Shown here one piece after another: positions 1 through 64,000 of a DNA stretch of 64,000 nucleotides (the first letter of the stretch is position 1; every line of letters starts with the position of its first letter). The notes under the pieces were generated by a model. The model was given only the letters and a program-made list of their open reading frames with translations, was not told the DNA's origin and ran no database searches. The DNA comes from Candidatus Rokuibacteriota bacterium (GTDB lineage: Bacteria > Methylomirabilota > Methylomirabilia > Rokubacteriales > CSP1-6), in contig QHRU01000047.1 in assembly GCA_003220225.1 (NCBI GenBank), forward strand, positions 1 through 64,000, given 5' to 3'. The position numbers were made by a program, and so were the translations under genes.

Positions 1-914
1 CGGATGACGAGATAGGTGCAGGTGCTGACGGCGATCTGGCGCTCCAGCTCCTCCCGCACGCGCGACGCGGTGCCCGCGACGGCGAGGCCGCGCTGGCGCG
101 CCTCGTCGAAGTCGCGCGCGAAGCGGATCGGCGTCGAGCCGAAGTCGCGCCAGAGCTTGGTGAGGTTGGCGTACCAGGTGGCGTAATTCGGCCGCGCGAT
201 CGCCTCGGCCTCGGCGTCGGTGGCCGCGACGACCACGTGGCGCGTCATCCCGAGCTTGGGCATCGGCGCGCTCCCCTGCTTGCGGTGCCAGACGTCGCGG
301 TAGCGCGCGAACAGCTCCGTCGCACCCTCGGCCGGATGATTGCTGAGCACGTGCACGCCGTTCGTCGCCGCCCACTCGGCGCCGCGGTCGTGCCCGAGCC
401 CGTACCAGAGCGGCGGGTGCGGCTTCTGGAACGGTCGCAGCACCATCGGCACCTTGCGGTACGTGTAGCGCGGCCCGCGGTGCTCGAGCACCTCGTTCGT
501 CAGCCCGGCCAGAATCACCTCGAGCGCCTCGCGGTAGATCTCCTCGGTCTCGAACGGATGCAGGTCGAAGTACGCCATCTCGTACGGCACGATGCCGCGC
601 CCGACGCCGAGGTCGAAGCGCCCGCGCGACATCTGATCGAGCATGCAGATCTCCTCGATCAGCCGCAGCGGATCGTAGAGCGGCAGGCAGTAGACGCACG
701 GCCCCAGGCGGATGCGCCGCGTGCGCTGCGTGGCGGCGGCGAGGAAGATGCCCGGCGCCGGCGCCATCCCGAGCGGGGTCGCGTGGTGCTCGGCGAGATG
801 GTACGCGGCGAAGCCTGCCGCGTCGTACTTCTCGAGCAGGCGCAGGCGGCTCGCGTAGTGCTCGTCGAGCGGCACGTTGCGGCGGTCGAGGTGGTCGAAG
901 ACTCCGATGTCCAT
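1..914 (-). CDS. Luciferase-like (LLM class) flavin-dependent oxidoreductase, partial
   Basis: The frame is open from the ATG at 914 to the left window edge, so the C-terminus is missing. The start reads MDIGVFDHLDRR, followed by the family hallmarks YHLAEHHATP near residue 40, a GRFDVGVGRG segment and a QKPHPPLWYG segment, all typical of bacterial-luciferase-like monooxygenases that use FMN or F420 on unknown substrates. No strong ribosome binding site precedes the ATG. It follows the unknown gene at 940-1758 on the same strand with a short gap, so both are probably co-transcribed with the DinB-like gene. The substrate cannot be told from sequence. Confidence 0.88.
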   Translation of the reverse strand, partial: MDIGVFDHLDRRNVPLDEHYASRLRLLEKYDAAGFAAYHLAEHHATPLGMAPAPGIFLAAATQRTRRIRLGPCVYCLPLYDPLRLIEEICMLDQMSRGRFDLGVGRGIVPYEMAYFDLHPFETEEIYREALEVILAGLTNEVLEHRGPRYTYRKVPMVLRPFQKPHPPLWYGLGHDRGAEWAATNGVHVLSNHPAEGATELFARYRDVWHRKQGSAPMPKLGMTRHVVVAATDAEAEAIARPNYATWYANLTKLWRDFGSTPIRFARDFDEARQRGLAVAGTASRVREELERQIAVSTCTYLVI

Positions 915-939
915 GGGTCGAGCGGTCAGTGTCGATACA

Positions 940-1758
940 CTACCACCGCCGCGCCTCCTCGGGCGGCGGCGCCGGCGCCGGCGTGAGGCCGGCGAGATCG
1001 TGCTCCCACGCCACCGTCGCCGCGTCGGCGCCGTCGCGGATCTGCAGTCGCCCGTCCTCCGTCGCGATCAGCAAACGTCCCTCGGCGTCCCAGTCCGCCC
1101 ACTGGACGCCCTCGAGCCAGCGCTCGCGGCCGTTCTCGACGATCGCGTACAGGCTCTCGCCGGGCACGCCCGAGCGGAACGCGGCGAACCAGCCGTGCAC
1201 GGCGAGCGCGACCGCGCCGTCGGTCTTCGGCCGAGCCTTCTGCATCGTGACCGGCCGGCTCTCGTCCCACGTGTCGCCGGGCTTGCGCGGCTCCGTGTCC
1301 ACCGTCTCCGTCCAGCCGCGCCGACGCTCGACGGCGAACGACGCCGCGCGCGTCGTCACGAGGCCGAATTTCTCGAGGCACGGCCCGACGTCTCCCTCGC
1401 TCGGCGGGCCGAGCTTCGAGACGCCGCGCTCGTCGATGAAGTGCGCGCCGCGGGTCCACGTCCCGCACGTGCCCCACGCGGCGAGCGCGGTCAACCAGGG
1501 CAGCCGCGAGATGGCGACGTAGGTCGTGCCTGCGCGCCACGCCGCCTTGCCGCGCAGCGTGAAGTAGCAGAGCCAGCGCCCGTCGGGCGAGAGGTCGCAG
1601 CGCTGTGGATAGAGGTTCGACCGGATCCAGGCGCCCGGCTCGTAGACCCCGCGCGCGACGTCCCAGCGGCCGACGTGCGACCAGTCACTCGGCCCGCGCC
1701 GGAGCACGGCCACCACGGGCACGCGCGCCGCCGGGACGCCGAAGAGACGCGGCGACAC
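940..1758 (-). CDS. Conserved-looking protein of unknown function
   Basis: A 272-residue soluble protein that I do not recognise. The GTG at 1758 is the only sensible start, because the frame closes at 1780 with the stop codon of the upstream gene. The sequence is rich in Trp and charged residues and has short repeats such as LSPDGRWLCYF and DWDAEGRLLIATEDGRL, which resemble WD/TolB-like beta-propeller blades. No signal peptide or membrane segment is seen. It lies 21 bp after the DinB-like gene and just before the luciferase-like gene, so it is likely part of that three-gene unit. Confidence 0.7.
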   Translation of the reverse strand: MSPRLFGVPAARVPVVAVLRRGPSDWSHVGRWDVARGVYEPGAWIRSNLYPQRCDLSPDGRWLCYFTLRGKAAWRAGTTYVAISRLPWLTALAAWGTCGTWTRGAHFIDERGVSKLGPPSEGDVGPCLEKFGLVTTRAASFAVERRRGWTETVDTEPRKPGDTWDESRPVTMQKARPKTDGAVALAVHGWFAAFRSGVPGESLYAIVENGRERWLEGVQWADWDAEGRLLIATEDGRLQIRDGADAATVAWEHDLAGLTPAPAPPPEEARRW

Positions 1759-1779
1759 CTGGATCCGGGAGGGGAGCGC

Positions 1780-2259
1780 CTAGGCGCTCACCGTCTTCTT
1801 GATGCTCCCGATGTGCTCGTCGATGTGGCCGCAGAGGATGCCGGTCACGGCCTGCTCGGCGGTCATGGACGGCATGCCCTTGAGGGCGGAGGCGGAGCGC
1901 GCGAGCGCCGCGTCGTCCAGGCCACGCACCATGGCGGCGGCCGCCGCCGCGTTCTTCTTGTGCAGCGCGAGCGTCTCGGCCTTGCCGACGGTGGCGAAGT
2001 CCTGCGCGTGCTTGGCGTTCATCTGGTCGATGTCGCTCATCGCCATCGACGGCTTGTGCTGGCCGGAGGCCACGGACTTGACCAGGTTGCCGATCCCCTC
2101 GTGCGCGATCGCGATGTGGTGGGCGACGACGCAGACGGGCCACTTCTCCGCCGACGTCACCTTCTTCCACTCGGCGTCGCTCAGCTTCTCCATCACCTTC
2201 GCGGCCTCCTGGACCTTCGCCTCGAACTGCTTTGCAAGCGCCTCGGCCTTTGCGCCCAT
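1780..2259 (-). CDS. DinB-like four-helix protein
   Basis: A 159-residue, largely helical protein. A longer frame exists to 2301, but the ATG at 2259 is preceded by a GAGGAGG ribosome binding site, so I place the start there. Features are KWPVCVVAHHIAIAHE near residue 40 and CGHIDEHIGSIKK at the C-terminus; histidines in such positions bind a divalent metal in the DinB/YfiT superfamily. Family members are thiol-dependent transferases or have unknown roles. It is divergent from pxpA with about 60 bp between them. The family call rests on helix pattern and His placement, so it is moderate. Confidence 0.68.
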   Translation of the reverse strand: MGAKAEALAKQFEAKVQEAAKVMEKLSDAEWKKVTSAEKWPVCVVAHHIAIAHEGIGNLVKSVASGQHKPSMAMSDIDQMNAKHAQDFATVGKAETLALHKKNAAAAAAMVRGLDDAALARSASALKGMPSMTAEQAVTGILCGHIDEHIGSIKKTVSA

Positions 2260-2318
2260 GGTGGTTCCTCCTCTAGCGGCGCAGTATACTCCCCTCACCA
2301 CGACCCAGGGGGGCGGCC
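2260..2318. promoter_or_regulatory. Divergent promoter region, DinB-like gene / pxpA
   Basis: Only 59 bp separate the two divergent start codons, so both promoters must overlap here or lie within the coding ends. A GCAGTATACTCC stretch near 2281-2292 is the only AT-rich part and could supply a -10 element for either direction. This is inferred from geometry, not from a clear consensus match. Confidence 0.35.
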
Positions 2319-3101
2319 ATGAGCGTGCACATCGACATCAACTGCGACATGGGCGAGAGCTACGGGCGCTGGACGCTGGGCGCCGACGAAGAGATCATGC
2401 CGAACATCACGTCGGCCAACATCGCCTGCGGATTCCACGGCGGCGACCCGCACATCATGCGCAAGACGGTGGAGCTGGCGGTGCAGCACGGCGTGGCGGT
2501 GGGCGCGCATCCCGGGCTGCCGGATCTCATGGGCTTCGGGCGGCGGCGCATGGAGGTCTCGCCCCAGGAGATCAAGGACATCCACCGTTACCAGGTGGGA
2601 GCGCTCGGCGCCTTCGTGAAGGCCGCGGGCACGACGCTGCAGCACGTGAAAGCGCACGGCATCCAGTACCACATGTTCGAGGAGAACCTGCCCCTCGGGC
2701 GCGCCTCCGCCGAGCAGGTCGTCGAGCTCGACCCGAACCTCATCCTGATGACGATGGCCATGACCAGGTACGACGCGGAAGCGCGCAAGGTGAAGGGCTG
2801 CCGCGTGGCCGCCGAGGGCTTCGCCGACCGCGTCTACGCGGACGACGGCCAGCTCGTCTCGCGCAAGCTCGGCAAGGACGCGCTCGTCTCCGATCCCGCC
2901 AAGGCCGCCGAGCAGGCCGTGCGCATGGTGATGGAGGGCAAGGTCCGCACGATCACCGGCAAGGTCATCGACGCGAAGATCGACACCATCTGCATCCACG
3001 GCGACAGCCCGGGCGCCGAGAAGATCGTCCCCGCCGTGCGCGACGCGCTCGTCAAGGCCGGCGCCGTCGTCAAGCCGCTGCGAGACTGGTTCGGGAAGTA
3101 A
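2319..3101 (+). CDS. pxpA: 5-oxoprolinase subunit A, LamB/YcsF family
   Basis: A 260-residue protein of the usual family length with the hallmarks IDINCDMGESYGRW at the N-terminus, ITSANIACGFHGGDP, GVAVGAHPGLPD and VKAHG, followed by AAEGFADRVYADDGQLVSR. PxpA works with PxpB and PxpC in ATP-dependent opening of 5-oxoproline to glutamate in the cytoplasm. No pxpB or pxpC is present in the window, so the partners must be elsewhere. It ends toward the convergent 2-oxoglutarate oxygenase gene, and a composite repeat with a strong palindrome fills the gap. Confidence 0.95.
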   Translation: MSVHIDINCDMGESYGRWTLGADEEIMPNITSANIACGFHGGDPHIMRKTVELAVQHGVAVGAHPGLPDLMGFGRRRMEVSPQEIKDIHRYQVGALGAFVKAAGTTLQHVKAHGIQYHMFEENLPLGRASAEQVVELDPNLILMTMAMTRYDAEARKVKGCRVAAEGFADRVYADDGQLVSRKLGKDALVSDPAKAAEQAVRMVMEGKVRTITGKVIDAKIDTICIHGDSPGAEKIVPAVRDALVKAGAVVKPLRDWFGK

Positions 3102-3111
3102 TTACAGAGGA

Positions 3112-3216
3112 GCGCCACGGCTGCGCCGGGGTGCTCCGAACATTGGCCGGGGGAGTCCGAGGGGGGCGTAGCCCCCTTCGCTTGAAGAAATTGGGGGGCC
3201 ATGTCGGGGCCCCCCA
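3112..3216 (+). repeat. Composite intergenic repeat, copy A (module plus palindrome)
   Basis: Positions 3112-3131 read GCGCCACGGCTGCGCCGGGG, the module shared with 47511-47548 and, inverted, with 56227-56403. Positions 3192-3216 form a palindrome with 9-bp arms TGGGGGGCC / GGCCCCCCA around a 7-nt loop, also shared by the other two copies. A further hairpin, GGGGGCGTAGCCCCC, lies between the two parts near 3166-3180. The copy sits between two convergent genes, where the hairpins could act as a bidirectional terminator. Confidence 0.8.
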
Positions 3217-3219
3217 CGT

Positions 3220-4239
3220 TCAACCGGTAAAGCCTGCGCGGTGGAAGTAGTTCGCGTTGTAGAACTGCAGCACGAGGTCGCGATACACCGCCGGCTCGTA
3301 GCGCGGCGGGTTGTCGGGACCCGTGCACGTCGGCAGGACCTCGATGCGCGCGTCGATGTTGGGGCTGTAGAAGAACGCGATCGAGTAGCGGTCGCGGCCG
3401 GAGTCGTTCAGCACGCCGTGCGGCGTCGACAGGAACCTGTCGTTCGACCAGCGCTTCATCACGTTGCCGAGGTTCACGAGGAACGTGTCCGCGATCACGG
3501 GCGGCGCCAGCCACTCGCCGCTGGGCAGCCGCACCGCCAGCCCCGGCACCTCCTCGCGCGCCAGCATCGTGAAGAACGAGTTGTCGGTGTGCGGTCCCTG
3601 CCCGAACTGCTCGTCGTCGTCGACCTCCTGGGGCGGGTAGTGCAGGAAGCGCAGGTTGATATGGGCGTCGTTGACGAAGAACGGCGCGAAGAAGTCCGTC
3701 GGCAGCTCGAGCGCGCGCGCCAGCACGGGCAGGATCCGCTCGCCGAGCGCCTCCATCGTCTTGAAGTACGCCACCATCATCGCGCGCATGCCGTCGTGGC
3801 CGGCCGGCCACTGGTTGCGCCCGCGCAACGGCGTACCGGCAACGACGTCGGGGTGCGCGGCCCCGCGCTCGTGGCTGATGAAGAAGCTCTCATTGAAGTT
3901 GGGCCGCGTGGCCTTGTGGACGGTGGAGGCGCGCTGCATGCTCTGGTTCACCGGCAGGTAGCCGATGTTGTTCTCGTTGAGCTTGAGGGCCAGCTTCTCC
4001 TCGAGCGGCAGCGCGTGGAACTCCCGCGAGGCCTCGAAGGCCGCGTGCACGATCCGCGGCGAGACACCGTGGCCCGCGAGGTAGAAGAAGCCGATGCTCT
4101 CGCAGGCGTGGCGCACGTGCGCGGCGACCGCCTCCAGGCCACCCGGCTCGCCCCGGAACGCCGGCGCGAAGTCGATCACGGGGATCGTTCGGGTCACCTC
4201 CGCGACGTCCTTCACCACCATCGCCTTGAAGATGTTCAT
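3220..4239 (-). CDS. 2-oxoglutarate/Fe(II)-dependent oxygenase, isopenicillin N synthase-like
   Basis: A 339-residue protein. I start at the ATG at 4239, which has AGGAGG four bases upstream, rather than the longer frame to 4269. The Fe(II) ligands are visible as H217 and D219 in GPHTDNSF and H274 in STPHGVLND, and the 2-oxoglutarate-binding R284-x-S286 is in DRYSIAFF. The N-terminal DIOX_N part (TIPVIDF, GFFYLAGHGV) is also present. Such enzymes hydroxylate, desaturate or cyclise small molecules. It follows the ABC permease genes on the same strand by 66 bp, which may tie it to uptake of the same compound, but its substrate is unknown. Confidence 0.92.
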   Translation of the reverse strand: MNIFKAMVVKDVAEVTRTIPVIDFAPAFRGEPGGLEAVAAHVRHACESIGFFYLAGHGVSPRIVHAAFEASREFHALPLEEKLALKLNENNIGYLPVNQSMQRASTVHKATRPNFNESFFISHERGAAHPDVVAGTPLRGRNQWPAGHDGMRAMMVAYFKTMEALGERILPVLARALELPTDFFAPFFVNDAHINLRFLHYPPQEVDDDEQFGQGPHTDNSFFTMLAREEVPGLAVRLPSGEWLAPPVIADTFLVNLGNVMKRWSNDRFLSTPHGVLNDSGRDRYSIAFFYSPNIDARIEVLPTCTGPDNPPRYEPAVYRDLVLQFYNANYFHRAGFTG

Positions 4240-4305
4240 GGGGCCTCCTGCCGTGGGCAACGATACCATTGATAGCCTCGCCTCGGACGGCGGGGCCCCT
4301 GCCCC

Positions 4306-5202
4306 TCAGCGCGCCGCCGCGCGCGGGTCCAGGATGTCGCGCACGGCGTCGCCGACGAGGTTGAGCGCCAGCACGATCACGAAGATGGCCAGCCCCGGCA
4401 GCAGCACGACGTGCGGGCTCAGGATCACGAACTGCCGGCCGGTGGCGAGCATGCTGCCCCAGTCGGCGGTGGGCGGCTGGGTGCCGAGCCCGAGGAAGGA
4501 GAGCCCGGCGGTGGCGAGGATCTTGGCGCCGACGTCGAGGCTGAAGGCCACGATCACCGGCGACAGCAGGTGCGGCAGGACGTGGCGGCCCAGGATGACG
4601 GCGTCGCTGGCGCCCAGCGCCCGCGCCGCCTCCACGAACTCGCGCTCGCGCAGCGAGAGCACGACGCCGCGCACGAGGCGCGTGTAGATCGGGAAGCCCA
4701 CGATGGCGATGGCCACCATCGCGTTGCGCAGGCCGGGGCCGAGCCCGGCCACGATGGCGATGGCGAGCAGCACGTACGGAAACGCCATGAGGATGTCGGT
4801 GAGACGCATCACGACCGTCTCGATCCAGCCGGTGTAGAAGCCGCCGAGGATCCCGAGGGTCACGCCGAACAGCATGGCGGCCGCCGCGGAGGCCACGCCG
4901 GCCGCCAGCGACACGCGCGCGCCCCACACCAGGCGCGCGAGCAGGTCGCGCCCGAACTCGTCGGTGCCGAGCGCGTGACCCGCCGAGAGCGGCGGGCGCA
5001 GGCGATTGGGCGTGTCCACCACGTCGGGATCCGCCAGCGGCAGCCACGGCGCCAGCAGCGCCCCCAGCACGGCGGCCAGCAGCGCGAGCGCGGCCACGAC
5101 GGCGAGGCGGTTGCGCGTGGCGAGCCGGCCGAACGCGCGCCGGCGGCGCGCGGCGTCGGCCGCGCGCGGGATGGTCGCGGTCGCGGCGCCCGCGTCACTC
5201 AT
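4306..5202 (-). CDS. Peptide/nickel-type ABC transporter permease, DppC family
   Basis: A 298-residue inner-membrane protein. It has an N-terminal cytoplasmic stretch, a first membrane helix (LAVVAALALLAAVLGALLA), the OppC_N segment HALGTDEFGRDLLARLVWGARVSL, about five further helices and the EAARALGASD segment that docks the ATPase. Its ATG overlaps the end of the DppB-type gene by 8 bp, so the two are translationally coupled. No ATP-binding subunits are encoded here, so the pair must use ATPases made elsewhere. The substrate is probably an oligopeptide or a similar amide. Confidence 0.93.
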   Translation of the reverse strand: MSDAGAATATIPRAADAARRRRAFGRLATRNRLAVVAALALLAAVLGALLAPWLPLADPDVVDTPNRLRPPLSAGHALGTDEFGRDLLARLVWGARVSLAAGVASAAAAMLFGVTLGILGGFYTGWIETVVMRLTDILMAFPYVLLAIAIVAGLGPGLRNAMVAIAIVGFPIYTRLVRGVVLSLREREFVEAARALGASDAVILGRHVLPHLLSPVIVAFSLDVGAKILATAGLSFLGLGTQPPTADWGSMLATGRQFVILSPHVVLLPGLAIFVIVLALNLVGDAVRDILDPRAAAR

Positions 5203-6145
5203 AACGGATGCGCGGGTCGAGCCAGGCGTAGAGCAGGTCGACGGCGAGGTTCACGAGGACGAAGGACAGCGCCACCACGAGCACGCAGCCCTGCACCAGC
5301 GGAAAGTCGCGCGCGAGGATCCCCTGCACCATCAGCGTCCCCACGCCCGGCCACGCGAAGACCGTCTCGGTGAGCACCGCGCCCCCGAGCAGGTAGCCGG
5401 CCTGGACACCGATGACGGTGACGATGGGCACCAGCGCGTTGCTGAGCCCGTGTCGCAACACGACGGCGCGGTCGCTGACCCCCTTGGCGCGCGCCGTCCG
5501 CACGTAGTCCTGGCCGAGCGTCTCGAGCATCGCGCTGCGCGTGAGGCGCGCGACGATCGTCACCGAGGCGGCGGCCAGCGTGACGGCGGGCAGCACCAGG
5601 TGACTGAGCAGGTCGCGCAGGTCGCCGCCGCCGTGCGGCGCGTACATGCCCGAGGCGGGCAGCCAGCCGAGCCACAGCGCGAACACGACCATCAGCACGA
5701 TGCCGAGCCAGAACGACGGCATGCTGGCGCCGAAGAGCGAGGCCACCGCGCTCAGCCGGTCCAGCATGGAGTTCGGCCGCGTGGCCGCGGCCACGCCGAG
5801 GGCGACGCCGACCGCGCTCGAGAGCACGAGCGCGGTGGCCGTGAGCAGCAGCGTGGCCTGCAGGCGCGTGAGAACCTCGCCGAGCACGGGACGCTTCATC
5901 CAGAGCGAGCGCCCGAGATCGCCGCGCGCGACGTGGCCGATCCACCTCAGATATTGCGCGTGCAGCGGCTCGTTCAGGCCGAGGTCGGCGCGCAGGCGCG
6001 CCAGGTCTTCCTTCGTCGCCTGCGAGCCGAGCATGATCTCCGCCGGGTCGCCCGGCGAGAGGTGCAGCACCATGAAGATGATGACGGACACGCCCGCCAG
6101 GACCGGCACCAGCAGCAGGAGCCGGCGCGCGAGGTAACGCCTCAC
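5195..6145 (-). CDS. Peptide/nickel-type ABC transporter permease, DppB family
   Basis: A 316-residue inner-membrane protein starting at GTG 6145. It begins with the typical DppB N-terminus (MRRYLARRLLLLVPVLAGVS, then FMVLHLSPGDPAE), followed by a periplasmic loop, about five more helices and the ATPase-coupling segment DYVRTARAKGVSDRAVVLRH. It lies 18 bp after the serine hydrolase gene and overlaps the DppC-type gene by 8 bp, giving the operon order binding protein, hydrolase, permease, permease. Confidence 0.94.
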   Translation of the reverse strand: MRRYLARRLLLLVPVLAGVSVIIFMVLHLSPGDPAEIMLGSQATKEDLARLRADLGLNEPLHAQYLRWIGHVARGDLGRSLWMKRPVLGEVLTRLQATLLLTATALVLSSAVGVALGVAAATRPNSMLDRLSAVASLFGASMPSFWLGIVLMVVFALWLGWLPASGMYAPHGGGDLRDLLSHLVLPAVTLAAASVTIVARLTRSAMLETLGQDYVRTARAKGVSDRAVVLRHGLSNALVPIVTVIGVQAGYLLGGAVLTETVFAWPGVGTLMVQGILARDFPLVQGCVLVVALSFVLVNLAVDLLYAWLDPRIRYE

Positions 6146-6163
6146 TTCAGCGCTCGGGGCGGC

Positions 6164-7444
6164 TCACTTCCCGTTCGGCTTCACGACCGCGCCGTACACC
6201 ATGTTCTTGAGCAGCGGCCGGTAGTAGGTCCGCTGCTTCGGCGACTGCATGGCGAACACGACGAACATGTCCTCCTTCGGGTCGATCCAGAAGTAGGTGC
6301 CGCCGGCGCCGCCCCAGTTGAACTCGCCGACCGAGCCCTGCACGTTGGCCACGCCCGCGTCGCGGCGCACGGCGAAGCCGAGGCCGAAGCCGAAGCCCGC
6401 GCCGGGCAGGTAGAGCGGGCCCGGCGCGACCGATGCGTCGAGATGGTCGGCCGTCATGTAGGCGACGGTCTTCGGGCTCAGGATGCGCCTGCCATCGAGC
6501 GCGCCGCCGTTGAGCAGCATCTGGCAGAAGCGCGCGTAGTCCATGACCGTGCCGACCATGCCGCCGCCGCCCGACTGCCAGCGCTGCGGCGCGCGCGGGT
6601 CGAAGAACTCGGTGTTGGTGCCGATCGTACGATCGTTGGGGAAGGCCTCGGCGATACGCCCCTGGCGCGCCTTGTCGGTCACGTCGAACGCCGTGTCCTT
6701 CATGCCGAGCGGGTCGAGGATCCGCTCCTTCTCGAACTCGTAGAGCGACTTCTTCGAGACGACCTCCACGACGCGGCCGAGCACGTCGGTCGAGTGGCTG
6801 TAGTCCCACACCGTGCCCGGGTGATTGGCGAGCGGCAGCTTGACGAGCCGCTCCACGAACTCGGCGTTCGTCGGATCGCCGTCGAACAGCTTCGCCTCGA
6901 GGTACTGCTTCTTCACCAGCGTGCTGCCGAAGATGCCGTACGTCACCCCGGAGGTGTGGCGCAGGAGGTCCTGGACGGTCATCTGTCGCCGCGGCGCCAC
7001 CAGCTCGAGCGTCGGGTTGCCGTCGGCGCCCGGCTTCTCGACGCCGACCCTCATCTCGGCGATCTGCGGGATGTACTTCCCCACGGGATCGCCGAGCGCG
7101 AGCTTGCCCTCCTCGACGAGGATCATCGCCGCGACCGACGTGATCGGCTTGCTCATCGAGTAGATGCGGAAGATCGCGTCCTTCGTCATCGGCGCCTTCG
7201 TCGCCGGATCCAGCACGCCCACGCTCTCGAACAGCGCGATCCGGCCCTGCCGCGCGACCAGGAGGATGGCGCCGGGGATCTGGCCCTTCTGCGAGTCGTT
7301 GCGCAGCGTCGTCACGATGCGGCCCAGCCGCTCGGACGACAGGCCCACCTGCTCGGGCTTGACGCTCGACAGGGTCTGGGCGTGCACGAGGGCGACGGTG
7401 GACAGCCACAGCAGCGCCGCCAGCAGCGCGATCTTCCTCTTCAT
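6164..7444 (-). CDS. Exported serine hydrolase, class C beta-lactamase family
   Basis: A 426-residue protein with a signal peptide ([23 protein letters not shown]). The catalytic S96-x-x-K99 motif is in [11 protein letters not shown], and a Tyr follows in [12 protein letters not shown]. Family members are esterases, D-amino-acid amidases/peptidases or penicillin-binding relatives, and most are not antibiotic-resistance enzymes. It lies between the binding-protein gene (25 bp upstream) and dppB-like gene, so it probably trims the transported substrate in the periplasm; a peptide or amide hydrolase is likely but not shown. Confidence 0.9.
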
Positions 7445-7469
7445 CGGTGTCCTCTCCCGGTGCTCGGAC

Positions 7470-9071
7470 TCACTTCAGCGAGATCGTCTCGACGCGGAGA
7501 TCGAAGCTCGGATGCAGCTTGAAGCCCTGCACGCGCTTGGCGTGCGCGGCGGTCTGGATCTCGTGGTCGACGAACACCCACGGCGCGTCGTCGACCAGGA
7601 TGCGCTGGGCCTCGCGGTACAGCTCCGCGCGCTTCTTCTGGTCGGTGGTGAGCCGCGCCTGGTGCAGCAGCTCGTCGTACTTCTCGTTCTTGTAGAGCGC
7701 GCGGTTGGGACCGTTCGGCGTCCACTGGCTCGAGTGCAGCAGCGGGTACATCACCAGATCCGGGTCCTCGTTGCCGGCCATCCACGAGAGCGCGAACAGG
7801 TCCTGCTCTTTCGTGCGCAGCTTGGCGAGGTAGGCGCCCCACTCCATCGTCTGCAGCGCGACATTGACGCCGACGGCCTTGAGGTTGGACTGGATGACCG
7901 TCGACATCGCCACCGGCAACTGCATCCCCGAGCCCGACTCCGGCACCCACAGCGTCGTGGAAAAACCGCTCGGGTAGCCGGCCTCGGCCAGCAGTTTCTT
8001 CGCGCGCTCGGGATCGTAGGGATAGGCCTTGAGCGCCGCGTCGGCGCCCCACGTGTTCGGCAGGACGGGCCCGCGCGAGAATGAGCCGGTGCCCTTGAGC
8101 ACGTCGCGCACGAGCGCCTCCTTGTTGACGGCGTAGTTCAGAGCCTGGCGCACGCGCTTGTCGTCGAACGGCTTCTTCTGGTTGTTGATGCCGAGGTACC
8201 AGACGTGCACGCCCACCTGCTTGAGCACCATGACTTTCGGATTGCTTTCGAGCTGTGGGACGAAGTCGGGCGGCGTGTCGACGATGAGGTCGAGCGCGCC
8301 CGTGAGCAGCTCGGTGAGCCGCGCCTGGCCCTCGACGATCGGCCGGTAGATCACGCGATCGATCTTCACCGGGTGCTTCCAGTACCCGGCGTTCTTCTCC
8401 AGCACCACGCGCTGGCCGCGGTCCCACGCCACGAACTTGAAGGGTCCGGTGCCGACGGGGGTCAGCGGGTAGTCCACCCCGAGCTTGCGCACCGCCGTCG
8501 GGCTCACGATCGACGCCGCGCCCGCGGTGAGCACGGCCAGGAACGAGGCGCGCGGCTCCTTGAGGATGAACTCCACGGTCTGCGGATCCACGGCCTCGAC
8601 GGCCTTGACGTTGCCGAAGAAGTAATTCGCGAAGGGATACTTGCCGAGCTTGTTGAACGGATGCTCCGGGATGATCTGGCGCTCGATCGAGAACTTCACC
8701 GCCTCGGCGTTGAGGGGGGTGCCGTCGTGGAAGCTGACGCCCTTGCGCAGCTTGAACGTGTACTTCAGGCCGTCCTTGCTGATCGCCCACGACTCGGCCA
8801 GCCCCGGCACGACCTGCGTGCTCTCGTCGGGAAAGGTCACCAGCGTCTCGACGATGCGCCGGCCCACGCGGTTGGAGTTGAGGTCGGTGACCTGCGCGGG
8901 ATCGAGGTTCACCGGCTCGGCCACGAGGCCGACGACCAGCGTGCCCGCCGGCTGGGCGGCCACCGGCGCCAGCGCGCCGACGCCGAGGAGCAGTGCGACG
9001 ACCGCCAGCCACGTCGTGAGCATCCTCATCGCGCGGAGCAGACGGCGTCGCGAGATCGGGTCGAGACACAT
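7470..9071 (-). CDS. ABC transporter substrate-binding protein, family 5 (DppA/OppA-like)
   Basis: A 533-residue periplasmic protein. The longer open frame to 9287 lacks sense; the ATG at 9071 has GGGAGG upstream and opens a signal peptide ([12 protein letters not shown], then [21 protein letters not shown]). The mature part begins [18 protein letters not shown] and contains [21 protein letters not shown] and [15 protein letters not shown], the classic SBP_bac_5 signature for oligopeptide, dipeptide or nickel receptors. It is the first gene of the transporter operon and is divergent from the NHL gene. Confidence 0.95.
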
Positions 9072-9156
9072 GGACGCCTCCCTGAGCGCCGCCACGGTAT
9101 ACGATCGGGCCGGAGCGTGCAAGGCACCGGGAGTAGAATCGCGCAGGAGGCCGACC
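9072..9156. promoter_or_regulatory. Divergent promoter region, ABC operon / NHL operon
   Basis: The 85 bp between the two start codons carries both ribosome binding sites. On the minus strand TTGCAC and TATACC are separated by 15 bases, a weak sigma-70-like match for the ABC operon. On the plus strand TAGAAT near 9134 is a possible -10 without a clear -35. Confidence 0.3.
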
Positions 9157-10122
9157 ATGAGATACGAGGTCGTCGAGGGCTGGGAGCAGCTGCCGAAGGG
9201 GTTCGAGCATCGCGACGTCGCGGGCGTGGCCGTGGACGGCGAGGACCGCGTCTTCTTGATCTGCCGCGGCGACCATCCGATCATCACCTACGATCAGAAA
9301 GGCGCCTTCCTGCGCTCGTGGGGCGAGGGTGACTTCACGTACCGCACGCACGGCATCTCGGTCGCGCCGGACGGCACCGTGTGGGCGACCGACGACGGCA
9401 ACCACACCGTCCGCCAGTTCACGCCGCAGGGCAAGCTGCTCCGAACGCTCGGCACGCTGAACACGGCCTCGGACACGGGCTACGACGGCAAGGACTACAT
9501 GACGATCACCCGTCCGGCGGGGCCCTTCAACCGCCCGACCAACCTCGCGATCGGCCCGAGGGGCGATCTGTATGTTTCCGACGGCTACGGCAACTGCCGG
9601 GTGCACCAGTTTTCGCCCAGCGGCACCCTCAAGCGCTCGTGGGGCGTGCCCGGCACCGGACCCGGCCAGTTCTATCTCCCGCACGGCATCGCGGTGGGCG
9701 CCGACGGCCGCGTGTTCGTGTGCGACCGCGAGAGCGATCGCATCCAGATCTTCAGCCCCGACGGCGAGTATCTCTCGGAGTGGACCGACACGCAGCGCCC
9801 CACCCACATCGTCTTCGACGAGCAGGGACGCGCGTACGTCTCCGAGCTCTGGTGGCACAAGGGACAGACCTCGCGGCGGCACGGCGTGACGCAGGAGCCC
9901 AAGCACGGGCGCGTCAGCGTCTTCGACGAGGACGGCCGGCTGCTCGCGCGCTGGGGCACGCCGGAGGCGACGAAGCCCGGCAGCTTCGCCGCGCCGCACG
10001 GCCTTGCCGTGGACAGCAAGGGCGCCGTCTACGTGGCGGAGGTGACGTGGACGTTCGCGGTCAGCCGCGGGCTGGCGCCCGCGGACTGTCACACGTTCCA
10101 GAAGTTCACTCCGCGCGCGTGA
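9157..10122 (+). CDS. NHL-repeat beta-propeller protein (peptidyl-amidating-lyase-like)
   Basis: A 321-residue protein. The ATG at 9157 is preceded by AGGAGG, and the region upstream to 8641 that stays open in this frame is the antisense of the binding-protein gene. It has repeated NHL blades: GVAVDGEDRVFLICRGDH, GISVAPDGTVWATDDGNH, NLAIGPRGDLYVSDGYGN, GIAVGADGRVFVCDRESDR, GLAVDSKGAVYVAEV. No signal peptide is seen. Similar proteins are annotated as peptidyl-alpha-hydroxyglycine lyase-like, but activity is untested for bacterial members. It overlaps the next gene by GTGA. Confidence 0.88.
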   Translation: MRYEVVEGWEQLPKGFEHRDVAGVAVDGEDRVFLICRGDHPIITYDQKGAFLRSWGEGDFTYRTHGISVAPDGTVWATDDGNHTVRQFTPQGKLLRTLGTLNTASDTGYDGKDYMTITRPAGPFNRPTNLAIGPRGDLYVSDGYGNCRVHQFSPSGTLKRSWGVPGTGPGQFYLPHGIAVGADGRVFVCDRESDRIQIFSPDGEYLSEWTDTQRPTHIVFDEQGRAYVSELWWHKGQTSRRHGVTQEPKHGRVSVFDEDGRLLARWGTPEATKPGSFAAPHGLAVDSKGAVYVAEVTWTFAVSRGLAPADCHTFQKFTPRA

Positions 10123-10787
10123 CCCGCCCTCTCGCGCGGGCGGCGCTGGCGCTGCTCGCCGGAGCTCTGCTCACCGGCGCGGCGGCGAAGGGGTCGCTGC
10201 GCGTCGACAACTGGGACGCGCTCGGGGCGGGGCCGCTCGACCTCGCCGTGTGGCGGGTCTATCCCTTCACGCAGTCGCCGAAGTTCAAAGAGCCGCCGGC
10301 CATCGTGGAGAGCGACGGCCGGCGCGCCCTCCTGCTGCGCACCGAGGGCGAGGCCATGCGCGTCGGGCGCCCGGTCAAGGTCGATCTGAAGGCGACGCCC
10401 TGGCTCGCCTGGGAGTGGAAGGCGCTCGACCTGCCCGTGCAGGGCGACGTGCGCGAGCCCAAGCGCAACGACCAGGCCGCCCGCATCATGCTGATGTTCG
10501 AGGGCATGAAGGGCATCCTCTACGTCTGGGACACGGCGTCGCCCGTCGGCACCGAGTCGCGGCCCGACGAGCTGGACATCTTCGACCGCGTGCTCATCGT
10601 CGTGCGCTCGGGCCAGGACGGCGTCGGACGCTGGACGCGCGAGCGGCGCGACGTCCTCGCCGATTACCGCCGCGTCTTCGGCGAGGCCCCGCGCCCGATC
10701 AAGTGGGTCGGCTTCGAGAGCCACTCCAACGACACGCGCTCGCGCAGCGCCGCGCTCTTCGGCGCCGCGAGCTTCGAGCCGCGCTGA
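10119..10787 (+). CDS. DUF3047 family exported protein
   Basis: A 222-residue protein starting at a GTG that overlaps the stop of the NHL gene. It has a signal peptide (VTRPLARAALALLAGALLTGAAA) and the DUF3047 pattern: WLAWEWKALDLP, DQAARIMLMFEG, LYVWDTASPVGTES, RVLIVVRSGQ, RRDVLADYRRVFGEAP and a C-terminal HSNDTRSRSAALFG. The family probably has a jelly-roll fold, and its function is not known. The coupling suggests a common role with the propeller protein. Confidence 0.86.
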   Translation: MTRPLARAALALLAGALLTGAAAKGSLRVDNWDALGAGPLDLAVWRVYPFTQSPKFKEPPAIVESDGRRALLLRTEGEAMRVGRPVKVDLKATPWLAWEWKALDLPVQGDVREPKRNDQAARIMLMFEGMKGILYVWDTASPVGTESRPDELDIFDRVLIVVRSGQDGVGRWTRERRDVLADYRRVFGEAPRPIKWVGFESHSNDTRSRSAALFGAASFEPR

Positions 10788-10794
10788 GGCGCGC

Positions 10795-11538
10795 GTGCGC
10801 GTCGTCGCGTGGAACATCCGGGCCGGCGGCGGCGTGCGCGCGGCCGGCATCGCGCGCCAGCTCGCGCGCTGGCAGCCCGATGTCGTCGCGCTCTCGGAGT
10901 TTCGCGCGACGCCGCCGAGCGCCCGGCTCGCCGCCCGGCTCGTGGCGGGCGGTCTCACCCACCAGCTCGCGACCTGCGACCCGCGCTCGACGCGGCGCAA
11001 CGCGCTGCTCGTCGCGTCGCGCTGGCCGTTGCGCCGCCTCCGCCTGAGCGCCGCCCCCGCCGAGCGCTGCCGCTGGCTGCTCGTCGCCGTCGACGCGCCG
11101 CGGCCGCTCGTCGTCGGCGCCATGCACGTGCCCAACCGCGTGAGCGGGCGCAAGTACCCGTTCCTCGACGCGGTGCTCGGCTGCGCGCGGCGCTGGCGCC
11201 TCGGGCCCGCGCTGCTGATCGGCGACACGAACTCGGGCCGCCGCGGGCTCGACGAAGAGGTGCCCGTGTTCAGCGCGCGCGAGGAGGGCTGGATCGACGC
11301 GCTCGCCGGCTGCGGCTGGGCCGACGCGTTCCGCCACCTGCGCGCCGAGGCGCGCGCCTACACGTGGTACTCGCCGAACGGGCGCAACGGCTTCCGCATC
11401 GACCAGGCGTTCGTCAACGCGCCGCTGCTGGCGCGCCTGAAAGACGCCGCCTACGTCTGGGGCGGCGCCGCCAGCCGTGCCCGCCGCGACCGCCTCAGCG
11501 ACCACGCCGCCCTCCTCGTCGATCTCGCCGAGGTCTAA
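10795..11538 (+). CDS. Endonuclease/exonuclease/phosphatase-fold protein
   Basis: A 247-residue protein starting at GTG 10795, 7 bp after the DUF3047 gene. Motifs of the EEP superfamily are present in order: VAWNIRAGGG, a catalytic Glu in VVALSEFRA, GAMHVPNR, LLIGDTNSG, FRIDQAFVN and LSDHAALLVDL. These give the metal-binding Asn/Glu/Asp and the His/Asp pair. The substrate could be DNA, RNA, a phospholipid or an inositol phosphate; sequence alone does not say. No signal peptide is evident. Confidence 0.88.
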   Translation: MRVVAWNIRAGGGVRAAGIARQLARWQPDVVALSEFRATPPSARLAARLVAGGLTHQLATCDPRSTRRNALLVASRWPLRRLRLSAAPAERCRWLLVAVDAPRPLVVGAMHVPNRVSGRKYPFLDAVLGCARRWRLGPALLIGDTNSGRRGLDEEVPVFSAREEGWIDALAGCGWADAFRHLRAEARAYTWYSPNGRNGFRIDQAFVNAPLLARLKDAAYVWGGAASRARRDRLSDHAALLVDLAEV

Positions 11539-11566
11539 GGGCGGAGTCATCAGCGTGCGGTGACTG

Positions 11567-12616
11567 ATGCCGAACCGCCGTTCCATCGTGTTTGCCCTGG
11601 CGGCCGCCGTGCTCTTTGGTGTGAGCACGCCGGCCGCGAAGTTTCTGGTCGCCCAGACCGATCCGTGGCTGACGGCGGGTCTTCTCTACCTGGGCTCGGG
11701 GACCGGACTCGGCATCGCATGGCTCCTTCGCCGTGGCCTGAGCCGCACGAAAGAAGCTCCCCTGCGACCCTCCGACCTGCCCTGGCTCGCTGCCGCGATC
11801 GCGAGCGGCGGCGTGGTAGCGCCTGTGCTCTTGATGTTCGGGCTTGCGCGCGCTCCCGCGGCGCAGGCGTCGCTGCTCCTCAACCTCGAGGGAGTCCTCA
11901 CTGCGGTGCTCGCCTGGGTCGTATTCAGGGAGCACTTCGACAGGAGGATCGCCATCGGCATGGGGCTCATCACCATTGGCGCGTTTGCACTCGCGTGGCA
12001 ACCCGCCGGCAGGCTGGGCGTGGAGCCCGCTGCGCTTCTGATCGTTGCCGCCTGCCTTGGATGGGCCATCGACAACAACCTCACCCGCAAGGTGTCCGGC
12101 GGCGATCCCGTGCTCATCGCTGCCGTGAAGGGCGGCGCCGCCGGGACTGTGAACCTCGGCATCGCGTTGGCCAGCACCGTCCGGCTGCCGGACGCCGGCT
12201 CGATCTTCGGCGCCAGCCTGGTGGGATTCTTCGGCTACGGCGTCAGCCTCGTGTTCTTCGTCCGGGCGCTACGCGACCTGGGCGCCGCGCGCACCGGCGC
12301 CTACTTCTCGACAGCGCCGTTCCTCGGCGCCGTGGCGTCGATCGTCGCGCTGAGCGAGCCATTCACCCTTCGCCTCGCGATCGCGGGTGTCCTGATGGCG
12401 CTCGGGGTCTGGCTTCATATCAGCGAGGCGCACGACCACGAGCACACCCACGAGGAGCTGCAGCACGAGCATCTGCACCGCCACGACGAGCATCACGCGC
12501 ATGCTCACGCACCAGAGGCACCAACCGACGAGCCCCACTCCCATCTGCATACACACGCCCCGCTTCTCCACGCGCATCCGCATTATCCCGACCTTCATCA
12601 TCGCCACGAGCATTGA
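11567..12616 (+). CDS. EamA/DMT-family transporter with long His-rich C-terminal tail
   Basis: A 349-residue inner-membrane protein with ten predicted helices in two EamA repeats (VFALAAAVLFGVSTPAAKFL at the start; FFGYGVSLVFFVRALRDLGAARTGAY in the second half). From about residue 284 a hydrophilic tail carries dozens of His with Asp/Glu: EAHDHEHTHEEL, HEHLHRHDEHHAHAHA, HSHLHTHAP, ending HHRHEH. Such tails bind Ni, Co or Zn in other carriers, so metal export or metal-regulated transport is a fair inference. It faces the Vgb-like gene convergently. Confidence 0.9.
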   Translation: MPNRRSIVFALAAAVLFGVSTPAAKFLVAQTDPWLTAGLLYLGSGTGLGIAWLLRRGLSRTKEAPLRPSDLPWLAAAIASGGVVAPVLLMFGLARAPAAQASLLLNLEGVLTAVLAWVVFREHFDRRIAIGMGLITIGAFALAWQPAGRLGVEPAALLIVAACLGWAIDNNLTRKVSGGDPVLIAAVKGGAAGTVNLGIALASTVRLPDAGSIFGASLVGFFGYGVSLVFFVRALRDLGAARTGAYFSTAPFLGAVASIVALSEPFTLRLAIAGVLMALGVWLHISEAHDHEHTHEELQHEHLHRHDEHHAHAHAPEAPTDEPHSHLHTHAPLLHAHPHYPDLHHRHEH

Positions 12617-12634
12617 CCGCCGTACGGTGGCACG

Positions 12635-13861
12635 TCACTTCGCGATTCTGACCAGCGTCACGGCATTGACGAGGCTGTTGGCCAGCACGAAGTCGCCGTC
12701 TCGCGTGACCGAGGTGTTGCGCACGATGTTGCCGCCACCCGGGATCGCCCAGCTCTGGAACTTCTGGGCCTTGGGATCGAAGCGCACGACCGTGTTCGGT
12801 GTCGTTCCCGACTCGCTGTACCAGATGGCGTCGTTGATGGCCGAGATGCCATAGGGCTCGGACTTCGGCCCGCTCGGAGAAGGCCATTCCGAGACCTTGC
12901 CGGTCGCGGGATCGAGACGACCGAGATAACCGCGCGAGAAGTCGCTGTACCAGACAAGGTCGTCACTCGTGATCGTGACGCGCCGGGGGCGCGATGCCGC
13001 ATCCGGCAGAGGGTACTCCCGAATCTCCAGCGTCTTGGGATCGACGCTTCCCACTTTGTTGGTGCCGAAGGCGACGTAGAACACCGTGCCTTTCGAATTC
13101 ACCGCCATGCCATAGGGGCGCGACTTCGGCGTCGGCGGTGTGAGGAGCTTGATCTCGCCGGTCTTCGGGTCGAGCCGGCCCACCCGGTTGGCATTCTGGA
13201 CGGTGAACCACAGAATTCCACTCTGATCGAAGATCAGCGTGTGCGGATCCTTTGCGTCCGGGTCCGGCATCGTGTACTCGGTGACGACACCCGTTTTCGG
13301 GTGGAGCCTTCCGACCAACGCTCCGGTGTTTCCCGTGTACCAGATGTTGCCGTCCCTGTCCTCGACCAGACCGTGGGGCCCGGAGTGCGGCGTCTTCAGA
13401 GGATATTCCCTGAAGCGGCCCGTCTTCGGATCGAGCCGCCCGAGGACGTTGTTCATCTGGCCCGTGTACCAGAGCGACCCGTCCGCCGTCGCCAACGGGT
13501 CGTGCGGGCGAGATCCCGGCGTCGGCACCGGCCACTCCTTGATCGAGACTTTGGCGGGGCCCGGGATCACCACGCCGGCAGGCTTCGCTTTCTCCGGAAA
13601 GTTCTTGGTCAAGTACTCCGTGATCGTGGCGACCTGATCCGTCGGCAAGGTCACTCCGTGATTCGCCATCATCCGCATGACCGTGACCCAGCCACCGGGC
13701 GTGTATCCCGCGCCGAGGCGCGCGTAGAACGGGTGGCAGCTGTTGCAATGTGCGGCGACGAGTTCCTTGCCCTTTCCCTCGGGCAACTCCTGGCTCCCGG
13801 CGGGAAGCGCGAAGCACACCAGAGCCGCCGCCATCACGGGCACGAGTCGTCGGTTAGGCAC
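12635..13861 (-). CDS. Exported monohaem cytochrome c fused to Vgb-like beta-propeller
   Basis: A 408-residue protein. I choose GTG 13861, which has AAGGAGG five bases upstream, over the frame to 13891. A signal peptide (RRLVPVMAAALVCFALPAGS) is followed by a cytochrome c domain with the haem motif CNSCH and an axial-Met candidate in MRMMANHGVTLP. The rest is a virginiamycin-B-lyase-like propeller with repeated blades (LWYTGQMNNVLGRLDPKTG, IWYTGNTGALVGRLHPKTG, LWFTVQNANRVGRLDPKTG). The fusion suggests a periplasmic redox sensor or dehydrogenase rather than streptogramin inactivation. Confidence 0.88.
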   Translation of the reverse strand: MPNRRLVPVMAAALVCFALPAGSQELPEGKGKELVAAHCNSCHPFYARLGAGYTPGGWVTVMRMMANHGVTLPTDQVATITEYLTKNFPEKAKPAGVVIPGPAKVSIKEWPVPTPGSRPHDPLATADGSLWYTGQMNNVLGRLDPKTGRFREYPLKTPHSGPHGLVEDRDGNIWYTGNTGALVGRLHPKTGVVTEYTMPDPDAKDPHTLIFDQSGILWFTVQNANRVGRLDPKTGEIKLLTPPTPKSRPYGMAVNSKGTVFYVAFGTNKVGSVDPKTLEIREYPLPDAASRPRRVTITSDDLVWYSDFSRGYLGRLDPATGKVSEWPSPSGPKSEPYGISAINDAIWYSESGTTPNTVVRFDPKAQKFQSWAIPGGGNIVRNTSVTRDGDFVLANSLVNAVTLVRIAK

Positions 13862-13965
13862 GGTGACCTCCTTGGCTGCTTCGCGCATCATCGCAAGCGC
13901 CGGCGAAGAAGGACGGCAGCGAACCGAGTGTCGCGGTGAGCTGCGCGTCGCTACGCCGTCGGGTC

Positions 13966-14059
13966 ATTTCACGATCGTGACCGCCAGGACGGCGCGGTAG
14001 ATCTCCGTCTGGTCACCCGTGAACTTCGGGTCATTGTAACGATTGACTCTCCTCTGCGC
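13966..14059 (-). pseudogene. Open in-frame extension after the beta-barrel gene stop; possible gene remnant
   Basis: Directly after the TAG at 14060-14062 the same frame stays open for about 30 codons and ends at TGA 13966-13968. The peptide is protein-like (NRYNDPKFTGDQTEIYRAV, then LAVTIVK), unlike random high-GC translation. It has no start codon or ribosome binding site of its own. It may be the tail of another lost gene, or the beta-barrel protein may once have been longer. Confidence 0.35.
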
Positions 14060-14848
14060 CTATCGGTTGAGCGAGGACACCGAAAAGCCGAAGGTCAGGC
14101 CGAGCGTGAACTGCCAGTCGGCAACGCCGGCGCTCAGCCCTCGTCGGACGCCGGCGTCGAACCAGATGTTCTTCGAAGACCACGGCTGCCAGATGGCGCC
14201 GAGCAGGACGGAGTTTCGCTGGTCTTCGCGCCGGGGCTTCTCTCCGTTGACCTCGGCCACCACGCGGACCCCGCTCGCGACGGGCAGCTCGCCGATGAGC
14301 CCCCAGATACCCACCAGGTCGCCCGTCGAGCGTTGGATGCCGAGACCTCCGTTGAGGTGAAACATGAATGGCCCGAGCTTGTCGCTGACGATGCCGATCC
14401 CTTCGAAGCCGAAGCGCCGCTCTCCCTTCTCGGTGGAGGGCAGCAGGGGCCCGGCCTCCACCGCAATCCCGAATCCCTCTTTGTCCTGGAGGGCGCCTTC
14501 CTTGAGGACGCCTTTGACGAAGAGGGCGGGGTCAATCACGTTGACTTCAGCGTCGGGGCTGCGCTTGACGGCGAACTCGGCCACCGCCTCCCAGTTCTTG
14601 AGGAGCCCGTAGTTCACGACGACGCGGGGAATGATGAACGCGTTCTCGTCCTTTTCGCGCTCGAGCGTGAAGTAACCGACCTCGATCTCGACCTCCTTGG
14701 GATCGGCGACCGCGGCGTCCGTCGAGACAAACGGCCGATAGCCCCACGCCGAGGTCGCCCCGACGGCACACCAGAGGAGGAACGTTGCGGCCGCGGCCCG
14801 TCGACGCCGGTGGGCATGGCGGCGGTCGGCGCCATGCTCGAGAACCAT
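14060..14848 (-). CDS. Probable outer-membrane beta-barrel protein
   Basis: A 262-residue exported protein with an Arg/His-rich n-region, hydrophobic core (AAAATFLLWCAVGATSAWG) and then YRPFVSTDAAVADPKEVEIEVGYF, an opening common in outer-membrane transporter-like barrels. The mature part alternates polar and hydrophobic residues (FIIPRVVVNYGLLKNWEAVAE, FMFHLNGGLGIQ, NIWFDAGVRRGL, FTLGLTFGF), as expected for about 10-12 strands. It starts one base after the stop of the ChrB-like gene. The cargo is unknown; the chromate context suggests a link to metal stress. Confidence 0.75.
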   Translation of the reverse strand: MVLEHGADRRHAHRRRRAAAATFLLWCAVGATSAWGYRPFVSTDAAVADPKEVEIEVGYFTLEREKDENAFIIPRVVVNYGLLKNWEAVAEFAVKRSPDAEVNVIDPALFVKGVLKEGALQDKEGFGIAVEAGPLLPSTEKGERRFGFEGIGIVSDKLGPFMFHLNGGLGIQRSTGDLVGIWGLIGELPVASGVRVVAEVNGEKPRREDQRNSVLLGAIWQPWSSKNIWFDAGVRRGLSAGVADWQFTLGLTFGFSVSSLNR

Positions 14849-15286
14849 CTATTTTGTCGGCCGGCCGGCCGTCGATCGGCAGTACGCATACAGGGCGTCG
14901 TACGCCGGGAATTGTTTCGCCATGTTGTCGTGGTCGTCCTTGGCCATCGCCTGGAACCCCGTCGCCAGCGCGTAGAGGCCCGCCGACTCCGGCGTGAGCT
15001 GCCGGGCATCGGTGTCCGCGCCGCGCACAATCAGTGCGAGGGCGCGGAGCGCAGGGTCGTCGAGCCTGTATTTTTCCAGGAACGCGTCGAACGAGCAGCG
15101 CTCACCATGATGACCGAGCTCCACGCCCGGGATGTCGTACGGCATCGCGCCCTCGCGTTCAGCAACGCTCACCACCTGGTCCTTTGGCACGAACAAGAAC
15201 GTCGGCTGCTTGTCGATGAATCGGCTGATCAGCCAGGGACACGCGATTCGATCGACGCGCGCTTTCTCACGGGTGACCCACTTCAT
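14849..15286 (-). CDS. ChrB-like chromate-resistance domain protein
   Basis: A 145-residue protein beginning MKWVTREKARVDRIACPWLI, followed by FLFVPKDQVVSVAEREGAMPYDIPG and ELGHHGERCSFD, which is the C-terminal domain of ChrB. The N-terminal DNA-binding part of full ChrB regulators is absent. Full ChrB acts as a chromate-responsive regulator and works with the ChrA pump; stand-alone C-terminal domains are annotated as chromate-resistance proteins of uncertain role. ChrA is encoded 2.5 kb away, in the opposite direction. Confidence 0.88.
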   Translation of the reverse strand: MKWVTREKARVDRIACPWLISRFIDKQPTFLFVPKDQVVSVAEREGAMPYDIPGVELGHHGERCSFDAFLEKYRLDDPALRALALIVRGADTDARQLTPESAGLYALATGFQAMAKDDHDNMAKQFPAYDALYAYCRSTAGRPTK

Positions 15287-15295
15287 GCGTCTCCC

Positions 15296-16201
15296 CTACT
15301 TGCGGCTGTTGGTCTGGTCGAGCGCGGCCTTGAGGGCCTGCGCCAGCTTCACCGGGTCGTCGTTCGCCCAGAAGTGCATGTAGAAGAGGCGGGGCACGTC
15401 CATGAGCGCGTGGTTGTGGATCGCCGTGACGTCGACGCCCTGCTGCCGCAGCGTCTTGGCCACCGCGTTCACTTCCTTGTCGATCAGCACGAAGTCGCCG
15501 GTGATCGCCGCCTTCCCGTCACTCGTCGGCTGGAAGTTCATCACGGTGACGACGCCCATGGCTGGAAGCAGCGGTTGGCCCATCTCGGTAATCGCTTCCG
15601 CCCGCGGCACGGTGACCTGGAACACGCCGGCGCCGACGTCCCGTCCGGAGCGGCCGAGCGCCTGCTCGATGGCCTTCGTGTCGAGGGTCGGGCCGCCCGC
15701 CGCGACCGAAGCGGGTGCCGGGCCGCCGAGTGGCGTGCCGCTCGCGGACAGCGCCTGACGGAGCGCGCGCGCCATCTGCACGGCGTCGCCGTGGCCGCTG
15801 TAGTGCATATACATCGTGTGCGGCGACATCTCGTTCAGATGGTTGTGGACCGCCGTCACCTCGAGGCCGCCCGCAAACAACCCCGACATCACGGCCGGGA
15901 TCTCCTGATCGAGCAGAACGAGGTCGCCCATGACCATGGCGTGGTCACCGATCTGCTTGAACGCCGCGTACGAGCCCAGGGCGAAGCCCGCCTTCACCGG
16001 CACGCCCTTCACCGTGACGCTGAGGTCGGTGCGAGGCATGCCGATGCGGAAGACGTCGCCGGGCTGCATCTGTCCCGACTTGCCGAGGGCTTGCTCGACG
16101 GCTTTCCAGTCAGGATCCGCGGCCCACGCGGCGAACGGCATGGCGAAGGCGGCGATGACTGCGCAGAATGCGACGACGGAGCTGAGCTGTCGTGACTTCA
16201 T
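15296..16201 (-). CDS. DUF1259 (LppY/LpqO-like) exported protein
   Basis: A 301-residue protein. The ATG at 16201 has AAGGAG nine bases upstream and begins a signal peptide (MKSRQLSSVVAFCAVIAAFA, cleaved near AAWA). Two similar halves follow: each has a DWKAVEQALGKSG or IEQALGRSG segment, a VFRIGMPR or VFQVTVPR segment, and a VTAVHNH or VTAIHNH segment before an MHYSGHGD or MHFWANDDP motif. This duplicated pattern is DUF1259; function is unknown. It is 9 bp upstream of the ChrB-like gene and likely co-transcribed. Confidence 0.85.
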   Translation of the reverse strand: MKSRQLSSVVAFCAVIAAFAMPFAAWAADPDWKAVEQALGKSGQMQPGDVFRIGMPRTDLSVTVKGVPVKAGFALGSYAAFKQIGDHAMVMGDLVLLDQEIPAVMSGLFAGGLEVTAVHNHLNEMSPHTMYMHYSGHGDAVQMARALRQALSASGTPLGGPAPASVAAGGPTLDTKAIEQALGRSGRDVGAGVFQVTVPRAEAITEMGQPLLPAMGVVTVMNFQPTSDGKAAITGDFVLIDKEVNAVAKTLRQQGVDVTAIHNHALMDVPRLFYMHFWANDDPVKLAQALKAALDQTNSRK

Positions 16202-16215
16202 CGCGGACTTCTCCT

Positions 16216-16326
16216 TCATCGCGCATGCGCCGGGTGAAGACGCGCAACGCTCGTCCAGTTGATGTTGTCCATGAATGCATCGACGTAGTTCGCCGCCGCC
16301 GCGCCATAGTCGAGGTGGTACGAGTG
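16216..16326 (-). pseudogene. Remnant of Fe/Mn superoxide dismutase C-terminus (chrC-like)
   Basis: The last 36 codons of a longer meaningless frame read [20 protein letters not shown] then [11 protein letters not shown], ending at TGA 16216-16218. This closely matches the end of Fe/Mn superoxide dismutases (EHxYxLDYG...Y...NINW). The metal-binding and N-terminal parts are absent; upstream lies the stop of the neighbouring exported protein. In known chr operons chrC encodes a superoxide dismutase, so this is best read as a decayed chrC. Confidence 0.72.
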
Positions 16327-16351
16327 CAAAGACAAACGACGACAGCTCTCA

Positions 16352-17017
16352 TTAGCCGCCTGCCGCCACGCCACGGATCGTGAGGTCATCAAACGCCGTG
16401 ACCGAATCAGCCTTCGTCCACAGGCCCACACGCCCGGATCTGTAGCGACGGTCGTGGTGATCGAGATAGAGCTTGCCGTCGAGCCACGCCTGGATGTGAT
16501 CCCCCAACGCCACCACCCGGACCGTGTGCCACTGCCCGGGTGCCGGCGCCTTGACGCGCGCGGTCGCCAACTGACTCCGGCCTCGGTCGTAGTAGTAGAG
16601 GCGGAAGTTGTCCTCGAGTGCATTGGCACGGACCACGTAGTACTTGCCGTCGTTGAACCGGAACACGATCCCGCCCGAGGCATCTTGGCGCCCCGAAAGC
16701 GGCTTGAATTTCATGGAGACGTCGACGTCGGTAAACGGGCCAACCGGGGCAACAATGACGTTGAATTCGTTCCTCATGGCGCGCTGTACAAGCACCGTCT
16801 TGCCGCTCGGTGCCCCGGCCATTTCCTCAACGGTCCACTGTCCGTCCACCGTCGACCAGCCGTCGACGCCCTTGCTTTCGAAGTCGAACTTCTCCTCGGG
16901 CGCGTTCCCGGGCATTTTCAGCTCCTCAGCAGCCTCGGAATGCTGGGGCCATGGACTGCTCAGCAACGCCGCCCCGGCCAACGTGAATTTGAAGATGGCG
17001 CGACGGGAGACGTTCAA
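16352..17017 (-). CDS. Exported DUF1080/LamG-like protein
   Basis: A 221-residue protein starting at TTG 17017, whose TTG overlaps the TGA of the upstream gene (ATTGA), a coupled start preceded by GGAAAGG. The N-terminus ([20 protein letters not shown]) resembles a Tat-type or Sec signal. The mature part is a jelly-roll domain: [97 protein letters not shown]. This is the DUF1080/family-16-like fold, which binds carbohydrates or has no known activity. Confidence 0.82.
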
Positions 17018-17532
17018 TCGAGCCTTTCCGACACCGTCTTCCATTCTTCGCCCTTCACCAGCGTCACGTCGGCCACGGGGTGGCCATCCTTCAACGCCGG
17101 CATGACGCTGACGGCGCGGTAGCCTTTGTTCTCCTTCACGGCCTCGGACGCAGCGGCATCGAGCGACCGCTTGGCCTTCGCCATCGCTTCGCTCTGAGCC
17201 TTGGCGTGTGCGAGATCGTCGGCGTTGGTGATCGGCTCTGCTTTCGCGACCTTGCCGGTCTTGTGGTCGACGATCACCTCGGAGAACTTGTCGCCGCCCT
17301 TCATCGTGTAAACGGACAACTGGAGCTTGCCGTCCTCGACCTCGTACTTCGCGGAAATCGGCTTGCCTTCCTTCGCGCTCGCCGTGAGGCCGCGCTGAAG
17401 GGGAATCTTGGCGTCCCTCAGGGCCTTCGCCAACTCGGCGTGCTCCTTGTCCTGAGACGTCTGCGCCCAGCCTGTCGGAACAGCAAAGGCCCACGCCACG
17501 AGGAACGCCAGCACGATCGTCGTCGTTTTCAT
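17014..17532 (-). CDS. Exported PepSY-like domain protein
   Basis: A 172-residue protein with a clear signal peptide (MKTTTIVLAFLVAWAFAVPT, then GWAQ) and a TGGAGAC site before the ATG. The body has a PepSY-like pattern: SAKYEVEDGKLQLSVYTMKG followed by FSEVIVDHKTGKVAKAEPI, then an Ala/Lys-rich helix and a second part ending VADVTLVKGEEWKTVSERL. PepSY domains are small periplasmic inhibitors or sensors. It is coupled to the DUF1080-like gene. Confidence 0.78.
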   Translation of the reverse strand: MKTTTIVLAFLVAWAFAVPTGWAQTSQDKEHAELAKALRDAKIPLQRGLTASAKEGKPISAKYEVEDGKLQLSVYTMKGGDKFSEVIVDHKTGKVAKAEPITNADDLAHAKAQSEAMAKAKRSLDAAASEAVKENKGYRAVSVMPALKDGHPVADVTLVKGEEWKTVSERLD

Positions 17533-17568
17533 GGTGCGTCTCCAGGTTTGAGTGTGGTGTGGTGATTG

Positions 17569-17736
17569 TTACGTCTTCTGTTTCAGGACGCTACGGAGAC
17601 CCTCGAAGATCGCCATCCCCCGCTCGAGCAGCTCGTGATCATCCTGCGCGGCGGCGGCCAGGCCCTTGATCGCGAGATCCGCACCGGTGGACTCCTGGCG
17701 AGTGAACGTGCCATCGTGCAGGTCGGCTTCGTGACG
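17569..17736 (-). pseudogene. Remnant of ChrB-like C-terminal domain
   Basis: The minus frame from 17736 to the TAA at 17569-17571 encodes about 55 residues without a start codon: EADLHDGTFTRQESTGADLA, then IKGLAAAAQDDHELLERGMA and IFEGLRSVLKQ. The DDHELLERG...EGL part aligns with KDDHDNMAK...DALYAYC at the end of the intact ChrB-like protein at 14849-15286. A TGA at 17737-17739 closes the frame upstream. It lies immediately before chrA in the opposite direction, where a chrB gene is often found. Confidence 0.6.
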
Positions 17737-17757
17737 TCAGCCAGCGCATGTGCCTCC

Positions 17758-17792
17758 GTAATGATTGTTACACCAGCCGTCAAGCGTTACAC
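17758..17792 (+). promoter_or_regulatory. Candidate operator upstream of chrA
   Basis: Positions 17758-17771 read GTAATGATTGTTAC, an inverted repeat with GTAA/TTAC arms. GTTACAC occurs twice, at 17767-17773 and 17786-17792. GATTGTTAC also occurs at 17563-17571, before the divergent PepSY-like gene. The spacing just upstream of the chrA ribosome binding site fits repressor binding, but the regulator is unknown. Confidence 0.4.
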
Positions 17793-17824
17793 TCCTGCAA
17801 AGCTTCAGGGGAGGAGACGCGGTG

Positions 17825-19042
17825 ATGCCGCCCGAAAAGACGACCGAGCGTATCCCGATCCGTGATCTCGTTCGGTACTACTTGCGGCTCGGCCTGCTCG
17901 GCTTCGGTGGGCCGGTCGCGCTGGTCGGGCAGATGGAACGCGAACTGGTGGGTGAGAAGAAGTGGCTGACGAAAGAGGAGATGCGCGAGGGCATCGCCGT
18001 CTGCCAGTCGCTGCCCGGGCCGCTCGCCATCCAGGTCGGGATCTGGATCTCCTATATACGCGGCGGCTTCTGGGGCGCGTGGGCCGGCGGCTGGGCCTTC
18101 ATCCTGCCGAACTTCGTCATCGTCGCGAGCCTCGCCGCGCTCTACGTCCACTTCGAGGGACTCCCGGCCGTGGCGGCGATCTTTTACGGCGTCAGCCCCG
18201 CCGTCATCGCGCTCATCCTCCACTCGTGCTACCGGCTGACGAAGCTCGGGATGAACGACTGGCTCGAGTGGGCGCTCGCCGCGGCTGCGTTTGCGATCAC
18301 GGTCGCGCTGCAGGCCGAGGTGGCCCTCGTCTTCATCGGCTGCGGCGTCGTCGGCCTCCTCTACTACGGCTCACTCTTCCGCGGGAGCAAGGAGGGGTCG
18401 ACGACGTCCTCGCTTCTGATCGGCCTTCCGCTCGTGGCCGGCGGCGCGGCACCGCCGCCGCTCGGCGCGTTGCTCGGCAAGTTGCTCGCCTTCTTCCTGA
18501 AGGCGGGCTCGCTCACGTTCGGCAGCGGCCTGGTCATCGTGCCGTTCCTCGAAAAGGGTCTGGTGCAGCAGACGGGCTGGCTCAGCGAGCGCGAGTTCCT
18601 GGTCGCGGTGGCGATGGGCATGATCAGCCCGGGACCCGTCGTCATCACGGCGACCTTCGTGGGCTACCTCGTGGCTGCGCGCTTCACCGGATCGCTCCTC
18701 GACGGCCTGTGGGGCTCCGTCACCGCGACGATCGGGATCTTCCTGCCTTCTTTCCTGCTGATCTTGATCGTCGCCCCCATCCTCGTCCGCTACCGGACGA
18801 ACCCGAACGTGCAGGGTTTCATCAAGGGCGCCTACGCCGCCGCCATCGGCACGATCCTCGGCGCATGCGTCCTTCTCGGGAAGATCGCGATCGGCGACTG
18901 GCTGACCGCGCTCGTCGCCCTCGGGAGCCTCGTGGTCCTCTTCCGCTGGAAAATCAGCAACCCTCTGCTCGTGGCCGCCACGGCGATCATCGGCCTCGTG
19001 GCGTTCCCGCTGCTCAAGCCGGAATGGGTATTCGTGAAGTAG
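17825..19042 (+). CDS. chrA: Chromate transporter ChrA
   Basis: A 405-residue inner-membrane protein of normal length for the two-domain CHR family. The ATG at 17825 follows a GGGGAGGAG site. The first repeat has LRLGLLGFGGPVALVGQMER, the conserved GLLGFGGP segment, and CQSLPGPLAIQ; the second has KAGSLTFGSGLVIVPFLEKG and MGMISPGPVVITATFVGYL. About ten to twelve helices are expected. ChrA expels chromate using the membrane potential. It is transcribed away from the ChrB-like and DUF1259 genes and is alone on its strand. Confidence 0.95.
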   Translation: MPPEKTTERIPIRDLVRYYLRLGLLGFGGPVALVGQMERELVGEKKWLTKEEMREGIAVCQSLPGPLAIQVGIWISYIRGGFWGAWAGGWAFILPNFVIVASLAALYVHFEGLPAVAAIFYGVSPAVIALILHSCYRLTKLGMNDWLEWALAAAAFAITVALQAEVALVFIGCGVVGLLYYGSLFRGSKEGSTTSSLLIGLPLVAGGAAPPPLGALLGKLLAFFLKAGSLTFGSGLVIVPFLEKGLVQQTGWLSEREFLVAVAMGMISPGPVVITATFVGYLVAARFTGSLLDGLWGSVTATIGIFLPSFLLILIVAPILVRYRTNPNVQGFIKGAYAAAIGTILGACVLLGKIAIGDWLTALVALGSLVVLFRWKISNPLLVAATAIIGLVAFPLLKPEWVFVK

Positions 19043-19094
19043 GGGCCTGGGACGCGGCGAATCGCGGGGTCACAGGCCCATCGAAGTTGGGTCT

Positions 19095-19373
19095 ATGACA
19101 GAATCATCGTCCCGGATCGTTTCCTGTCGGCTCTGTGCGATGCCGGTCGCCCCGGATGCAGCGGTATGTCCCTCCTGCGGCGTCGGGCAGCCGTGGATTC
19201 CAGATGAACCCACCCTCAGCCCGCGCCTCATACGTCTTCTCGCATGTGGTGGGGCGATCATCGCCGTCGGTCTCCTGCTCTTCATGTCAGGCGTCTTGAT
19301 GTTCGGCTCGCCCGAACGCGAGCACGATCACCGGCCCCCCCGAGCAGGACTCAAAGCGCAGGACTCACGTTGA
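19095..19373 (+). CDS. Small zinc-ribbon membrane protein
   Basis: A 92-residue protein with two CxxC pairs (SCRLCAMPV and CPSCGVGQP) forming a zinc ribbon, then one membrane helix (LLACGGAIIAVGLLLFMSGV) and a short basic and His-containing tail. It lies 52 bp after chrA on the same strand. Its function is unknown. Both the ribbon and the helix are well formed, so I take it as a real small gene. Confidence 0.65.
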   Translation: MTESSSRIVSCRLCAMPVAPDAAVCPSCGVGQPWIPDEPTLSPRLIRLLACGGAIIAVGLLLFMSGVLMFGSPEREHDHRPPRAGLKAQDSR

Positions 19374-19535
19374 TGAGATGACGGCCGTTGGCTCCATCAA
19401 CCCTCGCTATCAGGACGTTACGCTGCGCCCCGTGACGCGGCGTCCGAACACGACACGGTCGGGCCGCAAGACCGCTTGCCTTCAGAGGCCTGATCGCGGA
19501 TATTTTCCAGCACCGCAATCCCGGGAGGGAAGCTC

Positions 19536-19985
19536 ATGGCGCGCTTGACGATCAATGGCAAAACGCTCGAGGTCAACGTCAACCCCAGCACGCCCCTCTT
19601 GTGGGCAATCCGTGAGCAGGTCGGCCTCACCGGCACCAAGTACGGCTGCGGCATCGCGCAGTGCGGCGCCTGCACGGTGCACCTCGATGGCGCCGCGGTC
19701 CGCTCCTGCGTGATGCCCGTCGCCGCCGCCGAAGGCAAGAGGATCACCACCATCGAAGGCCTCGCCAGCGGCGGGGTTCTGCACAAGGTGCAGAAGGCCT
19801 GGCTCGACAAGGAGGTCCCGCAGTGTGGCTACTGCCAGTCGGGCATGATCATGGCGGTGGCCGCCCTCCTGAAGGACACGCCGAAGCCGAGCGACGCCGA
19901 GATCGACGCGAGGATCACCAACATCTGTCGGTGCGGAACCTTCCAGCAGGTGCGTGAGGCCATTCACGCAGCGGCGAAGGCATAG
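19536..19985 (+). CDS. Molybdenum hydroxylase small subunit, 2x[2Fe-2S] (IorA/CoxS-like)
   Basis: A 149-residue protein with a GGGAGG site before the ATG. The plant-type 2Fe-2S cysteines are C38, C43, C46 and C58 in [18 protein letters not shown] and SCV; the second cluster uses C97, C100, C131 and C133 in PQCGYCQSG and CRCGT. It passes electrons from the molybdenum site of the next gene product. No FAD subunit is encoded, as in isoquinoline 1-oxidoreductase and aldehyde dehydrogenases that donate to cytochromes. Confidence 0.95.
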
Positions 19986-19995
19986 GGGGCCGGCC

Positions 19996-22176
19996 ATGAT
20001 CACCAAGACTCCGAACCTCAATCGCCGCTCCTTCGTTATCGGCAGCGCGACCGTCGGCGCGGGGCTCGCGCTGGGCTTGAAGATCCCGTTCGGGGCGAGC
20101 GTCGTCCGCGCGCAGGACGGCTCGCCGGAGGTCACCGCGTGGGTCGTCATCCGTCCGGATGACACCGTCGTGATCCGGATCGCGCGCTCCGAGATGGGAC
20201 AGGGGACGCTCACCGGCCTCGCGCAGCTGGTGGCCGAGGAACTCGAGTGCGACTGGTCAAAGGTGAAGACCGAGTACCCTACGCCCGGCCAGAGCGTGAA
20301 GCGCAAGCGCGTGTGGGGCGACTTCTCCACGGGCGGCAGCCGCGGCATCCGCGACTCGCACCAGTACGTTCGTGAGGGCGGCGCCACCGCGCGGATCATG
20401 CTGATCCAGGCCGCGGCCAACACGTGGAACGTGCCGGCCTCCGAGTGCAGCGCTGTCAACAGCGTGATCACGCACCGCCCATCGGGGCGCAAGACCACCT
20501 ACGGCAAGGTGGCGGAAGCCGCCGCCAAGCTCACCCCGCCGGAAAAGCCGGCGCTCAAGGACCCGACGGAGTGGAAGCTCATCGGCAAGTCGGTCAAGCG
20601 CCTGGACACGATGGACAAGCTGAGCGGCGCGCAAGTTTACGGCACCGACCTCAAACTGCCCGGGATGCTCAACGCCACCATCAAGGATTGCCCCGTGTTC
20701 GGCGGCAAGGTGAAGAGCTACGAGGCCGCCAAGGTCACAGGCATGCCGGGCGTCCGCCACGTGGTGAAGGTCGGCGATTCCGCCGTCGCCGTCGTGGCCG
20801 ACACGTGGTGGCAGGCCAAGACCGCGCTCGACGCGCTCCCGATCGTCTGGGACGAGGGTCCGAATGCCACGGTGTCGAGCGCCACGATCGCCGAGATGTT
20901 GAAGGAGGGGCTGAGCGCCGAGCAGGCCTTCGTGGGCAACCAGAACGGCGACGCGAAAGCCGCCATCGCCAGCGCGGCCAAGAAGATCGAAGCCGTCTAC
21001 GCCTATCCGTTCCAGAATCACGCGCCGATGGAGCCGATGAACGCGACGGCGAAGTACACGCCGGATCGCTGCGAGGTCTGGGGTCCGACGCAGAACGGCG
21101 AGGCCGCGTTCGCAGCGACTATGGCCGCCTCCGGGCTGCCGGCCGACAAGTGCGAGGTGTACAAGGTGCATCTCGGCGGCGGGTTCGGACGGCGAGTTGC
21201 CTACCAGGACTACATCACCCAAGCCGTGCTGATCGCCAAACAGATCCCCGGCACTCCGGTGAAGCTGCTGTGGACCCGCGAGGAGGACATGCTGCACGGC
21301 CGGTATCACCCGGTCATGCAGTGCAAGCTGGTCGGCGCCCTGGACGGCAGCAACAACCTCACCGGCCTGCACATGCGCCTGTCGGGGCAATCCATCCTCA
21401 GCGCCGTGCGGCCGGAAGCCCTCCAGCAGGGCAAGGATCCGCTGGTGTTCCAGGGGCTCAACCCGGGCGGTGACTTCGCCATCGGCTACTCCGTGCCGAA
21501 TCTGCTGATCGACCACGCCATGCGCAACACCCACGTCCCGCCCGGCTTCTGGCGCGGCGTGAACATCAACCAGAACGCGATCTTCCTCGAATGCTTCATG
21601 GACGAGATGGCCCACGCCGCCGGCCAGGACCCGCTGGAGTTCCGGCGCAAGCTCATGAGCAAGCATCCCAAGCACCTCGCCGTGCTGAACGCGGTGGCCG
21701 ACCGCGCGGGCTGGGGCAAGCCGGCGCCCCGGGGCGTGTACCGCGGGCTGGCGCAGATGATGTCGTTCGCGAGCTACGTGGCGGCGTGCGCCGAGATCTC
21801 CGTCAGCAGCGGCGACAAGGTCAAGATCCATCGCATCGTCGCCGCCACGGATCCCGGGTACGCTGTTAACCCGGGGCAAATCGAGCGACAGGTCGCGGGC
21901 TCGTTCGTCTACGGGCTGTCCGCGTTGTTCATGGAGGAGTGCACGGTCAAGGACGGCCACATCGAGCAGACCAACTTCAACGTCTACGACTCGATGCGGA
22001 TCGCCCAGATGCCGAAGGTCGAGACGATCATCATGCCGTCCGGCGGCTTCTGGGGCGGCGTCGGCGAGCCGACGATCTGCGTCGCGGCGCCGGCGGTCCT
22101 CAACGCGTTCTTCGCCGCGACCGGCAAGCGCCTCCGCACGGTCCCGCTGAAGAACCACGGCATCACGCTCGTGTAG
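19996..22176 (+). CDS. Molybdenum hydroxylase large subunit (IorB-like), Tat-exported
   Basis: A 726-residue protein starting 10 bp after the small subunit. The N-terminus NRRSFVIGSATVGAGLALGL is a Tat signal, so the enzyme acts in the periplasm with its cofactor folded inside. Cofactor-binding motifs include EMGQGTLTGLAQLVAEEL, GGGFGRR, the YPFQNHAPMEP segment and the catalytic Glu in GGVGEPTI. Single-chain large subunits of this type are isoquinoline 1-oxidoreductase-like; the substrate may be an aldehyde or N-heterocycle. No XdhC-like maturation factor is nearby. Confidence 0.94.
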   Translation: MITKTPNLNRRSFVIGSATVGAGLALGLKIPFGASVVRAQDGSPEVTAWVVIRPDDTVVIRIARSEMGQGTLTGLAQLVAEELECDWSKVKTEYPTPGQSVKRKRVWGDFSTGGSRGIRDSHQYVREGGATARIMLIQAAANTWNVPASECSAVNSVITHRPSGRKTTYGKVAEAAAKLTPPEKPALKDPTEWKLIGKSVKRLDTMDKLSGAQVYGTDLKLPGMLNATIKDCPVFGGKVKSYEAAKVTGMPGVRHVVKVGDSAVAVVADTWWQAKTALDALPIVWDEGPNATVSSATIAEMLKEGLSAEQAFVGNQNGDAKAAIASAAKKIEAVYAYPFQNHAPMEPMNATAKYTPDRCEVWGPTQNGEAAFAATMAASGLPADKCEVYKVHLGGGFGRRVAYQDYITQAVLIAKQIPGTPVKLLWTREEDMLHGRYHPVMQCKLVGALDGSNNLTGLHMRLSGQSILSAVRPEALQQGKDPLVFQGLNPGGDFAIGYSVPNLLIDHAMRNTHVPPGFWRGVNINQNAIFLECFMDEMAHAAGQDPLEFRRKLMSKHPKHLAVLNAVADRAGWGKPAPRGVYRGLAQMMSFASYVAACAEISVSSGDKVKIHRIVAATDPGYAVNPGQIERQVAGSFVYGLSALFMEECTVKDGHIEQTNFNVYDSMRIAQMPKVETIIMPSGGFWGGVGEPTICVAAPAVLNAFFAATGKRLRTVPLKNHGITLV

Positions 22177-22791
22177 ACGATGAGCGGACCCCGGCCGCTG
22201 CGATCGGATGCGCCTCGATCGCGGCGGCCGGCGTCGCGTCGACCGAGCCGCGGGCCGCGCCGAATCTGGCAGTTACAGCGGCGAGGAAGAGTCTCGGACC
22301 GGGACCCCCGGCGAGGAGGTCCCGGTGCCTCGACGCTGCTTGAATCAGAACCCCCGTCCCTTCATAGCGGTGTCCTCCTTATGCTTAACGAGCAATCACT
22401 GTGCCGGTGGGGACTGGCGTTGAGGTAGGCTTGACGGATTACGCGCGGCTGAAACGGGATCCGCAATCCACGCAAGATGGCGGCTGCGGAACAAGGGGCC
22501 GCCGCGTACGACCCGGCAACGCGACTGCGCGAATTTCTAAAATCGAGCGCCGGGATGTGGCTGACGCCACCCCTACCGCGCCACCCCTACCGCGACAGCT
22601 GGCCGGTTCAGTTCACGCCGGAATTGTTCTGATATTCGGGGCTATCCGGGTACTGCGTCGGCCTCGAGCTGCTCGGATGGTTGTTCCGAGCATGGCGATA
22701 GCGATGACGAGGGCGCACCTTCTGACGCGAGTTTCCATACTGATACCTGCGACAGGTACCGTGCATTACGAATGCCAGCGATGAGGCTGCG
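22177..22791. other. Gene-free stretch between the Mo-hydroxylase and cyclase genes
   Basis: No convincing coding sequence is seen on either strand in these 615 bp, although short frames stay open. It contains a hairpin at 22298-22326 and a tandem 14-bp repeat, GCCACCCCTACCGC, at 22566-22579 and 22580-22593. The two flanking genes converge on it. Base composition is more mixed than in the flanking operon. Confidence 0.6.
22298..22326 (+). terminator. Candidate hairpin terminator after the Mo-hydroxylase operon
   Basis: Nine-base arms ACCGGGACC and GGTCCCGGT pair perfectly around an 11-nt loop, 122 bp after the large-subunit stop. No T-run follows, so if it terminates transcription it is not a classic intrinsic terminator. 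Confidence 0.4.
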
Positions 22792-25700
22792 CTACGTATC
22801 TCGCTCCATCTGCCCCGACCAGTACGTCATTGCCATCTCGGAGTACATCGTCGAGGCGGTGGCGCCATGCAGGTCGGCCTCGCTACGCTTGCCGGTGTGG
22901 CGATAGAGTTTGTGGAGGCCGGCATGGCAGTGGGCGACAAGAGGCCGCATGCCTAGCTCATTCGCGAGCATAAGACTCTTCGTGTAGTGCCCCGCAGCGC
23001 TGCTTGCGCCCACAGCGTCGACGCGCGCCGTGGCATCGGCGAGCACCTTGAGCGCCAAGGCCTGGTTCGCGGGTTCCTCGTGCTTCGTGGACAGCTCGAC
23101 GGCGCTCTGTGCTCGTCTCATGGCCTCTTCCGCGCGCCCCGCCAGCAGATAGGCCGCAGCCAGTCGCGTCGTGCGAACCGAGAGCCCCAACCCCATCGAG
23201 CTGATCGACACCTCCCTCTGCGTGGAGTCTTCGAGTAGCGAAACCGCCTCGGAGAGACGTCCGGAGAGAGCGTAGCTGTGACCAAGGCCCGAAAGAAGAT
23301 TCGCGTCGCTGACATTGTGGGGTCGAAGGAGCTCGATGCCACGTTCGAATGCGCGCAAGGCCAGATCGAGATTGCCCTGTTCCAGGTGGACGCCCCCGAG
23401 CGCACTGTAAGACTCGATCAATGTATGAAGATGATCTACCTCTTCGGCGATCTGCAAGCCCTCTTCTGCGTACCTCAGGGCCTCAGCAAAACGACCGAGA
23501 TGGCACAGCGACAGCCCGAGCCATGCCCGCGGCCAAGCGGCAAAGAAGCGAGGTGGTAAGGCCGGCCGATTCGCGATCCTTGCGCCATCGGCGCTGAGGG
23601 CCTCGATCGTCTGCAGGAAGATCGCGATGGCTTGGTCGAACTCGCCGATTGCGAAGTGGGCCTGAGCGAGACGGTACCTTGCTTCGATTTGCAGGCCGAG
23701 CTGATCGAGTTCGGTGGCAATCTCGACCGCTTGTCGACTCGCTTCGAGCGCGCGCCGATGGTCGCCGACATTGCGAAGCCGCGCCCCCATGTCGGCGAGG
23801 ACGAGTCCCAGCCGGCGTCGATCGCCGAGTTCTCGCGCGATGACCTCGGCTTCGCGCAGGTATTTAAGGATCCCGTCGTATTGACCCAACGGAGCCAGGG
23901 CGATTCGCGAGTCGAGGCGGAGGTCGATGGCCTGGGCCTTGGCCTCGCGAGTCTCGGGCAGATGAGCGAGGGCGCGAAAGGCGGCCTCGAACGACGTGAG
24001 AGCCTCATGGTATGCGGAGCGCGCCGCCTGCCGACCGACGGCATCGCGAAGATAGCCGACGGCCTTGTCCCATACTTCTCCGCGAAGCGCATGATCGGCG
24101 AGCCGTTCGACGTGCTCTGCGCGCCGGTCCGCGTAGAGGCGCTCGATGGCTTCGACAATGCGAGCGTGGAGGAGGCGGCGGCGGTCGTGGAGCAGTCCGC
24201 CGTACGCGACCTCGTGCGTCAGCGCGTGCTTGAACGTGTATTCGGCCTCCGGGAAAAGCTTCGCCTCGTGGATGAACTCCGCGGCTTGCAGCTGATCGAG
24301 TCCGCGACGGAGGGCTTCATCCGGTAGCTCGGCGATCTCTTGGAGGATCGCGACGGGCACGTCTTTGCCTACGACGGAAGCGGTCTGCAGGAGGCGTTTG
24401 TCCTCCGGCGAGAGACGATCGATGCGCGCTGCCAGCACCGCTTGGACCGTCGGGGGCACCTGGATCGTGAGGATCGGTTGCGCCAGCCGATACCGTCCGC
24501 GCTCCCCGATTAGTAGGTTGGTCTCCACCAGGGTCCGAACGGTCTCTTCCAGGAAGAACGGGTTTCCGCGATCGATGAGGCTCTGCTTGAGAGGCCGGAG
24601 GGCCGGATCGGCGCCGAGAAGCGCGTCCAGCAGCTCCCCGGTGCCGTCCACGGGCAGCGTGTTCAGCCGCATCTGCGTGTAATACGTCTTATTGTTCCAG
24701 GTGTGCTGGTACTCGGGACGGTAGTTCGCGAGCAAGAGCAGGCGCGCCGAACCTAGGCCCTCCACGAGGCCGTCAAGGAACGCCTGGGACTCGGCGTCGA
24801 TCCAGTGAAGGTCCTCGCAGATCAGGAGGACGGGTTGCTCGCGGGCTTCACGCAGGAGGAGTCGTTTCGTCGCATCGAGTGTACGCCGGCGACGCTCGGC
24901 AGGGTCGAGCGCTTGCCACTCGACAGCGTCGACCGGTACGTCGAGCAAGGTGAGCAATGCCGGCAGCGCTGGCCTCAGGGAATCGTCGAGAGCGAGCAGC
25001 TTACCCGTCACCTTTTCACGAATCTCGCGACGGTCGTCGCCATCGTGAACCTTGAAGTAAGCTCTCAGCATATCGACCATCGGCAGATAGCTCTTCGCCC
25101 TGCCATACGAGACCGCCGCCATTTCCACAATTAACCAGCCGCGCAAACGATAAGAATGGGTAAATTCGTAAGCCAGGCGCGACTTGCCGACGCCGGCTTC
25201 CCCCACGATCGCCGCCACCTGCCCGTGACCGTTCACTGCAAGCTGTTGCGCGCGGTGGAGTTGCTCGAGCTCGGCTTCGCGGCCGATGAATGGGGTGAGG
25301 CCCCGCCGGACGGCCGCTTGCAGCCGTGTTCGCACCGTACCTGCGCCGGTGGCCTCATAGACTTCGACAGGATCCGTGACGCCCCTGACGGGCACAGGTC
25401 CGAGCGGCTTGACCTCGATAAATCCTTCCACCGGGCGAAGGGTGTCACTGGTGAGGCGAATGGTTCCGGGGGTCGCAAGTTGCTCCATGCGCGCCGCGAC
25501 ATGGGTCGTTTGCCCGATCGCCGTGTAGTCCATGCGCAGATCGCTGCCCACGGATCGAACCACGACTTCGCCGGAGTTCAGTCCAACGCGGATCTGGACT
25601 TCGATACCGTACGCGCGCCGCGCCCCTTCCGCGTACCTCTTCACGGAGTCCTGCATTCGGAGCGCGGCGTAGCACGCCCTGAGGGCATGGTCCTCATGCG

Positions 25701-26151
25701 CGATCGGCGCACCGAATAGCGCCATGATCCCGTCGCCCATGACTTGATTGACAGTGCCTTCGAAGCGATGGACGGCTTCCATCATCAGCTCGAGGACGGG
25801 ATCGAGGATCTTGCGCGCCTCCTCAGGGTCACGATCAGCGAGCAGTTCCATCGAGCCCTTGAGATCCGCAAAGAGGATGGTGACCTGCTTGCGCTCACCT
25901 TCGAGGGCGGCTCTCGAGGTAAGGATCCGCTCCGCGAGATGTCTGGGAGTGTAGGAATCAGGCGTCGTGAAGGAGGACGAGGCTACGCCGCTGCGACCTT
26001 CTGCGAGTGATTGGCCACACCGACGGCAGAACTTCGCAGCCGGCCGATTGCGTTCGCCACACGCACGACACGCCGACTCGAGCCGCACCCCACACTCGTC
26101 ACAAAAGGCTGCCTCAACTGTGTTCTCGTACTGGCACTGCGAGCACTTCAT
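22792..26151 (-). CDS. Zinc-ribbon, class III cyclase-like, AAA/STAND ATPase and TPR signalling protein
   Basis: A 1119-residue protein; I use the ATG at 26151 rather than the TTG at 26178. Order: double zinc ribbon (CSQCQYEN, CDECG, CRACGERN, CRRCG); class III nucleotide cyclase domain (about 90-270) with metal-site Asp in ILFADLKGS and VMGDGIMALFG; AAA/NB-ARC-like domain with P-loop GEAGVGKSR and LLICEDLHWID; C-terminal TPRs. The expected VNLAAR motif is THVAAR with Gln before it, so cyclase activity is doubtful. Such proteins are large sensory or transcription-linked ATPases. It lies 8 kb from the cNMP-binding iron-sulfur protein. Confidence 0.92.
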   Translation of the reverse strand: MKCSQCQYENTVEAAFCDECGVRLESACRACGERNRPAAKFCRRCGQSLAEGRSGVASSSFTTPDSYTPRHLAERILTSRAALEGERKQVTILFADLKGSMELLADRDPEEARKILDPVLELMMEAVHRFEGTVNQVMGDGIMALFGAPIAHEDHALRACYAALRMQDSVKRYAEGARRAYGIEVQIRVGLNSGEVVVRSVGSDLRMDYTAIGQTTHVAARMEQLATPGTIRLTSDTLRPVEGFIEVKPLGPVPVRGVTDPVEVYEATGAGTVRTRLQAAVRRGLTPFIGREAELEQLHRAQQLAVNGHGQVAAIVGEAGVGKSRLAYEFTHSYRLRGWLIVEMAAVSYGRAKSYLPMVDMLRAYFKVHDGDDRREIREKVTGKLLALDDSLRPALPALLTLLDVPVDAVEWQALDPAERRRRTLDATKRLLLREAREQPVLLICEDLHWIDAESQAFLDGLVEGLGSARLLLLANYRPEYQHTWNNKTYYTQMRLNTLPVDGTGELLDALLGADPALRPLKQSLIDRGNPFFLEETVRTLVETNLLIGERGRYRLAQPILTIQVPPTVQAVLAARIDRLSPEDKRLLQTASVVGKDVPVAILQEIAELPDEALRRGLDQLQAAEFIHEAKLFPEAEYTFKHALTHEVAYGGLLHDRRRLLHARIVEAIERLYADRRAEHVERLADHALRGEVWDKAVGYLRDAVGRQAARSAYHEALTSFEAAFRALAHLPETREAKAQAIDLRLDSRIALAPLGQYDGILKYLREAEVIARELGDRRRLGLVLADMGARLRNVGDHRRALEASRQAVEIATELDQLGLQIEARYRLAQAHFAIGEFDQAIAIFLQTIEALSADGARIANRPALPPRFFAAWPRAWLGLSLCHLGRFAEALRYAEEGLQIAEEVDHLHTLIESYSALGGVHLEQGNLDLALRAFERGIELLRPHNVSDANLLSGLGHSYALSGRLSEAVSLLEDSTQREVSISSMGLGLSVRTTRLAAAYLLAGRAEEAMRRAQSAVELSTKHEEPANQALALKVLADATARVDAVGASSAAGHYTKSLMLANELGMRPLVAHCHAGLHKLYRHTGKRSEADLHGATASTMYSEMAMTYWSGQMERDT

Positions 26152-26323
26152 CCCCAGGCAGCGTAGAAGGGACCTCAAGCGTGGTCAAGAGCCTGGAGAG
26201 AGAAGAACTACGCGCGCGGTAGGCGGATCGATACCATCCAGGTCTCCACGGCGATCACGCCACCGCAGCTCAAGCGCGCGGTGTCGTTCTACGAGGCAAA
26301 GGCGACGAAGATGTTGAGCAACG

Positions 26324-26458
26324 CTAGGCCTTAGTCTTCGCCATGACCTCCGCGAAGCGCTCCATGCGCTCGAGGCTCTCCTTCGGCTCCTCGCTCCGAA
26401 AGTCGAAGATCAGCTCGCTGACGCCGAGCCCGGCGTAGGTCGCGATGTGGCCTTTCAT
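26324..26458 (-). pseudogene. C-terminal remnant of an F420-type luciferase-like oxidoreductase
   Basis: The frame from ATG 26458 encodes 44 residues, MKGHIATYAGLGVSELIFDF then RSEEPKESLERMERFAEVMA and KTKA. About 97 bp are near-identical, with one mismatch seen, to the 3' end of the intact gene at 27109-28047, but the last codons differ. It therefore came from that gene or a close paralogue. It begins 4 bp after the stop of the lipoprotein gene. Confidence 0.75.
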
Positions 26459-26462
26459 CGAG

Positions 26463-26921
26463 TCATTTGGCGCCGGCCGTTCGGATTCGCTCCAGGCTTT
26501 CGCTCGCCATTTCCTTCCAGTCGCGATCCTTCATTGTCGAAACTTGGTGCTCCAGAAACGCCATGAGCGTTCGATCCGACGAAACTGGATAGTATGCAGA
26601 CAACTGCATCGCGACAAAAACAACGATGAGGAATTCCTTGTCGACATCATTGTCGGTGCGTGCGAGACGTTCGATCAAAAAGGGCAGGATACTCGCACCG
26701 TTTTTGGCAAGCGAATGCGCCAAGCCGATGTTTGGTGGATGCCCTCGATGCATCGCCTCCAGGTAAAGCTCGATCTGCTCTTTGTGCGGGAACTGTCGCA
26801 GCGTGAGTTGCTGGAGCGTGGATGAGCTGCGCAGGAAATCCTGGGCCGCGCTGTCGTGCGTCCATCCCCGGCAGCCACAGATCAGCGTCATCGACACTAC
26901 GCAAAGTATGCCTAGTCGCAA
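26463..26921 (-). CDS. Putative lipoprotein of unknown function
   Basis: A 152-residue protein if translation starts at TTG 26921, which gives MRLGILCVVSMTLICGCRGW, a short lipoprotein signal with a Cys after LICG. The mature part is helical, with LYLEAMHRGHPPNIGLAHSL and ILPFLIERLARTDNDVDKEF, recalling HEAT-like repeats. The ribosome binding site is weak. Base composition is lower in GC than its neighbours. It lies inside an inserted-looking patch bounded by two copies of a luciferase gene tail. Confidence 0.6.
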   Translation of the reverse strand: MRLGILCVVSMTLICGCRGWTHDSAAQDFLRSSSTLQQLTLRQFPHKEQIELYLEAMHRGHPPNIGLAHSLAKNGASILPFLIERLARTDNDVDKEFLIVVFVAMQLSAYYPVSSDRTLMAFLEHQVSTMKDRDWKEMASESLERIRTAGAK

Positions 26922-26949
26922 GCGGTGCTCGCTCTCAGGGTGCGTGGCC

Positions 26950-27093
26950 GCGGTGGGGGCGCGCGGCGCGGCTGTGTGAGACCCGTGTTTCGGGTATTGC
27001 GTCGGACACGGCTGAACATCGGTGCACGTTGACAGGCGCGACGCGTTGTCGATTTGCGTGGTCGAACACAGCCGCGCCGCGCGCCCCCGCCGC
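26950..27093. repeat. Long inverted repeat (28-bp arms, one mismatch) downstream of the F420 oxidoreductase
   Basis: The arm at 26950-26977 (GCGGTGGGGGCGCGCGGCGC, then GGCTGTGT) pairs with 27066-27093 (ACACAGCCGCGCCGCGCGCC, then CCCGCCGC) with a single mismatch. The 88-nt loop has mixed base composition. The whole 144-bp structure lies between the stop of the oxidoreductase gene (27109) and the lipoprotein gene. It could be a small non-autonomous element or a very stable terminator. Confidence 0.8.
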
Positions 27094-27108
27094 GCCGCCA
27101 CATCGCCG

Positions 27109-28047
27109 CTAGATGCGCGCCTTCCGCGTCAGCTCGGCGAAGCGCTCCATGCGCTCGAGACTCTCCTTCGGCTCCTCGCTCCGAAAGTCGAAGATCAGCT
27201 CGCTGACGCCGAGCCCGGCGTAGGTCGCGATGTCCTCCAGCACTCGATCGGTCGTGCCCGAGAACGGGCGCCGCACGCCGCCGGCGGGCACGCCCGCGTC
27301 GTAGAGGGGCGCCTTGTAGGAGATCGTCAGCGCGCGCGGGTCGCGGCCCTCGGCCTCGGTCAGCCGGCGCAGCTCGTCGAGCAGCGTCTTGAACTCCGGC
27401 GGCGCGAGCGTGGCCGCGGGGTTGGCGCCGACCGGATGCCAGCCGTCGCCGTGCCGGGCGGCGCGGCGCAGCGCGGCGCGGCTGTGGCCACCGACCCAGA
27501 TCGGCGGATGTGGCTTCTGCACCGGCTGCGGCAGGCACTTGATGCTCTCGAAGCGATAGAACTCGCCGCTGAACGACGCCGGGCTCTGCGTCCACAGCGT
27601 CTTGAAGATGCGCAGGTACTCGTCGCTGACGGCGCCGCGGCGGTCGAAGTGCGCGGCGCCGAGCGCGGCGAACTCCTCGCGCAGCCAGCCGACTCCAACC
27701 CCGACCGTGACACGGCCCTTCGACAGCACGTCGATCGTCGCCAGCATCTTGGCGGTGAGCACGGGGTTGCGGTGCGGCAGGATCATCACGCTCGTGATCA
27801 GGCGTAGCCGCGTGCTCTTGGCCGCGACGAACGACATGAGCGTGAGCTGCTCCAGCGCGTCACCGCCGCCGGGGAATTCGCCGCTCACCGTGTACGGGTA
27901 CTTCGACGCGATCGCCACCGGGAAGACGACGTGGTCGGCGATGACGGTGGAATGGAAGCCGAGCGCCTCGCCGCGCTCGACCAGCGCCTCGAGCGCGTCC
28001 GGCTCGGCGCTGCGGCCGCGCGTGGGCAGGTAGAACCCGTAGCGCAT
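27109..28047 (-). CDS. F420-dependent luciferase-like oxidoreductase
   Basis: A 312-residue protein starting at ATG 28047 (a GTG at 28056 is the alternative). Family marks are MRYGFYLPTRG, IADHVVFPV, TSVMILPHRNPVLTAKMLAT, GRVTVGVGVGWLREEF and PQPVQKPHPPIWVGGHSRAA, the pattern of F420-dependent luciferase-like enzymes of the TIGR03619 type. It is the last gene of the five-gene electron-transfer operon, 16 bp after the multihaem cytochrome gene, so it may be co-expressed with it; a functional link is only inferred. Confidence 0.9.
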   Translation of the reverse strand: MRYGFYLPTRGRSAEPDALEALVERGEALGFHSTVIADHVVFPVAIASKYPYTVSGEFPGGGDALEQLTLMSFVAAKSTRLRLITSVMILPHRNPVLTAKMLATIDVLSKGRVTVGVGVGWLREEFAALGAAHFDRRGAVSDEYLRIFKTLWTQSPASFSGEFYRFESIKCLPQPVQKPHPPIWVGGHSRAALRRAARHGDGWHPVGANPAATLAPPEFKTLLDELRRLTEAEGRDPRALTISYKAPLYDAGVPAGGVRRPFSGTTDRVLEDIATYAGLGVSELIFDFRSEEPKESLERMERFAELTRKARI

Positions 28048-28063
28048 GGCCGGCACTCGCCGC

Positions 28064-29656
28064 CTACCTGGGAGGGCTTCCGGCCGACCGCGAGCCCTTG
28101 GTGAGCTGCGGCACGGCGAACGGGCCGCTTGGATCGCGCTCCTTCGCCTTGTCGTGGTAGATGTGGCACTCCACGCAGCCGGCCCTCGCCCCTCCGCCCT
28201 GCCGATGACACTCCCGGCACACGGTGATCGAGGGAAGCAGCACGTCCGTGGTGTCCGTGCTCGCGGTCGCCTTGTGGCACTCGGTGCAGGCGAGCGGACG
28301 GTGCGCCCCGTGATCGAACACGCTGTGCGGCAGCCACCTCGCGGGGATCGCGGTCGGCGCCACGCGAGGCAGCCGATCGGGCGCGGAGCTGAGGGTGTGA
28401 CAGAACTCGCACTTCTGCTTGAACATCACGCGCTCGGCGCCCTGGAGCTGCGCCGACGCCCACTCCAGCGCCGATGGGCTCGGGGCCCGCGGCGACGGCG
28501 TCTCCTTCTCGGCGTCGGCGGGCCGGCCCAGGCGACCTCCGCGCGGCCGGTCCGTGGTCTCTGGCTCGGCCTCGACGGACCGGCCCAGGCGGCCTCCACG
28601 CGGTCGATCCGCCGGCGCCTCCGGCGCGCTCTCGCTCGGTGGGCGACCGCCGCGCGCGGCGGACGCGGATGCCGCCCTGACGAGCTCGAGGTCCTGGCAC
28701 TGCTTCTTCAGCTTGTCCGCGCCCGCGCCGGCCGGCCCGGGTTGCGCGAGCGCCTGGCACTGCTCGAACACCTCGATGAAGAGCGTGCGGAGAAACGCGT
28801 GGACGATCTCCGGGGTGTCGTGCGGGGCGACCACGTCGGGCAGCCGCGCGTCGACGTCCAATGGATGGCAGCCCGGCCCACAGTGCCTGATGTACGAGAT
28901 CGGCTGCATCGAGGCGCGCGACGCCTCGGGCTGATGACAGAAGGCGCAGGCGAGCTGGAGCCCTCCCGCCTTTTCGAGGATGCGAAACGGGCCCTTCAGC
29001 GTCCGCAGCTCGTCGAGCCCCTTGAGTCCGACCTTGAGGTGCTTTTGATGGTTCAGCTTGACCTGGGCGAGGTCCTTGAGCTCCGCGCTGCGGTTCAGAG
29101 GCACGCGGCGCACGACGTTCTGCTCCTTGACGGCGACCGCGAATTCCGGATGGCTGGACCCGAAATCACGGATCCGCGGGGCGACCGTCGGCGGCGTCCG
29201 GCTCATCCGCGTCAGATCGGCGTGACATTGGCTGCACTGTGCGTCGGGCAGCGCGGCGAGCACGACGTCCCCCTTGTGCTCGACGTGACAGCGCGCGCAC
29301 CGGGGATCGAACGCCTGCGACTCGTGATGGACCGGCGCATCGTGGCAGGCCAGACAGGCGCGATCGCTGACCCGCACGAAGAAGGCCGAGGTCGGAGTCC
29401 CGCCCGGCGCCGCGGCGCGGCCCGGCCCATGACAGTCCGCGCACTGCGTCCCGAACATGGCGTGCCCGGTGGACAGCGGGCCGCTCGTGTAGATGCGCTG
29501 ATCTCCCCGCGCGGCGTACGCCACGAGCCACGCCGCCGCCACCACCGGGACGGTGATCGAGAGAATGAGCCTCCAGCGGCGGAAGGGATGCAGGCGCTTG
29601 AAGTACTCCGGCTCGATGCGCTTGGCGCGCGTCTTGGTGCTGTAGCGTGGCTCCAT
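28064..29656 (-). CDS. Membrane-anchored decahaem-type cytochrome c
   Basis: A 530-residue protein with an N-terminal membrane anchor (LILSITVPVVAAAWLVAYAA) and a periplasmic body. Nine CxxCH motifs are visible (CADCH, CLACH, CARCH, CSQCH, CAFCH, CEFCH, CTECH, CRECH, CVECH) plus one CGPGCH with three intervening residues, so up to ten haems. A disordered linker between haems six and seven repeats DRPRGGRLGR twice. It starts 12 bp after the diheme cytochrome b gene and most likely takes electrons from it on the periplasmic side. Confidence 0.93.
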   Translation of the reverse strand: MEPRYSTKTRAKRIEPEYFKRLHPFRRWRLILSITVPVVAAAWLVAYAARGDQRIYTSGPLSTGHAMFGTQCADCHGPGRAAAPGGTPTSAFFVRVSDRACLACHDAPVHHESQAFDPRCARCHVEHKGDVVLAALPDAQCSQCHADLTRMSRTPPTVAPRIRDFGSSHPEFAVAVKEQNVVRRVPLNRSAELKDLAQVKLNHQKHLKVGLKGLDELRTLKGPFRILEKAGGLQLACAFCHQPEASRASMQPISYIRHCGPGCHPLDVDARLPDVVAPHDTPEIVHAFLRTLFIEVFEQCQALAQPGPAGAGADKLKKQCQDLELVRAASASAARGGRPPSESAPEAPADRPRGGRLGRSVEAEPETTDRPRGGRLGRPADAEKETPSPRAPSPSALEWASAQLQGAERVMFKQKCEFCHTLSSAPDRLPRVAPTAIPARWLPHSVFDHGAHRPLACTECHKATASTDTTDVLLPSITVCRECHRQGGGARAGCVECHIYHDKAKERDPSGPFAVPQLTKGSRSAGSPPR

Positions 29657-29668
29657 CACGCGGCCGCC

Positions 29669-30601
29669 TCAGTACCGGAGGGTCACGATGGCGTGAACGA
29701 CCGAGAGCAGCAGCAGGGCCATCGACAGCGGGACGTGGACCAGCAGCCAGCCGTGCAGCCAGTGATGCAGCCGCACCTGGACGGCGAGCTGCCGCCGCTC
29801 CTCGCAGATGGCCTGCAGGTCGTCGACGACCTCGCCGAGCGCCGCCGGCAGCTCCATTCTCAGGTACAGGAAGACGGCTTCGCCGAGCCGCGGCGGAAAC
29901 AGGCGACCGGTCCGAGGCAGCCTCAGGGCCAGAAACGGTCGGATGTCGGTCATGTAAGCGTCCCTGAGCACGGCGCTCTCCGGCAGCGCCGTCGTCCACG
30001 TCGGTGCGGCGCGCAGCAGGGGTCGGGCCAGCACCTGCCCGCGTGAGAGCCCGCCGCCCCCGCGCCGTTCGGACGCGCGGACGGGGTCCGCCACGGGCAA
30101 CGGCCCGGCCACCGCGGTCACCAGCGCGTCGGCCTCCGAGCGGAGCTGGGCCACGATCGAGTCGATTTGCTCGTACACCGTCTCGAGCGGCAACTGCATC
30201 AGCATCATTCGCGGCACGATGTGCTGCAGGACGACACCGTAGATCCCGCTGAGGACGACCAGGGTGAAGAGCCCCATGAGCGTGAACGTCAGCGGGCCGC
30301 CCCACCGGAAACCGCTGTGGAACAGGATCAGCACGTAGCTGAGCAGGCCCAGCCAGAGATGCCCTTTCATCCATGTCGTGGCGCGTCCGATGCGCCAGGT
30401 CGGAACCTTGCGCCGGGCCCCGAGCAGGCCCGCATACAGCATGAGCGCGAGGCCCGCCGCGCCCAAGATCAGGCCGGGCCAGCTGCCGCCGCTGGGCCCG
30501 TGCAGCGCGCGGTGGACGTAGACGAGATACGCGGCCAGGGCCAGGAGGGCGGTGATGACCGTTCCGACGATCCAGCGGCGGTGATCGGCGCCGATGAGCA
30601 T
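29669..30601 (-). CDS. Diheme cytochrome b-like membrane protein
   Basis: A 310-residue inner-membrane protein. The ATG at 30601 follows the upstream stop by 8 bp; the longer open frame beyond it is antisense noise. About five helices are predicted. Haem-ligand pairs with cytochrome b spacing are H81/H95 in the segment GHLWLGLLSYVLILFHSG, and H289/H303 in VHVPLSMALLLLSVVH. A soluble insert of about 150 residues separates the two parts. It is suited to carry electrons across the membrane between the iron-sulfur protein and the decahaem cytochrome. Confidence 0.85.
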   Translation of the reverse strand: MLIGADHRRWIVGTVITALLALAAYLVYVHRALHGPSGGSWPGLILGAAGLALMLYAGLLGARRKVPTWRIGRATTWMKGHLWLGLLSYVLILFHSGFRWGGPLTFTLMGLFTLVVLSGIYGVVLQHIVPRMMLMQLPLETVYEQIDSIVAQLRSEADALVTAVAGPLPVADPVRASERRGGGGLSRGQVLARPLLRAAPTWTTALPESAVLRDAYMTDIRPFLALRLPRTGRLFPPRLGEAVFLYLRMELPAALGEVVDDLQAICEERRQLAVQVRLHHWLHGWLLVHVPLSMALLLLSVVHAIVTLRY

Positions 30602-30609
30602 GAACGGGG

Positions 30610-32766
30610 TCAGGAGCCGGGCGGCTTCGAGGGGCCGAACTTCTCGGCGAAGAACGTCAACGGCTCGACGCGGATGGCGGCGTCGTGCGGGCACGCGTAC
30701 ACGCACGCCGGTTCCTCGAGCTCCCGACTCAGATCGCAGGTCGTCGCCTTCTCGCGGACGACGGCCTTCTTGCGGCCCGGCTGCAGCTCGTCGTCGGCGG
30801 CGACCGTGAAGGCGTGCATGTTGATGTTGCCGTAGGGACAGCTCTCGGCACACAGGCCGCAGCCGATGCACCAATCCTCGATGAGGATCTCGAGCGAGTC
30901 GCGACGGCGGATCGAGCCCACCGGGCAGCCGATCATGCAGAGCGGATCGCGGCACGAGCGGCACGACGTCGCCACCAGGTACTTGTCGAAGCGCAGGCCG
31001 TCGCGGACCAGGCGGGTGACGCCCTCGTGCGCGTCCGCGCAGGCGCGGACGCAGAGATCGCAGCGGGTGCAGCGCTCGAGATCGATGAGGAGCAGGTTCT
31101 GCGCCTCCATCAGCCCCTGCGTGAGAAAGTCCGCGATCGGCACCGTGCTGACCTGCTGGTGACGCTCCTTGTCCTGGGCCAGGAGGCCGGCGGCGACCTC
31201 CTGCAGCTTGGCCCCGATCTCGGGAAAGCGCTCCAGCATCGCGTGGAAGTCCTCGCCGCGGATCTGGATGACCTCCACGTGATCGAGCGCGCTGCAGGTC
31301 GCCGTGCGAACGCCGGCGCCCAGCAGCCCGATCTCCCCGAAGTAACTCCCCCGGGCGAGGTAGCGCAGCACCATCTCGCCGCCGGGGAACGCCTGCGTGA
31401 CCTTGACGAAGCCGATGCGGACCAGGAAGAAGCTGTCGGCCGGCTCGCTCTGCCGGCAAATCACCTGCCCCGGCTCGTAGCGGACCAGCTCCACGCGGTT
31501 GCGGAGGTGGTCGAGGAAGTCGTCGGTGAGACCCGCGAACATGGGCACGCTGCGGAGATGCGTGACGAGGGCGCGTTCCCGGTATCGCCGGTCGAGGTCG
31601 GCCTTGAAGCGCTTGTTCTTCTGCAGCATGTGGAGGACGTTTCGGAGCATCTCGAGGACGACCGTCTCTTCCACCGCGCGCACCGTCGCCGAGCGCGGGT
31701 AGAAGCTCATGCACGTCATCTCGCCGAAGATCTCGCCGGCGCCGAAGCGCGCCACCGGATTGCCGTAGTCGAGGTCGATGGGGCCGTCGATCGGGATGAA
31801 CCGCGGCTCCTCCTCGCGCTGGTCCTCTTTGTTGCTCACGAGCCGGCTGAGCCGGCGCAAGAAGTTCGCGACGCCCACGCGTCCCGTCCGGCGGCCACTC
31901 TTCACGTGGGCCATCGGCGTGGAGATCGACACCTCGACCTGGCCGCTCAGCACGTAGAAGGCGGTGGACCCGTGCTCGCCCTCCCGGCAGATGATCTCGC
32001 CCGGCCGGAAGCGCCGCCGGACGATCGAGCCTTTGTTGAGGGCGAGGAACGTTCCCGAGCTGCCCGCGAAGATCGGAAGCCTCAGCAGCTCCTCGGGGGA
32101 CAGCAGGTCTCCCTGCGGCAGCCGGACGTCGAGCACGCTCTTGTTGGTGAGCGCTCCCGTCGGACACGAGACCATGCACTCGCCGCAGCCCACGCACGTG
32201 GAGTGCCCCATGGGGACGTCGGCGTCGAACGCGATGGCCGCCCCCGACCCTTTGCCCATCCGGCCGATGACGAAGTTCTGCTTGACCTCGCTGCAGGCGC
32301 GGATGCACCGGTCGCACAGGATGCAGGCGGAATGGTCCACCTTGATGATCGGCGACGAGTCGTCGATGCCCCGGGCGCTGAGCCGCGGCGTGAATCGCGA
32401 CGTCTGCAGTCCGGCGCGACGCGCCTGAGCCTCCAGCTCACAGTCCCCCGTGGCCGTTTGCCGCAGGCAGGGACTGGGATGGTCGGCCAGCAGCAGCTCG
32501 TAGAGCATGCGTCGGGCCCGCTGCACGCGCTCGGTGTTCGTGCGCACGTCCATGCCCGGCTCGACGGTCCTCACGCAGGAGGCGGCGAGCACGCGACCGC
32601 CGGTCACCTCGACCGTGCACACGCGACAGACGCCGACGGGTCCCTGGTGCTGGGCGTGACAGAGGGTCGGGATGTCGACGCCGATGCTCCGAGCGGCGTC
32701 GAACACGGTCGTCCCTGCGGCGACCTCGACCGGCGTCCCATCGATGGAGAGATTGACCACGCTCAT
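30610..32766 (-). CDS. Iron-sulfur protein with two cyclic-nucleotide-binding domains
   Basis: A 718-residue cytoplasmic protein; ATG 32766 lies 2 bp after the NuoEF stop. Order: HoxU/NuoG-like 2Fe-2S domain (C36, C47, C50, C64); an incomplete His-Cys site (H96, C100, C109); two 4Fe-4S sites (C148-C158, C191-C201); two cNMP-binding domains at about 230-390 and 408-530, each keeping the phosphate-cassette Glu and Arg (FGEM...PRSAT, FGEI...VRTAT); then four DmsB/HybA-type 4Fe-4S sites (C566-C576, C602-C614, C633-C643, C677-C692). It probably wires NuoF to the cytochrome b and may be tuned by cAMP or cGMP. Confidence 0.92.
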   Translation of the reverse strand: MSVVNLSIDGTPVEVAAGTTVFDAARSIGVDIPTLCHAQHQGPVGVCRVCTVEVTGGRVLAASCVRTVEPGMDVRTNTERVQRARRMLYELLLADHPSPCLRQTATGDCELEAQARRAGLQTSRFTPRLSARGIDDSSPIIKVDHSACILCDRCIRACSEVKQNFVIGRMGKGSGAAIAFDADVPMGHSTCVGCGECMVSCPTGALTNKSVLDVRLPQGDLLSPEELLRLPIFAGSSGTFLALNKGSIVRRRFRPGEIICREGEHGSTAFYVLSGQVEVSISTPMAHVKSGRRTGRVGVANFLRRLSRLVSNKEDQREEEPRFIPIDGPIDLDYGNPVARFGAGEIFGEMTCMSFYPRSATVRAVEETVVLEMLRNVLHMLQKNKRFKADLDRRYRERALVTHLRSVPMFAGLTDDFLDHLRNRVELVRYEPGQVICRQSEPADSFFLVRIGFVKVTQAFPGGEMVLRYLARGSYFGEIGLLGAGVRTATCSALDHVEVIQIRGEDFHAMLERFPEIGAKLQEVAAGLLAQDKERHQQVSTVPIADFLTQGLMEAQNLLLIDLERCTRCDLCVRACADAHEGVTRLVRDGLRFDKYLVATSCRSCRDPLCMIGCPVGSIRRRDSLEILIEDWCIGCGLCAESCPYGNINMHAFTVAADDELQPGRKKAVVREKATTCDLSRELEEPACVYACPHDAAIRVEPLTFFAEKFGPSKPPGS

Positions 32767-32768
32767 GC

Positions 32769-34448
32769 TCACGCCATCGGGCACACGCCGGACGGACATC
32801 GCTGCCGGGCGACGTGTACCTCGATCTCCTCGGGGAAGTGCGTGATGACCGACTTGATGGGCGCCGGAGCCACCTGGCCCAGGCCACAGATGGACGTGAG
32901 GGCCATCGCCTCCGACAGCTGGTCGATCGTCTCGAGGTGCTCGGCGTGGCCGCGGCCGTGAGCGATCTCGCTCAGGATGTCGACGAGCTTCGCCGAGCCG
33001 ACACGGCAGGGCACGCACTTGCCGCACGACTCATTCTTGAAAAACCGCACGGCATTGAGCGCCATGTCGAGCATGCAGGTGCCGTCGGCGCAGACGACGA
33101 TGGCCCCGGACCCCAGCATCGACCCCGCCTGCTGGAGCGATTTGAAGTCCAGCGGCACGTCGACCATCGACGCGGGGAGATAGCCCGACGACGCACCCGA
33201 CGGGGCGAACGCCTTGAGGGCCCGTCCATCGAGCACGCCGCCGGCGCGCTCGACGATCACCTCACGCGCCCGGGTGCCCATCGCGATCTCGTACACGCCC
33301 GGGCGCTCGACGTGACCGCTCACGCCCACGAACTTCGGGCCCGCCGCGCCGCCCCGCCCCAGACGTTTGAACGCCTCGGCGCCGGTCGTCAGGATCAGCG
33401 GCACCAGGGCGAACGTCTCCACGTTGTTGATGACCGTGGGCTTTTGCCAGAGCCCGTGCGTGCCCGGGAACGGCGGCTTGTTGCGCGGCTCCGCGCGCTT
33501 GCCCTCGAGCGCCTCCAGCAGCGCCGATTCCTCACCGCAGATGTAGCCGCCGGGGCTGACGAAGAGGCTCACGTCGAAGGGCACGCGACCGCCGCGCGCG
33601 CCGGCACCGAGGAGGCCGCGCCGTCGGCAGTCGTCGATCTCGCGCTGCAGCACCGCCGCCTGGGCTTCGTACTCGTGGCGGATGTAGATGATCCCGGTGC
33701 GGGCGCCCGTCACCATGCCCGCCAGGATCATGCCCTCGAGCACGAGGTGGGGAGCGTGCTCCATGAGGAAGCGGTCCTTGATCGTACCCGGCTCGCTCTC
33801 GTCCGCGTTGCAGACGACGTACTTCTCCGGGCCCGGGGCGGCCCGGACGATCTCCCACTTGACCCCGGTCGGAAAGCCCGCGCCCCCGAGCCCGCGAAGC
33901 TCGCTGGCCTTGAGGGTGGTGAGCACGCCTTCGATGTCGCGACTGGCCAGGAGGCCGTGCAGCGCCGCGTAGTGGACGCCCGCCGCGTAGGGGTGGATCC
34001 CGAGCGGGGTGGAAGCGCGCGTGCTCTCCATATGCGGCAGCGCGGCGCCCGCCGCCGCCGCGCCGACCAGATCCGTCAGCCGGGCCGGCGTCAGCCCCGG
34101 GACGATGACGTCGTTGATGGAGCCGGCCGGCGCCCGATCGCACTGTCCGAGACACGACACCGGGCGCACGACGACGCCGGAGAGCTCGCGGCCGGCGAGG
34201 TGGGCTTCCAGCGAGCGGCTGAGCTCGTCGGCGCCGCGGAGATGGCACGACATGTCGGCGCAGACGCGCACGTCGACCGCGGGTGGCGCCGTGAGCCGGA
34301 AGTGCGGATAGAAGCTCGCCACTCCGTGGACGTCGTAGAGCGGAATTCGCGCGCGCTCGGAGAGGGCCCGGAGGGCGGCGGCGGGAAGGTACCCGTGCTC
34401 CCGCTGGATCGCGCGAAGCTCGTCGATCAGCATCGCTCTCTCGGACAT
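32769..34448 (-). CDS. NuoE-NuoF fusion, NADH-dehydrogenase-type flavoprotein
   Basis: A 559-residue protein; ATG 34448 with GAGGG upstream is preferred to the frame to 34508. Residues 1-135 are a NuoE-like thioredoxin-fold 2Fe-2S domain (C63, C68, C99, C103). The rest is NuoF-like: FMN/NADH loops LRGLGGAGFPTG and NADESEPGTIKDRF, GGYICGEESALLEALEG, and a 4Fe-4S site (C475, C478, C481 in ESCGKCVPCR, plus C521 in SICGLG). It oxidises or reduces NAD(P)H with electrons passing to the next gene product. No membrane Nuo subunit or hydrogenase accompanies it. Confidence 0.94.
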   Translation of the reverse strand: MSERAMLIDELRAIQREHGYLPAAALRALSERARIPLYDVHGVASFYPHFRLTAPPAVDVRVCADMSCHLRGADELSRSLEAHLAGRELSGVVVRPVSCLGQCDRAPAGSINDVIVPGLTPARLTDLVGAAAAGAALPHMESTRASTPLGIHPYAAGVHYAALHGLLASRDIEGVLTTLKASELRGLGGAGFPTGVKWEIVRAAPGPEKYVVCNADESEPGTIKDRFLMEHAPHLVLEGMILAGMVTGARTGIIYIRHEYEAQAAVLQREIDDCRRRGLLGAGARGGRVPFDVSLFVSPGGYICGEESALLEALEGKRAEPRNKPPFPGTHGLWQKPTVINNVETFALVPLILTTGAEAFKRLGRGGAAGPKFVGVSGHVERPGVYEIAMGTRAREVIVERAGGVLDGRALKAFAPSGASSGYLPASMVDVPLDFKSLQQAGSMLGSGAIVVCADGTCMLDMALNAVRFFKNESCGKCVPCRVGSAKLVDILSEIAHGRGHAEHLETIDQLSEAMALTSICGLGQVAPAPIKSVITHFPEEIEVHVARQRCPSGVCPMA

Positions 34449-34640
34449 GGCCCTCACCGGCAGATTTCGAATTCGGTGCGCGAAACCTACGCTTGGTGAC
34501 CGGGCCATGTCAACGACTGCCCACAGGCGGGGCGGCCGGACGGCCGATAACCTTTACCGGTCCGCGAACTCGGGATAGGATTGCGGCCTCACGGCACCGG
34601 GTTGGGCACCGCACCGCCGCACAGGACAGGGGACCGAGGA
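34449..34640. promoter_or_regulatory. Divergent promoter region between the two electron-transfer operons
   Basis: The 192 bp between the NuoEF and outer-membrane-barrel starts must hold the promoters of both operons. On the plus strand TTTACC at 34553-34558 and TAGGAT at 34576-34581 are separated by 17 bp, a fair sigma-70-type match (four of six bases each). No clear minus-strand pair was found. Shared control of the two operons is likely from this geometry. Confidence 0.45.
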
Positions 34641-36542
34641 ATGGTCGCGCTGATTGTCGTGGCCCTGGCCGCGCTTCCCGCCGTCTCCGGCCAGCCGACG
34701 GTGACCGCGCCCGCGTGGGCGACGCCAGCGCCCGTGCTCCTGGCCCAGCGCCCGCGGCGTCCCGAGCCCGATTCGCCGGAAGAGACGCCGCCCCCACCGC
34801 AGCCGCCGCCCACGACGACGCCACCACCGGCTCCGCCGAAGTCCGAGGACAAGCCACCCGGCTTCACCGGTCCGAGCTCCAGTCGGCCGGTTCCGATCCA
34901 GACCAGCCCCGACTTCGTGCCGATCCTCGACCGCTGGCGCCTGGGATTCCCCGACTGGAACCGCTACGAGCGGCCGCTGGAGGCGCCGTACGTGCGAGGG
35001 CGCTGGTGGGATCCGTACAACCAGAACGTCCTCAAGGGCGATTATCCGATCTTCGGACAGCGCTACTTCCTGAGCGTGTCGGCCATCAGCGACAGCCTGC
35101 TGGAGCTGCGGCGGATCCCGCTGCCGAGCAACGCCAGCGCGGCCGAGCCCGGAAAAGCGGAGTTCTTCGGCACCGGCGATCAGATCTTCGTCAACCAGAA
35201 CTTCATCCTGTCGTTCAGTTTCTTCAAGGGCGACACGGCCTTCAAGCCGCGGGACTTTGAAATCCGCGTGACGCCCGTGTTCAACCTGAACTACCTCGAC
35301 GTCCGGGAGACGGGCATCGTAAACGTCGACGTGCGCGAGGGCACCACGCGCTTCGACACCTTCAAGAGCCTCCAGGAGCTGTTCGTCGAGTACCACCTCG
35401 GCGATCTCAGCCCGCACTACGACTTCATTTCCGCCCGCGCGGGGATCCAGCCCTTCACCAGCGACTTTCGCAGCTTCATCTTCAGCGACGACCAGCTCGG
35501 CTTCCGCCTGTTCGGCAACCTCGGGTCGAATCGGTATCAGTACAACGCCGTCTACTTCCGTCCCCTGGAGAAGGACACGAACAGCGGACTGAACCGGCTG
35601 CTCGACACGCGCTCGCAGCACCTCGGCATCGTCAACTTCTTCGTTCAGGACTTCCTCACGCCGGGCTACACCCTGATGTTCAACCTGCACGTCCTCAACG
35701 ACAGCGGCGACAAGCACTTCGACACCAACGGGTTCCTGATCCGACCCGCCCCGGTGGGCACGCTCGCCCGAAAGGTCGTGGATGCGGTCTGGCTCGGGTG
35801 GAACGGCGACGGCCACATCGGTCCCATCAACGTGACGCACGCGTTCTACCAGGTCGTGGGGCGCGAGAACCGCAATCCGATCAATGATCGGGCCCAGGAC
35901 ATCAGCGCCCAGATGGCGGCGCTCGAAGTGTCCACGGACCTGGACTGGCTCCGGCCGCGCGCCTCCTTCTTCTGGGCCTCCGGCGACTCGAAGCCCGCCG
36001 ACCGCGTCGCGCGGGGGTTCGACACGATCTTCGACAATCCGAATTTCGCCGGCGGCGGCTTCAGCTACTGGGTGCGCCAGGGGCTGCCTCTCACCGGCAC
36101 CGGGCTCGAGCTGGTGGGCCGCAACAGCCTCGTCCCCAGCCTCCGCAGCAGCAAGATCGAGGGCCAGCCCAACTTCGTCAATCCCGGCCTCTTCCTGTTC
36201 AACGTGGGTGCCGACGTCGAGCTCACGCCGAAGCTCAAGGCGATCCTGAACGTGAACTATCTGCGCTTCCATCACACCGCGGTCCTCGAGCGCCTGCTCT
36301 TTCAGCCGAACATCCGGGAGGACATCGGCATCGACTACAGCCTCGGTCTCCGCTGGCGGCCGTTCCTGATCGACAACGTGGTGATCACGGGCGGGGTGGG
36401 CGTGCTCCAGGCGCTCGGCGGTCTGCGCGACGTGTACACGAACGAGACGTTCACGTTCACGGCCCGGGGGCTCGAGAAGACCACCGGATTCCCCTACGAC
36501 CTGCTGTACTCGGCCTTTCTCTCCATGACCTTCACGTTCTGA
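34641..36542 (+). CDS. Outer-membrane beta-barrel protein of the electron conduit
   Basis: A 633-residue exported protein. ATG 34641 opens a signal peptide ([17 protein letters not shown]), followed by a Pro-rich linker (residues about 45-80). The body shows alternating strands ([60 protein letters not shown]) and ends in [10 protein letters not shown] with terminal Phe, the outer-membrane insertion signal. It heads an operon with two multihaem cytochromes, so a porin that sheathes a cytochrome, as in porin-cytochrome conduits, is the likely role. Confidence 0.85.
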
Positions 36543-36558
36543 GCAAGATCCACCACGC

Positions 36559-39500
36559 ATGAGCGCGTCGTCCAGACGAAGGCTGTGGCGCTCCTTCGCG
36601 GGGGTGGCGGTGGTCGCCGCCGCCACGCTGTCGACCCTCGCGCTCGCCGGCTCCGGCGAGCTCGCGCAGCGGATCCGGCGGCCGTCCGAGACGCCCGAGG
36701 TGCCGCCCGTGCCCTCCCCAGCGCCGGAACCCGCGACGTCGGAGGGGCCCGACCTGAGTCGGCAGAGTCAGGCGGACGTCGACCGGAAGAACGTCGGCTG
36801 CGTGACCTGTCACACGGCGACCGACGCTCCCACCATGCACACGGCCACCACGGTGAAGCTCGCGTGCGTGGACTGCCACGGCGGGCGCGGCGATGTCGCC
36901 CGTGCGGCCGCGACGCAGCCCGGGTCGACCGCCTACGACGACGTCAAGAAGAAGGCGCACGTCCAGCCGCGCCTCGCCGAGCTCGCGAAGAGCGCCGCCA
37001 ACCCGCGCGCGTACGTCCGCCTCGCTCGGGAGAGCGCCGACTACGTCCGCTTCGTCAACCCCGGCGACCTGCGAGCGGCGCGGTTGGCGTGCGGCCAGAG
37101 CCGCTGCCACGCGGCCGAGGTGGCGCAGGTCGAGAAGAGCATGATGACCACCGGGCCCATGCTCTGGGCGGCGGCCCTCTACAACAACGGGAGCTTCCCG
37201 CTGAAGCGCCCCCTCTTCGGCGAGAGCTACACGGAGAGCGGCGAGCCGCGCCGGCTCTACACGACGCCGCCGCCGACGCTCGAGGAGACCGTCGGCAACG
37301 GCGTGCTGCCCTGGCTCGAGCCGCTGCCGCGCTTCGAGATCGGGCAGCCGAGCAACGTGCTGCGCATCTTCGAGCGCGGCCAGCAGCGGCCGCTCGAGCT
37401 CGGGGTGCCGAACGTCGACGAGGCGCCGGGCCGGCCCGCCAACCGTCTGAGCGCGCGGGGGCTCGGCACGCTGAACCGCATCGACCCCGTGTGGCTGAAT
37501 CTGCAGCGCACCCGGCTGTTCGATCCGGCCCTGTCGTTCCCGGGCACCAACGATCATCCCGGCGACTACCGCTCGAGCGGCTGCACGGGCTGTCACGTCA
37601 TCTACGCGAACGACCGGTCGCCGGTGCACTCCGCCGCCTACGCGCAGTACGGCAACCGCGGACGCAGCGCCACCGCCGATCCGACGATCGCACGGAACGA
37701 GTCGGGCCATCCCATCAAGCACGTGTTGACGACGTCGATCCCCTCGAGCCAGTGCGTCGTGTGCCACCACCATCCGGGCACCACCGTCACGAACAGCTTT
37801 CTCGGCTACACGTGGTGGGACAACGAGACCGATGGCACGCTGATGTATCCGGGCGAGGAGCCCAGGCTCACGGCGGAGCAGATCGACACCATCGAGCGGT
37901 CGAACCCCGACGGAGCGGCCGTGCGAGGCCGATGGTCCGATCCCGAATTCCTCGCCAACGTCACGGAGCTGAATCCCAGGCTCACGCGGACGCAGTTCGC
38001 CGACTTCCACGGCCACGGCTGGGTCTTCCGCGCCGTCTTCAAGCAGGACCGCAAAGGGCAGCTGCTCGACGGCGCCGGCGCCGCGGTGCAGCCGGACGAC
38101 CCCGAGCGATTCAAGAAGGCCGTGCACCTGCGCGACATCCACCTCGAGAAGGGGATGCACTGCGTCGACTGTCATTTCAAGCAGGACGTGCACGGCAACG
38201 GCAAGCTGTACGGCGAGACGCGCGCGGCCATCGAGATCACCTGCACGACGTGTCACGGCACGATCCAGCAGCGGGCGACCCTCAAGACGTCGGGGCCCGC
38301 CGCGCCCGCCGGCGGGACGGATCTGTCGTCCCTGCGCACGCCGTTCGGCCAGCGCCGGTTCCAGTGGCTCGGCGAGGCGCTGACCCAGCGGTCGATGGTC
38401 ACCGAAGGCCTGCAGTGGACGGTGACGCAGGTGGCGGACACGATCGATCCCGCCTCGCCGTGGGCACGGGCCAATCCCGAGCGCAGTGCGAAGTCCCGCC
38501 TCGCCAAGACGCTCCGCCGCGACGGTGCCGCCTGGGGCACCGCCGTTGCCAAGGACGGCGAGGCCCGTGAGCTCGCGCACGCCGACGCGCGCATGACGTG
38601 TCAGAGCTGCCACACATCCTGGGTCACCAGCTGCTTCGGCTGCCACCTGCCGATGCGAGCCAACCGCCGCAAGCCGATGCTCCACTTCGAGGGCGACACG
38701 CAGCGCAACTGGACCTCGTACAACTTCCAGACGATCCGCGACGACGTCTTCATGCTGGCCATCGATCCGACCGTGATGAAGCATCGAGTCTCCCCGGCGC
38801 GCTCCTCGTGCGCGGTGCTGGTGGGCTCGCAGAATCAGAACCGCGAGTGGGTCTACTCACAGCAGCAGACGGTCTCCGCCGAGGGCTTCGCCGGTCACGC
38901 CTTCAGCACGTTCGTGCCGCACACCGTGCGGGCCACCGAGACGAAGTCCTGCACCGACTGCCACGTCTCGGCCCGCAACGACAACAACGCGTGGATGGCG
39001 CAGGTCTTGATGCTGGGGACGAACTTCTATAACTTCCTCGGCCGGTACATCTACGTGGCCGAGGGGACGCGGGGGCTCGAAGCGATCGCCGTCACCGAGC
39101 GCGACGAGCCGCAGGCCGTGCTCGGAAGCGAGCTCCACCGGCTGGCGTATCCCACGAACTATGCGCAGCACGAGCATCGCGGGCGGCGTTTGGGCGAGGC
39201 GCTGCACCACCGCGGGCGGGACGTGCTGGACGTCTTTGGCCGCGACGAGGTGCTGAGCATCCAGCTCCGCGGGGAATACCTCTACACCGCCAACGGCCCC
39301 GGAGGGTTCCGCGCCTACGATGTCGCCCAGATCGATCAAAAGGGATTCTCCGAGCGCCTGGTCACGGCGCCCGTCTCGCCGCTGGGACAGCGGCTCTACG
39401 TGAAGACCCGGTTCGCCACCGCCGTGGCCTCGCCGACGACGCTCGCCGTCGACCCGACGCGGACGCAGCGGCCCGAGAACCAGGAGCAGCGCATCCACCC

Positions 39501-40485
39501 CCTGTACGCCTACCTGTATGTGACGGACCGGTTCGAGGGCCTGGTCGTGATCGGCAACCCCGCGGACAGCCCGCATCGGGCGGGCGTCGCGACCCTGCTC
39601 GACGGCGATCCGGCGAACAACTTTCTGGAGCGGGCCCTCGCCTTCAACCCGGGCGGCATCCTGAACGGCGCCGTCAATCTGACGGTCGCCGGCACCCATG
39701 CCTACATCCTGGCCGACCGCGGCCTCGTGATCGTGAGCCTCGACGATCCGCTGAAGCCGAAGGTGGTCGCCACCGTGGGCGCGCCCCACATCGTCGGCGC
39801 GCGCGCGGTGGCCGTGCAGTTCCGCTACGCCTTCGTCACCGACGCCGAGGGGCTGAAAGTCGTCGACGTCACCTCGCCCGATCGTCCGCGACCGGTGCCG
39901 GACGCCGCCCTGCGGCTGGCCGACGCGCGCGGGCTCTATCTCGTGCGCACCCACGCCTACGTGGCGGCCGGCCGGCAGGGGCTGGTCATCGTCGACATCG
40001 AGCATCCGGAGAAGCCGGTGGTGGACCAGGTCTACGACGCGGGCGGCGTGCTCGACGACGTCCACGACGTGAAGGTGGGCATGACCAACGCCAGCCTGTT
40101 CGCCTACGTCGCCGACGGCCGGAATGGACTCCGCGTGCTCCAGCTCACGTCACCGAGCGAGACGCCGACCTATCTCGGGTTCAGCCCGCGGCCGAAGCCG
40201 CGGCTCATCGCCACCGCGAAGACGCGCGGCCCCGCGCTGGCGGTCTCGAAGGGCACGGACCGTGACCGCGCCGTCGACGAGGCGGGCAATCAGATCGCCG
40301 TGTTCAACCGCCTCGGCTCCCGGCCCTTCAACCGGGCGGAGATGGAGCGGCTCTATCTGCGGGACGGCCGCGTCTACACCGTCAGCGACGAGCCTCCGTC
40401 GCCCCCGAGGGCGCCGGCGCCGAAGAAGGAAGAGCCGCAGGAGCAGGCGCCGCCACCGCGGCTGCGCCGAGGAGGCCGTGAATGA
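36559..40485 (+). CDS. Giant multihaem cytochrome c fused to LVIVD-type beta-propeller
   Basis: A 1308-residue exported protein with signal peptide ([20 protein letters not shown]). The first 820 residues carry nine CxxCH motifs (first at C81-H85 and C103-H107) and one CGQSRCH with four intervening residues, like an unusual cytochrome c554-type haem site. The C-terminal 480 residues repeat LVIVD-like blades: [94 protein letters not shown]. It ends in a Pro/Arg-rich tail. It probably carries electrons to or beyond the outer membrane. Confidence 0.92.
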
Positions 40486-41738
40486 GAAGAGGTGGAGTCA
40501 TGCTGCGTCGGGGAGCGTATGCCGCGCTCGCGGTGCTGATCCTGGGATGTCTGCTGTCGGGCGTGCGGCCGGGCAGCGTGACGACGACGCCGCGCGCCCA
40601 CGCGCAGGCGCCCACCGAGCTGAAGTACACGGGCGCCGCCTCGTGCGCCGCCTCCAACTGCCACGGGAGCGCGAAGCCGAAGCCCGACTATCCGAAGCTC
40701 AACGAGAACATCGTGTGGGCCCAGAAGGACCAGCACGCCAAGGCCTACGCGACGCTCACCAACGAAAAGCTGAAGTCGGGCGTGAGCCCCTCCAAGATCG
40801 CCCGCGAGCTGAAGCTCACCAAGGCGGAGGCGAGCGAGCGCTGCCTGACGTGCCATGCCGTGAACGTGCCGGCCGCGGCACGCGGGCCGAAGTTCGACAT
40901 CACCGACGGCGTGTTCTGCGATGCCTGCCATGGCCCGGCGGAAAAGTGGCTGGAGGCGCACGCCGAGAAGGGCTGGACCCACGAGCAATCGGTGAAGCTC
41001 GGGATGTACGACACCAAGAACTTCCTCCTGCGCTCGGAGAAGTGCGTGTCCTGCCACCTGAGCATCGATCAGGAGCTGGTGGCGGCCGGCCATCCCGATC
41101 TCCTGGCCTTCGAGCTGGCCACGTTCAGCGCCAACATGCCGCCGCACTGGCGGGACAAGGGGACCTGGGCCGACACGAAGGTCTGGGCCACCGGGCAGGC
41201 GATCCTGCTGCGCGAGGCCGCCAAGCAGCTGGCCAGCCGCGCCAAGAGCGGCGTCTCGGCGAAGCTGCTCGACGACGCTCTGCGCAAGGTTCAGGGACAC
41301 GCGGCGGTCGTCAAGCACGTCCTGGCTCCGGAGGCGGCAAAGGCGCTCGGGCAGGACGTGGCCGCCCTCGTCGATCTCGTGACGAAGGGCGACCGCGCCG
41401 GCGTCACCGCGGGCGCGTCAAAGATCGCGGCGGCGATGAGCCAGGAGGCGCCGCGACTGGCCGGCCGCGACTGGGACCAGGCCGGCACCCAGAAGCTCAT
41501 GCAGAGCCTCACGGGGGACGCCGACGCCATCGCCGCCGCCGGGGTCCGCGCGGCGGAGCAGGCGGCGATGGCGCTCGATCGGCTCTACAACATCTACTCC
41601 AAGGCGCCGGGCAACAAGCCGGACAAGGCGGCCGGTGAGGCACTGGACCGCCTGTTCGCGGCGATCGAGAACCCGGCCAAGTACGACGCCAAGCAGTTCG
41701 CGGCCGAGGTCAAGGCCTTCGAGAAGAACCTCAAGTAG
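40482..41738 (+). CDS. Tetrahaem cytochrome c554-like protein
   Basis: A 418-residue exported protein. Its ATG overlaps the previous stop (ATGA) and has AGGAGG six bases upstream; an inner ATG at 40500 is also possible. After a signal peptide ([14 protein letters not shown]) come four haem sites: CAASNCH with four intervening residues, CLTCH, CDACH and CVSCH, the order expected for cytochrome c554 domains. The C-terminal half is a long Ala/Lys-rich helical region without haems. It is likely a periplasmic shuttle between the inner and outer parts of the conduit. Confidence 0.92.
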
Positions 41739-41749
41739 CGAGGGACGCC

Positions 41750-43714
41750 ATGCCGTCGACACGCGGGGGGCGGAGGCTGGGCGGACTCGTCGTCGCGCTC
41801 GGACTCTGCGCGTCGGGCTGTTTCGATAACAGCAGCAGCAAGGTCGTGAGAGATCGCGCGGATCTCGATCGGGTCCTGGCCACGCAGCATCGCGCCGTCA
41901 ACGAGTTCCTCACGGCCGCCGACGTCAACGAGATCACGCGCGTGGCCGCCGTGGCCCTCGACGCCACCACCATGGTCATCGCGGTCACGGATCGTGAGGG
42001 ACAGGTGCTGGCCGTGTTTCGCAAGGCGGGCGCTCCGGTGACGGCGCCCGGAAACTTCGGAGCCCTCGTCGACGCCAACGACCTCGCCGTCTCCCTGGCC
42101 CGCACGGGCGCGTTCTTCAGCAACGACCAGGCTCCGCTGTCCTCGCGCACCGTGCGCTTCATCAGCGGGATTCATTTTCCGCCCGGCATCAGCGGCAAGG
42201 CCAACGCCGCGCTGTACGGGATCGAGAACACGAATCGCGGCTGTCCGCTCACCTCGCCGGAAGTCCCGGCCTTCAACCCGGGGCAGAGCGTGCCGCAGTC
42301 GAGGTCGCTCAACGGCCTGCCCTGCGACAGCCTGAATCAGACTGGATGCGGACTCGGCATCACCACCGGCAAGGCCGACGTCTTCGACAGCGACCCGGGA
42401 GCCGTCAACGGCGGCGGCGTGCCGATCTTCAAGAACGGACAGGTCGTCGGCGGCATCGGCGTCACCGGCGTCCCCGGGCCTCTCGCGGAGTTCGCCGCCT
42501 TCGCGGGCAGCGCGCCGAGCGGCGCCTTCGGTCCGCGGCCGGCGGATCCCGGGGTCATCTTCCTCGACGGCATCGCGCTGCCGTTCGTCGCGCAGGCGAC
42601 GCGCCCGCCGGGCACCTCCACCGGCGTGTTCGCGGGCGCCTTCGTCGTCGGGCCGCTGGCCAGCCCGCGCGCCGCCGCCGGCGTCGCCGACGGCTGGCTC
42701 ATCGGTCCGTTCGCGAGCACGGAGCTCACGCAGGCAGAGGTCACGGACATCGTGAGTCAGGCGGTGGCGCAGGCGCTCAAGACGCGGGCGGCGATCCGGC
42801 TGCCGATGGGCATCAGCACGCGCATGGTCATCGCGGTGAGTGACCTGCAAGGCACGACCCGCGGATTGTTCCGCATGCCGGACTCCACGATCTTCAGCAT
42901 CGACGTGGCCGTCGCGAAGGCGCGGAACGTCGTGTACTTCAGCAGTCCGACCCGGGTCCCGTCGGATCTTGCCGGCGTCCCGCTCCGCACGGCCGTCACC
43001 AACCGGACGATCAGCTTCGGCGCCCAGCCGCTCTATCCGCCTGGCATCGACCCGCCGCCCGGTCCGTTCTTCCCGCTCTACGTGGGCGACGTGGCGACGC
43101 CGTGCCAGCAGGGAAGTCAGCCTCCCGACCAGCACCAGAGCGGCATCGTCTTCTTCCCCGGCAGCGTGCCGCTGTACCGGGGCGGTCAGCTGATCGGCGG
43201 GCTGGGCATCAGCGGGGACGGCGTCGAGCAGGACGATCTCGTGGCCGCGGCCGGTGGCACGGGCTTCGCCCCGCCGCTCGAGATCCGGGCCGATCAGATC
43301 GTCATCGGGGGGGCTCGCCTGCCATTTCTGAAGTTCCCGAGAAATCCCGAGGCGACGGCGTCGGTGTCCGCGAGCCTCGCCGGCGGAGCCGGCGCCGGGG
43401 TCACCGCCGGCCTGACGAACGTCCGATCATCGTTCCCGACGACGTTCGCCCAGGACTGGGCGTCGGAGATCGCGGCCGCGGCGGCCGCACCGGACGACAC
43501 GTCGGGGCCAGCACCGCCGCCGATGGCGGTCGGTGTCTCGACGGTGTTCGGCACGCCGGCCGCCGACGTCCGGACGGCTGAAGCGTCGCCGGCCGAGCCG
43601 TCCGACAACGGGCGCCTGGTCATCAAGGTGCAGCTGGACCCGTCGGTCCTGCTCGTCACCAATCAGCCGCTCGACGTGCCTCGCCTCCTGAGAGGTGAAC
43701 GGATCAGGCCATAA
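41750..43714 (+). CDS. Lipoprotein with two GlcG/HbpS-like domains
   Basis: A 654-residue protein with a lipoprotein signal (GGLVVALGLCASGC, lipid on the Cys of CFDN). Two similar halves follow: each has an LTAADVNEI or LTQAEVTDI helix start, a VIAVTDREGQVLAVFR or VIAVSDLQGTTRGLFR segment, an LARTGAFFS or KARNVVYFS segment and a GGIGVTG or GGLGISG segment. This is the GlcG/HbpS fold, some members of which bind haem or cobalamin. As last gene of the conduit operon, 11 bp after the cytochrome, it may be a surface or periplasmic haem-binding accessory. Confidence 0.85.
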   Translation: MPSTRGGRRLGGLVVALGLCASGCFDNSSSKVVRDRADLDRVLATQHRAVNEFLTAADVNEITRVAAVALDATTMVIAVTDREGQVLAVFRKAGAPVTAPGNFGALVDANDLAVSLARTGAFFSNDQAPLSSRTVRFISGIHFPPGISGKANAALYGIENTNRGCPLTSPEVPAFNPGQSVPQSRSLNGLPCDSLNQTGCGLGITTGKADVFDSDPGAVNGGGVPIFKNGQVVGGIGVTGVPGPLAEFAAFAGSAPSGAFGPRPADPGVIFLDGIALPFVAQATRPPGTSTGVFAGAFVVGPLASPRAAAGVADGWLIGPFASTELTQAEVTDIVSQAVAQALKTRAAIRLPMGISTRMVIAVSDLQGTTRGLFRMPDSTIFSIDVAVAKARNVVYFSSPTRVPSDLAGVPLRTAVTNRTISFGAQPLYPPGIDPPPGPFFPLYVGDVATPCQQGSQPPDQHQSGIVFFPGSVPLYRGGQLIGGLGISGDGVEQDDLVAAAGGTGFAPPLEIRADQIVIGGARLPFLKFPRNPEATASVSASLAGGAGAGVTAGLTNVRSSFPTTFAQDWASEIAAAAAAPDDTSGPAPPPMAVGVSTVFGTPAADVRTAEASPAEPSDNGRLVIKVQLDPSVLLVTNQPLDVPRLLRGERIRP

Positions 43715-44007
43715 ATCGCGTCACACCCGCAACGTAACAATCGCGCAACAACAGTATCCAACTCCACAACGCCTGCTCGCGACCTTGCAGGGTGCGCAAG
43801 TTCCCTTCACCCAGCCGTAGGTGAGATGGGATGCGCCAGGCGTGGGCAGCGGACCAAGTCCACGCCATCCGGACGATTTCGCGCGACCCCGGCCATGCTC
43901 TGGTGGTCAACAGGAGTGGCACGGGACGTGCTGCTTTTCGCGCGCACTTCGCAACAGCGCAGAGGCACGATGACGGATCCCGAGACGCGTCAGAGGTGCG
44001 CGAGCAG
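43715..44007. other. Gene-free lower-GC stretch
   Basis: No convincing gene is seen between the conduit operon and the glmS fragment. Base composition drops relative to the operon on the left. The 11-mer ACGTAACAATC at 43732-43742 is the reverse complement of GATTGTTACGT at 17563-17573 near chrA. This marks the left edge of an accessory segment that runs to about 46.5 kb. Confidence 0.5.
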
Positions 44008-44170
44008 CACGGGCGTCCTTCGGAGGCCAACCCGCATCCCCACCCCGACGGCTCCGGCGCTCTCATCGCGTCCACAACGGCATCATCGAGAACTACCACA
44101 GCCTCAAGGTCGCGCCAGGAGGGCATCGCGTTCGCTCTAATTCCGATATTACGGAGGTCATCGTCCATCC
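44008..44170 (+). pseudogene. glmS: Fragment of glmS (glucosamine-6-phosphate synthase glutaminase domain)
   Basis: From 44008 the text encodes HGRPSEANPHPHPDGSGALI, then after a frame change VHNGIIENYHSLK (44070 onward), then EVIVHP near 44150-44168. These match the glutaminase domain of GlmS (ATHGxPSExNAHPH, VVHNGIIENYxxL, TDTEVIVHL). The catalytic N-terminus and the isomerase domain are absent and frames are broken, so it is a decayed fragment. It abuts the promoter region of the exported protein gene at 44190. Confidence 0.75.
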
Positions 44171-44189
44171 CGTTTACGGAGGACCTGCG

Positions 44190-45146
44190 ATGAAGAGGAG
44201 GACCATCTCCATGCTCTACCGGTCCCTGAGCGTTCTCGCCGTGGCCATCGGGCTACTTGCGATGAGCGCGATTGCTGCGTCGGCAGGCACGGTGAACATC
44301 AGTGTCGGCACCCAGTGTTTGCCGTGCACATATTCGATCACGGTGTTTGGGGAGATACACCAACCGGGCACGACGCTCACTGTCCACACCACGGTACACT
44401 TCACGTCCCAATCTACTGGGATTGTTACAACCGTTGATCGCGATATCTCCGTTACTGGTGATGCAAACGGGCAGTACAACGTAACCGTGCCTGACATCCC
44501 AAGCCCCGTCGACTGTACGGACACGTTTGACGTCTCGGCCGAAGCCATGCTGATGTTCCCGGGGGGCTTCATTGCCTCTGGAAGCTTCACTGGCGCAACC
44601 CTAGGGGGGTGCTCACCACCTCAAGGCAAGACGTTTAGCATCGGGCCCTCGAGCATGGAAGGCCATCTCTTGATCCGACCGGGCGACTGGATCTCGGGGG
44701 GTTACAGCTTCAAGTTCGTGAACGGCGGGCACGCTGCGTCGACCGTCACAGTCAGCAGTACCCTGACGTTACCCTTTAGATGCGCCGATGGAACCACAGG
44801 ACAATTCGTCATCAATCTGGGCACCCACGACTATTTCGTCCCCGCCGGAAATACCGACTGGCAGCCCACGGGCGACGCGAACAGCGTGTTGTCGTGGGCC
44901 GGTTCTGGTCTGGCACCGGCAGGCTGCGGTCCTGGGAATATCATGGATAACAGCAAGGGGGCGATCTTCGAAGCGACCGTCTCACAGAACCCCGACACCG
45001 GGTCGTTGCTGAACTGGCGGTTCAAGTATCGCGATCCCAACGCCAAGGGCAAGGGCAACGTCAATTGCCTGGATACAACCGACCCGCGGAGGAACAAAGC
45101 GGATGTCTGCGGCGCTTCCTGGAGCGAAACGGTTAGAGACCCGTAA
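44190..45146 (+). CDS. Exported Cys-containing protein of unknown function
   Basis: A 318-residue protein with GGAGG seven bases before the ATG and a clear signal peptide (SLSVLAVAIGLLAMSAIAAS, cleaved near ASAG). The mature part is Gly/Ser/Thr/Val rich and probably all-beta, with Cys in TQCLPCTYS, SPVDCTDTF, GGCSPPQ, FRCADGTT, AGCGPGN, NCLDTT and DVCGASW, suitable for disulfides. I do not recognise the family. Codon use and GC differ from the flanking operons, and a strong hairpin follows the gene, both consistent with acquired DNA. Confidence 0.75.
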   Translation: MKRRTISMLYRSLSVLAVAIGLLAMSAIAASAGTVNISVGTQCLPCTYSITVFGEIHQPGTTLTVHTTVHFTSQSTGIVTTVDRDISVTGDANGQYNVTVPDIPSPVDCTDTFDVSAEAMLMFPGGFIASGSFTGATLGGCSPPQGKTFSIGPSSMEGHLLIRPGDWISGGYSFKFVNGGHAASTVTVSSTLTLPFRCADGTTGQFVINLGTHDYFVPAGNTDWQPTGDANSVLSWAGSGLAPAGCGPGNIMDNSKGAIFEATVSQNPDTGSLLNWRFKYRDPNAKGKGNVNCLDTTDPRRNKADVCGASWSETVRDP

Positions 45147-45169
45147 GCTCTTCTAAACCCCCCGGTTGG

Positions 45170-45206
45170 GAAGAGCGTGGCCGATTCCAACTCGGCCACG
45201 CTCTTC
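45170..45206 (+). terminator. Perfect 15-bp hairpin after the exported protein gene
   Basis: GAAGAGCGTGGCCGA pairs without mismatch with TCGGCCACGCTCTTC around a 7-nt loop, 23 bp after the stop codon. The flank (CTCGAGG) lacks a T-run. This is the strongest simple hairpin seen in the window and is a likely transcription end. Confidence 0.7.
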
Positions 45207-45240
45207 CTCGAGGTGAAGTCCTCGACGTCTTGAATGCTCC

Positions 45241-45283
45241 GCGGGCGAGCTCGCGGAATTGAGGATTCAAATGGCTCGCCCGC
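45241..45283 (+). promoter_or_regulatory. Inverted repeat enclosing the start of the next gene
   Basis: GCGGGCGAGC at 45241-45250 pairs perfectly with GCTCGCCCGC at 45274-45283. The loop contains the GAGG ribosome binding site, and the ATG at 45271-45273 directly abuts the second arm. An overlapping alternative hairpin (CCGCG at about 45239 with CGCGG) could form instead. Such a structure could limit translation initiation. Confidence 0.45.
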
Positions 45284-46545
45284 GCTCTTCAACGTCGCCG
45301 CCACGTTCCATCCCATTGCCGGTTGTATGTCTGCTCGGTTTCGTGACCACCGCCTTTTGCGTCCTATCGGCAGCACAATCGGAGACACGACGCGACCAAC
45401 CGTCGATTCGAACGCTTCGTGTCGTGGACGAAGCCATCCACGCTCTCGGAGATCCTGCGTCAGACTATCGCAAGGTTCTGCTGCACGCTGCTGCGGCGTT
45501 ACCGAGCAACGCCGAAGACGATGTACGGGCGCACATCCGTACATTCCTGGCACGCTCACCGGAACCGGGTCCCGCATTTCGGTGCAGCGTGGATTTCGTG
45601 CGTGCGAGAGCACGGAAGATGCTGCTGCGACTCAGGGATACGCTGCAACATGCCGACCCCGGCGGCGTCGATCCAGCGGTGTGCTATGCGGTTCCCTTCG
45701 CCCTCGACGTGACACACGCTCCGACGACAGATAGCCGGGTGGATATTTACGGATATGATTTCGATGCCGTGACACCGCAGATGGTGTTGGTGACCCGCGA
45801 TGGCTATCAAGACGTGACGTCCGCGCTGATCGCGAGGTCGCACGCTCACCTGACATTCAAGCTCGATGGGGTGCCGTTGTCCTCGAACAGCCTCTCGCTC
45901 GGTCTGGCCTGGGGTCATTTGATCCGCCACTCCATCGCGCTCGTGCACCGCGCGACGCCGGTGTGCTCGTCACGGGTGGAGACGATTCCAGCGGGCAAGA
46001 CAATTGTCACCGCCCCGCTCCGGACGAGCGGCGAGGGGTCTCTTGCGCGCCCCGGCACGAAAATCTGGGCAGATGCTTCTCTGGACTATTCGAACAACAA
46101 GCTCGAAGCCACGATCTGCATGACCGCCGATCAGGCAGCCAACGACACGATCTTCAGCGGATGCACGGTTGAATTCCTCTACACGACCGATCCGGACGGG
46201 GTGATCGAGGGGGTGTTGGGCACGTCACGCAGTCACATCTCGTATACGCGGGCAACGAGCCAGCCCGCGGACATCAGAAACGCGGCCGCCCAAGGTCCCG
46301 TCCGGCAATGGGCCTTCTCCAGTGGCGACGTCTCCATGACGGCGCGACTCAATGAGATCCGGATCGTCTCCACCGACGACCGAGCCTGCATCTCACCACT
46401 CGCTTACCTGGAAGCACGGCGAACGGCGGTGTTGAGCCCCGAGACGAAACGCGCGCTCGATTCGCAGCTCACAAAGGTCGCCCCCAGGATCTTGACGTTG
46501 CGGCCACGTTTTGCTCCACCGTCTTTCGATGGGAAGGCTCCTTGA
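45271..46545 (+). CDS. Exported protein of unknown function
   Basis: A 424-residue protein; ATG 45271 with GAGG six bases upstream is preferred to the TTG at 45259. A basic start (MARPRSSTSPPRS) precedes a hydrophobic signal (IPLPVVCLLGFVTTAFCVLS). The body has a helical first part and a beta-rich second part (VDIYGYDFDAVTPQMVLVTR, KIWADASLDYSNNKLEATIC). Part of the middle resembles an IPT/TIG-like statement of domain order, but no family is certain. It shares the lower-GC segment with the previous exported gene. Confidence 0.7.
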   Translation: MARPRSSTSPPRSIPLPVVCLLGFVTTAFCVLSAAQSETRRDQPSIRTLRVVDEAIHALGDPASDYRKVLLHAAAALPSNAEDDVRAHIRTFLARSPEPGPAFRCSVDFVRARARKMLLRLRDTLQHADPGGVDPAVCYAVPFALDVTHAPTTDSRVDIYGYDFDAVTPQMVLVTRDGYQDVTSALIARSHAHLTFKLDGVPLSSNSLSLGLAWGHLIRHSIALVHRATPVCSSRVETIPAGKTIVTAPLRTSGEGSLARPGTKIWADASLDYSNNKLEATICMTADQAANDTIFSGCTVEFLYTTDPDGVIEGVLGTSRSHISYTRATSQPADIRNAAAQGPVRQWAFSSGDVSMTARLNEIRIVSTDDRACISPLAYLEARRTAVLSPETKRALDSQLTKVAPRILTLRPRFAPPSFDGKAP

Positions 46546-46606
46546 CGAGCGACGCGCGAGGGATCAGCATGGGGCACCGCCCCGGTGGGTGGGAAAAGGA
46601 GCCGTT

Positions 46607-47491
46607 ATGCCGCGCCATATCAAGGTCGCCGCCGCCCAGATGGGTCCGAACAACGAAGGCACGCCGCGCGAGGAGATCGTCGAGCGCATGCTCGTCCTGC
46701 TCGAGAGCGCGGCCCGCGACGGCGTCGAGTTGATCGTCTATCCGGAGATGGCGCTCACCACGTACTTCCCCAAGAAGATCCGCCGCGACTTCGACCAGTT
46801 CTTCGAGACCGAGGTGCCGCCCAAGGCGCTGGAGCCGCTGCTGCGGCGCGCCGCGGAGGCGCGGATCGCCGTGCACGTCGGCTTTTGCGAGAAGGCGGAC
46901 GGCACGTATTTCAACTCGGCGCTGCTCACCGGGCGTGACGGGCGCCTGCTCGGCACCTTCCGCAAGATTCACCTGCCCGGCACGAAGGCGGCCGACGGCT
47001 TCGCCCAGGTCTACGAGCCCTACTACTTCGCCCACGGCGACACCGGCTACCGCGTCTGGGACTGCGCGGGCGCGAGGGTCGGCATCGCGATCTGCCAGGA
47101 CCGCCGCTATCCCGAGAGCTACCGCGCGCTGGCGCTGCAGGGCGCCGAGATCATCCTCATCGGCTACAACACGCCGATCTCCGCGCTCGCGCTCGACCTG
47201 AACGACCTCTGCATGCGCGCGGGCGCCTACGCCAACGCCTGCTTCGTGGTCGGCGTGGCCAAAGCGGGCGTCGAGGACGGCGTGGAGCTGATCGGCGGCA
47301 GCAGCGTGATCAACCCGCTGGGTCAGATCGTCGCCAGGGCCTCGACGAGCGGCGACGAGCTGATCGCCGCGCGCATCGACCTCGATCAGATGACGCCGGT
47401 GCGCAAGCGCTGGAACTTCCTCGGCCGGCGCCAGCCGCAGCACTACGGCACGTTGCTGCAGCCCGTCACGGAGAAGGAGCCGAACCGATGA
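46607..47491 (+). CDS. hyuC: N-carbamoyl-D-amino-acid amidohydrolase, nitrilase superfamily
   Basis: A 294-residue protein starting at ATG 46607 (the frame upstream to 46511 is not protein-like). The catalytic triad is E47 in VYPEMALTTYFP, K120 in FRKIHLPG and C163 in AICQDRRYPE. YFETE-like FFETEVPPKALEPL, GAEIILIGYNTP and the C-terminal RRQPQHYG match D-carbamoylases closely. It removes the carbamoyl group from N-carbamoyl-D-amino acids made by hydantoinase, which is the next gene, so the pathway assignment is strong. Confidence 0.9.
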   Translation: MPRHIKVAAAQMGPNNEGTPREEIVERMLVLLESAARDGVELIVYPEMALTTYFPKKIRRDFDQFFETEVPPKALEPLLRRAAEARIAVHVGFCEKADGTYFNSALLTGRDGRLLGTFRKIHLPGTKAADGFAQVYEPYYFAHGDTGYRVWDCAGARVGIAICQDRRYPESYRALALQGAEIILIGYNTPISALALDLNDLCMRAGAYANACFVVGVAKAGVEDGVELIGGSSVINPLGQIVARASTSGDELIAARIDLDQMTPVRKRWNFLGRRQPQHYGTLLQPVTEKEPNR

Positions 47492-47510
47492 GACATCCTG
47501 GGTCAAGCCC

Positions 47511-47582
47511 GAGGCGCGCCACGGCTGCGCCGGGGCGCGTCCGAGCGATGGGGGGTGTGGGGGGCCATATCGGGGCCCCCCA
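47511..47582 (+). repeat. Composite intergenic repeat, copy B
   Basis: The module GAGGCGCGCCACGGCTGCGC, then CGGGGCGCGTCCGAGCG, occupies 47511-47547, and the palindrome TGGGGGGCC / GGCCCCCCA with loop ATATCGG occupies 47558-47582. It fills the gap between hyuC and hyuH, ending 9 bp before the hyuH start, so it could weaken or set the ratio of translation of the two genes. Confidence 0.8.
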
Positions 47583-47591
47583 CGACGATCG

Positions 47592-49010
47592 ATGAGCGCG
47601 CGTGCCGTCGACCTGATCGTCAAGGGCGGGCGCGTGGTGACGGCGAGCGACGTCGTCGACGCGTCCGTCGCGATCAAGAGCGGGCGCATCGTCGCGCTCG
47701 CGCCCGTGGAGTTCCTGCCGCCCGCCGACCGCGTCATCGACGCGACGGGCAAGCTGGTCTTCCCCGGGCTGATCGACTGCCACCTGCACGTCGGCCCCGA
47801 CTACGACGACTGGAAGGTCTCGGCGCAGGCCGCCGCGCGCACCGGCCTCACCACGATCGTGCCGTTCGTGAACTACACGGCGGGCGAGACGCTGCCGCAG
47901 GCGACGCGCCGGCTGCGCGAGGAGGCCGAGGCCAACTCCGTCCTCGACTTCGGCTTCCACTTCATCCTGGAACACGAGCCGGCCATCCTCGAGGGCATCC
48001 CCGAGGCGGTGAGGCTGGGCGTGCGCTCGTTCAAGATGTTCATGACGTACAAGAAGCGCGGCAAGCGCATGGTCTCCGACGAGTTCCTCTGCAAGGCCAT
48101 GGAGCGGATCGCCGCCCTCGACAGCGTCTGCCAGATCCACGCCGAGAACGGCGACATCCTCTGCTACCTGGAGGACAAGGCGATCGCCGAGGGCCGCACC
48201 AAGCCGACGGATTTCCCGGCCACGTGCCCCGACTGGGCGGAGGAGGAGGCGATCAACCGCGCGATCCTGATCGGCCGCCTCACCAGCTGCCCCGTCTACA
48301 TCGTGCACCTCTCGACGCGGCTCGGCCTCGAGCGGATCCAGCGCGCGCAGGCCGAGGGCCAGCGCGTGTGGACGGAGACGTGCCCGCAGTACCTGCTGCT
48401 CTCGGACGAGGAGATGGCGAGGCTCGGGCCGTTCGCGAAGATCGGCCCGCCGCTGCGTCCCGCGCACGGCCGCGACCGCGAGGCGATGTGGGCTGGCTCC
48501 GCGGCCGGCGCCATCCACACGATCGCGAGCGACCACGCGCCGCGCCTGCCGAAGTTCAAGGAGCCCGGCGCCACGAACATCTTCGTCGACGCGCAGGGCG
48601 TGCCCATCCCGTTCGGCGCGCCGTCGCTGGAGACGCTGGCGCCGCTCGTCTGGAACGAGGGCGTCGTCAAGCGCGGGCTGCCACCGACCTGGATGGCGCG
48701 CGCGCTCTCCGAGAACCCCGCGCGCATCTTCGGCCTCTTCCCGCGCAAGGGCACGATCCGCGTGGGCGCCGACGCCGACCTCACGATCTGGGATCCCGGC
48801 GCCGAGTGGACGATCCGCCAGCGCGATCACCTGAGCATGGCCGGCTACACGCCCTACGAGGGCTGGACGGTGCGCGGCCGCGCGTGGACGACGCTGGTCC
48901 GCGGCCAGGTGGTGCTGAATCCGGCCGGCGAGCTGGAGCAGAAGCCCGGCTTCGGCAATTATCTCGACGAATCACCACCGGTGCCGCCGCTGGCCGGGCG
49001 GCTCGCATGA
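47592..49010 (+). CDS. hyuH: D-hydantoinase/dihydropyrimidinase
   Basis: A 472-residue amidohydrolase of normal length. Binuclear zinc-site residues are H64 and H66 in IDCHLHVG, the carboxylated K148 in SFKMFMTYK, H183 in QIHAENG, H239 in YIVHLST and D314 in IASDHAPRLP. It opens hydantoins or dihydropyrimidines to N-carbamoyl acids, which HyuC then cleaves. It overlaps the AroM-type gene by ATGA. D-specificity is inferred from the partner carbamoylase. Confidence 0.93.
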   Translation: MSARAVDLIVKGGRVVTASDVVDASVAIKSGRIVALAPVEFLPPADRVIDATGKLVFPGLIDCHLHVGPDYDDWKVSAQAAARTGLTTIVPFVNYTAGETLPQATRRLREEAEANSVLDFGFHFILEHEPAILEGIPEAVRLGVRSFKMFMTYKKRGKRMVSDEFLCKAMERIAALDSVCQIHAENGDILCYLEDKAIAEGRTKPTDFPATCPDWAEEEAINRAILIGRLTSCPVYIVHLSTRLGLERIQRAQAEGQRVWTETCPQYLLLSDEEMARLGPFAKIGPPLRPAHGRDREAMWAGSAAGAIHTIASDHAPRLPKFKEPGATNIFVDAQGVPIPFGAPSLETLAPLVWNEGVVKRGLPPTWMARALSENPARIFGLFPRKGTIRVGADADLTIWDPGAEWTIRQRDHLSMAGYTPYEGWTVRGRAWTTLVRGQVVLNPAGELEQKPGFGNYLDESPPVPPLAGRLA

Positions 49011-49672
49011 GAAGCGTCGGCGCGATCACCATCGGCCAGACGCCGCGCGACGAGATCGTCGGCGAGATAGACACGGTGCTCGGCGCCGGCGTGCGCATCG
49101 TGCAGGCGGGCGCGCTCGACGGGCTGTCGCGGAGCGAGATCGACGCGCTGGCGCCCGCCCCCGGCGACGACGACGCGTTGATCACGCATCTGCGCGAGGG
49201 CGGAGAGGTGCTCGTCGCCAAGCGGCGGATCGTGCCGCGCCTGCAAGCGTGCCTCGATCGCCTCGCGGACGAGGCCGACGTCTTCGCGATCCTCTGCGCC
49301 GGCGTCTTCCCGCCCTTCACCAGCGCGCGGCCGGTCCTGCTGCCCGAGCGCTGCCTGGCCGCCGTCGTGGACGCCGCGTTCGACGGCGGCCGCCTCGGCG
49401 TCCTCGTGCCCATCAAGCAGCAGCAGGCGTCCTCGGCGGCGCGCTGGTCGCGCGTCGATCCCGGCGTGGTGGTCACCGTCGCCTCGCCGTACGACGACCC
49501 CTCGCGGCTCGTCGCGGCCTCGGAGGAGCTGCGGCGGGCGGGCGTGACGCTGGTGGTGATGGAGTGCCAGGGCTTCACGAGCGCGATGAAGAAGGTGGTG
49601 CGCGACGTGACGGGCGCGCCGGCCCTGCTGCCGGCGAGCGTGCTCGCGCGCTTCCTCGCCGAGCTGGCCTAG
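49007..49672 (+). CDS. AroM-family protein, putative hydantoin/amino-acid racemase
   Basis: A 221-residue protein with the AroM opening SVGAITIGQTPRDEIVGE and the later segments VAKRRIVPRLQ and GRLGVLVPIKQQQ. Two cysteines sit where Asp/Glu/hydantoin racemases have their acid-base pair: C97 in AILCAGVFPPF and C187 in VVMECQGFTSAM. AroM itself has no firm function. Translational coupling to hydantoinase makes racemisation of hydantoins or N-carbamoyl acids the most sensible role, but this is an inference. Confidence 0.85.
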   Translation: MRSVGAITIGQTPRDEIVGEIDTVLGAGVRIVQAGALDGLSRSEIDALAPAPGDDDALITHLREGGEVLVAKRRIVPRLQACLDRLADEADVFAILCAGVFPPFTSARPVLLPERCLAAVVDAAFDGGRLGVLVPIKQQQASSAARWSRVDPGVVVTVASPYDDPSRLVAASEELRRAGVTLVVMECQGFTSAMKKVVRDVTGAPALLPASVLARFLAELA

Positions 49673-50058
49673 TCGCCGGGCTTCGAGAGCGCCACCGCCA
49701 GCCAGACCCGGCGGTGGATCCGGCCGCTGAGGCGCGAGAACAGGTCGAGCAGCCTCGCCTGCCAGCCGTACTTGGCGCGAAGCATCGCGCGCGCCTCCGC
49801 GATCTCGCGCGGATCCTCCGCGATGCGCGCCCGCCCCTCGCGCCACGGGCCGTGGACGATGCCGCGGACGTCGGAGGCGGCGACGCGCGCGCGCGGGTTG
49901 CTGCGCAGGCGCTTGACCTTGCCGGTGTCGCCGCCCGTCATCATCCAGAGCGTGTCGTCGATCACGGCGAACCAGATCGGCGTGCGGACCTCCGCGCCGT
50001 TCTTGCGGAACGTCGCGAGGCTCAGGTAGCGCTCGCGTGCGAGGTCGCTCGCGGGCAC
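49669..50058 (-). CDS. PPOX-class F420-dependent oxidoreductase
   Basis: A 129-residue protein from GTG 50058, the right length for the small split-barrel family. Motifs are YLSLATFRKNGAEVRTPIWF, TLWMMTGGDTGKVKRLRSNP and RVAASDVRGIVHGPW, typical of F420-type PPOX proteins. These reduce unsaturated or quinone-like substrates, or act on biliverdin-like molecules. It is 5 bp after the aminotransferase gene and converges on the AroM-type gene, whose stop it overlaps by 4 bp. Cofactor F420 is inferred from the subfamily. Confidence 0.82.
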   Translation of the reverse strand: MPASDLARERYLSLATFRKNGAEVRTPIWFAVIDDTLWMMTGGDTGKVKRLRSNPRARVAASDVRGIVHGPWREGRARIAEDPREIAEARAMLRAKYGWQARLLDLFSRLSGRIHRRVWLAVALSKPGD

Positions 50059-50063
50059 CGCGC

Positions 50064-51410
50064 TCAGCGCGTGAGCTCGGCGTCCAGCTCGCTCACGCTG
50101 GCCGCGACGACGTCGACCAGCCGGTCGACCTCCGCGGCGGTGATGCAGAGCGGCGGCGCCAGCCGCACGACCTGGCCGCGCGCGTAGACGATGGCGCCGC
50201 GCTCCCACGCCTTGCGGTCGAGCTTGGCCACCTCGGCGGCATCCAGCGGCGTGCCCGAGCCGTCGGGCGCCACCAGCTCCGCGCACACGAGCAGGCCGCG
50301 CCCGCGGACCTCGCCGACGATGCGCGTGCCGCCCACCGCCTGCTGCAGGCCGTCGAGCAGGCGCTTGCCCATCGTCTCGGCGTTCGCCACGAGACCGTCT
50401 TTCTCCATGATCTGCAGATTCGCCAGCGCCGCCGCGCACGCCACGGGATGCGCCGCGTACGTGTTGGGATGGACGGTTTCCTGCGTGCTGTCCTCGCCGA
50501 ACGCGTCGGCCAGCCGGCCGCGCGCGATCGTGCCCGACAGCGGCAGATAGCCGGAGGTGATGCCCTTGGCCACCGTCATGAGGTCGGGGACGACGCCCTC
50601 GTGCTCGACGCCGAACCAGCGCCCCGTGCGCCCGAAGCCCGTGATGACCTCGTCGGCGATCATCAGCACCTCGAGCTCGTCGCAGATCGCGCGCACCGCG
50701 CGCAGCCAGCCGAGCGGCGGGATGACGAACCCGCCCGACGAGAGCACCGGCTCCATGATGACGGCCGAGACGGTGTCGGCGCCTTCCTCGACGATCGCGT
50801 CACGCAGCTCCCTCGCGCGGCGCTGCACGAGCTGCTCGTCGGTCCCCGTCCCGCGGTCGCGGAACGGGTACGGCGGCGCGACCTTCGTGAAGCCGGCCGG
50901 CTGCAGCGCCGCGTACGCGGCCGTCATGTGCGGCAGCCCGCACACCGCGAAGGTGCCCATGGTGGCCCCGTGGTAGCCGCCCTGCAGCGAGATCACCTTG
51001 TGCTTGTCGGGCTTGCCCCTGGCGATCCAGTAGTGCCGCGCGATCTGCATCGCGCGCTCGTTGGCCTCCGAGCCGCTCGTGGCGAACAGCGTGTAGTCGA
51101 GGTCGCCGGGCGTGAGCGTCGCCAGCTTCGCCGCCAGCTCGGCGGCCGGGCGGTTCGAGAACTGCCGCGTGGTCGGGTAGTACGCCAGGCGTACCGTCTG
51201 CTCGGCGATGGCCTCGGCGATCTCGCGGCGGCCGTGGCCGACGTTGACGACGGCGAGGCCGGCGAAGCCATCCATCAGCTTCTTGCCGTCCTCGGTCCAC
51301 ACCCACACGCCCTCGGCCCGATCGATGACGAGCTGCTCGTCGGCGAGCCACGGGTGGTTCTGCGTCTTGTGGGTCCACAGATGGCGGATCGATTCGGCTC
51401 GCGTCGTCAT
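50064..51410 (-). CDS. Class III (omega-type) PLP-dependent aminotransferase
   Basis: A 448-residue enzyme. PLP-binding features are GSEANERAMQIARHYW, GGYHGATMGT, D253 in MIADEVITGFGRTGRWF and the Schiff-base K282 in VAKGITSGYLPLSG. N-terminal HPWLADEQLVIDRAEG and the length fit omega-amino-acid:pyruvate-type transaminases. The amino donor and acceptor cannot be deduced; beta-alanine or a diamine is possible. Its proximity to the hydantoin operon, though on the other strand, hints at amino-acid or pyrimidine-amine catabolism. Confidence 0.92.
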   Translation of the reverse strand: MTTRAESIRHLWTHKTQNHPWLADEQLVIDRAEGVWVWTEDGKKLMDGFAGLAVVNVGHGRREIAEAIAEQTVRLAYYPTTRQFSNRPAAELAAKLATLTPGDLDYTLFATSGSEANERAMQIARHYWIARGKPDKHKVISLQGGYHGATMGTFAVCGLPHMTAAYAALQPAGFTKVAPPYPFRDRGTGTDEQLVQRRARELRDAIVEEGADTVSAVIMEPVLSSGGFVIPPLGWLRAVRAICDELEVLMIADEVITGFGRTGRWFGVEHEGVVPDLMTVAKGITSGYLPLSGTIARGRLADAFGEDSTQETVHPNTYAAHPVACAAALANLQIMEKDGLVANAETMGKRLLDGLQQAVGGTRIVGEVRGRGLLVCAELVAPDGSGTPLDAAEVAKLDRKAWERGAIVYARGQVVRLAPPLCITAAEVDRLVDVVAASVSELDAELTR

Positions 51411-51437
51411 CGGGCCTCCAGTCCAGGGGACATGATC

Positions 51438-52046
51438 TCAGGGCACGCGGCTCCAGAAGCGCCGATAGTGCTCGGCGAGCTGCGCGCGCGTGGAGCGCAC
51501 GTGGGGCCGCCGGCGCGCCGCCACGTAGGCGTCGCGCGTGGCCGGGTCCTCGAGGTTCACGCCGCCCTCCACGCAGCACATGAGCGAGCGCGGGTCGGCC
51601 ACGTGGGCGAGCCCAAGCGCGTGGCCCAGCTCGTGCGCGAGCACCTGGTAGAGGACCACGTCGCGGCTCACCTGGCTGCGCGGCTGCGGAGCCACGACGG
51701 CGATGCGCACGGGCAGCCGGATGACACCGCCGTCGCTGGCGAGCTCCGTGACGCCCATGAGGCGCGACGCCCTCGGCGGCTCGACCCGCACGAGCACCTG
51801 GGCGTCGTCCGCTCGCACGACCCGCGCAAAGACCGCCGCGCCGAGGACGTCGCGGGCCTCGGCGTTCCAGTCGTCCACCGCGCGCGCGGCGGCTTCGTCG
51901 AGGCCGGCGTCGCCGAACGACGCGACGTGGACACGCAAGGGCAGGCGGCCGCGCGGATGGCCGTCGGCCCCCGTGAGCACCGTCTCCGAGGCGGCGGCGG
52001 CGCCGCCGAGCGCCAGCAGCGCCGCGGCCACGAGCGCGCGCCTCAT
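51438..52046 (-). CDS. Exported matrixin-family metalloprotease
   Basis: A 202-residue protein with signal peptide (MRRALVAAALLALGGAAAAS). The zinc-binding HExxHxxGxxH is complete: H138, E139, H142 and H148 in AHELGHALGLAH, with a Met-turn at M156 in SLMCC. The N-terminal part (PLRVHVASFGDAGLDEAAAR) is the matrixin fold opening. It is a secreted or periplasmic peptidase; no prodomain cysteine switch is evident. It is coupled by ATGA to the Lin0512-type gene. Confidence 0.88.
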   Translation of the reverse strand: MRRALVAAALLALGGAAAASETVLTGADGHPRGRLPLRVHVASFGDAGLDEAAARAVDDWNAEARDVLGAAVFARVVRADDAQVLVRVEPPRASRLMGVTELASDGGVIRLPVRIAVVAPQPRSQVSRDVVLYQVLAHELGHALGLAHVADPRSLMCCVEGGVNLEDPATRDAYVAARRRPHVRSTRAQLAEHYRRFWSRVP

Positions 52047-52366
52047 CCCTCGATGCTCACGGTGATGGCGACGCAGGCGATGAGCGTGTCGCCGACGGGC
52101 ACCCGCAGCCCGCCCGCCACCGCCCGCACCGTCACCTCGCCGTGCGGCAGCTCGCGCTTCACCGCTTCGACGTCGACGGCCTTCGGATCCGGCACGCCCA
52201 CCGTGACGTCCACCAGCATGCGGCCGCCCCGCGCGCGCACGTCGGCGAAGAACGGCAGGCTGGAGTGGCGGATCGCGTCGGACACCGCGCGCCGCGCGGC
52301 CGTCGTCGCGTCCGCGCCGTGGACGTCCACCCCCATCCCGAACTCGAGCACGTAGGGTTTGGCCAT
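52043..52366 (-). CDS. Lin0512-family protein
   Basis: A 107-residue protein from ATG 52366. It shows the family pattern VLEFGMGVDVHGADATTAAR, RAVSDAIRHSSLP and MLVDVTVGVPDPKAVDVEAV, ending in VGDTLIACVAITVSI. Members are small soluble proteins with duplicated alpha/beta structure and unknown activity, sometimes near amidohydrolases. Its stop overlaps the matrixin start by ATGA, and it is divergent from the MFS gene. Confidence 0.85.
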   Translation of the reverse strand: MAKPYVLEFGMGVDVHGADATTAARRAVSDAIRHSSLPFFADVRARGGRMLVDVTVGVPDPKAVDVEAVKRELPHGEVTVRAVAGGLRVPVGDTLIACVAITVSIEG

Positions 52367-52391
52367 GGCGGATATCGTACGATGAACGGGC

Positions 52392-53564
52392 ATGCTCGCG
52401 CCGCGCTGGCGGGTCGTCGTCGCGCTCTTCACGGTCACCTCGTGCATCGCCACCGCGGTGTCGACGTTCGGCGTCTTCCTCCCCGTGCTCTCGGAGGCCT
52501 TCGGCTGGAGCCGCGGCGCGGTGTCGGTCGTGCTGTCGATCAGCCTCGTGCTCGGCGGCGTCGCCGCCTTCCCCGTCGGCCGGATCGCCGACCGGCGGGG
52601 CCCGCGCGCGGTGCTCGCCACGACGGTGGCCATCGGCGCCGTCGGCTTCGTGCTCAGCGCGCGCATCGAGGCGCTCTGGCAGCTCTACCTCTCCTACGGC
52701 GTGCTCGTCGGCGTCGGGATGTCGTCGATCTACGTGCTGACGGCGGCCACGGTGGCGCGCTGGTTCGAGGCGCGACGCGGGCTCGCGCTGGCCATCGTGC
52801 TGAGCGGCTTCAATCTCGGCTGGCTCACCGGCGGGCCGCTCGCCGCGTGGCTGATCGGCCGGTGGGGATGGCGCACCGCCTACGTGACGCTCGGCCTGCT
52901 CGTCGCCGCCGTGGGCGTGCCCGTGAGCCTCTACGTGCGCTATCCACGCTCCGCGGAGCCGCGCCGCATGGTGGCGGACGCCCGCGGCGCCGCCCGCCGG
53001 CGGGCCTTCGCCGACGCGCGACTCTGGCTCTTCGTCACCGCCTGGTGCTTTCTCGGCCTCGTCTTCATGATGGTGACCGTGCACAGCGTGTCGTACGCGC
53101 GCGACCGCGGCCTGTCGCTCGAGGAGGCGTCGCTCGCGCTGTCGGCGCTCGGCCTCGGCGCGGTCTCCGGCCGGCTCCTCGCGGGAGCCGCCGCCGATCA
53201 CTTCGGCGCCGTGCCGACGATGCGCGTCTGTCTGCTCATCCAGCTCGCGGCGCTCGGCGCGCTCCTGATCGGGCTGCCCACGTGGACCGTCGTCGGCACG
53301 CTGCTCGTCTTCGGCCTCGGCGCCTCGGGCGCCGACAATACCTTCGTGAAGGCGGTCTCCGACGTGTTCGGGCTGGCCGCGCTCGCGACGATCATGAGCG
53401 TGGTCGGGCTGGGCTGGCGCAGCGGCGCCGGGCTCGGGCCGGCGCTCGCGGGGTTCGTCTACGACGCGACGGGCTCGTACACGCCGTCGTTCGCGTTCGC
53501 CGTGCTCGCGCTCACCGCCGGCTGGGTGCTGTTCCGGCTCGGCAGCGCGCCGCGCGCGCATTGA
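52392..53564 (+). CDS. Major facilitator superfamily transporter
   Basis: A 390-residue inner-membrane protein with twelve predicted helices. The MFS loop motif is seen as GRIADRRGPRAVLA between helices 2 and 3, and a second version as GRLLAGAAADHFG in the second half. The opening FTVTSCIATAVSTFGVFLPV and the length resemble oxalate/formate- or monocarboxylate-type MFS carriers. The substrate is unknown. It is divergent from the Lin0512-type gene by 25 bp. Confidence 0.92.
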   Translation: MLAPRWRVVVALFTVTSCIATAVSTFGVFLPVLSEAFGWSRGAVSVVLSISLVLGGVAAFPVGRIADRRGPRAVLATTVAIGAVGFVLSARIEALWQLYLSYGVLVGVGMSSIYVLTAATVARWFEARRGLALAIVLSGFNLGWLTGGPLAAWLIGRWGWRTAYVTLGLLVAAVGVPVSLYVRYPRSAEPRRMVADARGAARRRAFADARLWLFVTAWCFLGLVFMMVTVHSVSYARDRGLSLEEASLALSALGLGAVSGRLLAGAAADHFGAVPTMRVCLLIQLAALGALLIGLPTWTVVGTLLVFGLGASGADNTFVKAVSDVFGLAALATIMSVVGLGWRSGAGLGPALAGFVYDATGSYTPSFAFAVLALTAGWVLFRLGSAPRAH

Positions 53565-53660
53565 ATTGCGAGCCGCAGCACGCCGGAGGCGCCGCAGGCG
53601 CCGATCGTGCGAGGCGAGCCTGAGTTGAATTTGCGAGCCGCAGCACGCCGGAGGCGCCGC
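53561..53660 (+). repeat. Direct repeat pair after the MFS gene
   Basis: TTGAATTGCGAGCCGCAGCA, then CGCCGGAGGCGCCGC, at 53561-53595 recurs at 53625-53660 with one extra T. The spacer holds GGCGCCGATCGTGCGAGGCG. The first copy includes the last codon of the MFS gene and its stop; the second abuts the stop of the convergent thioesterase gene. Inner GGCGCC palindromes may form small hairpins. Confidence 0.75.
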
Positions 53661-53661
53661 G

Positions 53662-54051
53662 CTACTGCGTCAACACCATCTGGGTCTGGATCGTCAGGGA
53701 CAGGAGCTTCCCGGCCTCGTCCGTCACGCGCGTCTGCCACACCTGCGTGCGCCGCCCGCGATGGAGCGGTGTGGCCTCCGCGCGGACCGTGCCCGATTTT
53801 CCGGCCGCGAAGAAGTTGGTCTTGGACTCGAGCGTCGTCGTGCCGGCGCCGGCGGGCAGGTTGAGGAAGGTCGCCGCCGCGCCGACGGTGTCGGCCAGGG
53901 CCATCAGCGTACCGCCGTGCAGCGCGCCGCCGACCGTCGTCAGCGCCGGCCGGTGATCGAGCTCCGCCACCACGCGCTCCGGCGTCGCCTCCACGAATCG
54001 AATGCCGAGGTGCTCCGCGAGCGTTCCCTTGTGCACGCCTTGCATGTCCAC
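53662..54051 (-). CDS. PaaI-type hotdog thioesterase
   Basis: A 129-residue protein from GTG 54051, which has GGAGG six bases upstream. The hotdog motif GGALHGGTLMALADTVGAAA is diagnostic of PaaI/YbgC-like acyl-CoA thioesterases, with a TTTLESKTNFFAAGKSG strand later. Expected action is hydrolysis of aromatic or medium-chain acyl-CoA. It stands alone, convergent with the MFS gene, and borders the lower-GC toxin segment on the right. Confidence 0.88.
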   Translation of the reverse strand: MDMQGVHKGTLAEHLGIRFVEATPERVVAELDHRPALTTVGGALHGGTLMALADTVGAAATFLNLPAGAGTTTLESKTNFFAAGKSGTVRAEATPLHRGRRTQVWQTRVTDEAGKLLSLTIQTQMVLTQ

Positions 54052-54098
54052 CGGCCACCTCCGCGCGCAGCATGACAGCGCCGCGCCGTCTCCACAAT

Positions 54099-54111
54099 TA
54101 CCTCACGGGTA
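54099..54111 (+). repeat. Left 13-bp direct repeat of the BrnT segment
   Basis: TACCTCACGGGTA here is identical to 55331-55343. The two copies bound a 1.2-kb lower-GC segment with three small genes. The repeat has TACC/GGTA inverted ends. This could be a target-site duplication or an attachment core, but a chance or ancestral repeat is possible. Confidence 0.5.
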
Positions 54112-54204
54112 CTTTGCCCATTAACCACTCGCCGTCTAAGAACTTTCCCCGCTGCCCAAAATCCACTTGGGGCGCTGAGCGACTTGACGATCCCGTTGGC
54201 GTAG

Positions 54205-54742
<538 letters not shown>

Positions 54743-55330
54743 AATCATCCTGGCAGATAGCGCGGAGGTCCGCGAAGGTCTCCTGTTTCTTCTCGGTGGT
54801 ACGTGGGTCCATACCGGACCACTTCCGCAGCCATTCGCAATCGCCGGCGTCATCGAGGTCGCTTGGGACGAGGCCAACCAAAGACATACAGCGGAATTCG
54901 CGATTGAGGACGAGGACGGGAACCCGCTTATGGTCCCAAGCCTGACCGGCGAGCAGCCGTTCCGACTCACCACGCCCTTTGAGGTTGGCCGCCCTCCGGG
55001 GATTGCGCAAGGAACAGCACTCAACCTGCCCGTAGCTATGCCGATCCCGCCACTCCCTTGGACGCCAGGACGTAATTACGTTCTCATAGTCCGAATAAAT
55101 GGCAACGAAGAGGACCGGGTGAGATTCTCTGTGCGACCAGCCGCCCCTGTAGTAGTCCAGCCGCCGCAGCCCTGACACTCGCGAAGGTCGCGCCGCTACT
55201 CGCCTAGTCAGCGACGCGTTTCGGCTTATCCCATCGCGCGACTTGCACGACTTGGGGATTGATCCGGTTTTCTGGGCGAACGGCTCCGATGCCCAAAAAG
55301 ACGTGGCTTCATAGGGGTTGTTGGGCGAAG

Positions 55331-55343
55331 TACCTCACGGGTA
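55331..55343 (+). repeat. Right 13-bp direct repeat of the BrnT segment
   Basis: Identical copy of the TACCTCACGGGTA at 54099-54111. It lies in the loop of a weak hairpin whose arms are GTTGGGC (55319-55325) and GCCTAAC (55353-55359). It is 38 bp before the start of the XRE regulator gene. Confidence 0.5.
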
Positions 55344-55380
55344 ATGTCCAGCCTAACGCGAAGATGCTAGAGTCCGCGCC

Positions 55381-56187
55381 GTGGAGAAGACGATCCAGGA
55401 AGGCGGGTTCGGCCGGCTCCTGCGCGAGTGGCGCGCGCGCCGCGGCATGAGCCAGCTCGACCTCGCGGTCGAGGCCGGCGTCTCCTCGCGTCACCTGAGC
55501 TTCGTCGAGACCGGGCGCGCCACGCCGAGCCGCGAGATGGTCGTGCTGCTCGCCCGCGCGCTCGACGTCCCGCTCCGCGACCGCAACGATCTCCTCACGG
55601 CGGCCGGCTACGCGGCGATCTACCGCGCGACCAGCCTCGATTCGCCCGCGCTCGCGCAGGCGCGGCGCGCGCTCGACTACATCCTGCGCCAGCAGGAGCC
55701 CTATCCCGCGCTCGTCCTCGATCGCCACTGGAACGTGCTGAAGGTCAACGACGGCAGCGCGCGCGTGCAGGCGGTCTTTCTCGACGCCGCGAGCGTCGCC
55801 ACGCTGGGCGCGCCCAACGCGATGCGCCTCATGTTCCATCCGAAGGCGTTCCGGCCGTGGATCGTGAACTGGGAGCCGACGGCGGCCTCGCTGATCCAGT
55901 GGCTGCACCGGGACGTGGCCACGGGCTTCGCGGACGCCGAGACGCGCGCGCTGCTCGAGGAGCTGCTCGCGTATCCGGACACGCCGCGCCAGTGGCGCGC
56001 GCTGGACCTCGACGCCTCGCCGGCGCCGTTCTTGCCGATCGAGTTCCGCAAGGACGACCTCGTGCTGCGATACTTCACGACGCTGACGACCCTCGGCACG
56101 CCCCACGACATCACGCTCCAGGAGCTCCGCGTGGAGAGCTTCTTTCCCGCCGACGAGGCGACCGAGAAGGCGACCTTGCGCCTGTAG
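55381..56187 (+). CDS. XRE-family regulator with MmyB-like ligand domain
   Basis: A 268-residue protein from GTG 55381. The helix-turn-helix is [20 protein letters not shown], followed by [20 protein letters not shown], and the C-terminal domain ([32 protein letters not shown]) is the MmyB-like, PAS-related ligand-binding part. Such proteins control neighbouring metabolic or redox genes; a bound fatty acid is known for one member. It is followed by the repeat cluster and the dapL-like gene. Confidence 0.92.
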
Positions 56188-56190
56188 AGA

Positions 56191-56215
56191 TGGGGGGCCC
56201 CGAAATGGCCCCCCA
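56191..56215 (-). repeat. Composite intergenic repeat, copy C palindrome
   Basis: TGGGGGGCC...GGCCCCCCA with loop CCGAAAT is the reverse-oriented counterpart of the palindromes at 3192-3216 and 47558-47582. It begins 3 bp after the regulator's stop codon and is joined to four modules at 56227-56403. As an RNA hairpin it could end the regulator transcript. Confidence 0.8.
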
Positions 56216-56226
56216 AACCCCCCAAC

Positions 56227-56403
56227 CGCTCGTCGCGCCCCGGCGAAGCCGTGGCGCGCCTCGACCCCACACGCTCGTCGCGCCCCGGCGAAGCCGTGGC
56301 GCGCCTCGACCCCACACGCTCGTCGCGCCCCGGCGAAGCCGTGGCGCGCCTCGACCCCACACGCTCGTCGCGCCCCGGCGAAGCCGTGGCACCCCTCGAT
56401 ACT
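56227..56403 (-). repeat. 45-bp tandem repeat, four units (module of the composite repeat)
   Basis: Units start at 56227, 56272, 56317 and 56362. Each begins CGCTCGTCGCGCCCCGGCGA and contains AGCCGTGGCGCGCC; the first three match almost perfectly and the fourth degenerates after GTGGC. Read on the minus strand the unit is the GCGCCACGGCT module found once at 3112 and 47511. The 45-bp period keeps an open frame (15-residue repeats), but it lies between genes and is not thought to be coding. Confidence 0.85.
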
Positions 56404-56432
56404 GCGGCCGCGGCTTATACTGCGGTCGCGTC

Positions 56433-57668
56433 ATGCCCAGGATCAACGAGCACTACCTCAACCTCCGCGCCGCCTATCTCTTCGCCGAGATCCGACGGCG
56501 GCAGAAGGCGTTCGGCGACGCGCATCCCGAGGCCCGCGTGATCGACCTCGGCGTGGGCGACGTCACGCGGCCGCTGCCGCCGGCGGTGGTGCGCGCCCTC
56601 CACGAGGCCGCCGACGACATGGCGCGGCCCGAGACCTTCAAGGGCTACGGCCCGTACGTAGGCTACGAGTGGCTGCGCGCCGAGATCGCCGCCCAGGACT
56701 TCGGCACGCGCGGCGTGACGCTCACCCCCGACGAGATCTTCATCAGCGACGGCGGCAAGAGCGACAGCGCGAGCCTGCAGGAGATCTTCGCGCGCGACAC
56801 CGTCGTCGCGCTGATGGACCCCGTCTATCCCGTCTACGCTGACAGCAACGTGGTGGCCGGCCGCTCCGGCGCCGCCGACGAGACCGGGCGCTACACGGGC
56901 ATGGTCTACCTGCCCTGCGTCGCCGAGAACGGGTTCCAGCCCGCGCTGCCCGAGCGCCACGTGGACCTGATCTACCTCTGCTATCCGAACAATCCCACCG
57001 GCGCCGTCGCGACGCGCGAGGCGCTGACGCGCTGGGTGGACTACGCGCGCGCGAACGACGCCCTGATCTTCTACGACGCGGCGTACGAGGCCTACATCGT
57101 GGACGAGGACACGCCGCACTCGATCTACGAGATCGAGGGCGCGCGCGAGGTCGCCATCGAGAGCCGCTCGTTCTCGAAGAACGCGGGGTTCACGGGGATG
57201 CGCCTGGCCTACACCGTGGTGCCGAAGGCGGCGCTGGGCCGGAGCGCCGACGGCCGCGCGCACAGCCTCAACGCGCTCTGGGCCCGGCGGGTGAACATGA
57301 AGTCGAACGGCCCGCCCTACGTGATCCAGAAGGCCGCGGCCGCCGTCTACACGCCGGACGGGCAGAAGCAGGTGCGCGCGCTGATCGAGTTCTACATGGC
57401 GAACGCCCGCGTGATCCGCGACGGCCTCGCCGCCGCCGGCTTCACCGTGTACGGCGGGCGCGACGCGCCGTACATCTGGTTCCGCACGCCCGCGGGCGTG
57501 TCGTCGTGGGATTTCTTCGACCGGCTGCTCGCCGAGGCGCAGGTGGTCGGCGCGCCGGGCTCGGGCTTCGGCCCCGCCGGCGAGGGCTACTTCCGGCTCA
57601 CCGCCTTCGGCTCGCGCGAGCAGACCGAGGAAGCGGTCGAGCGCATCCGCGCGCGGCTGCGGCCCTGA
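56433..57668 (+). CDS. dapL: LL-diaminopimelate aminotransferase-like enzyme
   Basis: A 411-residue class I/II aminotransferase. It opens [20 protein letters not shown] and has [30 protein letters not shown] and the Schiff-base K249 in [20 protein letters not shown], all matching DapL, which converts tetrahydrodipicolinate to LL-diaminopimelate for lysine and cell wall. Its stop overlaps the MBL hydrolase start (TGATG). DapL is by far the best match; a related specificity cannot be excluded. Confidence 0.92.
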
Positions 57669-58525
57669 TGCAGGCGCTCAGCCTCGGCCGCTTCAGCATC
57701 GATGCCGTCGTCGAGCGCGCCGGTCCCACGCGGCCGACGTGGCTGCTGCCCGACGCCGTCCCGGAGGCCGTCGAGCGCCATCGCGCCTGGCTCGCGCCGC
57801 ACTTCCTCGATGACAAGGGACGCTTCCTGCAGTCGATCCACACGTTCGTCGTGCGCGCGCCGGGGCTGACCGTGCTCGTGGACACCTGCGTCGGCAACGA
57901 CAAGGACCGCGGCGGCCGCGCGCCCTTCCACATGATGCGCACGACGTTCCTGGACGACCTGCGCGCGGCCGGCGTGGCGCCCGAGTCGGTGGACGTCGTG
58001 ATCTGCACGCACCTGCACGTCGATCACGTCGGCTGGAACACGCGGCTCGACGGCGGCCGGTGGGTGCCGACGTTCCCGCGCGCCCGCCACCTGTTCGCGC
58101 GGCGCGAGTGGGAGCACTGGTCGACCGAGCGCGACGACGACACGCGACAGATCATGGACGACAGCGTGACGCCGGTGCTCGACGCCGGGCTCGCGACGCT
58201 GGTGGACATGGACCACCGCGTTTCCGACGAGATCTGGCTCGAGCCCACGCCGGGCCACACGCCCGGCCACACGAGCGTGCGGCTGTGCTCGGGCGGGCGC
58301 GACGCGGTGATCACCGGCGACCTCATGCACCACCCGATCCAGATGGCCGAGCCGCAGTGGTGCAGCCATTTCGACCTGGACCCGGAGAGCGCGCGCAAGA
58401 CGCGGCGCGCATTCTGCGAGCGCTACGCGGGCGGCGCGGTCGCCGTGCTCGGCACGCATTTCCACCATCCGACGGCCGGCCGCATCGTCCGCCACGGCGA
58501 CGCGTGGCGCTTCGAGGTGCCCTGA
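57668..58525 (+). CDS. Metallo-beta-lactamase-fold hydrolase
   Basis: A 285-residue protein. The zinc motif HxHxDH is complete (H115, H117, D119, H120 in THLHVDHVGWN), with downstream ligands in PGHTPGHTS, ITGDLMHHP and LGTHFHHPTAG. The short N-terminus before VLVDTCVGNDKDR and the spacing resemble quorum-quenching lactonase-like and related MBL hydrolases. No signal peptide is seen. It is coupled at both ends (TGATG overlaps) to dapL and the EthD-like gene. Confidence 0.9.
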   Translation: MQALSLGRFSIDAVVERAGPTRPTWLLPDAVPEAVERHRAWLAPHFLDDKGRFLQSIHTFVVRAPGLTVLVDTCVGNDKDRGGRAPFHMMRTTFLDDLRAAGVAPESVDVVICTHLHVDHVGWNTRLDGGRWVPTFPRARHLFARREWEHWSTERDDDTRQIMDDSVTPVLDAGLATLVDMDHRVSDEIWLEPTPGHTPGHTSVRLCSGGRDAVITGDLMHHPIQMAEPQWCSHFDLDPESARKTRRAFCERYAGGAVAVLGTHFHHPTAGRIVRHGDAWRFEVP

Positions 58526-58893
58526 TGGTCAAGCTCGTGTTCTGTCTCACGCGCCTGCCGCATCTCTCGCGCGAGGAGTTCCAGCGCTACTGGCGCGAGC
58601 GGCATGGCCCGCTCGTGCGTGAATCCGCCAAGGCGCTCGGCATTCGCCGCTACGTGCAGGTCCACACGCTGGCGACGCCCGTGAACGAAGGGCTGCGGCG
58701 CGGGCGCGGCGGCCCCGAGGCGTACGATGGCGTGGCGGAGCTGTGGTTCGACAGCCTGGAGGCGCTCGTCGCCGCCGGCGCCACGCCGGAGGGCAAGGCC
58801 GCCGGCCGCCGCCTCGTCGAGGACGAGCGCACGTTCATCGACCTCGCGCGCTCGCCGGTGCTGGTGGCCGAAGAGCATCCGATCGTCGGATAG
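58525..58893 (+). CDS. EthD-domain protein
   Basis: A 122-residue dimeric alpha/beta-barrel type protein with the EthD pattern MVKLVFCLTRLPHLSREEFQ, RYWRERHGPLVRESAKALGI and YDGVAELWFDSLEALVAA. EthD-domain proteins assist some P450 systems or act as small cyclases or monooxygenases. The ATG overlaps the MBL gene stop. Its partner enzyme is not clear from context. Confidence 0.88.
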   Translation: MVKLVFCLTRLPHLSREEFQRYWRERHGPLVRESAKALGIRRYVQVHTLATPVNEGLRRGRGGPEAYDGVAELWFDSLEALVAAGATPEGKAAGRRLVEDERTFIDLARSPVLVAEEHPIVG

Positions 58894-58922
58894 CCGCGTC
58901 CAACAGCCTGGAGGAACATCCC

Positions 58923-59392
<470 letters not shown>

Positions 59393-59396
<4 letters not shown>

Positions 59397-60103
59397 CCGA
59401 CTGGGGTTCGCTCGAGCGGCGCCTGCGCGAGCGCCTGGGCCTCACGCGGCGGCCGGTGGCCGTCGCCTTCCGCGACGCGCCGCCGGCGGGCGCGAAGCCG
59501 TTCACCGGCTCCGAGCCCTCGGGCTGCTCGTTCTGGCGGCTGGCCATGGAGGGGCGCGCCTTCTACACGGTGCCGTCCGATCACTACAACTGTCCGGTCG
59601 GCAGCCACACCCACAACATTCCGCTGCCGCCCGAGCGCGCGGGCGAGCTGCCACAGGTGCTCGAGATCATGACCGGCCTCGGCTACCTCAAGATGGAGGA
59701 GGTGCCCGCGATCCCGCGGCTGCCGAAGACGCCCGGCGCCATCGTCTATGCGCCGCTCGGCGACACGCCGGTGGAGCCCGACGTCGTGCTCTTCATCGGT
59801 CCGCCGGGCCGGCTCATGCTGCTGCAGGAGGCCGCGCTGCGCGCCGGCGTCGCCGCACGCCTGCCGTTCCTCGGCCGTCCGACGTGCATGGCGCTGCCTG
59901 CGGCGCTGGCGGGCGGCGCCGTGGCGAGCACCGGCTGCATCGGCAACCGCGTCTACACCGGCGCGGGCGACGACGAGCTGTACGTGGCGGTGCCGGGCCG
60001 CGACCTCGCCCGCGTGGCCGACGAGGCGGAGACGATCGCGAAGGCCAACGCCGCGCTCGCCGAGTATCACCGCGGCCGCCGCGCCGCGCTGGCCACCGAG
60101 TAG
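59393..60103 (+). CDS. DUF169-family protein
   Basis: A 236-residue protein. The pattern RRPVAVAFRDAPPAGAKPF, then SGCSFWRLAMEGRAFYTV, DHYNCPVGSHTHN and LGRPTCMALPAAL, followed by STGCIGNRVYTG, is typical of DUF169. The family has conserved Cys and His that could hold a metal or cluster, and its function is unknown; it often occurs in anaerobes and uncultured lineages. It is coupled to bcp and 12 bp before the rhodanese gene. Confidence 0.88.
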
Positions 60104-60115
60104 GAGACGAGCGCG

Positions 60116-60523
60116 ATGAAGATGAAGAAAGGCTTCCGCCAGCTGGTCGACGAGGCGAAGGCGCGGATCACGACGATCGGCCTGGACGAGGCGAAGCGGC
60201 GCCACGGCCGCGATGACGTCGTCTTCGTGGACCTGCGCGACGTGCGCGAGCTGGAGCGCGAGGGCATGATCCCCGGAGCCTTCCACTGCCCGCGCGGGAT
60301 GCTCGAGTTCTGGATCGACCCCGACAGCCCGTATCACAAGGACGTGTTCGCGTCGGGCAAGGAGTTCGTCTTCTACTGCAACGGGGCGTGGCGCTCGGCG
60401 CTCGCCACCGACGTCGCCCAGCAGATGGGCCTGCCGCGCGTCGTCGAGATGGACGGCGGCTTCACGGCGTGGAAGAACGCCGGCCTCCCGGTCGCGGAGC
60501 GCGCACCGCGCACGAAGCCCTGA
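60116..60523 (+). CDS. Rhodanese-like protein
   Basis: A 135-residue single-domain rhodanese. The substrate loop begins at catalytic C88 (YCNGAWRSALAT), and VVFVDLRDVRELEREGMIPG is the CH2-type start of the domain. It transfers sulfane sulfur, possibly to a thiol partner or in stress response. It closes the dapL-to-rhodanese run of tightly spaced genes. No signal peptide is present. Confidence 0.9.
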   Translation: MKMKKGFRQLVDEAKARITTIGLDEAKRRHGRDDVVFVDLRDVRELEREGMIPGAFHCPRGMLEFWIDPDSPYHKDVFASGKEFVFYCNGAWRSALATDVAQQMGLPRVVEMDGGFTAWKNAGLPVAERAPRTKP

Positions 60524-60572
60524 GCGCGTCGGCTTGCATCACGCGGGCGCTGGATGTAGCCTTTCCAGCCTC

Positions 60573-60693
60573 AGGTGACTTCCGTGCACCTCTTTAGCTG
60601 AGCCGACCAGGTAGCCGAGCCGCGTAAGCGGCGCCACCCGACCGTCGTCTCCCCGACGACGATCAGGGGGTGACGGACGCACCGCATGCGTCC
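60573..60693 (+). promoter_or_regulatory. Hairpin-rich leader upstream of the ABC exporter operon
   Basis: Five nested or adjacent hairpins are visible: AGGTG/CACCT at 60573-60591; GCCGC-GTAA-GCGGC at 60619-60632 with a GNRA loop; CACCC at 60635-60639 pairing with GGGTG at 60668-60672 around CGTCGTC/GACGACG (60643-60661); and GGACGCA/TGCGTCC at 60675-60693. The leader ends about 90 bp before the ATPase start. It has the density of a structured cis-regulatory RNA, but it fits no riboswitch class that I could name. Confidence 0.5.
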
Positions 60694-60785
60694 GCGCCCG
60701 GCTTCTACCTCGGTCTCCCCTCCACCTCGTTTCTCGATGCGTTCGTGTGCGCGCGCCGTCGTCCGGCCCGCGCTGGAGGCTCGTG

Positions 60786-61598
60786 ATGGTGTTGCCGGCG
60801 ATTCAGGTCCGTGATCTGCGGAAGCGATTCCGCAAGCGACGTCGCCTTCGAAAGGCCACGGCGTCCGCCGAATGGGCGCTCGGCGGTGTGTCGTTCGACG
60901 TCGCCCCCGGGGAGACGTACGGGTTGCTGGGACCGAACGGGTCCGGCAAGTCGACGCTGATCCGCATCCTGTCCACGCTGCTCATCGCCGACGGGGGCGA
61001 AGTCCGCGTGCTCGGACACCGTCTACCGGACGAACAGACCCGGGTGCGCCGGCTGATCGGGCGTGTGAGCGTGGACGCCGCCTTCTACAAGAAGCTGTCG
61101 GCCCGCGAGAACCTGCTCTACACGGCCCTGCTGTACGGGCTCAAGCCGTCGGTCGCCGAGCCGCGAGCCATGGACGTGCTCGAGCGGCTGGGCATGGAAG
61201 AGCGCACGTTCACGGTGCCGCTGGAGGAGATGAGCCGGGGCATGCAGCAGAAGATCTCGATCGCGCGGGCGCTGATGATCAACCCGCCGGTGCTGCTCCT
61301 CGACGAGCCGACAACCGGGCTCGATCCCAAGAGCCGGCGGGACGTGCAGACGTTCCTGGAGGACCTACGACGGCGCGAGGGGACGACCATCGTGCTAACG
61401 ACCCACGACATGGCGGAGGCCGAACGGCTGTGCGCGTGTATCGGCTTCCTCGCCCATGGCCGCCTCGTCGCCGAGGGAACCAGCGAGCTGCTGAAGCGCG
61501 CGGCGGAGGCCGCCACCCTCGACGACGCGTTCATCAAGCTCACGGGCGAGCGGGTGACGGATGGTGAGACGCCGGCCGCGGCGGCGAAGGAGTCGTGA
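60786..61598 (+). CDS. ABC exporter ATP-binding protein
   Basis: A 270-residue ATPase starting at ATG 60786 with GGAGG six bases upstream. Walker A is GPNGSGKST (49-57), the signature is MSRGMQQKIS, Walker B is PPVLLLDEPTTGLDP and the switch His is in VLTTHDMAEAE. The sequence FYKKLSARENLLYTALLYGL and the absence of membrane helices fit ABC-2 type drug or polysaccharide exporters. It overlaps the permease gene by TGATG. Confidence 0.94.
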   Translation: MVLPAIQVRDLRKRFRKRRRLRKATASAEWALGGVSFDVAPGETYGLLGPNGSGKSTLIRILSTLLIADGGEVRVLGHRLPDEQTRVRRLIGRVSVDAAFYKKLSARENLLYTALLYGLKPSVAEPRAMDVLERLGMEERTFTVPLEEMSRGMQQKISIARALMINPPVLLLDEPTTGLDPKSRRDVQTFLEDLRRREGTTIVLTTHDMAEAERLCACIGFLAHGRLVAEGTSELLKRAAEAATLDDAFIKLTGERVTDGETPAAAAKES

Positions 61599-62434
61599 TG
61601 GACGGCGCCATCGACCGCACGCTCCGGCAGACGTGGGCCTTCGTGTTCCGGGGCTATCACCTCACGCGCCGCTACATCTCGTGGGTCATCGTCTTCAATT
61701 TCTACGCGCTGACCGGCTCGGCCGCCGTCGCCCTCATCGGGGTCGCGGCCCACGACCATCGGCTGACGCTGACGCTGGTGGTGGGCGCGCTGCTGTGGAA
61801 CTTCCTGTCGACTCTCTACAACGAGATCGCGATGTCGGTCGCCTACGAGCGCTGGGAAGGCACGCTCGAGTACACGTTCATGGCGCCCGTCCCCCGGTTC
61901 GTGCATCTGGCCGGCCTCAGCGTGTTCGCCCTTTGCAACAGCATCGTGATCACCACCAGCGTCTTGCTGGGCCTCATGCTGTTCACCGACATCACGCTGG
62001 CGGGCGCCAACCTCGGCGGCGTGATCGTCGTCCTCCTGGCCAGCACGCTGGCCTTCGTCGGCCTCGGCGTCATGGCCGCCGCGCTGCCGGTGCTGAGCCC
62101 CGAGCGAGGCGCCGAGGCGACACACATCTTCCAGGGCTCGCTGCTGCTGGTCTCGGGCGTCTACTACCCGGTCGAGGTCCTCCCGGCATGGATCCAGCCG
62201 ATCTCGGCGCTGTCGCCGGCGACCTACACGCTGGCCGCCTGCCGCCGACTCGTCGGCGTCGGTGACCCGGCGACGACGCCTCACCGACTCGCCGGCGCGC
62301 CGCTGGCGACGGTGGTGCCCGAGCTCGTCGTCCTGCTCGTCATGGGCGCGGCGCTGGTGCCGCTGGGACTGTGGGTCTTCGGCCGGGTCGAGCGCTGGGC
62401 AAAGCACACGGGCCGGCTGAAGCGAACGGGATAA
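61598..62434 (+). CDS. ABC-2 type exporter permease
   Basis: A 278-residue membrane protein with six predicted helices. It has the ABC-2 family coupling segment YERWEGTLEYTFMAPVPRFV and the late motif LLLVSGVYYPVEVLPAWIQP followed by ISALSPATY, which is the classic ABC2_membrane signature. With the ATPase it forms a homodimeric exporter; the substrate (drug, lipid or glycan) is unknown. Confidence 0.92.
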   Translation: MDGAIDRTLRQTWAFVFRGYHLTRRYISWVIVFNFYALTGSAAVALIGVAAHDHRLTLTLVVGALLWNFLSTLYNEIAMSVAYERWEGTLEYTFMAPVPRFVHLAGLSVFALCNSIVITTSVLLGLMLFTDITLAGANLGGVIVVLLASTLAFVGLGVMAAALPVLSPERGAEATHIFQGSLLLVSGVYYPVEVLPAWIQPISALSPATYTLAACRRLVGVGDPATTPHRLAGAPLATVVPELVVLLVMGAALVPLGLWVFGRVERWAKHTGRLKRTG

Positions 62435-62464
62435 TCGACCGCGTGAGCGCGGCCGGCCGCCGCG

Positions 62465-64000
62465 TCACATCTGCTGGGCGTACTCCGCCTTGTCGATCAC
62501 GGCCTCGATCAGCGTGAAGGTGTCGCGCGCGAGGGCCTCGCGGCAGGCGTGCTCGAGCTCGCTCGCATCCTGCACCCTGACGCCATGGCCGCCGTAGGCG
62601 CGGCCGATGGCGGCGAAGTCGGTGGCCGGCGCATCCACGCCGAGGTTGTCGAGGCCGAGGCGGCGCTGCTTCAGCTCGATCAGCGCCAGCGACCGATCGG
62701 CGAAGCACACGATGGTCACCGGCAGCCGGAGGTCGCGCAGGGTGGCGAGGTCGCCGATCACCATCTCGAGGCTCGCATCACCGGTGAAGCAGACGACGGG
62801 GCGCTCGGGCCGGACGAGCTTGGCGCCGATGGCGGACGGCACGCCGTAGCCCATCGTGGCCAGTCCCGTGGACTGGAGCAGTCCGTACGGCTCGTAGCAC
62901 GGCCAGATGTGGCTCAACAGAATCCGGTGGGCGCCGGTGTCCACCGTGGCCAGGGTCTCGCGCGGGAACACGCGGCGGCACGTCGCGATCACCGCGTGCG
63001 GTCCCCAGCGCGCCCCGGGCGGACGGAGCGACTCCGCGATCTCCGTGCGCACCGCGGCCGGCGTCCCGTCGAGCCAGGTCCGGCCCGCGCGCTCCGGGAC
63101 GAGCACCGACAAATGCGCGAGCGCCGCCTTGAGATCCGCGACGAACTCGAGCTTCGTGCGATGGACGAGGTGGTCCTTCGGCGCGCCGGCGATCTCCGCG
63201 GAGTCCGTCTCCGTGGGCCACGGCTGGATCCAGGAGTCGCGCATCTCGACCGGGTCGTAGCCGAGACACAGGATCAGATCGGCGGCGTGGAGCGCCTTGA
63301 AGAGCGCGCGGTCGGCGACGGGCGAGAGACCGGCGCCGCCGATGACGGCGGGATCGTCCTCGGCCACGACGCCCTTGGCCTTGTAGGTGGTGATCACCGC
63401 CGCGCCCGCGCGCCGGACGAAGGCGCGAAGCTCGGCGTGGGCGTCGTGGTGCAGGATACCGAGGCCGGCGAGCACGAGCGGCCGCTCGGCGCGCCCGAGC
63501 CAGCCGACGAGCGTGTCGAGCTCGCCGCCCGGCGCGAGCCCGACGCGCGCGCGACGCGGCAGCGACTCGCGCGCGCGCTCCACCTCCATCGAGGCCACGC
63601 GCACGGGGATGTCCAGGTGGACCGGGCCGGGAGGATCGGCGGTCGCCAGCAGCACCGCGCGATCGACGAGCGCCGTCGCCCCGTCGCGGCCGACGGTGAA
63701 GGTCGCCTTCGTCACCGGACGGAGCAGCGCCCCGTGATCGAAGATCTGGTGGGTGTAGGTCGGCGCCACGCCGGGGTCGATGCGCGCGGTCAGCACGAGC
63801 ATCGGCGTCCGATCCAGGTACGCGTGGGCGACGGCGGTCACGAGGTTGCTGACCCCGGGGCCGAGCGTGGCCACCAGCACGCCGGGCGTGCGCGTGAGGT
63901 GCGCCACCGCGTCGGCCATGAAGCCGCCGGGCGTCTCGTGCTTCACGAGGTGGAACGCGATCCCCGCCCGCGCGAGCGCGTCCATCACCGCCAGCACCTC
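62465..64000 (-). CDS. Thiamine-diphosphate-dependent enzyme (acetolactate synthase-like), partial
   Basis: The frame runs from the stop at 62465 to the right window edge, so about 20-30 N-terminal residues are missing; the apparent ATG near 63997 is internal. The N-terminal domain has the conserved activating Glu in KHETPGGFMADAVAHL and GPGVSNLVTAVAHAYLDRTP. The C-terminal domain has VVCFTGDASLEMVIGDLATL with GDA in place of the usual GDG and FAD where NN is common in the metal site. Substrate specificity is not visible. It is convergent with the exporter permease gene. Confidence 0.92.
   Translation of the reverse strand, partial: EVLAVMDALARAGIAFHLVKHETPGGFMADAVAHLTRTPGVLVATLGPGVSNLVTAVAHAYLDRTPMLVLTARIDPGVAPTYTHQIFDHGALLRPVTKATFTVGRDGATALVDRAVLLATADPPGPVHLDIPVRVASMEVERARESLPRRARVGLAPGGELDTLVGWLGRAERPLVLAGLGILHHDAHAELRAFVRRAGAAVITTYKAKGVVAEDDPAVIGGAGLSPVADRALFKALHAADLILCLGYDPVEMRDSWIQPWPTETDSAEIAGAPKDHLVHRTKLEFVADLKAALAHLSVLVPERAGRTWLDGTPAAVRTEIAESLRPPGARWGPHAVIATCRRVFPRETLATVDTGAHRILLSHIWPCYEPYGLLQSTGLATMGYGVPSAIGAKLVRPERPVVCFTGDASLEMVIGDLATLRDLRLPVTIVCFADRSLALIELKQRRLGLDNLGVDAPATDFAAIGRAYGGHGVRVQDASELEHACREALARDTFTLIEAVIDKAEYAQQM

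Follow-up and report, generated by a model that had tools for sequence, protein, structure and literature searches.

A modular iron-sulfur protein with two cyclic-nucleotide-binding domains and its predicted place in an NADH-to-periplasm electron outlet

Introduction

Why would an iron-sulfur electron carrier hold two cyclic-nucleotide-binding domains within its own chain, and might a cyclic nucleotide (cNMP) then act on the electrons that pass through it? This question is raised by a gene in a stretch of 64,000 nucleotides from Candidatus Rokuibacteriota bacterium (contig QHRU01000047.1, positions 1 to 64,000; the window in the following). To our knowledge, no electron-transport complex that is gated by a second messenger and built on such a fused architecture has been described. 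No description of it was found in the open-access journal literature searched, an absence that is not proof of novelty.

Results

One chain joins two groups of iron-sulfur sites and two cNMP-binding domains

The gene is an open reading frame of 718 codons that translates without an internal stop. Its ATG lies 2 nt past the stop of the upstream NuoE-NuoF fusion gene (NuoEF), and its own stop lies 8 nt before the next ATG. In the encoded protein, a [2Fe-2S] domain is followed by two [4Fe-4S] sites, two cNMP-binding domains (CNB1 and CNB2) and a DmsB-type module of four [4Fe-4S] sites:

30610..32766 (-), iron-sulfur protein of 718 residues with tandem cNMP-binding domains (ORF translation, Pfam, 69-row alignment)
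32533..32757 (-), HoxU/NuoG-type [2Fe-2S] domain, residues 4-78; C36, C47, C50 and C64 invariant in 69 members
32440..32481 (-), remnant of an N5-type His-Cys site, residues 96-109 (H96, C100, Q103, C109; alignment and HydA1 match)
32164..32325 (-), two [4Fe-4S] motifs, residues 148-201; 8/8 Cys invariant among 69 members
31618..32031 (-), CNB1, residues 246-383, with an insert of ~52 residues and the cassette FGEMTCMSFYPRSA (347-360); E349 and R358 invariant
31228..31530 (-), CNB2, residues 413-513, with the cassette FGEIGLLGAGVRTA (476-489); E478 in 69/69, R487 in 65/69
30667..31095 (-), DmsB/HycB-type module with four [4Fe-4S] motifs, residues 558-700 (Pfam, phmmer, alignment)

Pfam placed Fer2_4 at residues 4-78, pairs of Fer4 at 148-205, three stretches of cNMP_binding behind them and a further Fer4 set at the C-terminus. 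Taken together with NCBIfam, the layout reads HoxU/NuoG/HydA-like at 1-212, cNMP at 246-383 and 413-513, and DmsB/HycB/HydN-like at 558-700. Comparison with the PDB by phmmer matched residues 5-215 to formate dehydrogenase and HydA1, and the C-terminus to subunits of the HycB/NrfC type. Among the NCBIfam matches listed, none exceeded its own cut-off (the HoxU model reached 177.9 bits, under its cut-off of 333), and that listing therefore gives the protein no separate family name. The architecture itself is certain: the initial annotation of iron-sulfur groups and two cNMP domains on a single chain of 718 residues was borne out by the Pfam and NCBIfam matches.

An AlphaFold2 model built from the 69-row alignment is of moderate quality (pLDDT 72.5, pTM 0.59), so that its inter-domain geometry and inter-cluster distances are unusable. 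Its closest Foldseek matches were PKG CNB-A/B with cGMP and HydA1/formate dehydrogenase, and predicted helices are visible after CNB1 (385-406) and after CNB2 (515-540).

One genome scan yielded 218 relatives from Rokubacteria, Acidobacteria, Planctomycetes and others, and 69 members, 51-86% identical, were aligned. The best 80 of the 218 are nearly all full length and stem from Rokubacteria, Acidobacteria, Planctomycetes, Methylomirabilota and a few other MAGs. Within the lineage of the window the distribution is patchy, the gene occurring in 7 of 60 related genomes, that of the window included. One related genome carries a second, more distant paralogue (L096, G018:C167:16738-17718), whose frame, judged by eye, departs from the four-cluster homology into adjacent superoxide dismutase-like sequence and looks frameshifted or truncated. 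A match in Nonomuraea gerenzanensis (L104, 5001-5642; 53% identity) covers only the HoxU-like N-terminus and lies where the record has no annotation.

The phosphate cassettes are kept across the family

The cNMP-binding domain (PF00027) was recognized at 131.3 bits against a cut-off of 27.5; the Pfam match to CNB1 is split by the insert of ~52 residues, and that to CNB2 spans 428-513. The claim that both domains keep the cassette Glu and Arg intact holds across the 69 aligned members, at frequencies far above chance (E349, R358 and E478 in 69/69 each; R487 in 65/69), with the small correction that the Glu of CNB1 is residue 349 and not 348. Invariant within the CNB1 cassette are F347, G348, E349, M350, C352, P357, R358, S359 and A360. 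These are 9 of the 16 invariant residues of CNB1, so that within this domain the cassette stands out as the most invariant segment among the 69 members. The conserved cassettes make binding of a cyclic nucleotide by the CNB pair likely. In an Acidobacteria subclade (L066, L067, L070), Tyr replaces Arg487 of CNB2, and the flanks of L067 and L070 yielded no cyclase; here CNB2 may be losing its ligand.

The CNB1 insert itself (31759-31923, residues about 282-336), which precedes the cassette, is of near-constant length and includes a conserved IPID-x-P-x-DL stretch.

Two iron-sulfur sites deviate from the canonical pattern

The site formed by H96, C100 and C109 had been labelled N3-type, and its missing Cys had been taken to fit a rebuilt electron wire. 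In the phmmer comparison with the PDB, it aligns to the H-x3-C-x2-C-x5-C site of HydA1, which we take to be N5 of NuoG in complex I, N3 presumably belonging to NuoF; the N3 label was therefore wrong. The third ligand position, 103, is Cys in 0/69 members, leaving the N5-type His-Cys3 cluster incomplete family-wide. Eight Planctomycetes among the 69 have none of the cysteines of the site, and MeFDH1, the NAD-dependent formate dehydrogenase that is the best PDB match, likewise lacks it. Because of these three observations, the N5-type site looks like a dispensable branch, with no special adaptation in this protein. On the first and the last of them, the rebuilt-wire reading was rejected.

The four DmsB-type motifs were found as annotated, but a substitution that leaves the last of them incomplete had been overlooked. 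Residue 680 (30727-30729), in the last C-terminal motif, is Ser in 6/6 members of the Rokubacteria/NC10 type and Cys in the remaining 63/63, so that the module of the window protein holds 15 Cys and Ser680, against 16 Cys in most relatives. By analogy to NarH and DmsB, residue 680 is presumably a ligand of the second cluster of the module. Since Ser is able to ligate Fe, the potential of this cluster may be changed, or it may be of the [3Fe-4S] type.

The neighbouring genes suggest a route out of the cell

The gene is embedded in an operon whose order, NuoEF, iron-sulfur/CNB protein, cytochrome b and multiheme cytochrome, is conserved among relatives. The genes accompanying it in the window are:

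32769..34508 (-), NuoE-NuoF fusion, a HoxF-like NADH:FMN diaphorase with FMN, SLBB and 4Fe-4S domains (Pfam)
29669..30601 (-), predicted diheme cytochrome b of 310 residues; two H-x13-H pairs, H81/H95 and H289/H303, conserved
28064..29659 (-), multiheme cytochrome c with a membrane anchor; CxxCH motifs number 9 here and 10 in most relatives
34581..36542 (+), porin-like protein predicted to form an outer-membrane beta-barrel, encoded divergently to the operon, start codon uncertain; 41% identical to its Sphingobium counterpart
36559..40485 (+), LVIVD-repeat multiheme cytochrome of 1308 residues with 9 CxxCH; 48% identical to its Sphingobium counterpart, with a partial match to ExtM
40482..41738 (+), cytochrome c554-like multiheme protein (Pfam)
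41750..43714 (+), HbpS-like protein (Pfam), near the cluster in many relatives too

Within the best 80 of the 218 relatives, 76 loci have NuoEF immediately upstream in the same orientation, the other 4 being contigs of less than 12 kb, and a homologue of the cytochrome b adjoins the iron-sulfur/CNB gene in 70. Near the EF-CNB genes of several Planctomycetes (L068, L069 and L082-L085), neither a cytochrome b nor a multiheme gene was found.

The membrane protein encoded at 29669-30601 belongs to no Pfam or NCBIfam family and gave no PDB fold match at E<=0.001. It is predicted to form a helical bundle (pLDDT 86), and a Sphingobium homologue of 26% identity has a weak, sub-threshold match to cytochrome b561. 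We read it, from its sequence, as a putative diheme cytochrome b, perhaps of an undescribed family. A search with this protein found no plasmid homologue at 1e-6. The porin-like protein matches no Pfam or NCBIfam model. A predicted beta-barrel gene adjoins multiheme genes in the window (34581-41738) and, within the fetched flanks, at 22 of the best 80 of the 218 loci.

Taken as a whole, these genes appear to provide a path that starts at NADH, crosses the inner membrane and reaches cytochromes of the periplasm and the outer membrane, and their products likely form an electron-exit complex. Elsewhere in the window, the ORF at 19954-22176 appears by eye to encode a twin-arginine-exported molybdopterin subunit of the xanthine dehydrogenase type.

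The core occurs in three forms

Besides the form seen in the window, HoxU-CNB-CNB-DmsB with a NuoEF gene, a phylum-level search in Planctomycetes revealed stand-alone CNB-CNB-DmsB cores. Four of these (L137-L140) have a cytochrome b and a multiheme gene nearby; in L137-L139 the c554, LVIVD and porin-like genes are present as well. The surroundings of all four yielded no NuoEF homologue, and near another stand-alone core (L136), neither cytochrome b nor multiheme gene was found. The third form, WP_231568103.1, is encoded on plasmid pMSHV of Sphingobium herbicidovorans and has an FAD/NAD(P)H Pyr_redox domain joined to the N-terminus of the core. Behind it, this operon encodes a homologue of the cytochrome b, then a multiheme cytochrome of the c3 type and a protein of the phosphodiesterase class, and alongside lie genes for porin-like (41%), LVIVD cytochrome (48%), c554-like and HbpS-like proteins. 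Across 11 divergent stand-alone or FAD-fused sequences, cassette Glu and Arg are present in CNB1 of 11 and in CNB2 of 9.

The input module is exchangeable; the CNB pair travels with the four-cluster module and usually with the exit. Because the input swaps while the CNB pair stays with the output half, this arrangement argues for CNB domains that would control the shared part of the electron path. The sensor pair had been proposed to act as a hinge between the two cluster groups; as a general rule, a role as hinge only was rejected because the stand-alone cores have neither the N-terminal cluster group nor NuoEF and keep the exit genes.

At locus L146, a two-partner-secretion gene and an ORF of 6.3 kb (2797-10950) lie beside the Sphingobium multiheme cluster, and a second two-partner-secretion gene is found at 30410-32089.

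Nucleotidyl cyclases and a phosphodiesterase-class gene near the cluster

A candidate source of a ligand is encoded 1.9 kb beyond the operon of the window:

22792..26178 (-), nucleotidyl cyclase of class III that also carries zinc ribbon, AAA and TPR domains (Pfam)

At least one class III cyclase is present in 29/29 operon-bearing genomes examined, with 21 in the genome of the window. Cyclase genes occur in the fetched flanks of the window and of 16 of the best 80 of the 218 loci, in at least five architectures: CHASE2-cyclase of two kinds, FHA-GAF-cyclase, cyclase-FHA and GAF-cyclase, next to the zinc-ribbon-cyclase-AAA-TPR of the window. Where cyclase counts are known, 6 of 29 genomes have a flanking cyclase against 0.48 expected by density (P about 6e-6 assuming independent loci, though the loci are related and hence not independent). 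The flanking cyclase is the sole class III cyclase found in the genome at L028, L053, L059 and L060; at L036 the sole one lies just outside the fetched flank, as placed by manual mapping. Across the tree, 10 changes of the linkage label were counted (with L036 labelled from that mapping), and the linkage is therefore not one inherited neighbourhood.

Most flanking cyclases keep Lys and Thr, which we take to mark the adenylate cyclase type, together with Asn and Arg, presumably the active-site residues. The cyclase of the window has Gln for the usual adenine-specifying Lys and His for the transition-state Asn, and for this reason the linkage is weaker for the window itself than elsewhere. It is a possible ligand source for the CNB pair; as a proven partner it is not supported, given 21 cyclases in the genome and its divergent catalytic residues. 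The flanks of the sister locus L009 yielded no cyclase. A cyclase within 20 kb is not a universal rule either, as L014, L015 and L021 have one about 55-80 kb away on the same contig, identified as such by its length, and in further genomes there is no match between the cyclase-bearing contigs and that of the operon.

For the product of the last gene of the Sphingobium operon, WP_037469323.1, the nearest solved relative is the cyclic nucleotide phosphodiesterase Rv0805. This product also gives matches to SpdA and CpdA that stay under their cut-offs. The same cluster has a CHASE2-cyclase, WP_037469508.1, at a distance of about 23 kb.

Discussion

On balance, we lean towards the view that the operon encodes an NADH-to-periplasm outlet complex with the 718-residue protein as its central iron-sulfur subunit, and that a cNMP, most likely cAMP, gates the electron wire. 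Electrons from cytoplasmic NADH would enter through the FMN and iron-sulfur clusters of the NuoEF-like partner, pass to the 718-residue subunit and leave it through the diheme cytochrome b for the membrane-anchored periplasmic cytochrome of 9-10 hemes, from where they would travel onward, probably via periplasmic and outer-membrane multiheme proteins. Both cNMP domains would bind a cyclic nucleotide, with cAMP the most likely one, and the ligand would shift the C-terminal helices of the CNB pair. Because the predicted helix after CNB2 (about 515-540) leads into the DmsB-type cluster module, the ligand might thereby decide whether the wire makes electron-transfer contact with its donor or with cytochrome b. 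We infer the direction of flow, cAMP as the ligand, the helix movement and the gating, the outward direction because it is downhill in redox and membrane potential and because the operon has no pumping subunit. As outward flow from NADH would pump no protons and run downhill in both respects, a switch on it would be physiologically sensible.

The gene set by itself leaves the direction unfixed, and diaphorase/Fe-S modules are reversible in relatives such as HoxFU. Periplasmic or extracellular electrons might therefore reduce NAD+ under cNMP control. We consider this very unlikely on energetic grounds, since flow from outside to NAD+ would run uphill against the membrane potential, and the operon includes no coupling subunit. 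The CNB pair could also be a dimerisation or docking scaffold, in which cNMP binding is possible and electron flow is independent of the ligand. Many CNB proteins dimerise via the helix after the domain, the moderate model of the 718-residue protein is compatible with such a role, and one subclade has lost R487 from CNB2 and retained the gene. For a pure scaffold, however, cassette Glu and Arg would be superfluous, yet no patch of CNB1 is more invariant than its cassette; the linkage to cyclases, moreover, recurs. A scaffold role thus appears unlikely.

The nearest precedent is HoxI of Cupriavidus necator, a CNB-fold protein that is encoded with HoxFU and for which binding of NADP has been suggested (PMC12319191). 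In the role proposed for HoxI, the CNB domains could have NAD(P)H or some other nucleotide as their ligand and serve to activate the diaphorase. This reading is weakened because the cassette of HoxI, GELGFIDQTPHSLS, has His in place of Arg, unlike the present family, which keeps Arg in both domains. Against it also stand the stand-alone cores, which keep the cassette with no NuoEF gene nearby, and the linked cyclases and phosphodiesterase-class gene, and we regard it as quite improbable. Gating by a cyclic nucleotide is a plausible reading of these genes and the best available explanation, helped by cassettes that are kept family-wide, by the varied cyclases adjoining the cluster and by the phosphodiesterase-class gene in the Sphingobium operon.

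Several known systems share parts of this design. The HoxFU(I) diaphorase of the NAD-reducing [NiFe] hydrogenase (Cupriavidus necator SH) has in common with it the HoxF-like NuoEF partner, the HoxU-like N-terminus and a CNB-fold component. HoxI, however, is a separate, single CNB protein, whereas the window protein carries two intact CNB domains fused within the Fe-S chain, and the window system has no hydrogenase but a DmsB-type module and membrane and multiheme partners. NADH-linked subunits of the HydA1/MeFDH1 type align with residues 5-215, and MeFDH1 shares the absence of the N5-type site; unlike them, the window protein has no H-cluster or Mo/W active site and possesses the CNB pair and the four-cluster module. 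With the four-[4Fe-4S] subunits DmsB, NrfC, HybA and HycB, the C-terminal module shares motif order and spacing, but here it is fused behind the CNB domains, and its partner is an unusual predicted cytochrome b with no Pfam or PDB fold match. The tandem CNB fold and the phosphate cassette are common to the PKA/PKG regulatory subunits and CRP, where the effector is a kinase or a DNA-binding domain; in the window protein it is a redox module. Porin-cytochrome systems (Mtr, Omb, Ext) likewise combine genes for an inner-membrane cytochrome, a periplasmic multiheme protein, a beta-barrel and large multiheme proteins. In contrast to these, the porin-like protein of the window matches no Pfam porin family, and NADH is predicted from the genes to enter directly.

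Cyclic AMP and extracellular respiration are already tied in Shewanella, where cAMP is reported to control the cytochrome genes at the transcriptional level via CRP (PMC4417206). We propose more tentatively, as a possibility somewhat short of probable, that the family represents a widespread class of respiratory outlet, in which a CNB-CNB-4x[4Fe-4S] core with swappable NAD(P)H input and a cytochrome b/multiheme exit would be switched directly and post-translationally by a cNMP that a locally encoded cyclase would produce and a locally encoded phosphodiesterase would degrade.

The cultured Sphingobium herbicidovorans, with its FAD-type input and the phosphodiesterase-class gene in the operon, renders the question directly testable. 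Control of respiration by cyclic nucleotides is known to act via transcription; a sensor placed in the wire would, if true, mean direct, fast and ligand-controlled electron flow, and would provide a recognisable route from NADH to the outside for common, poorly understood soil phyla.
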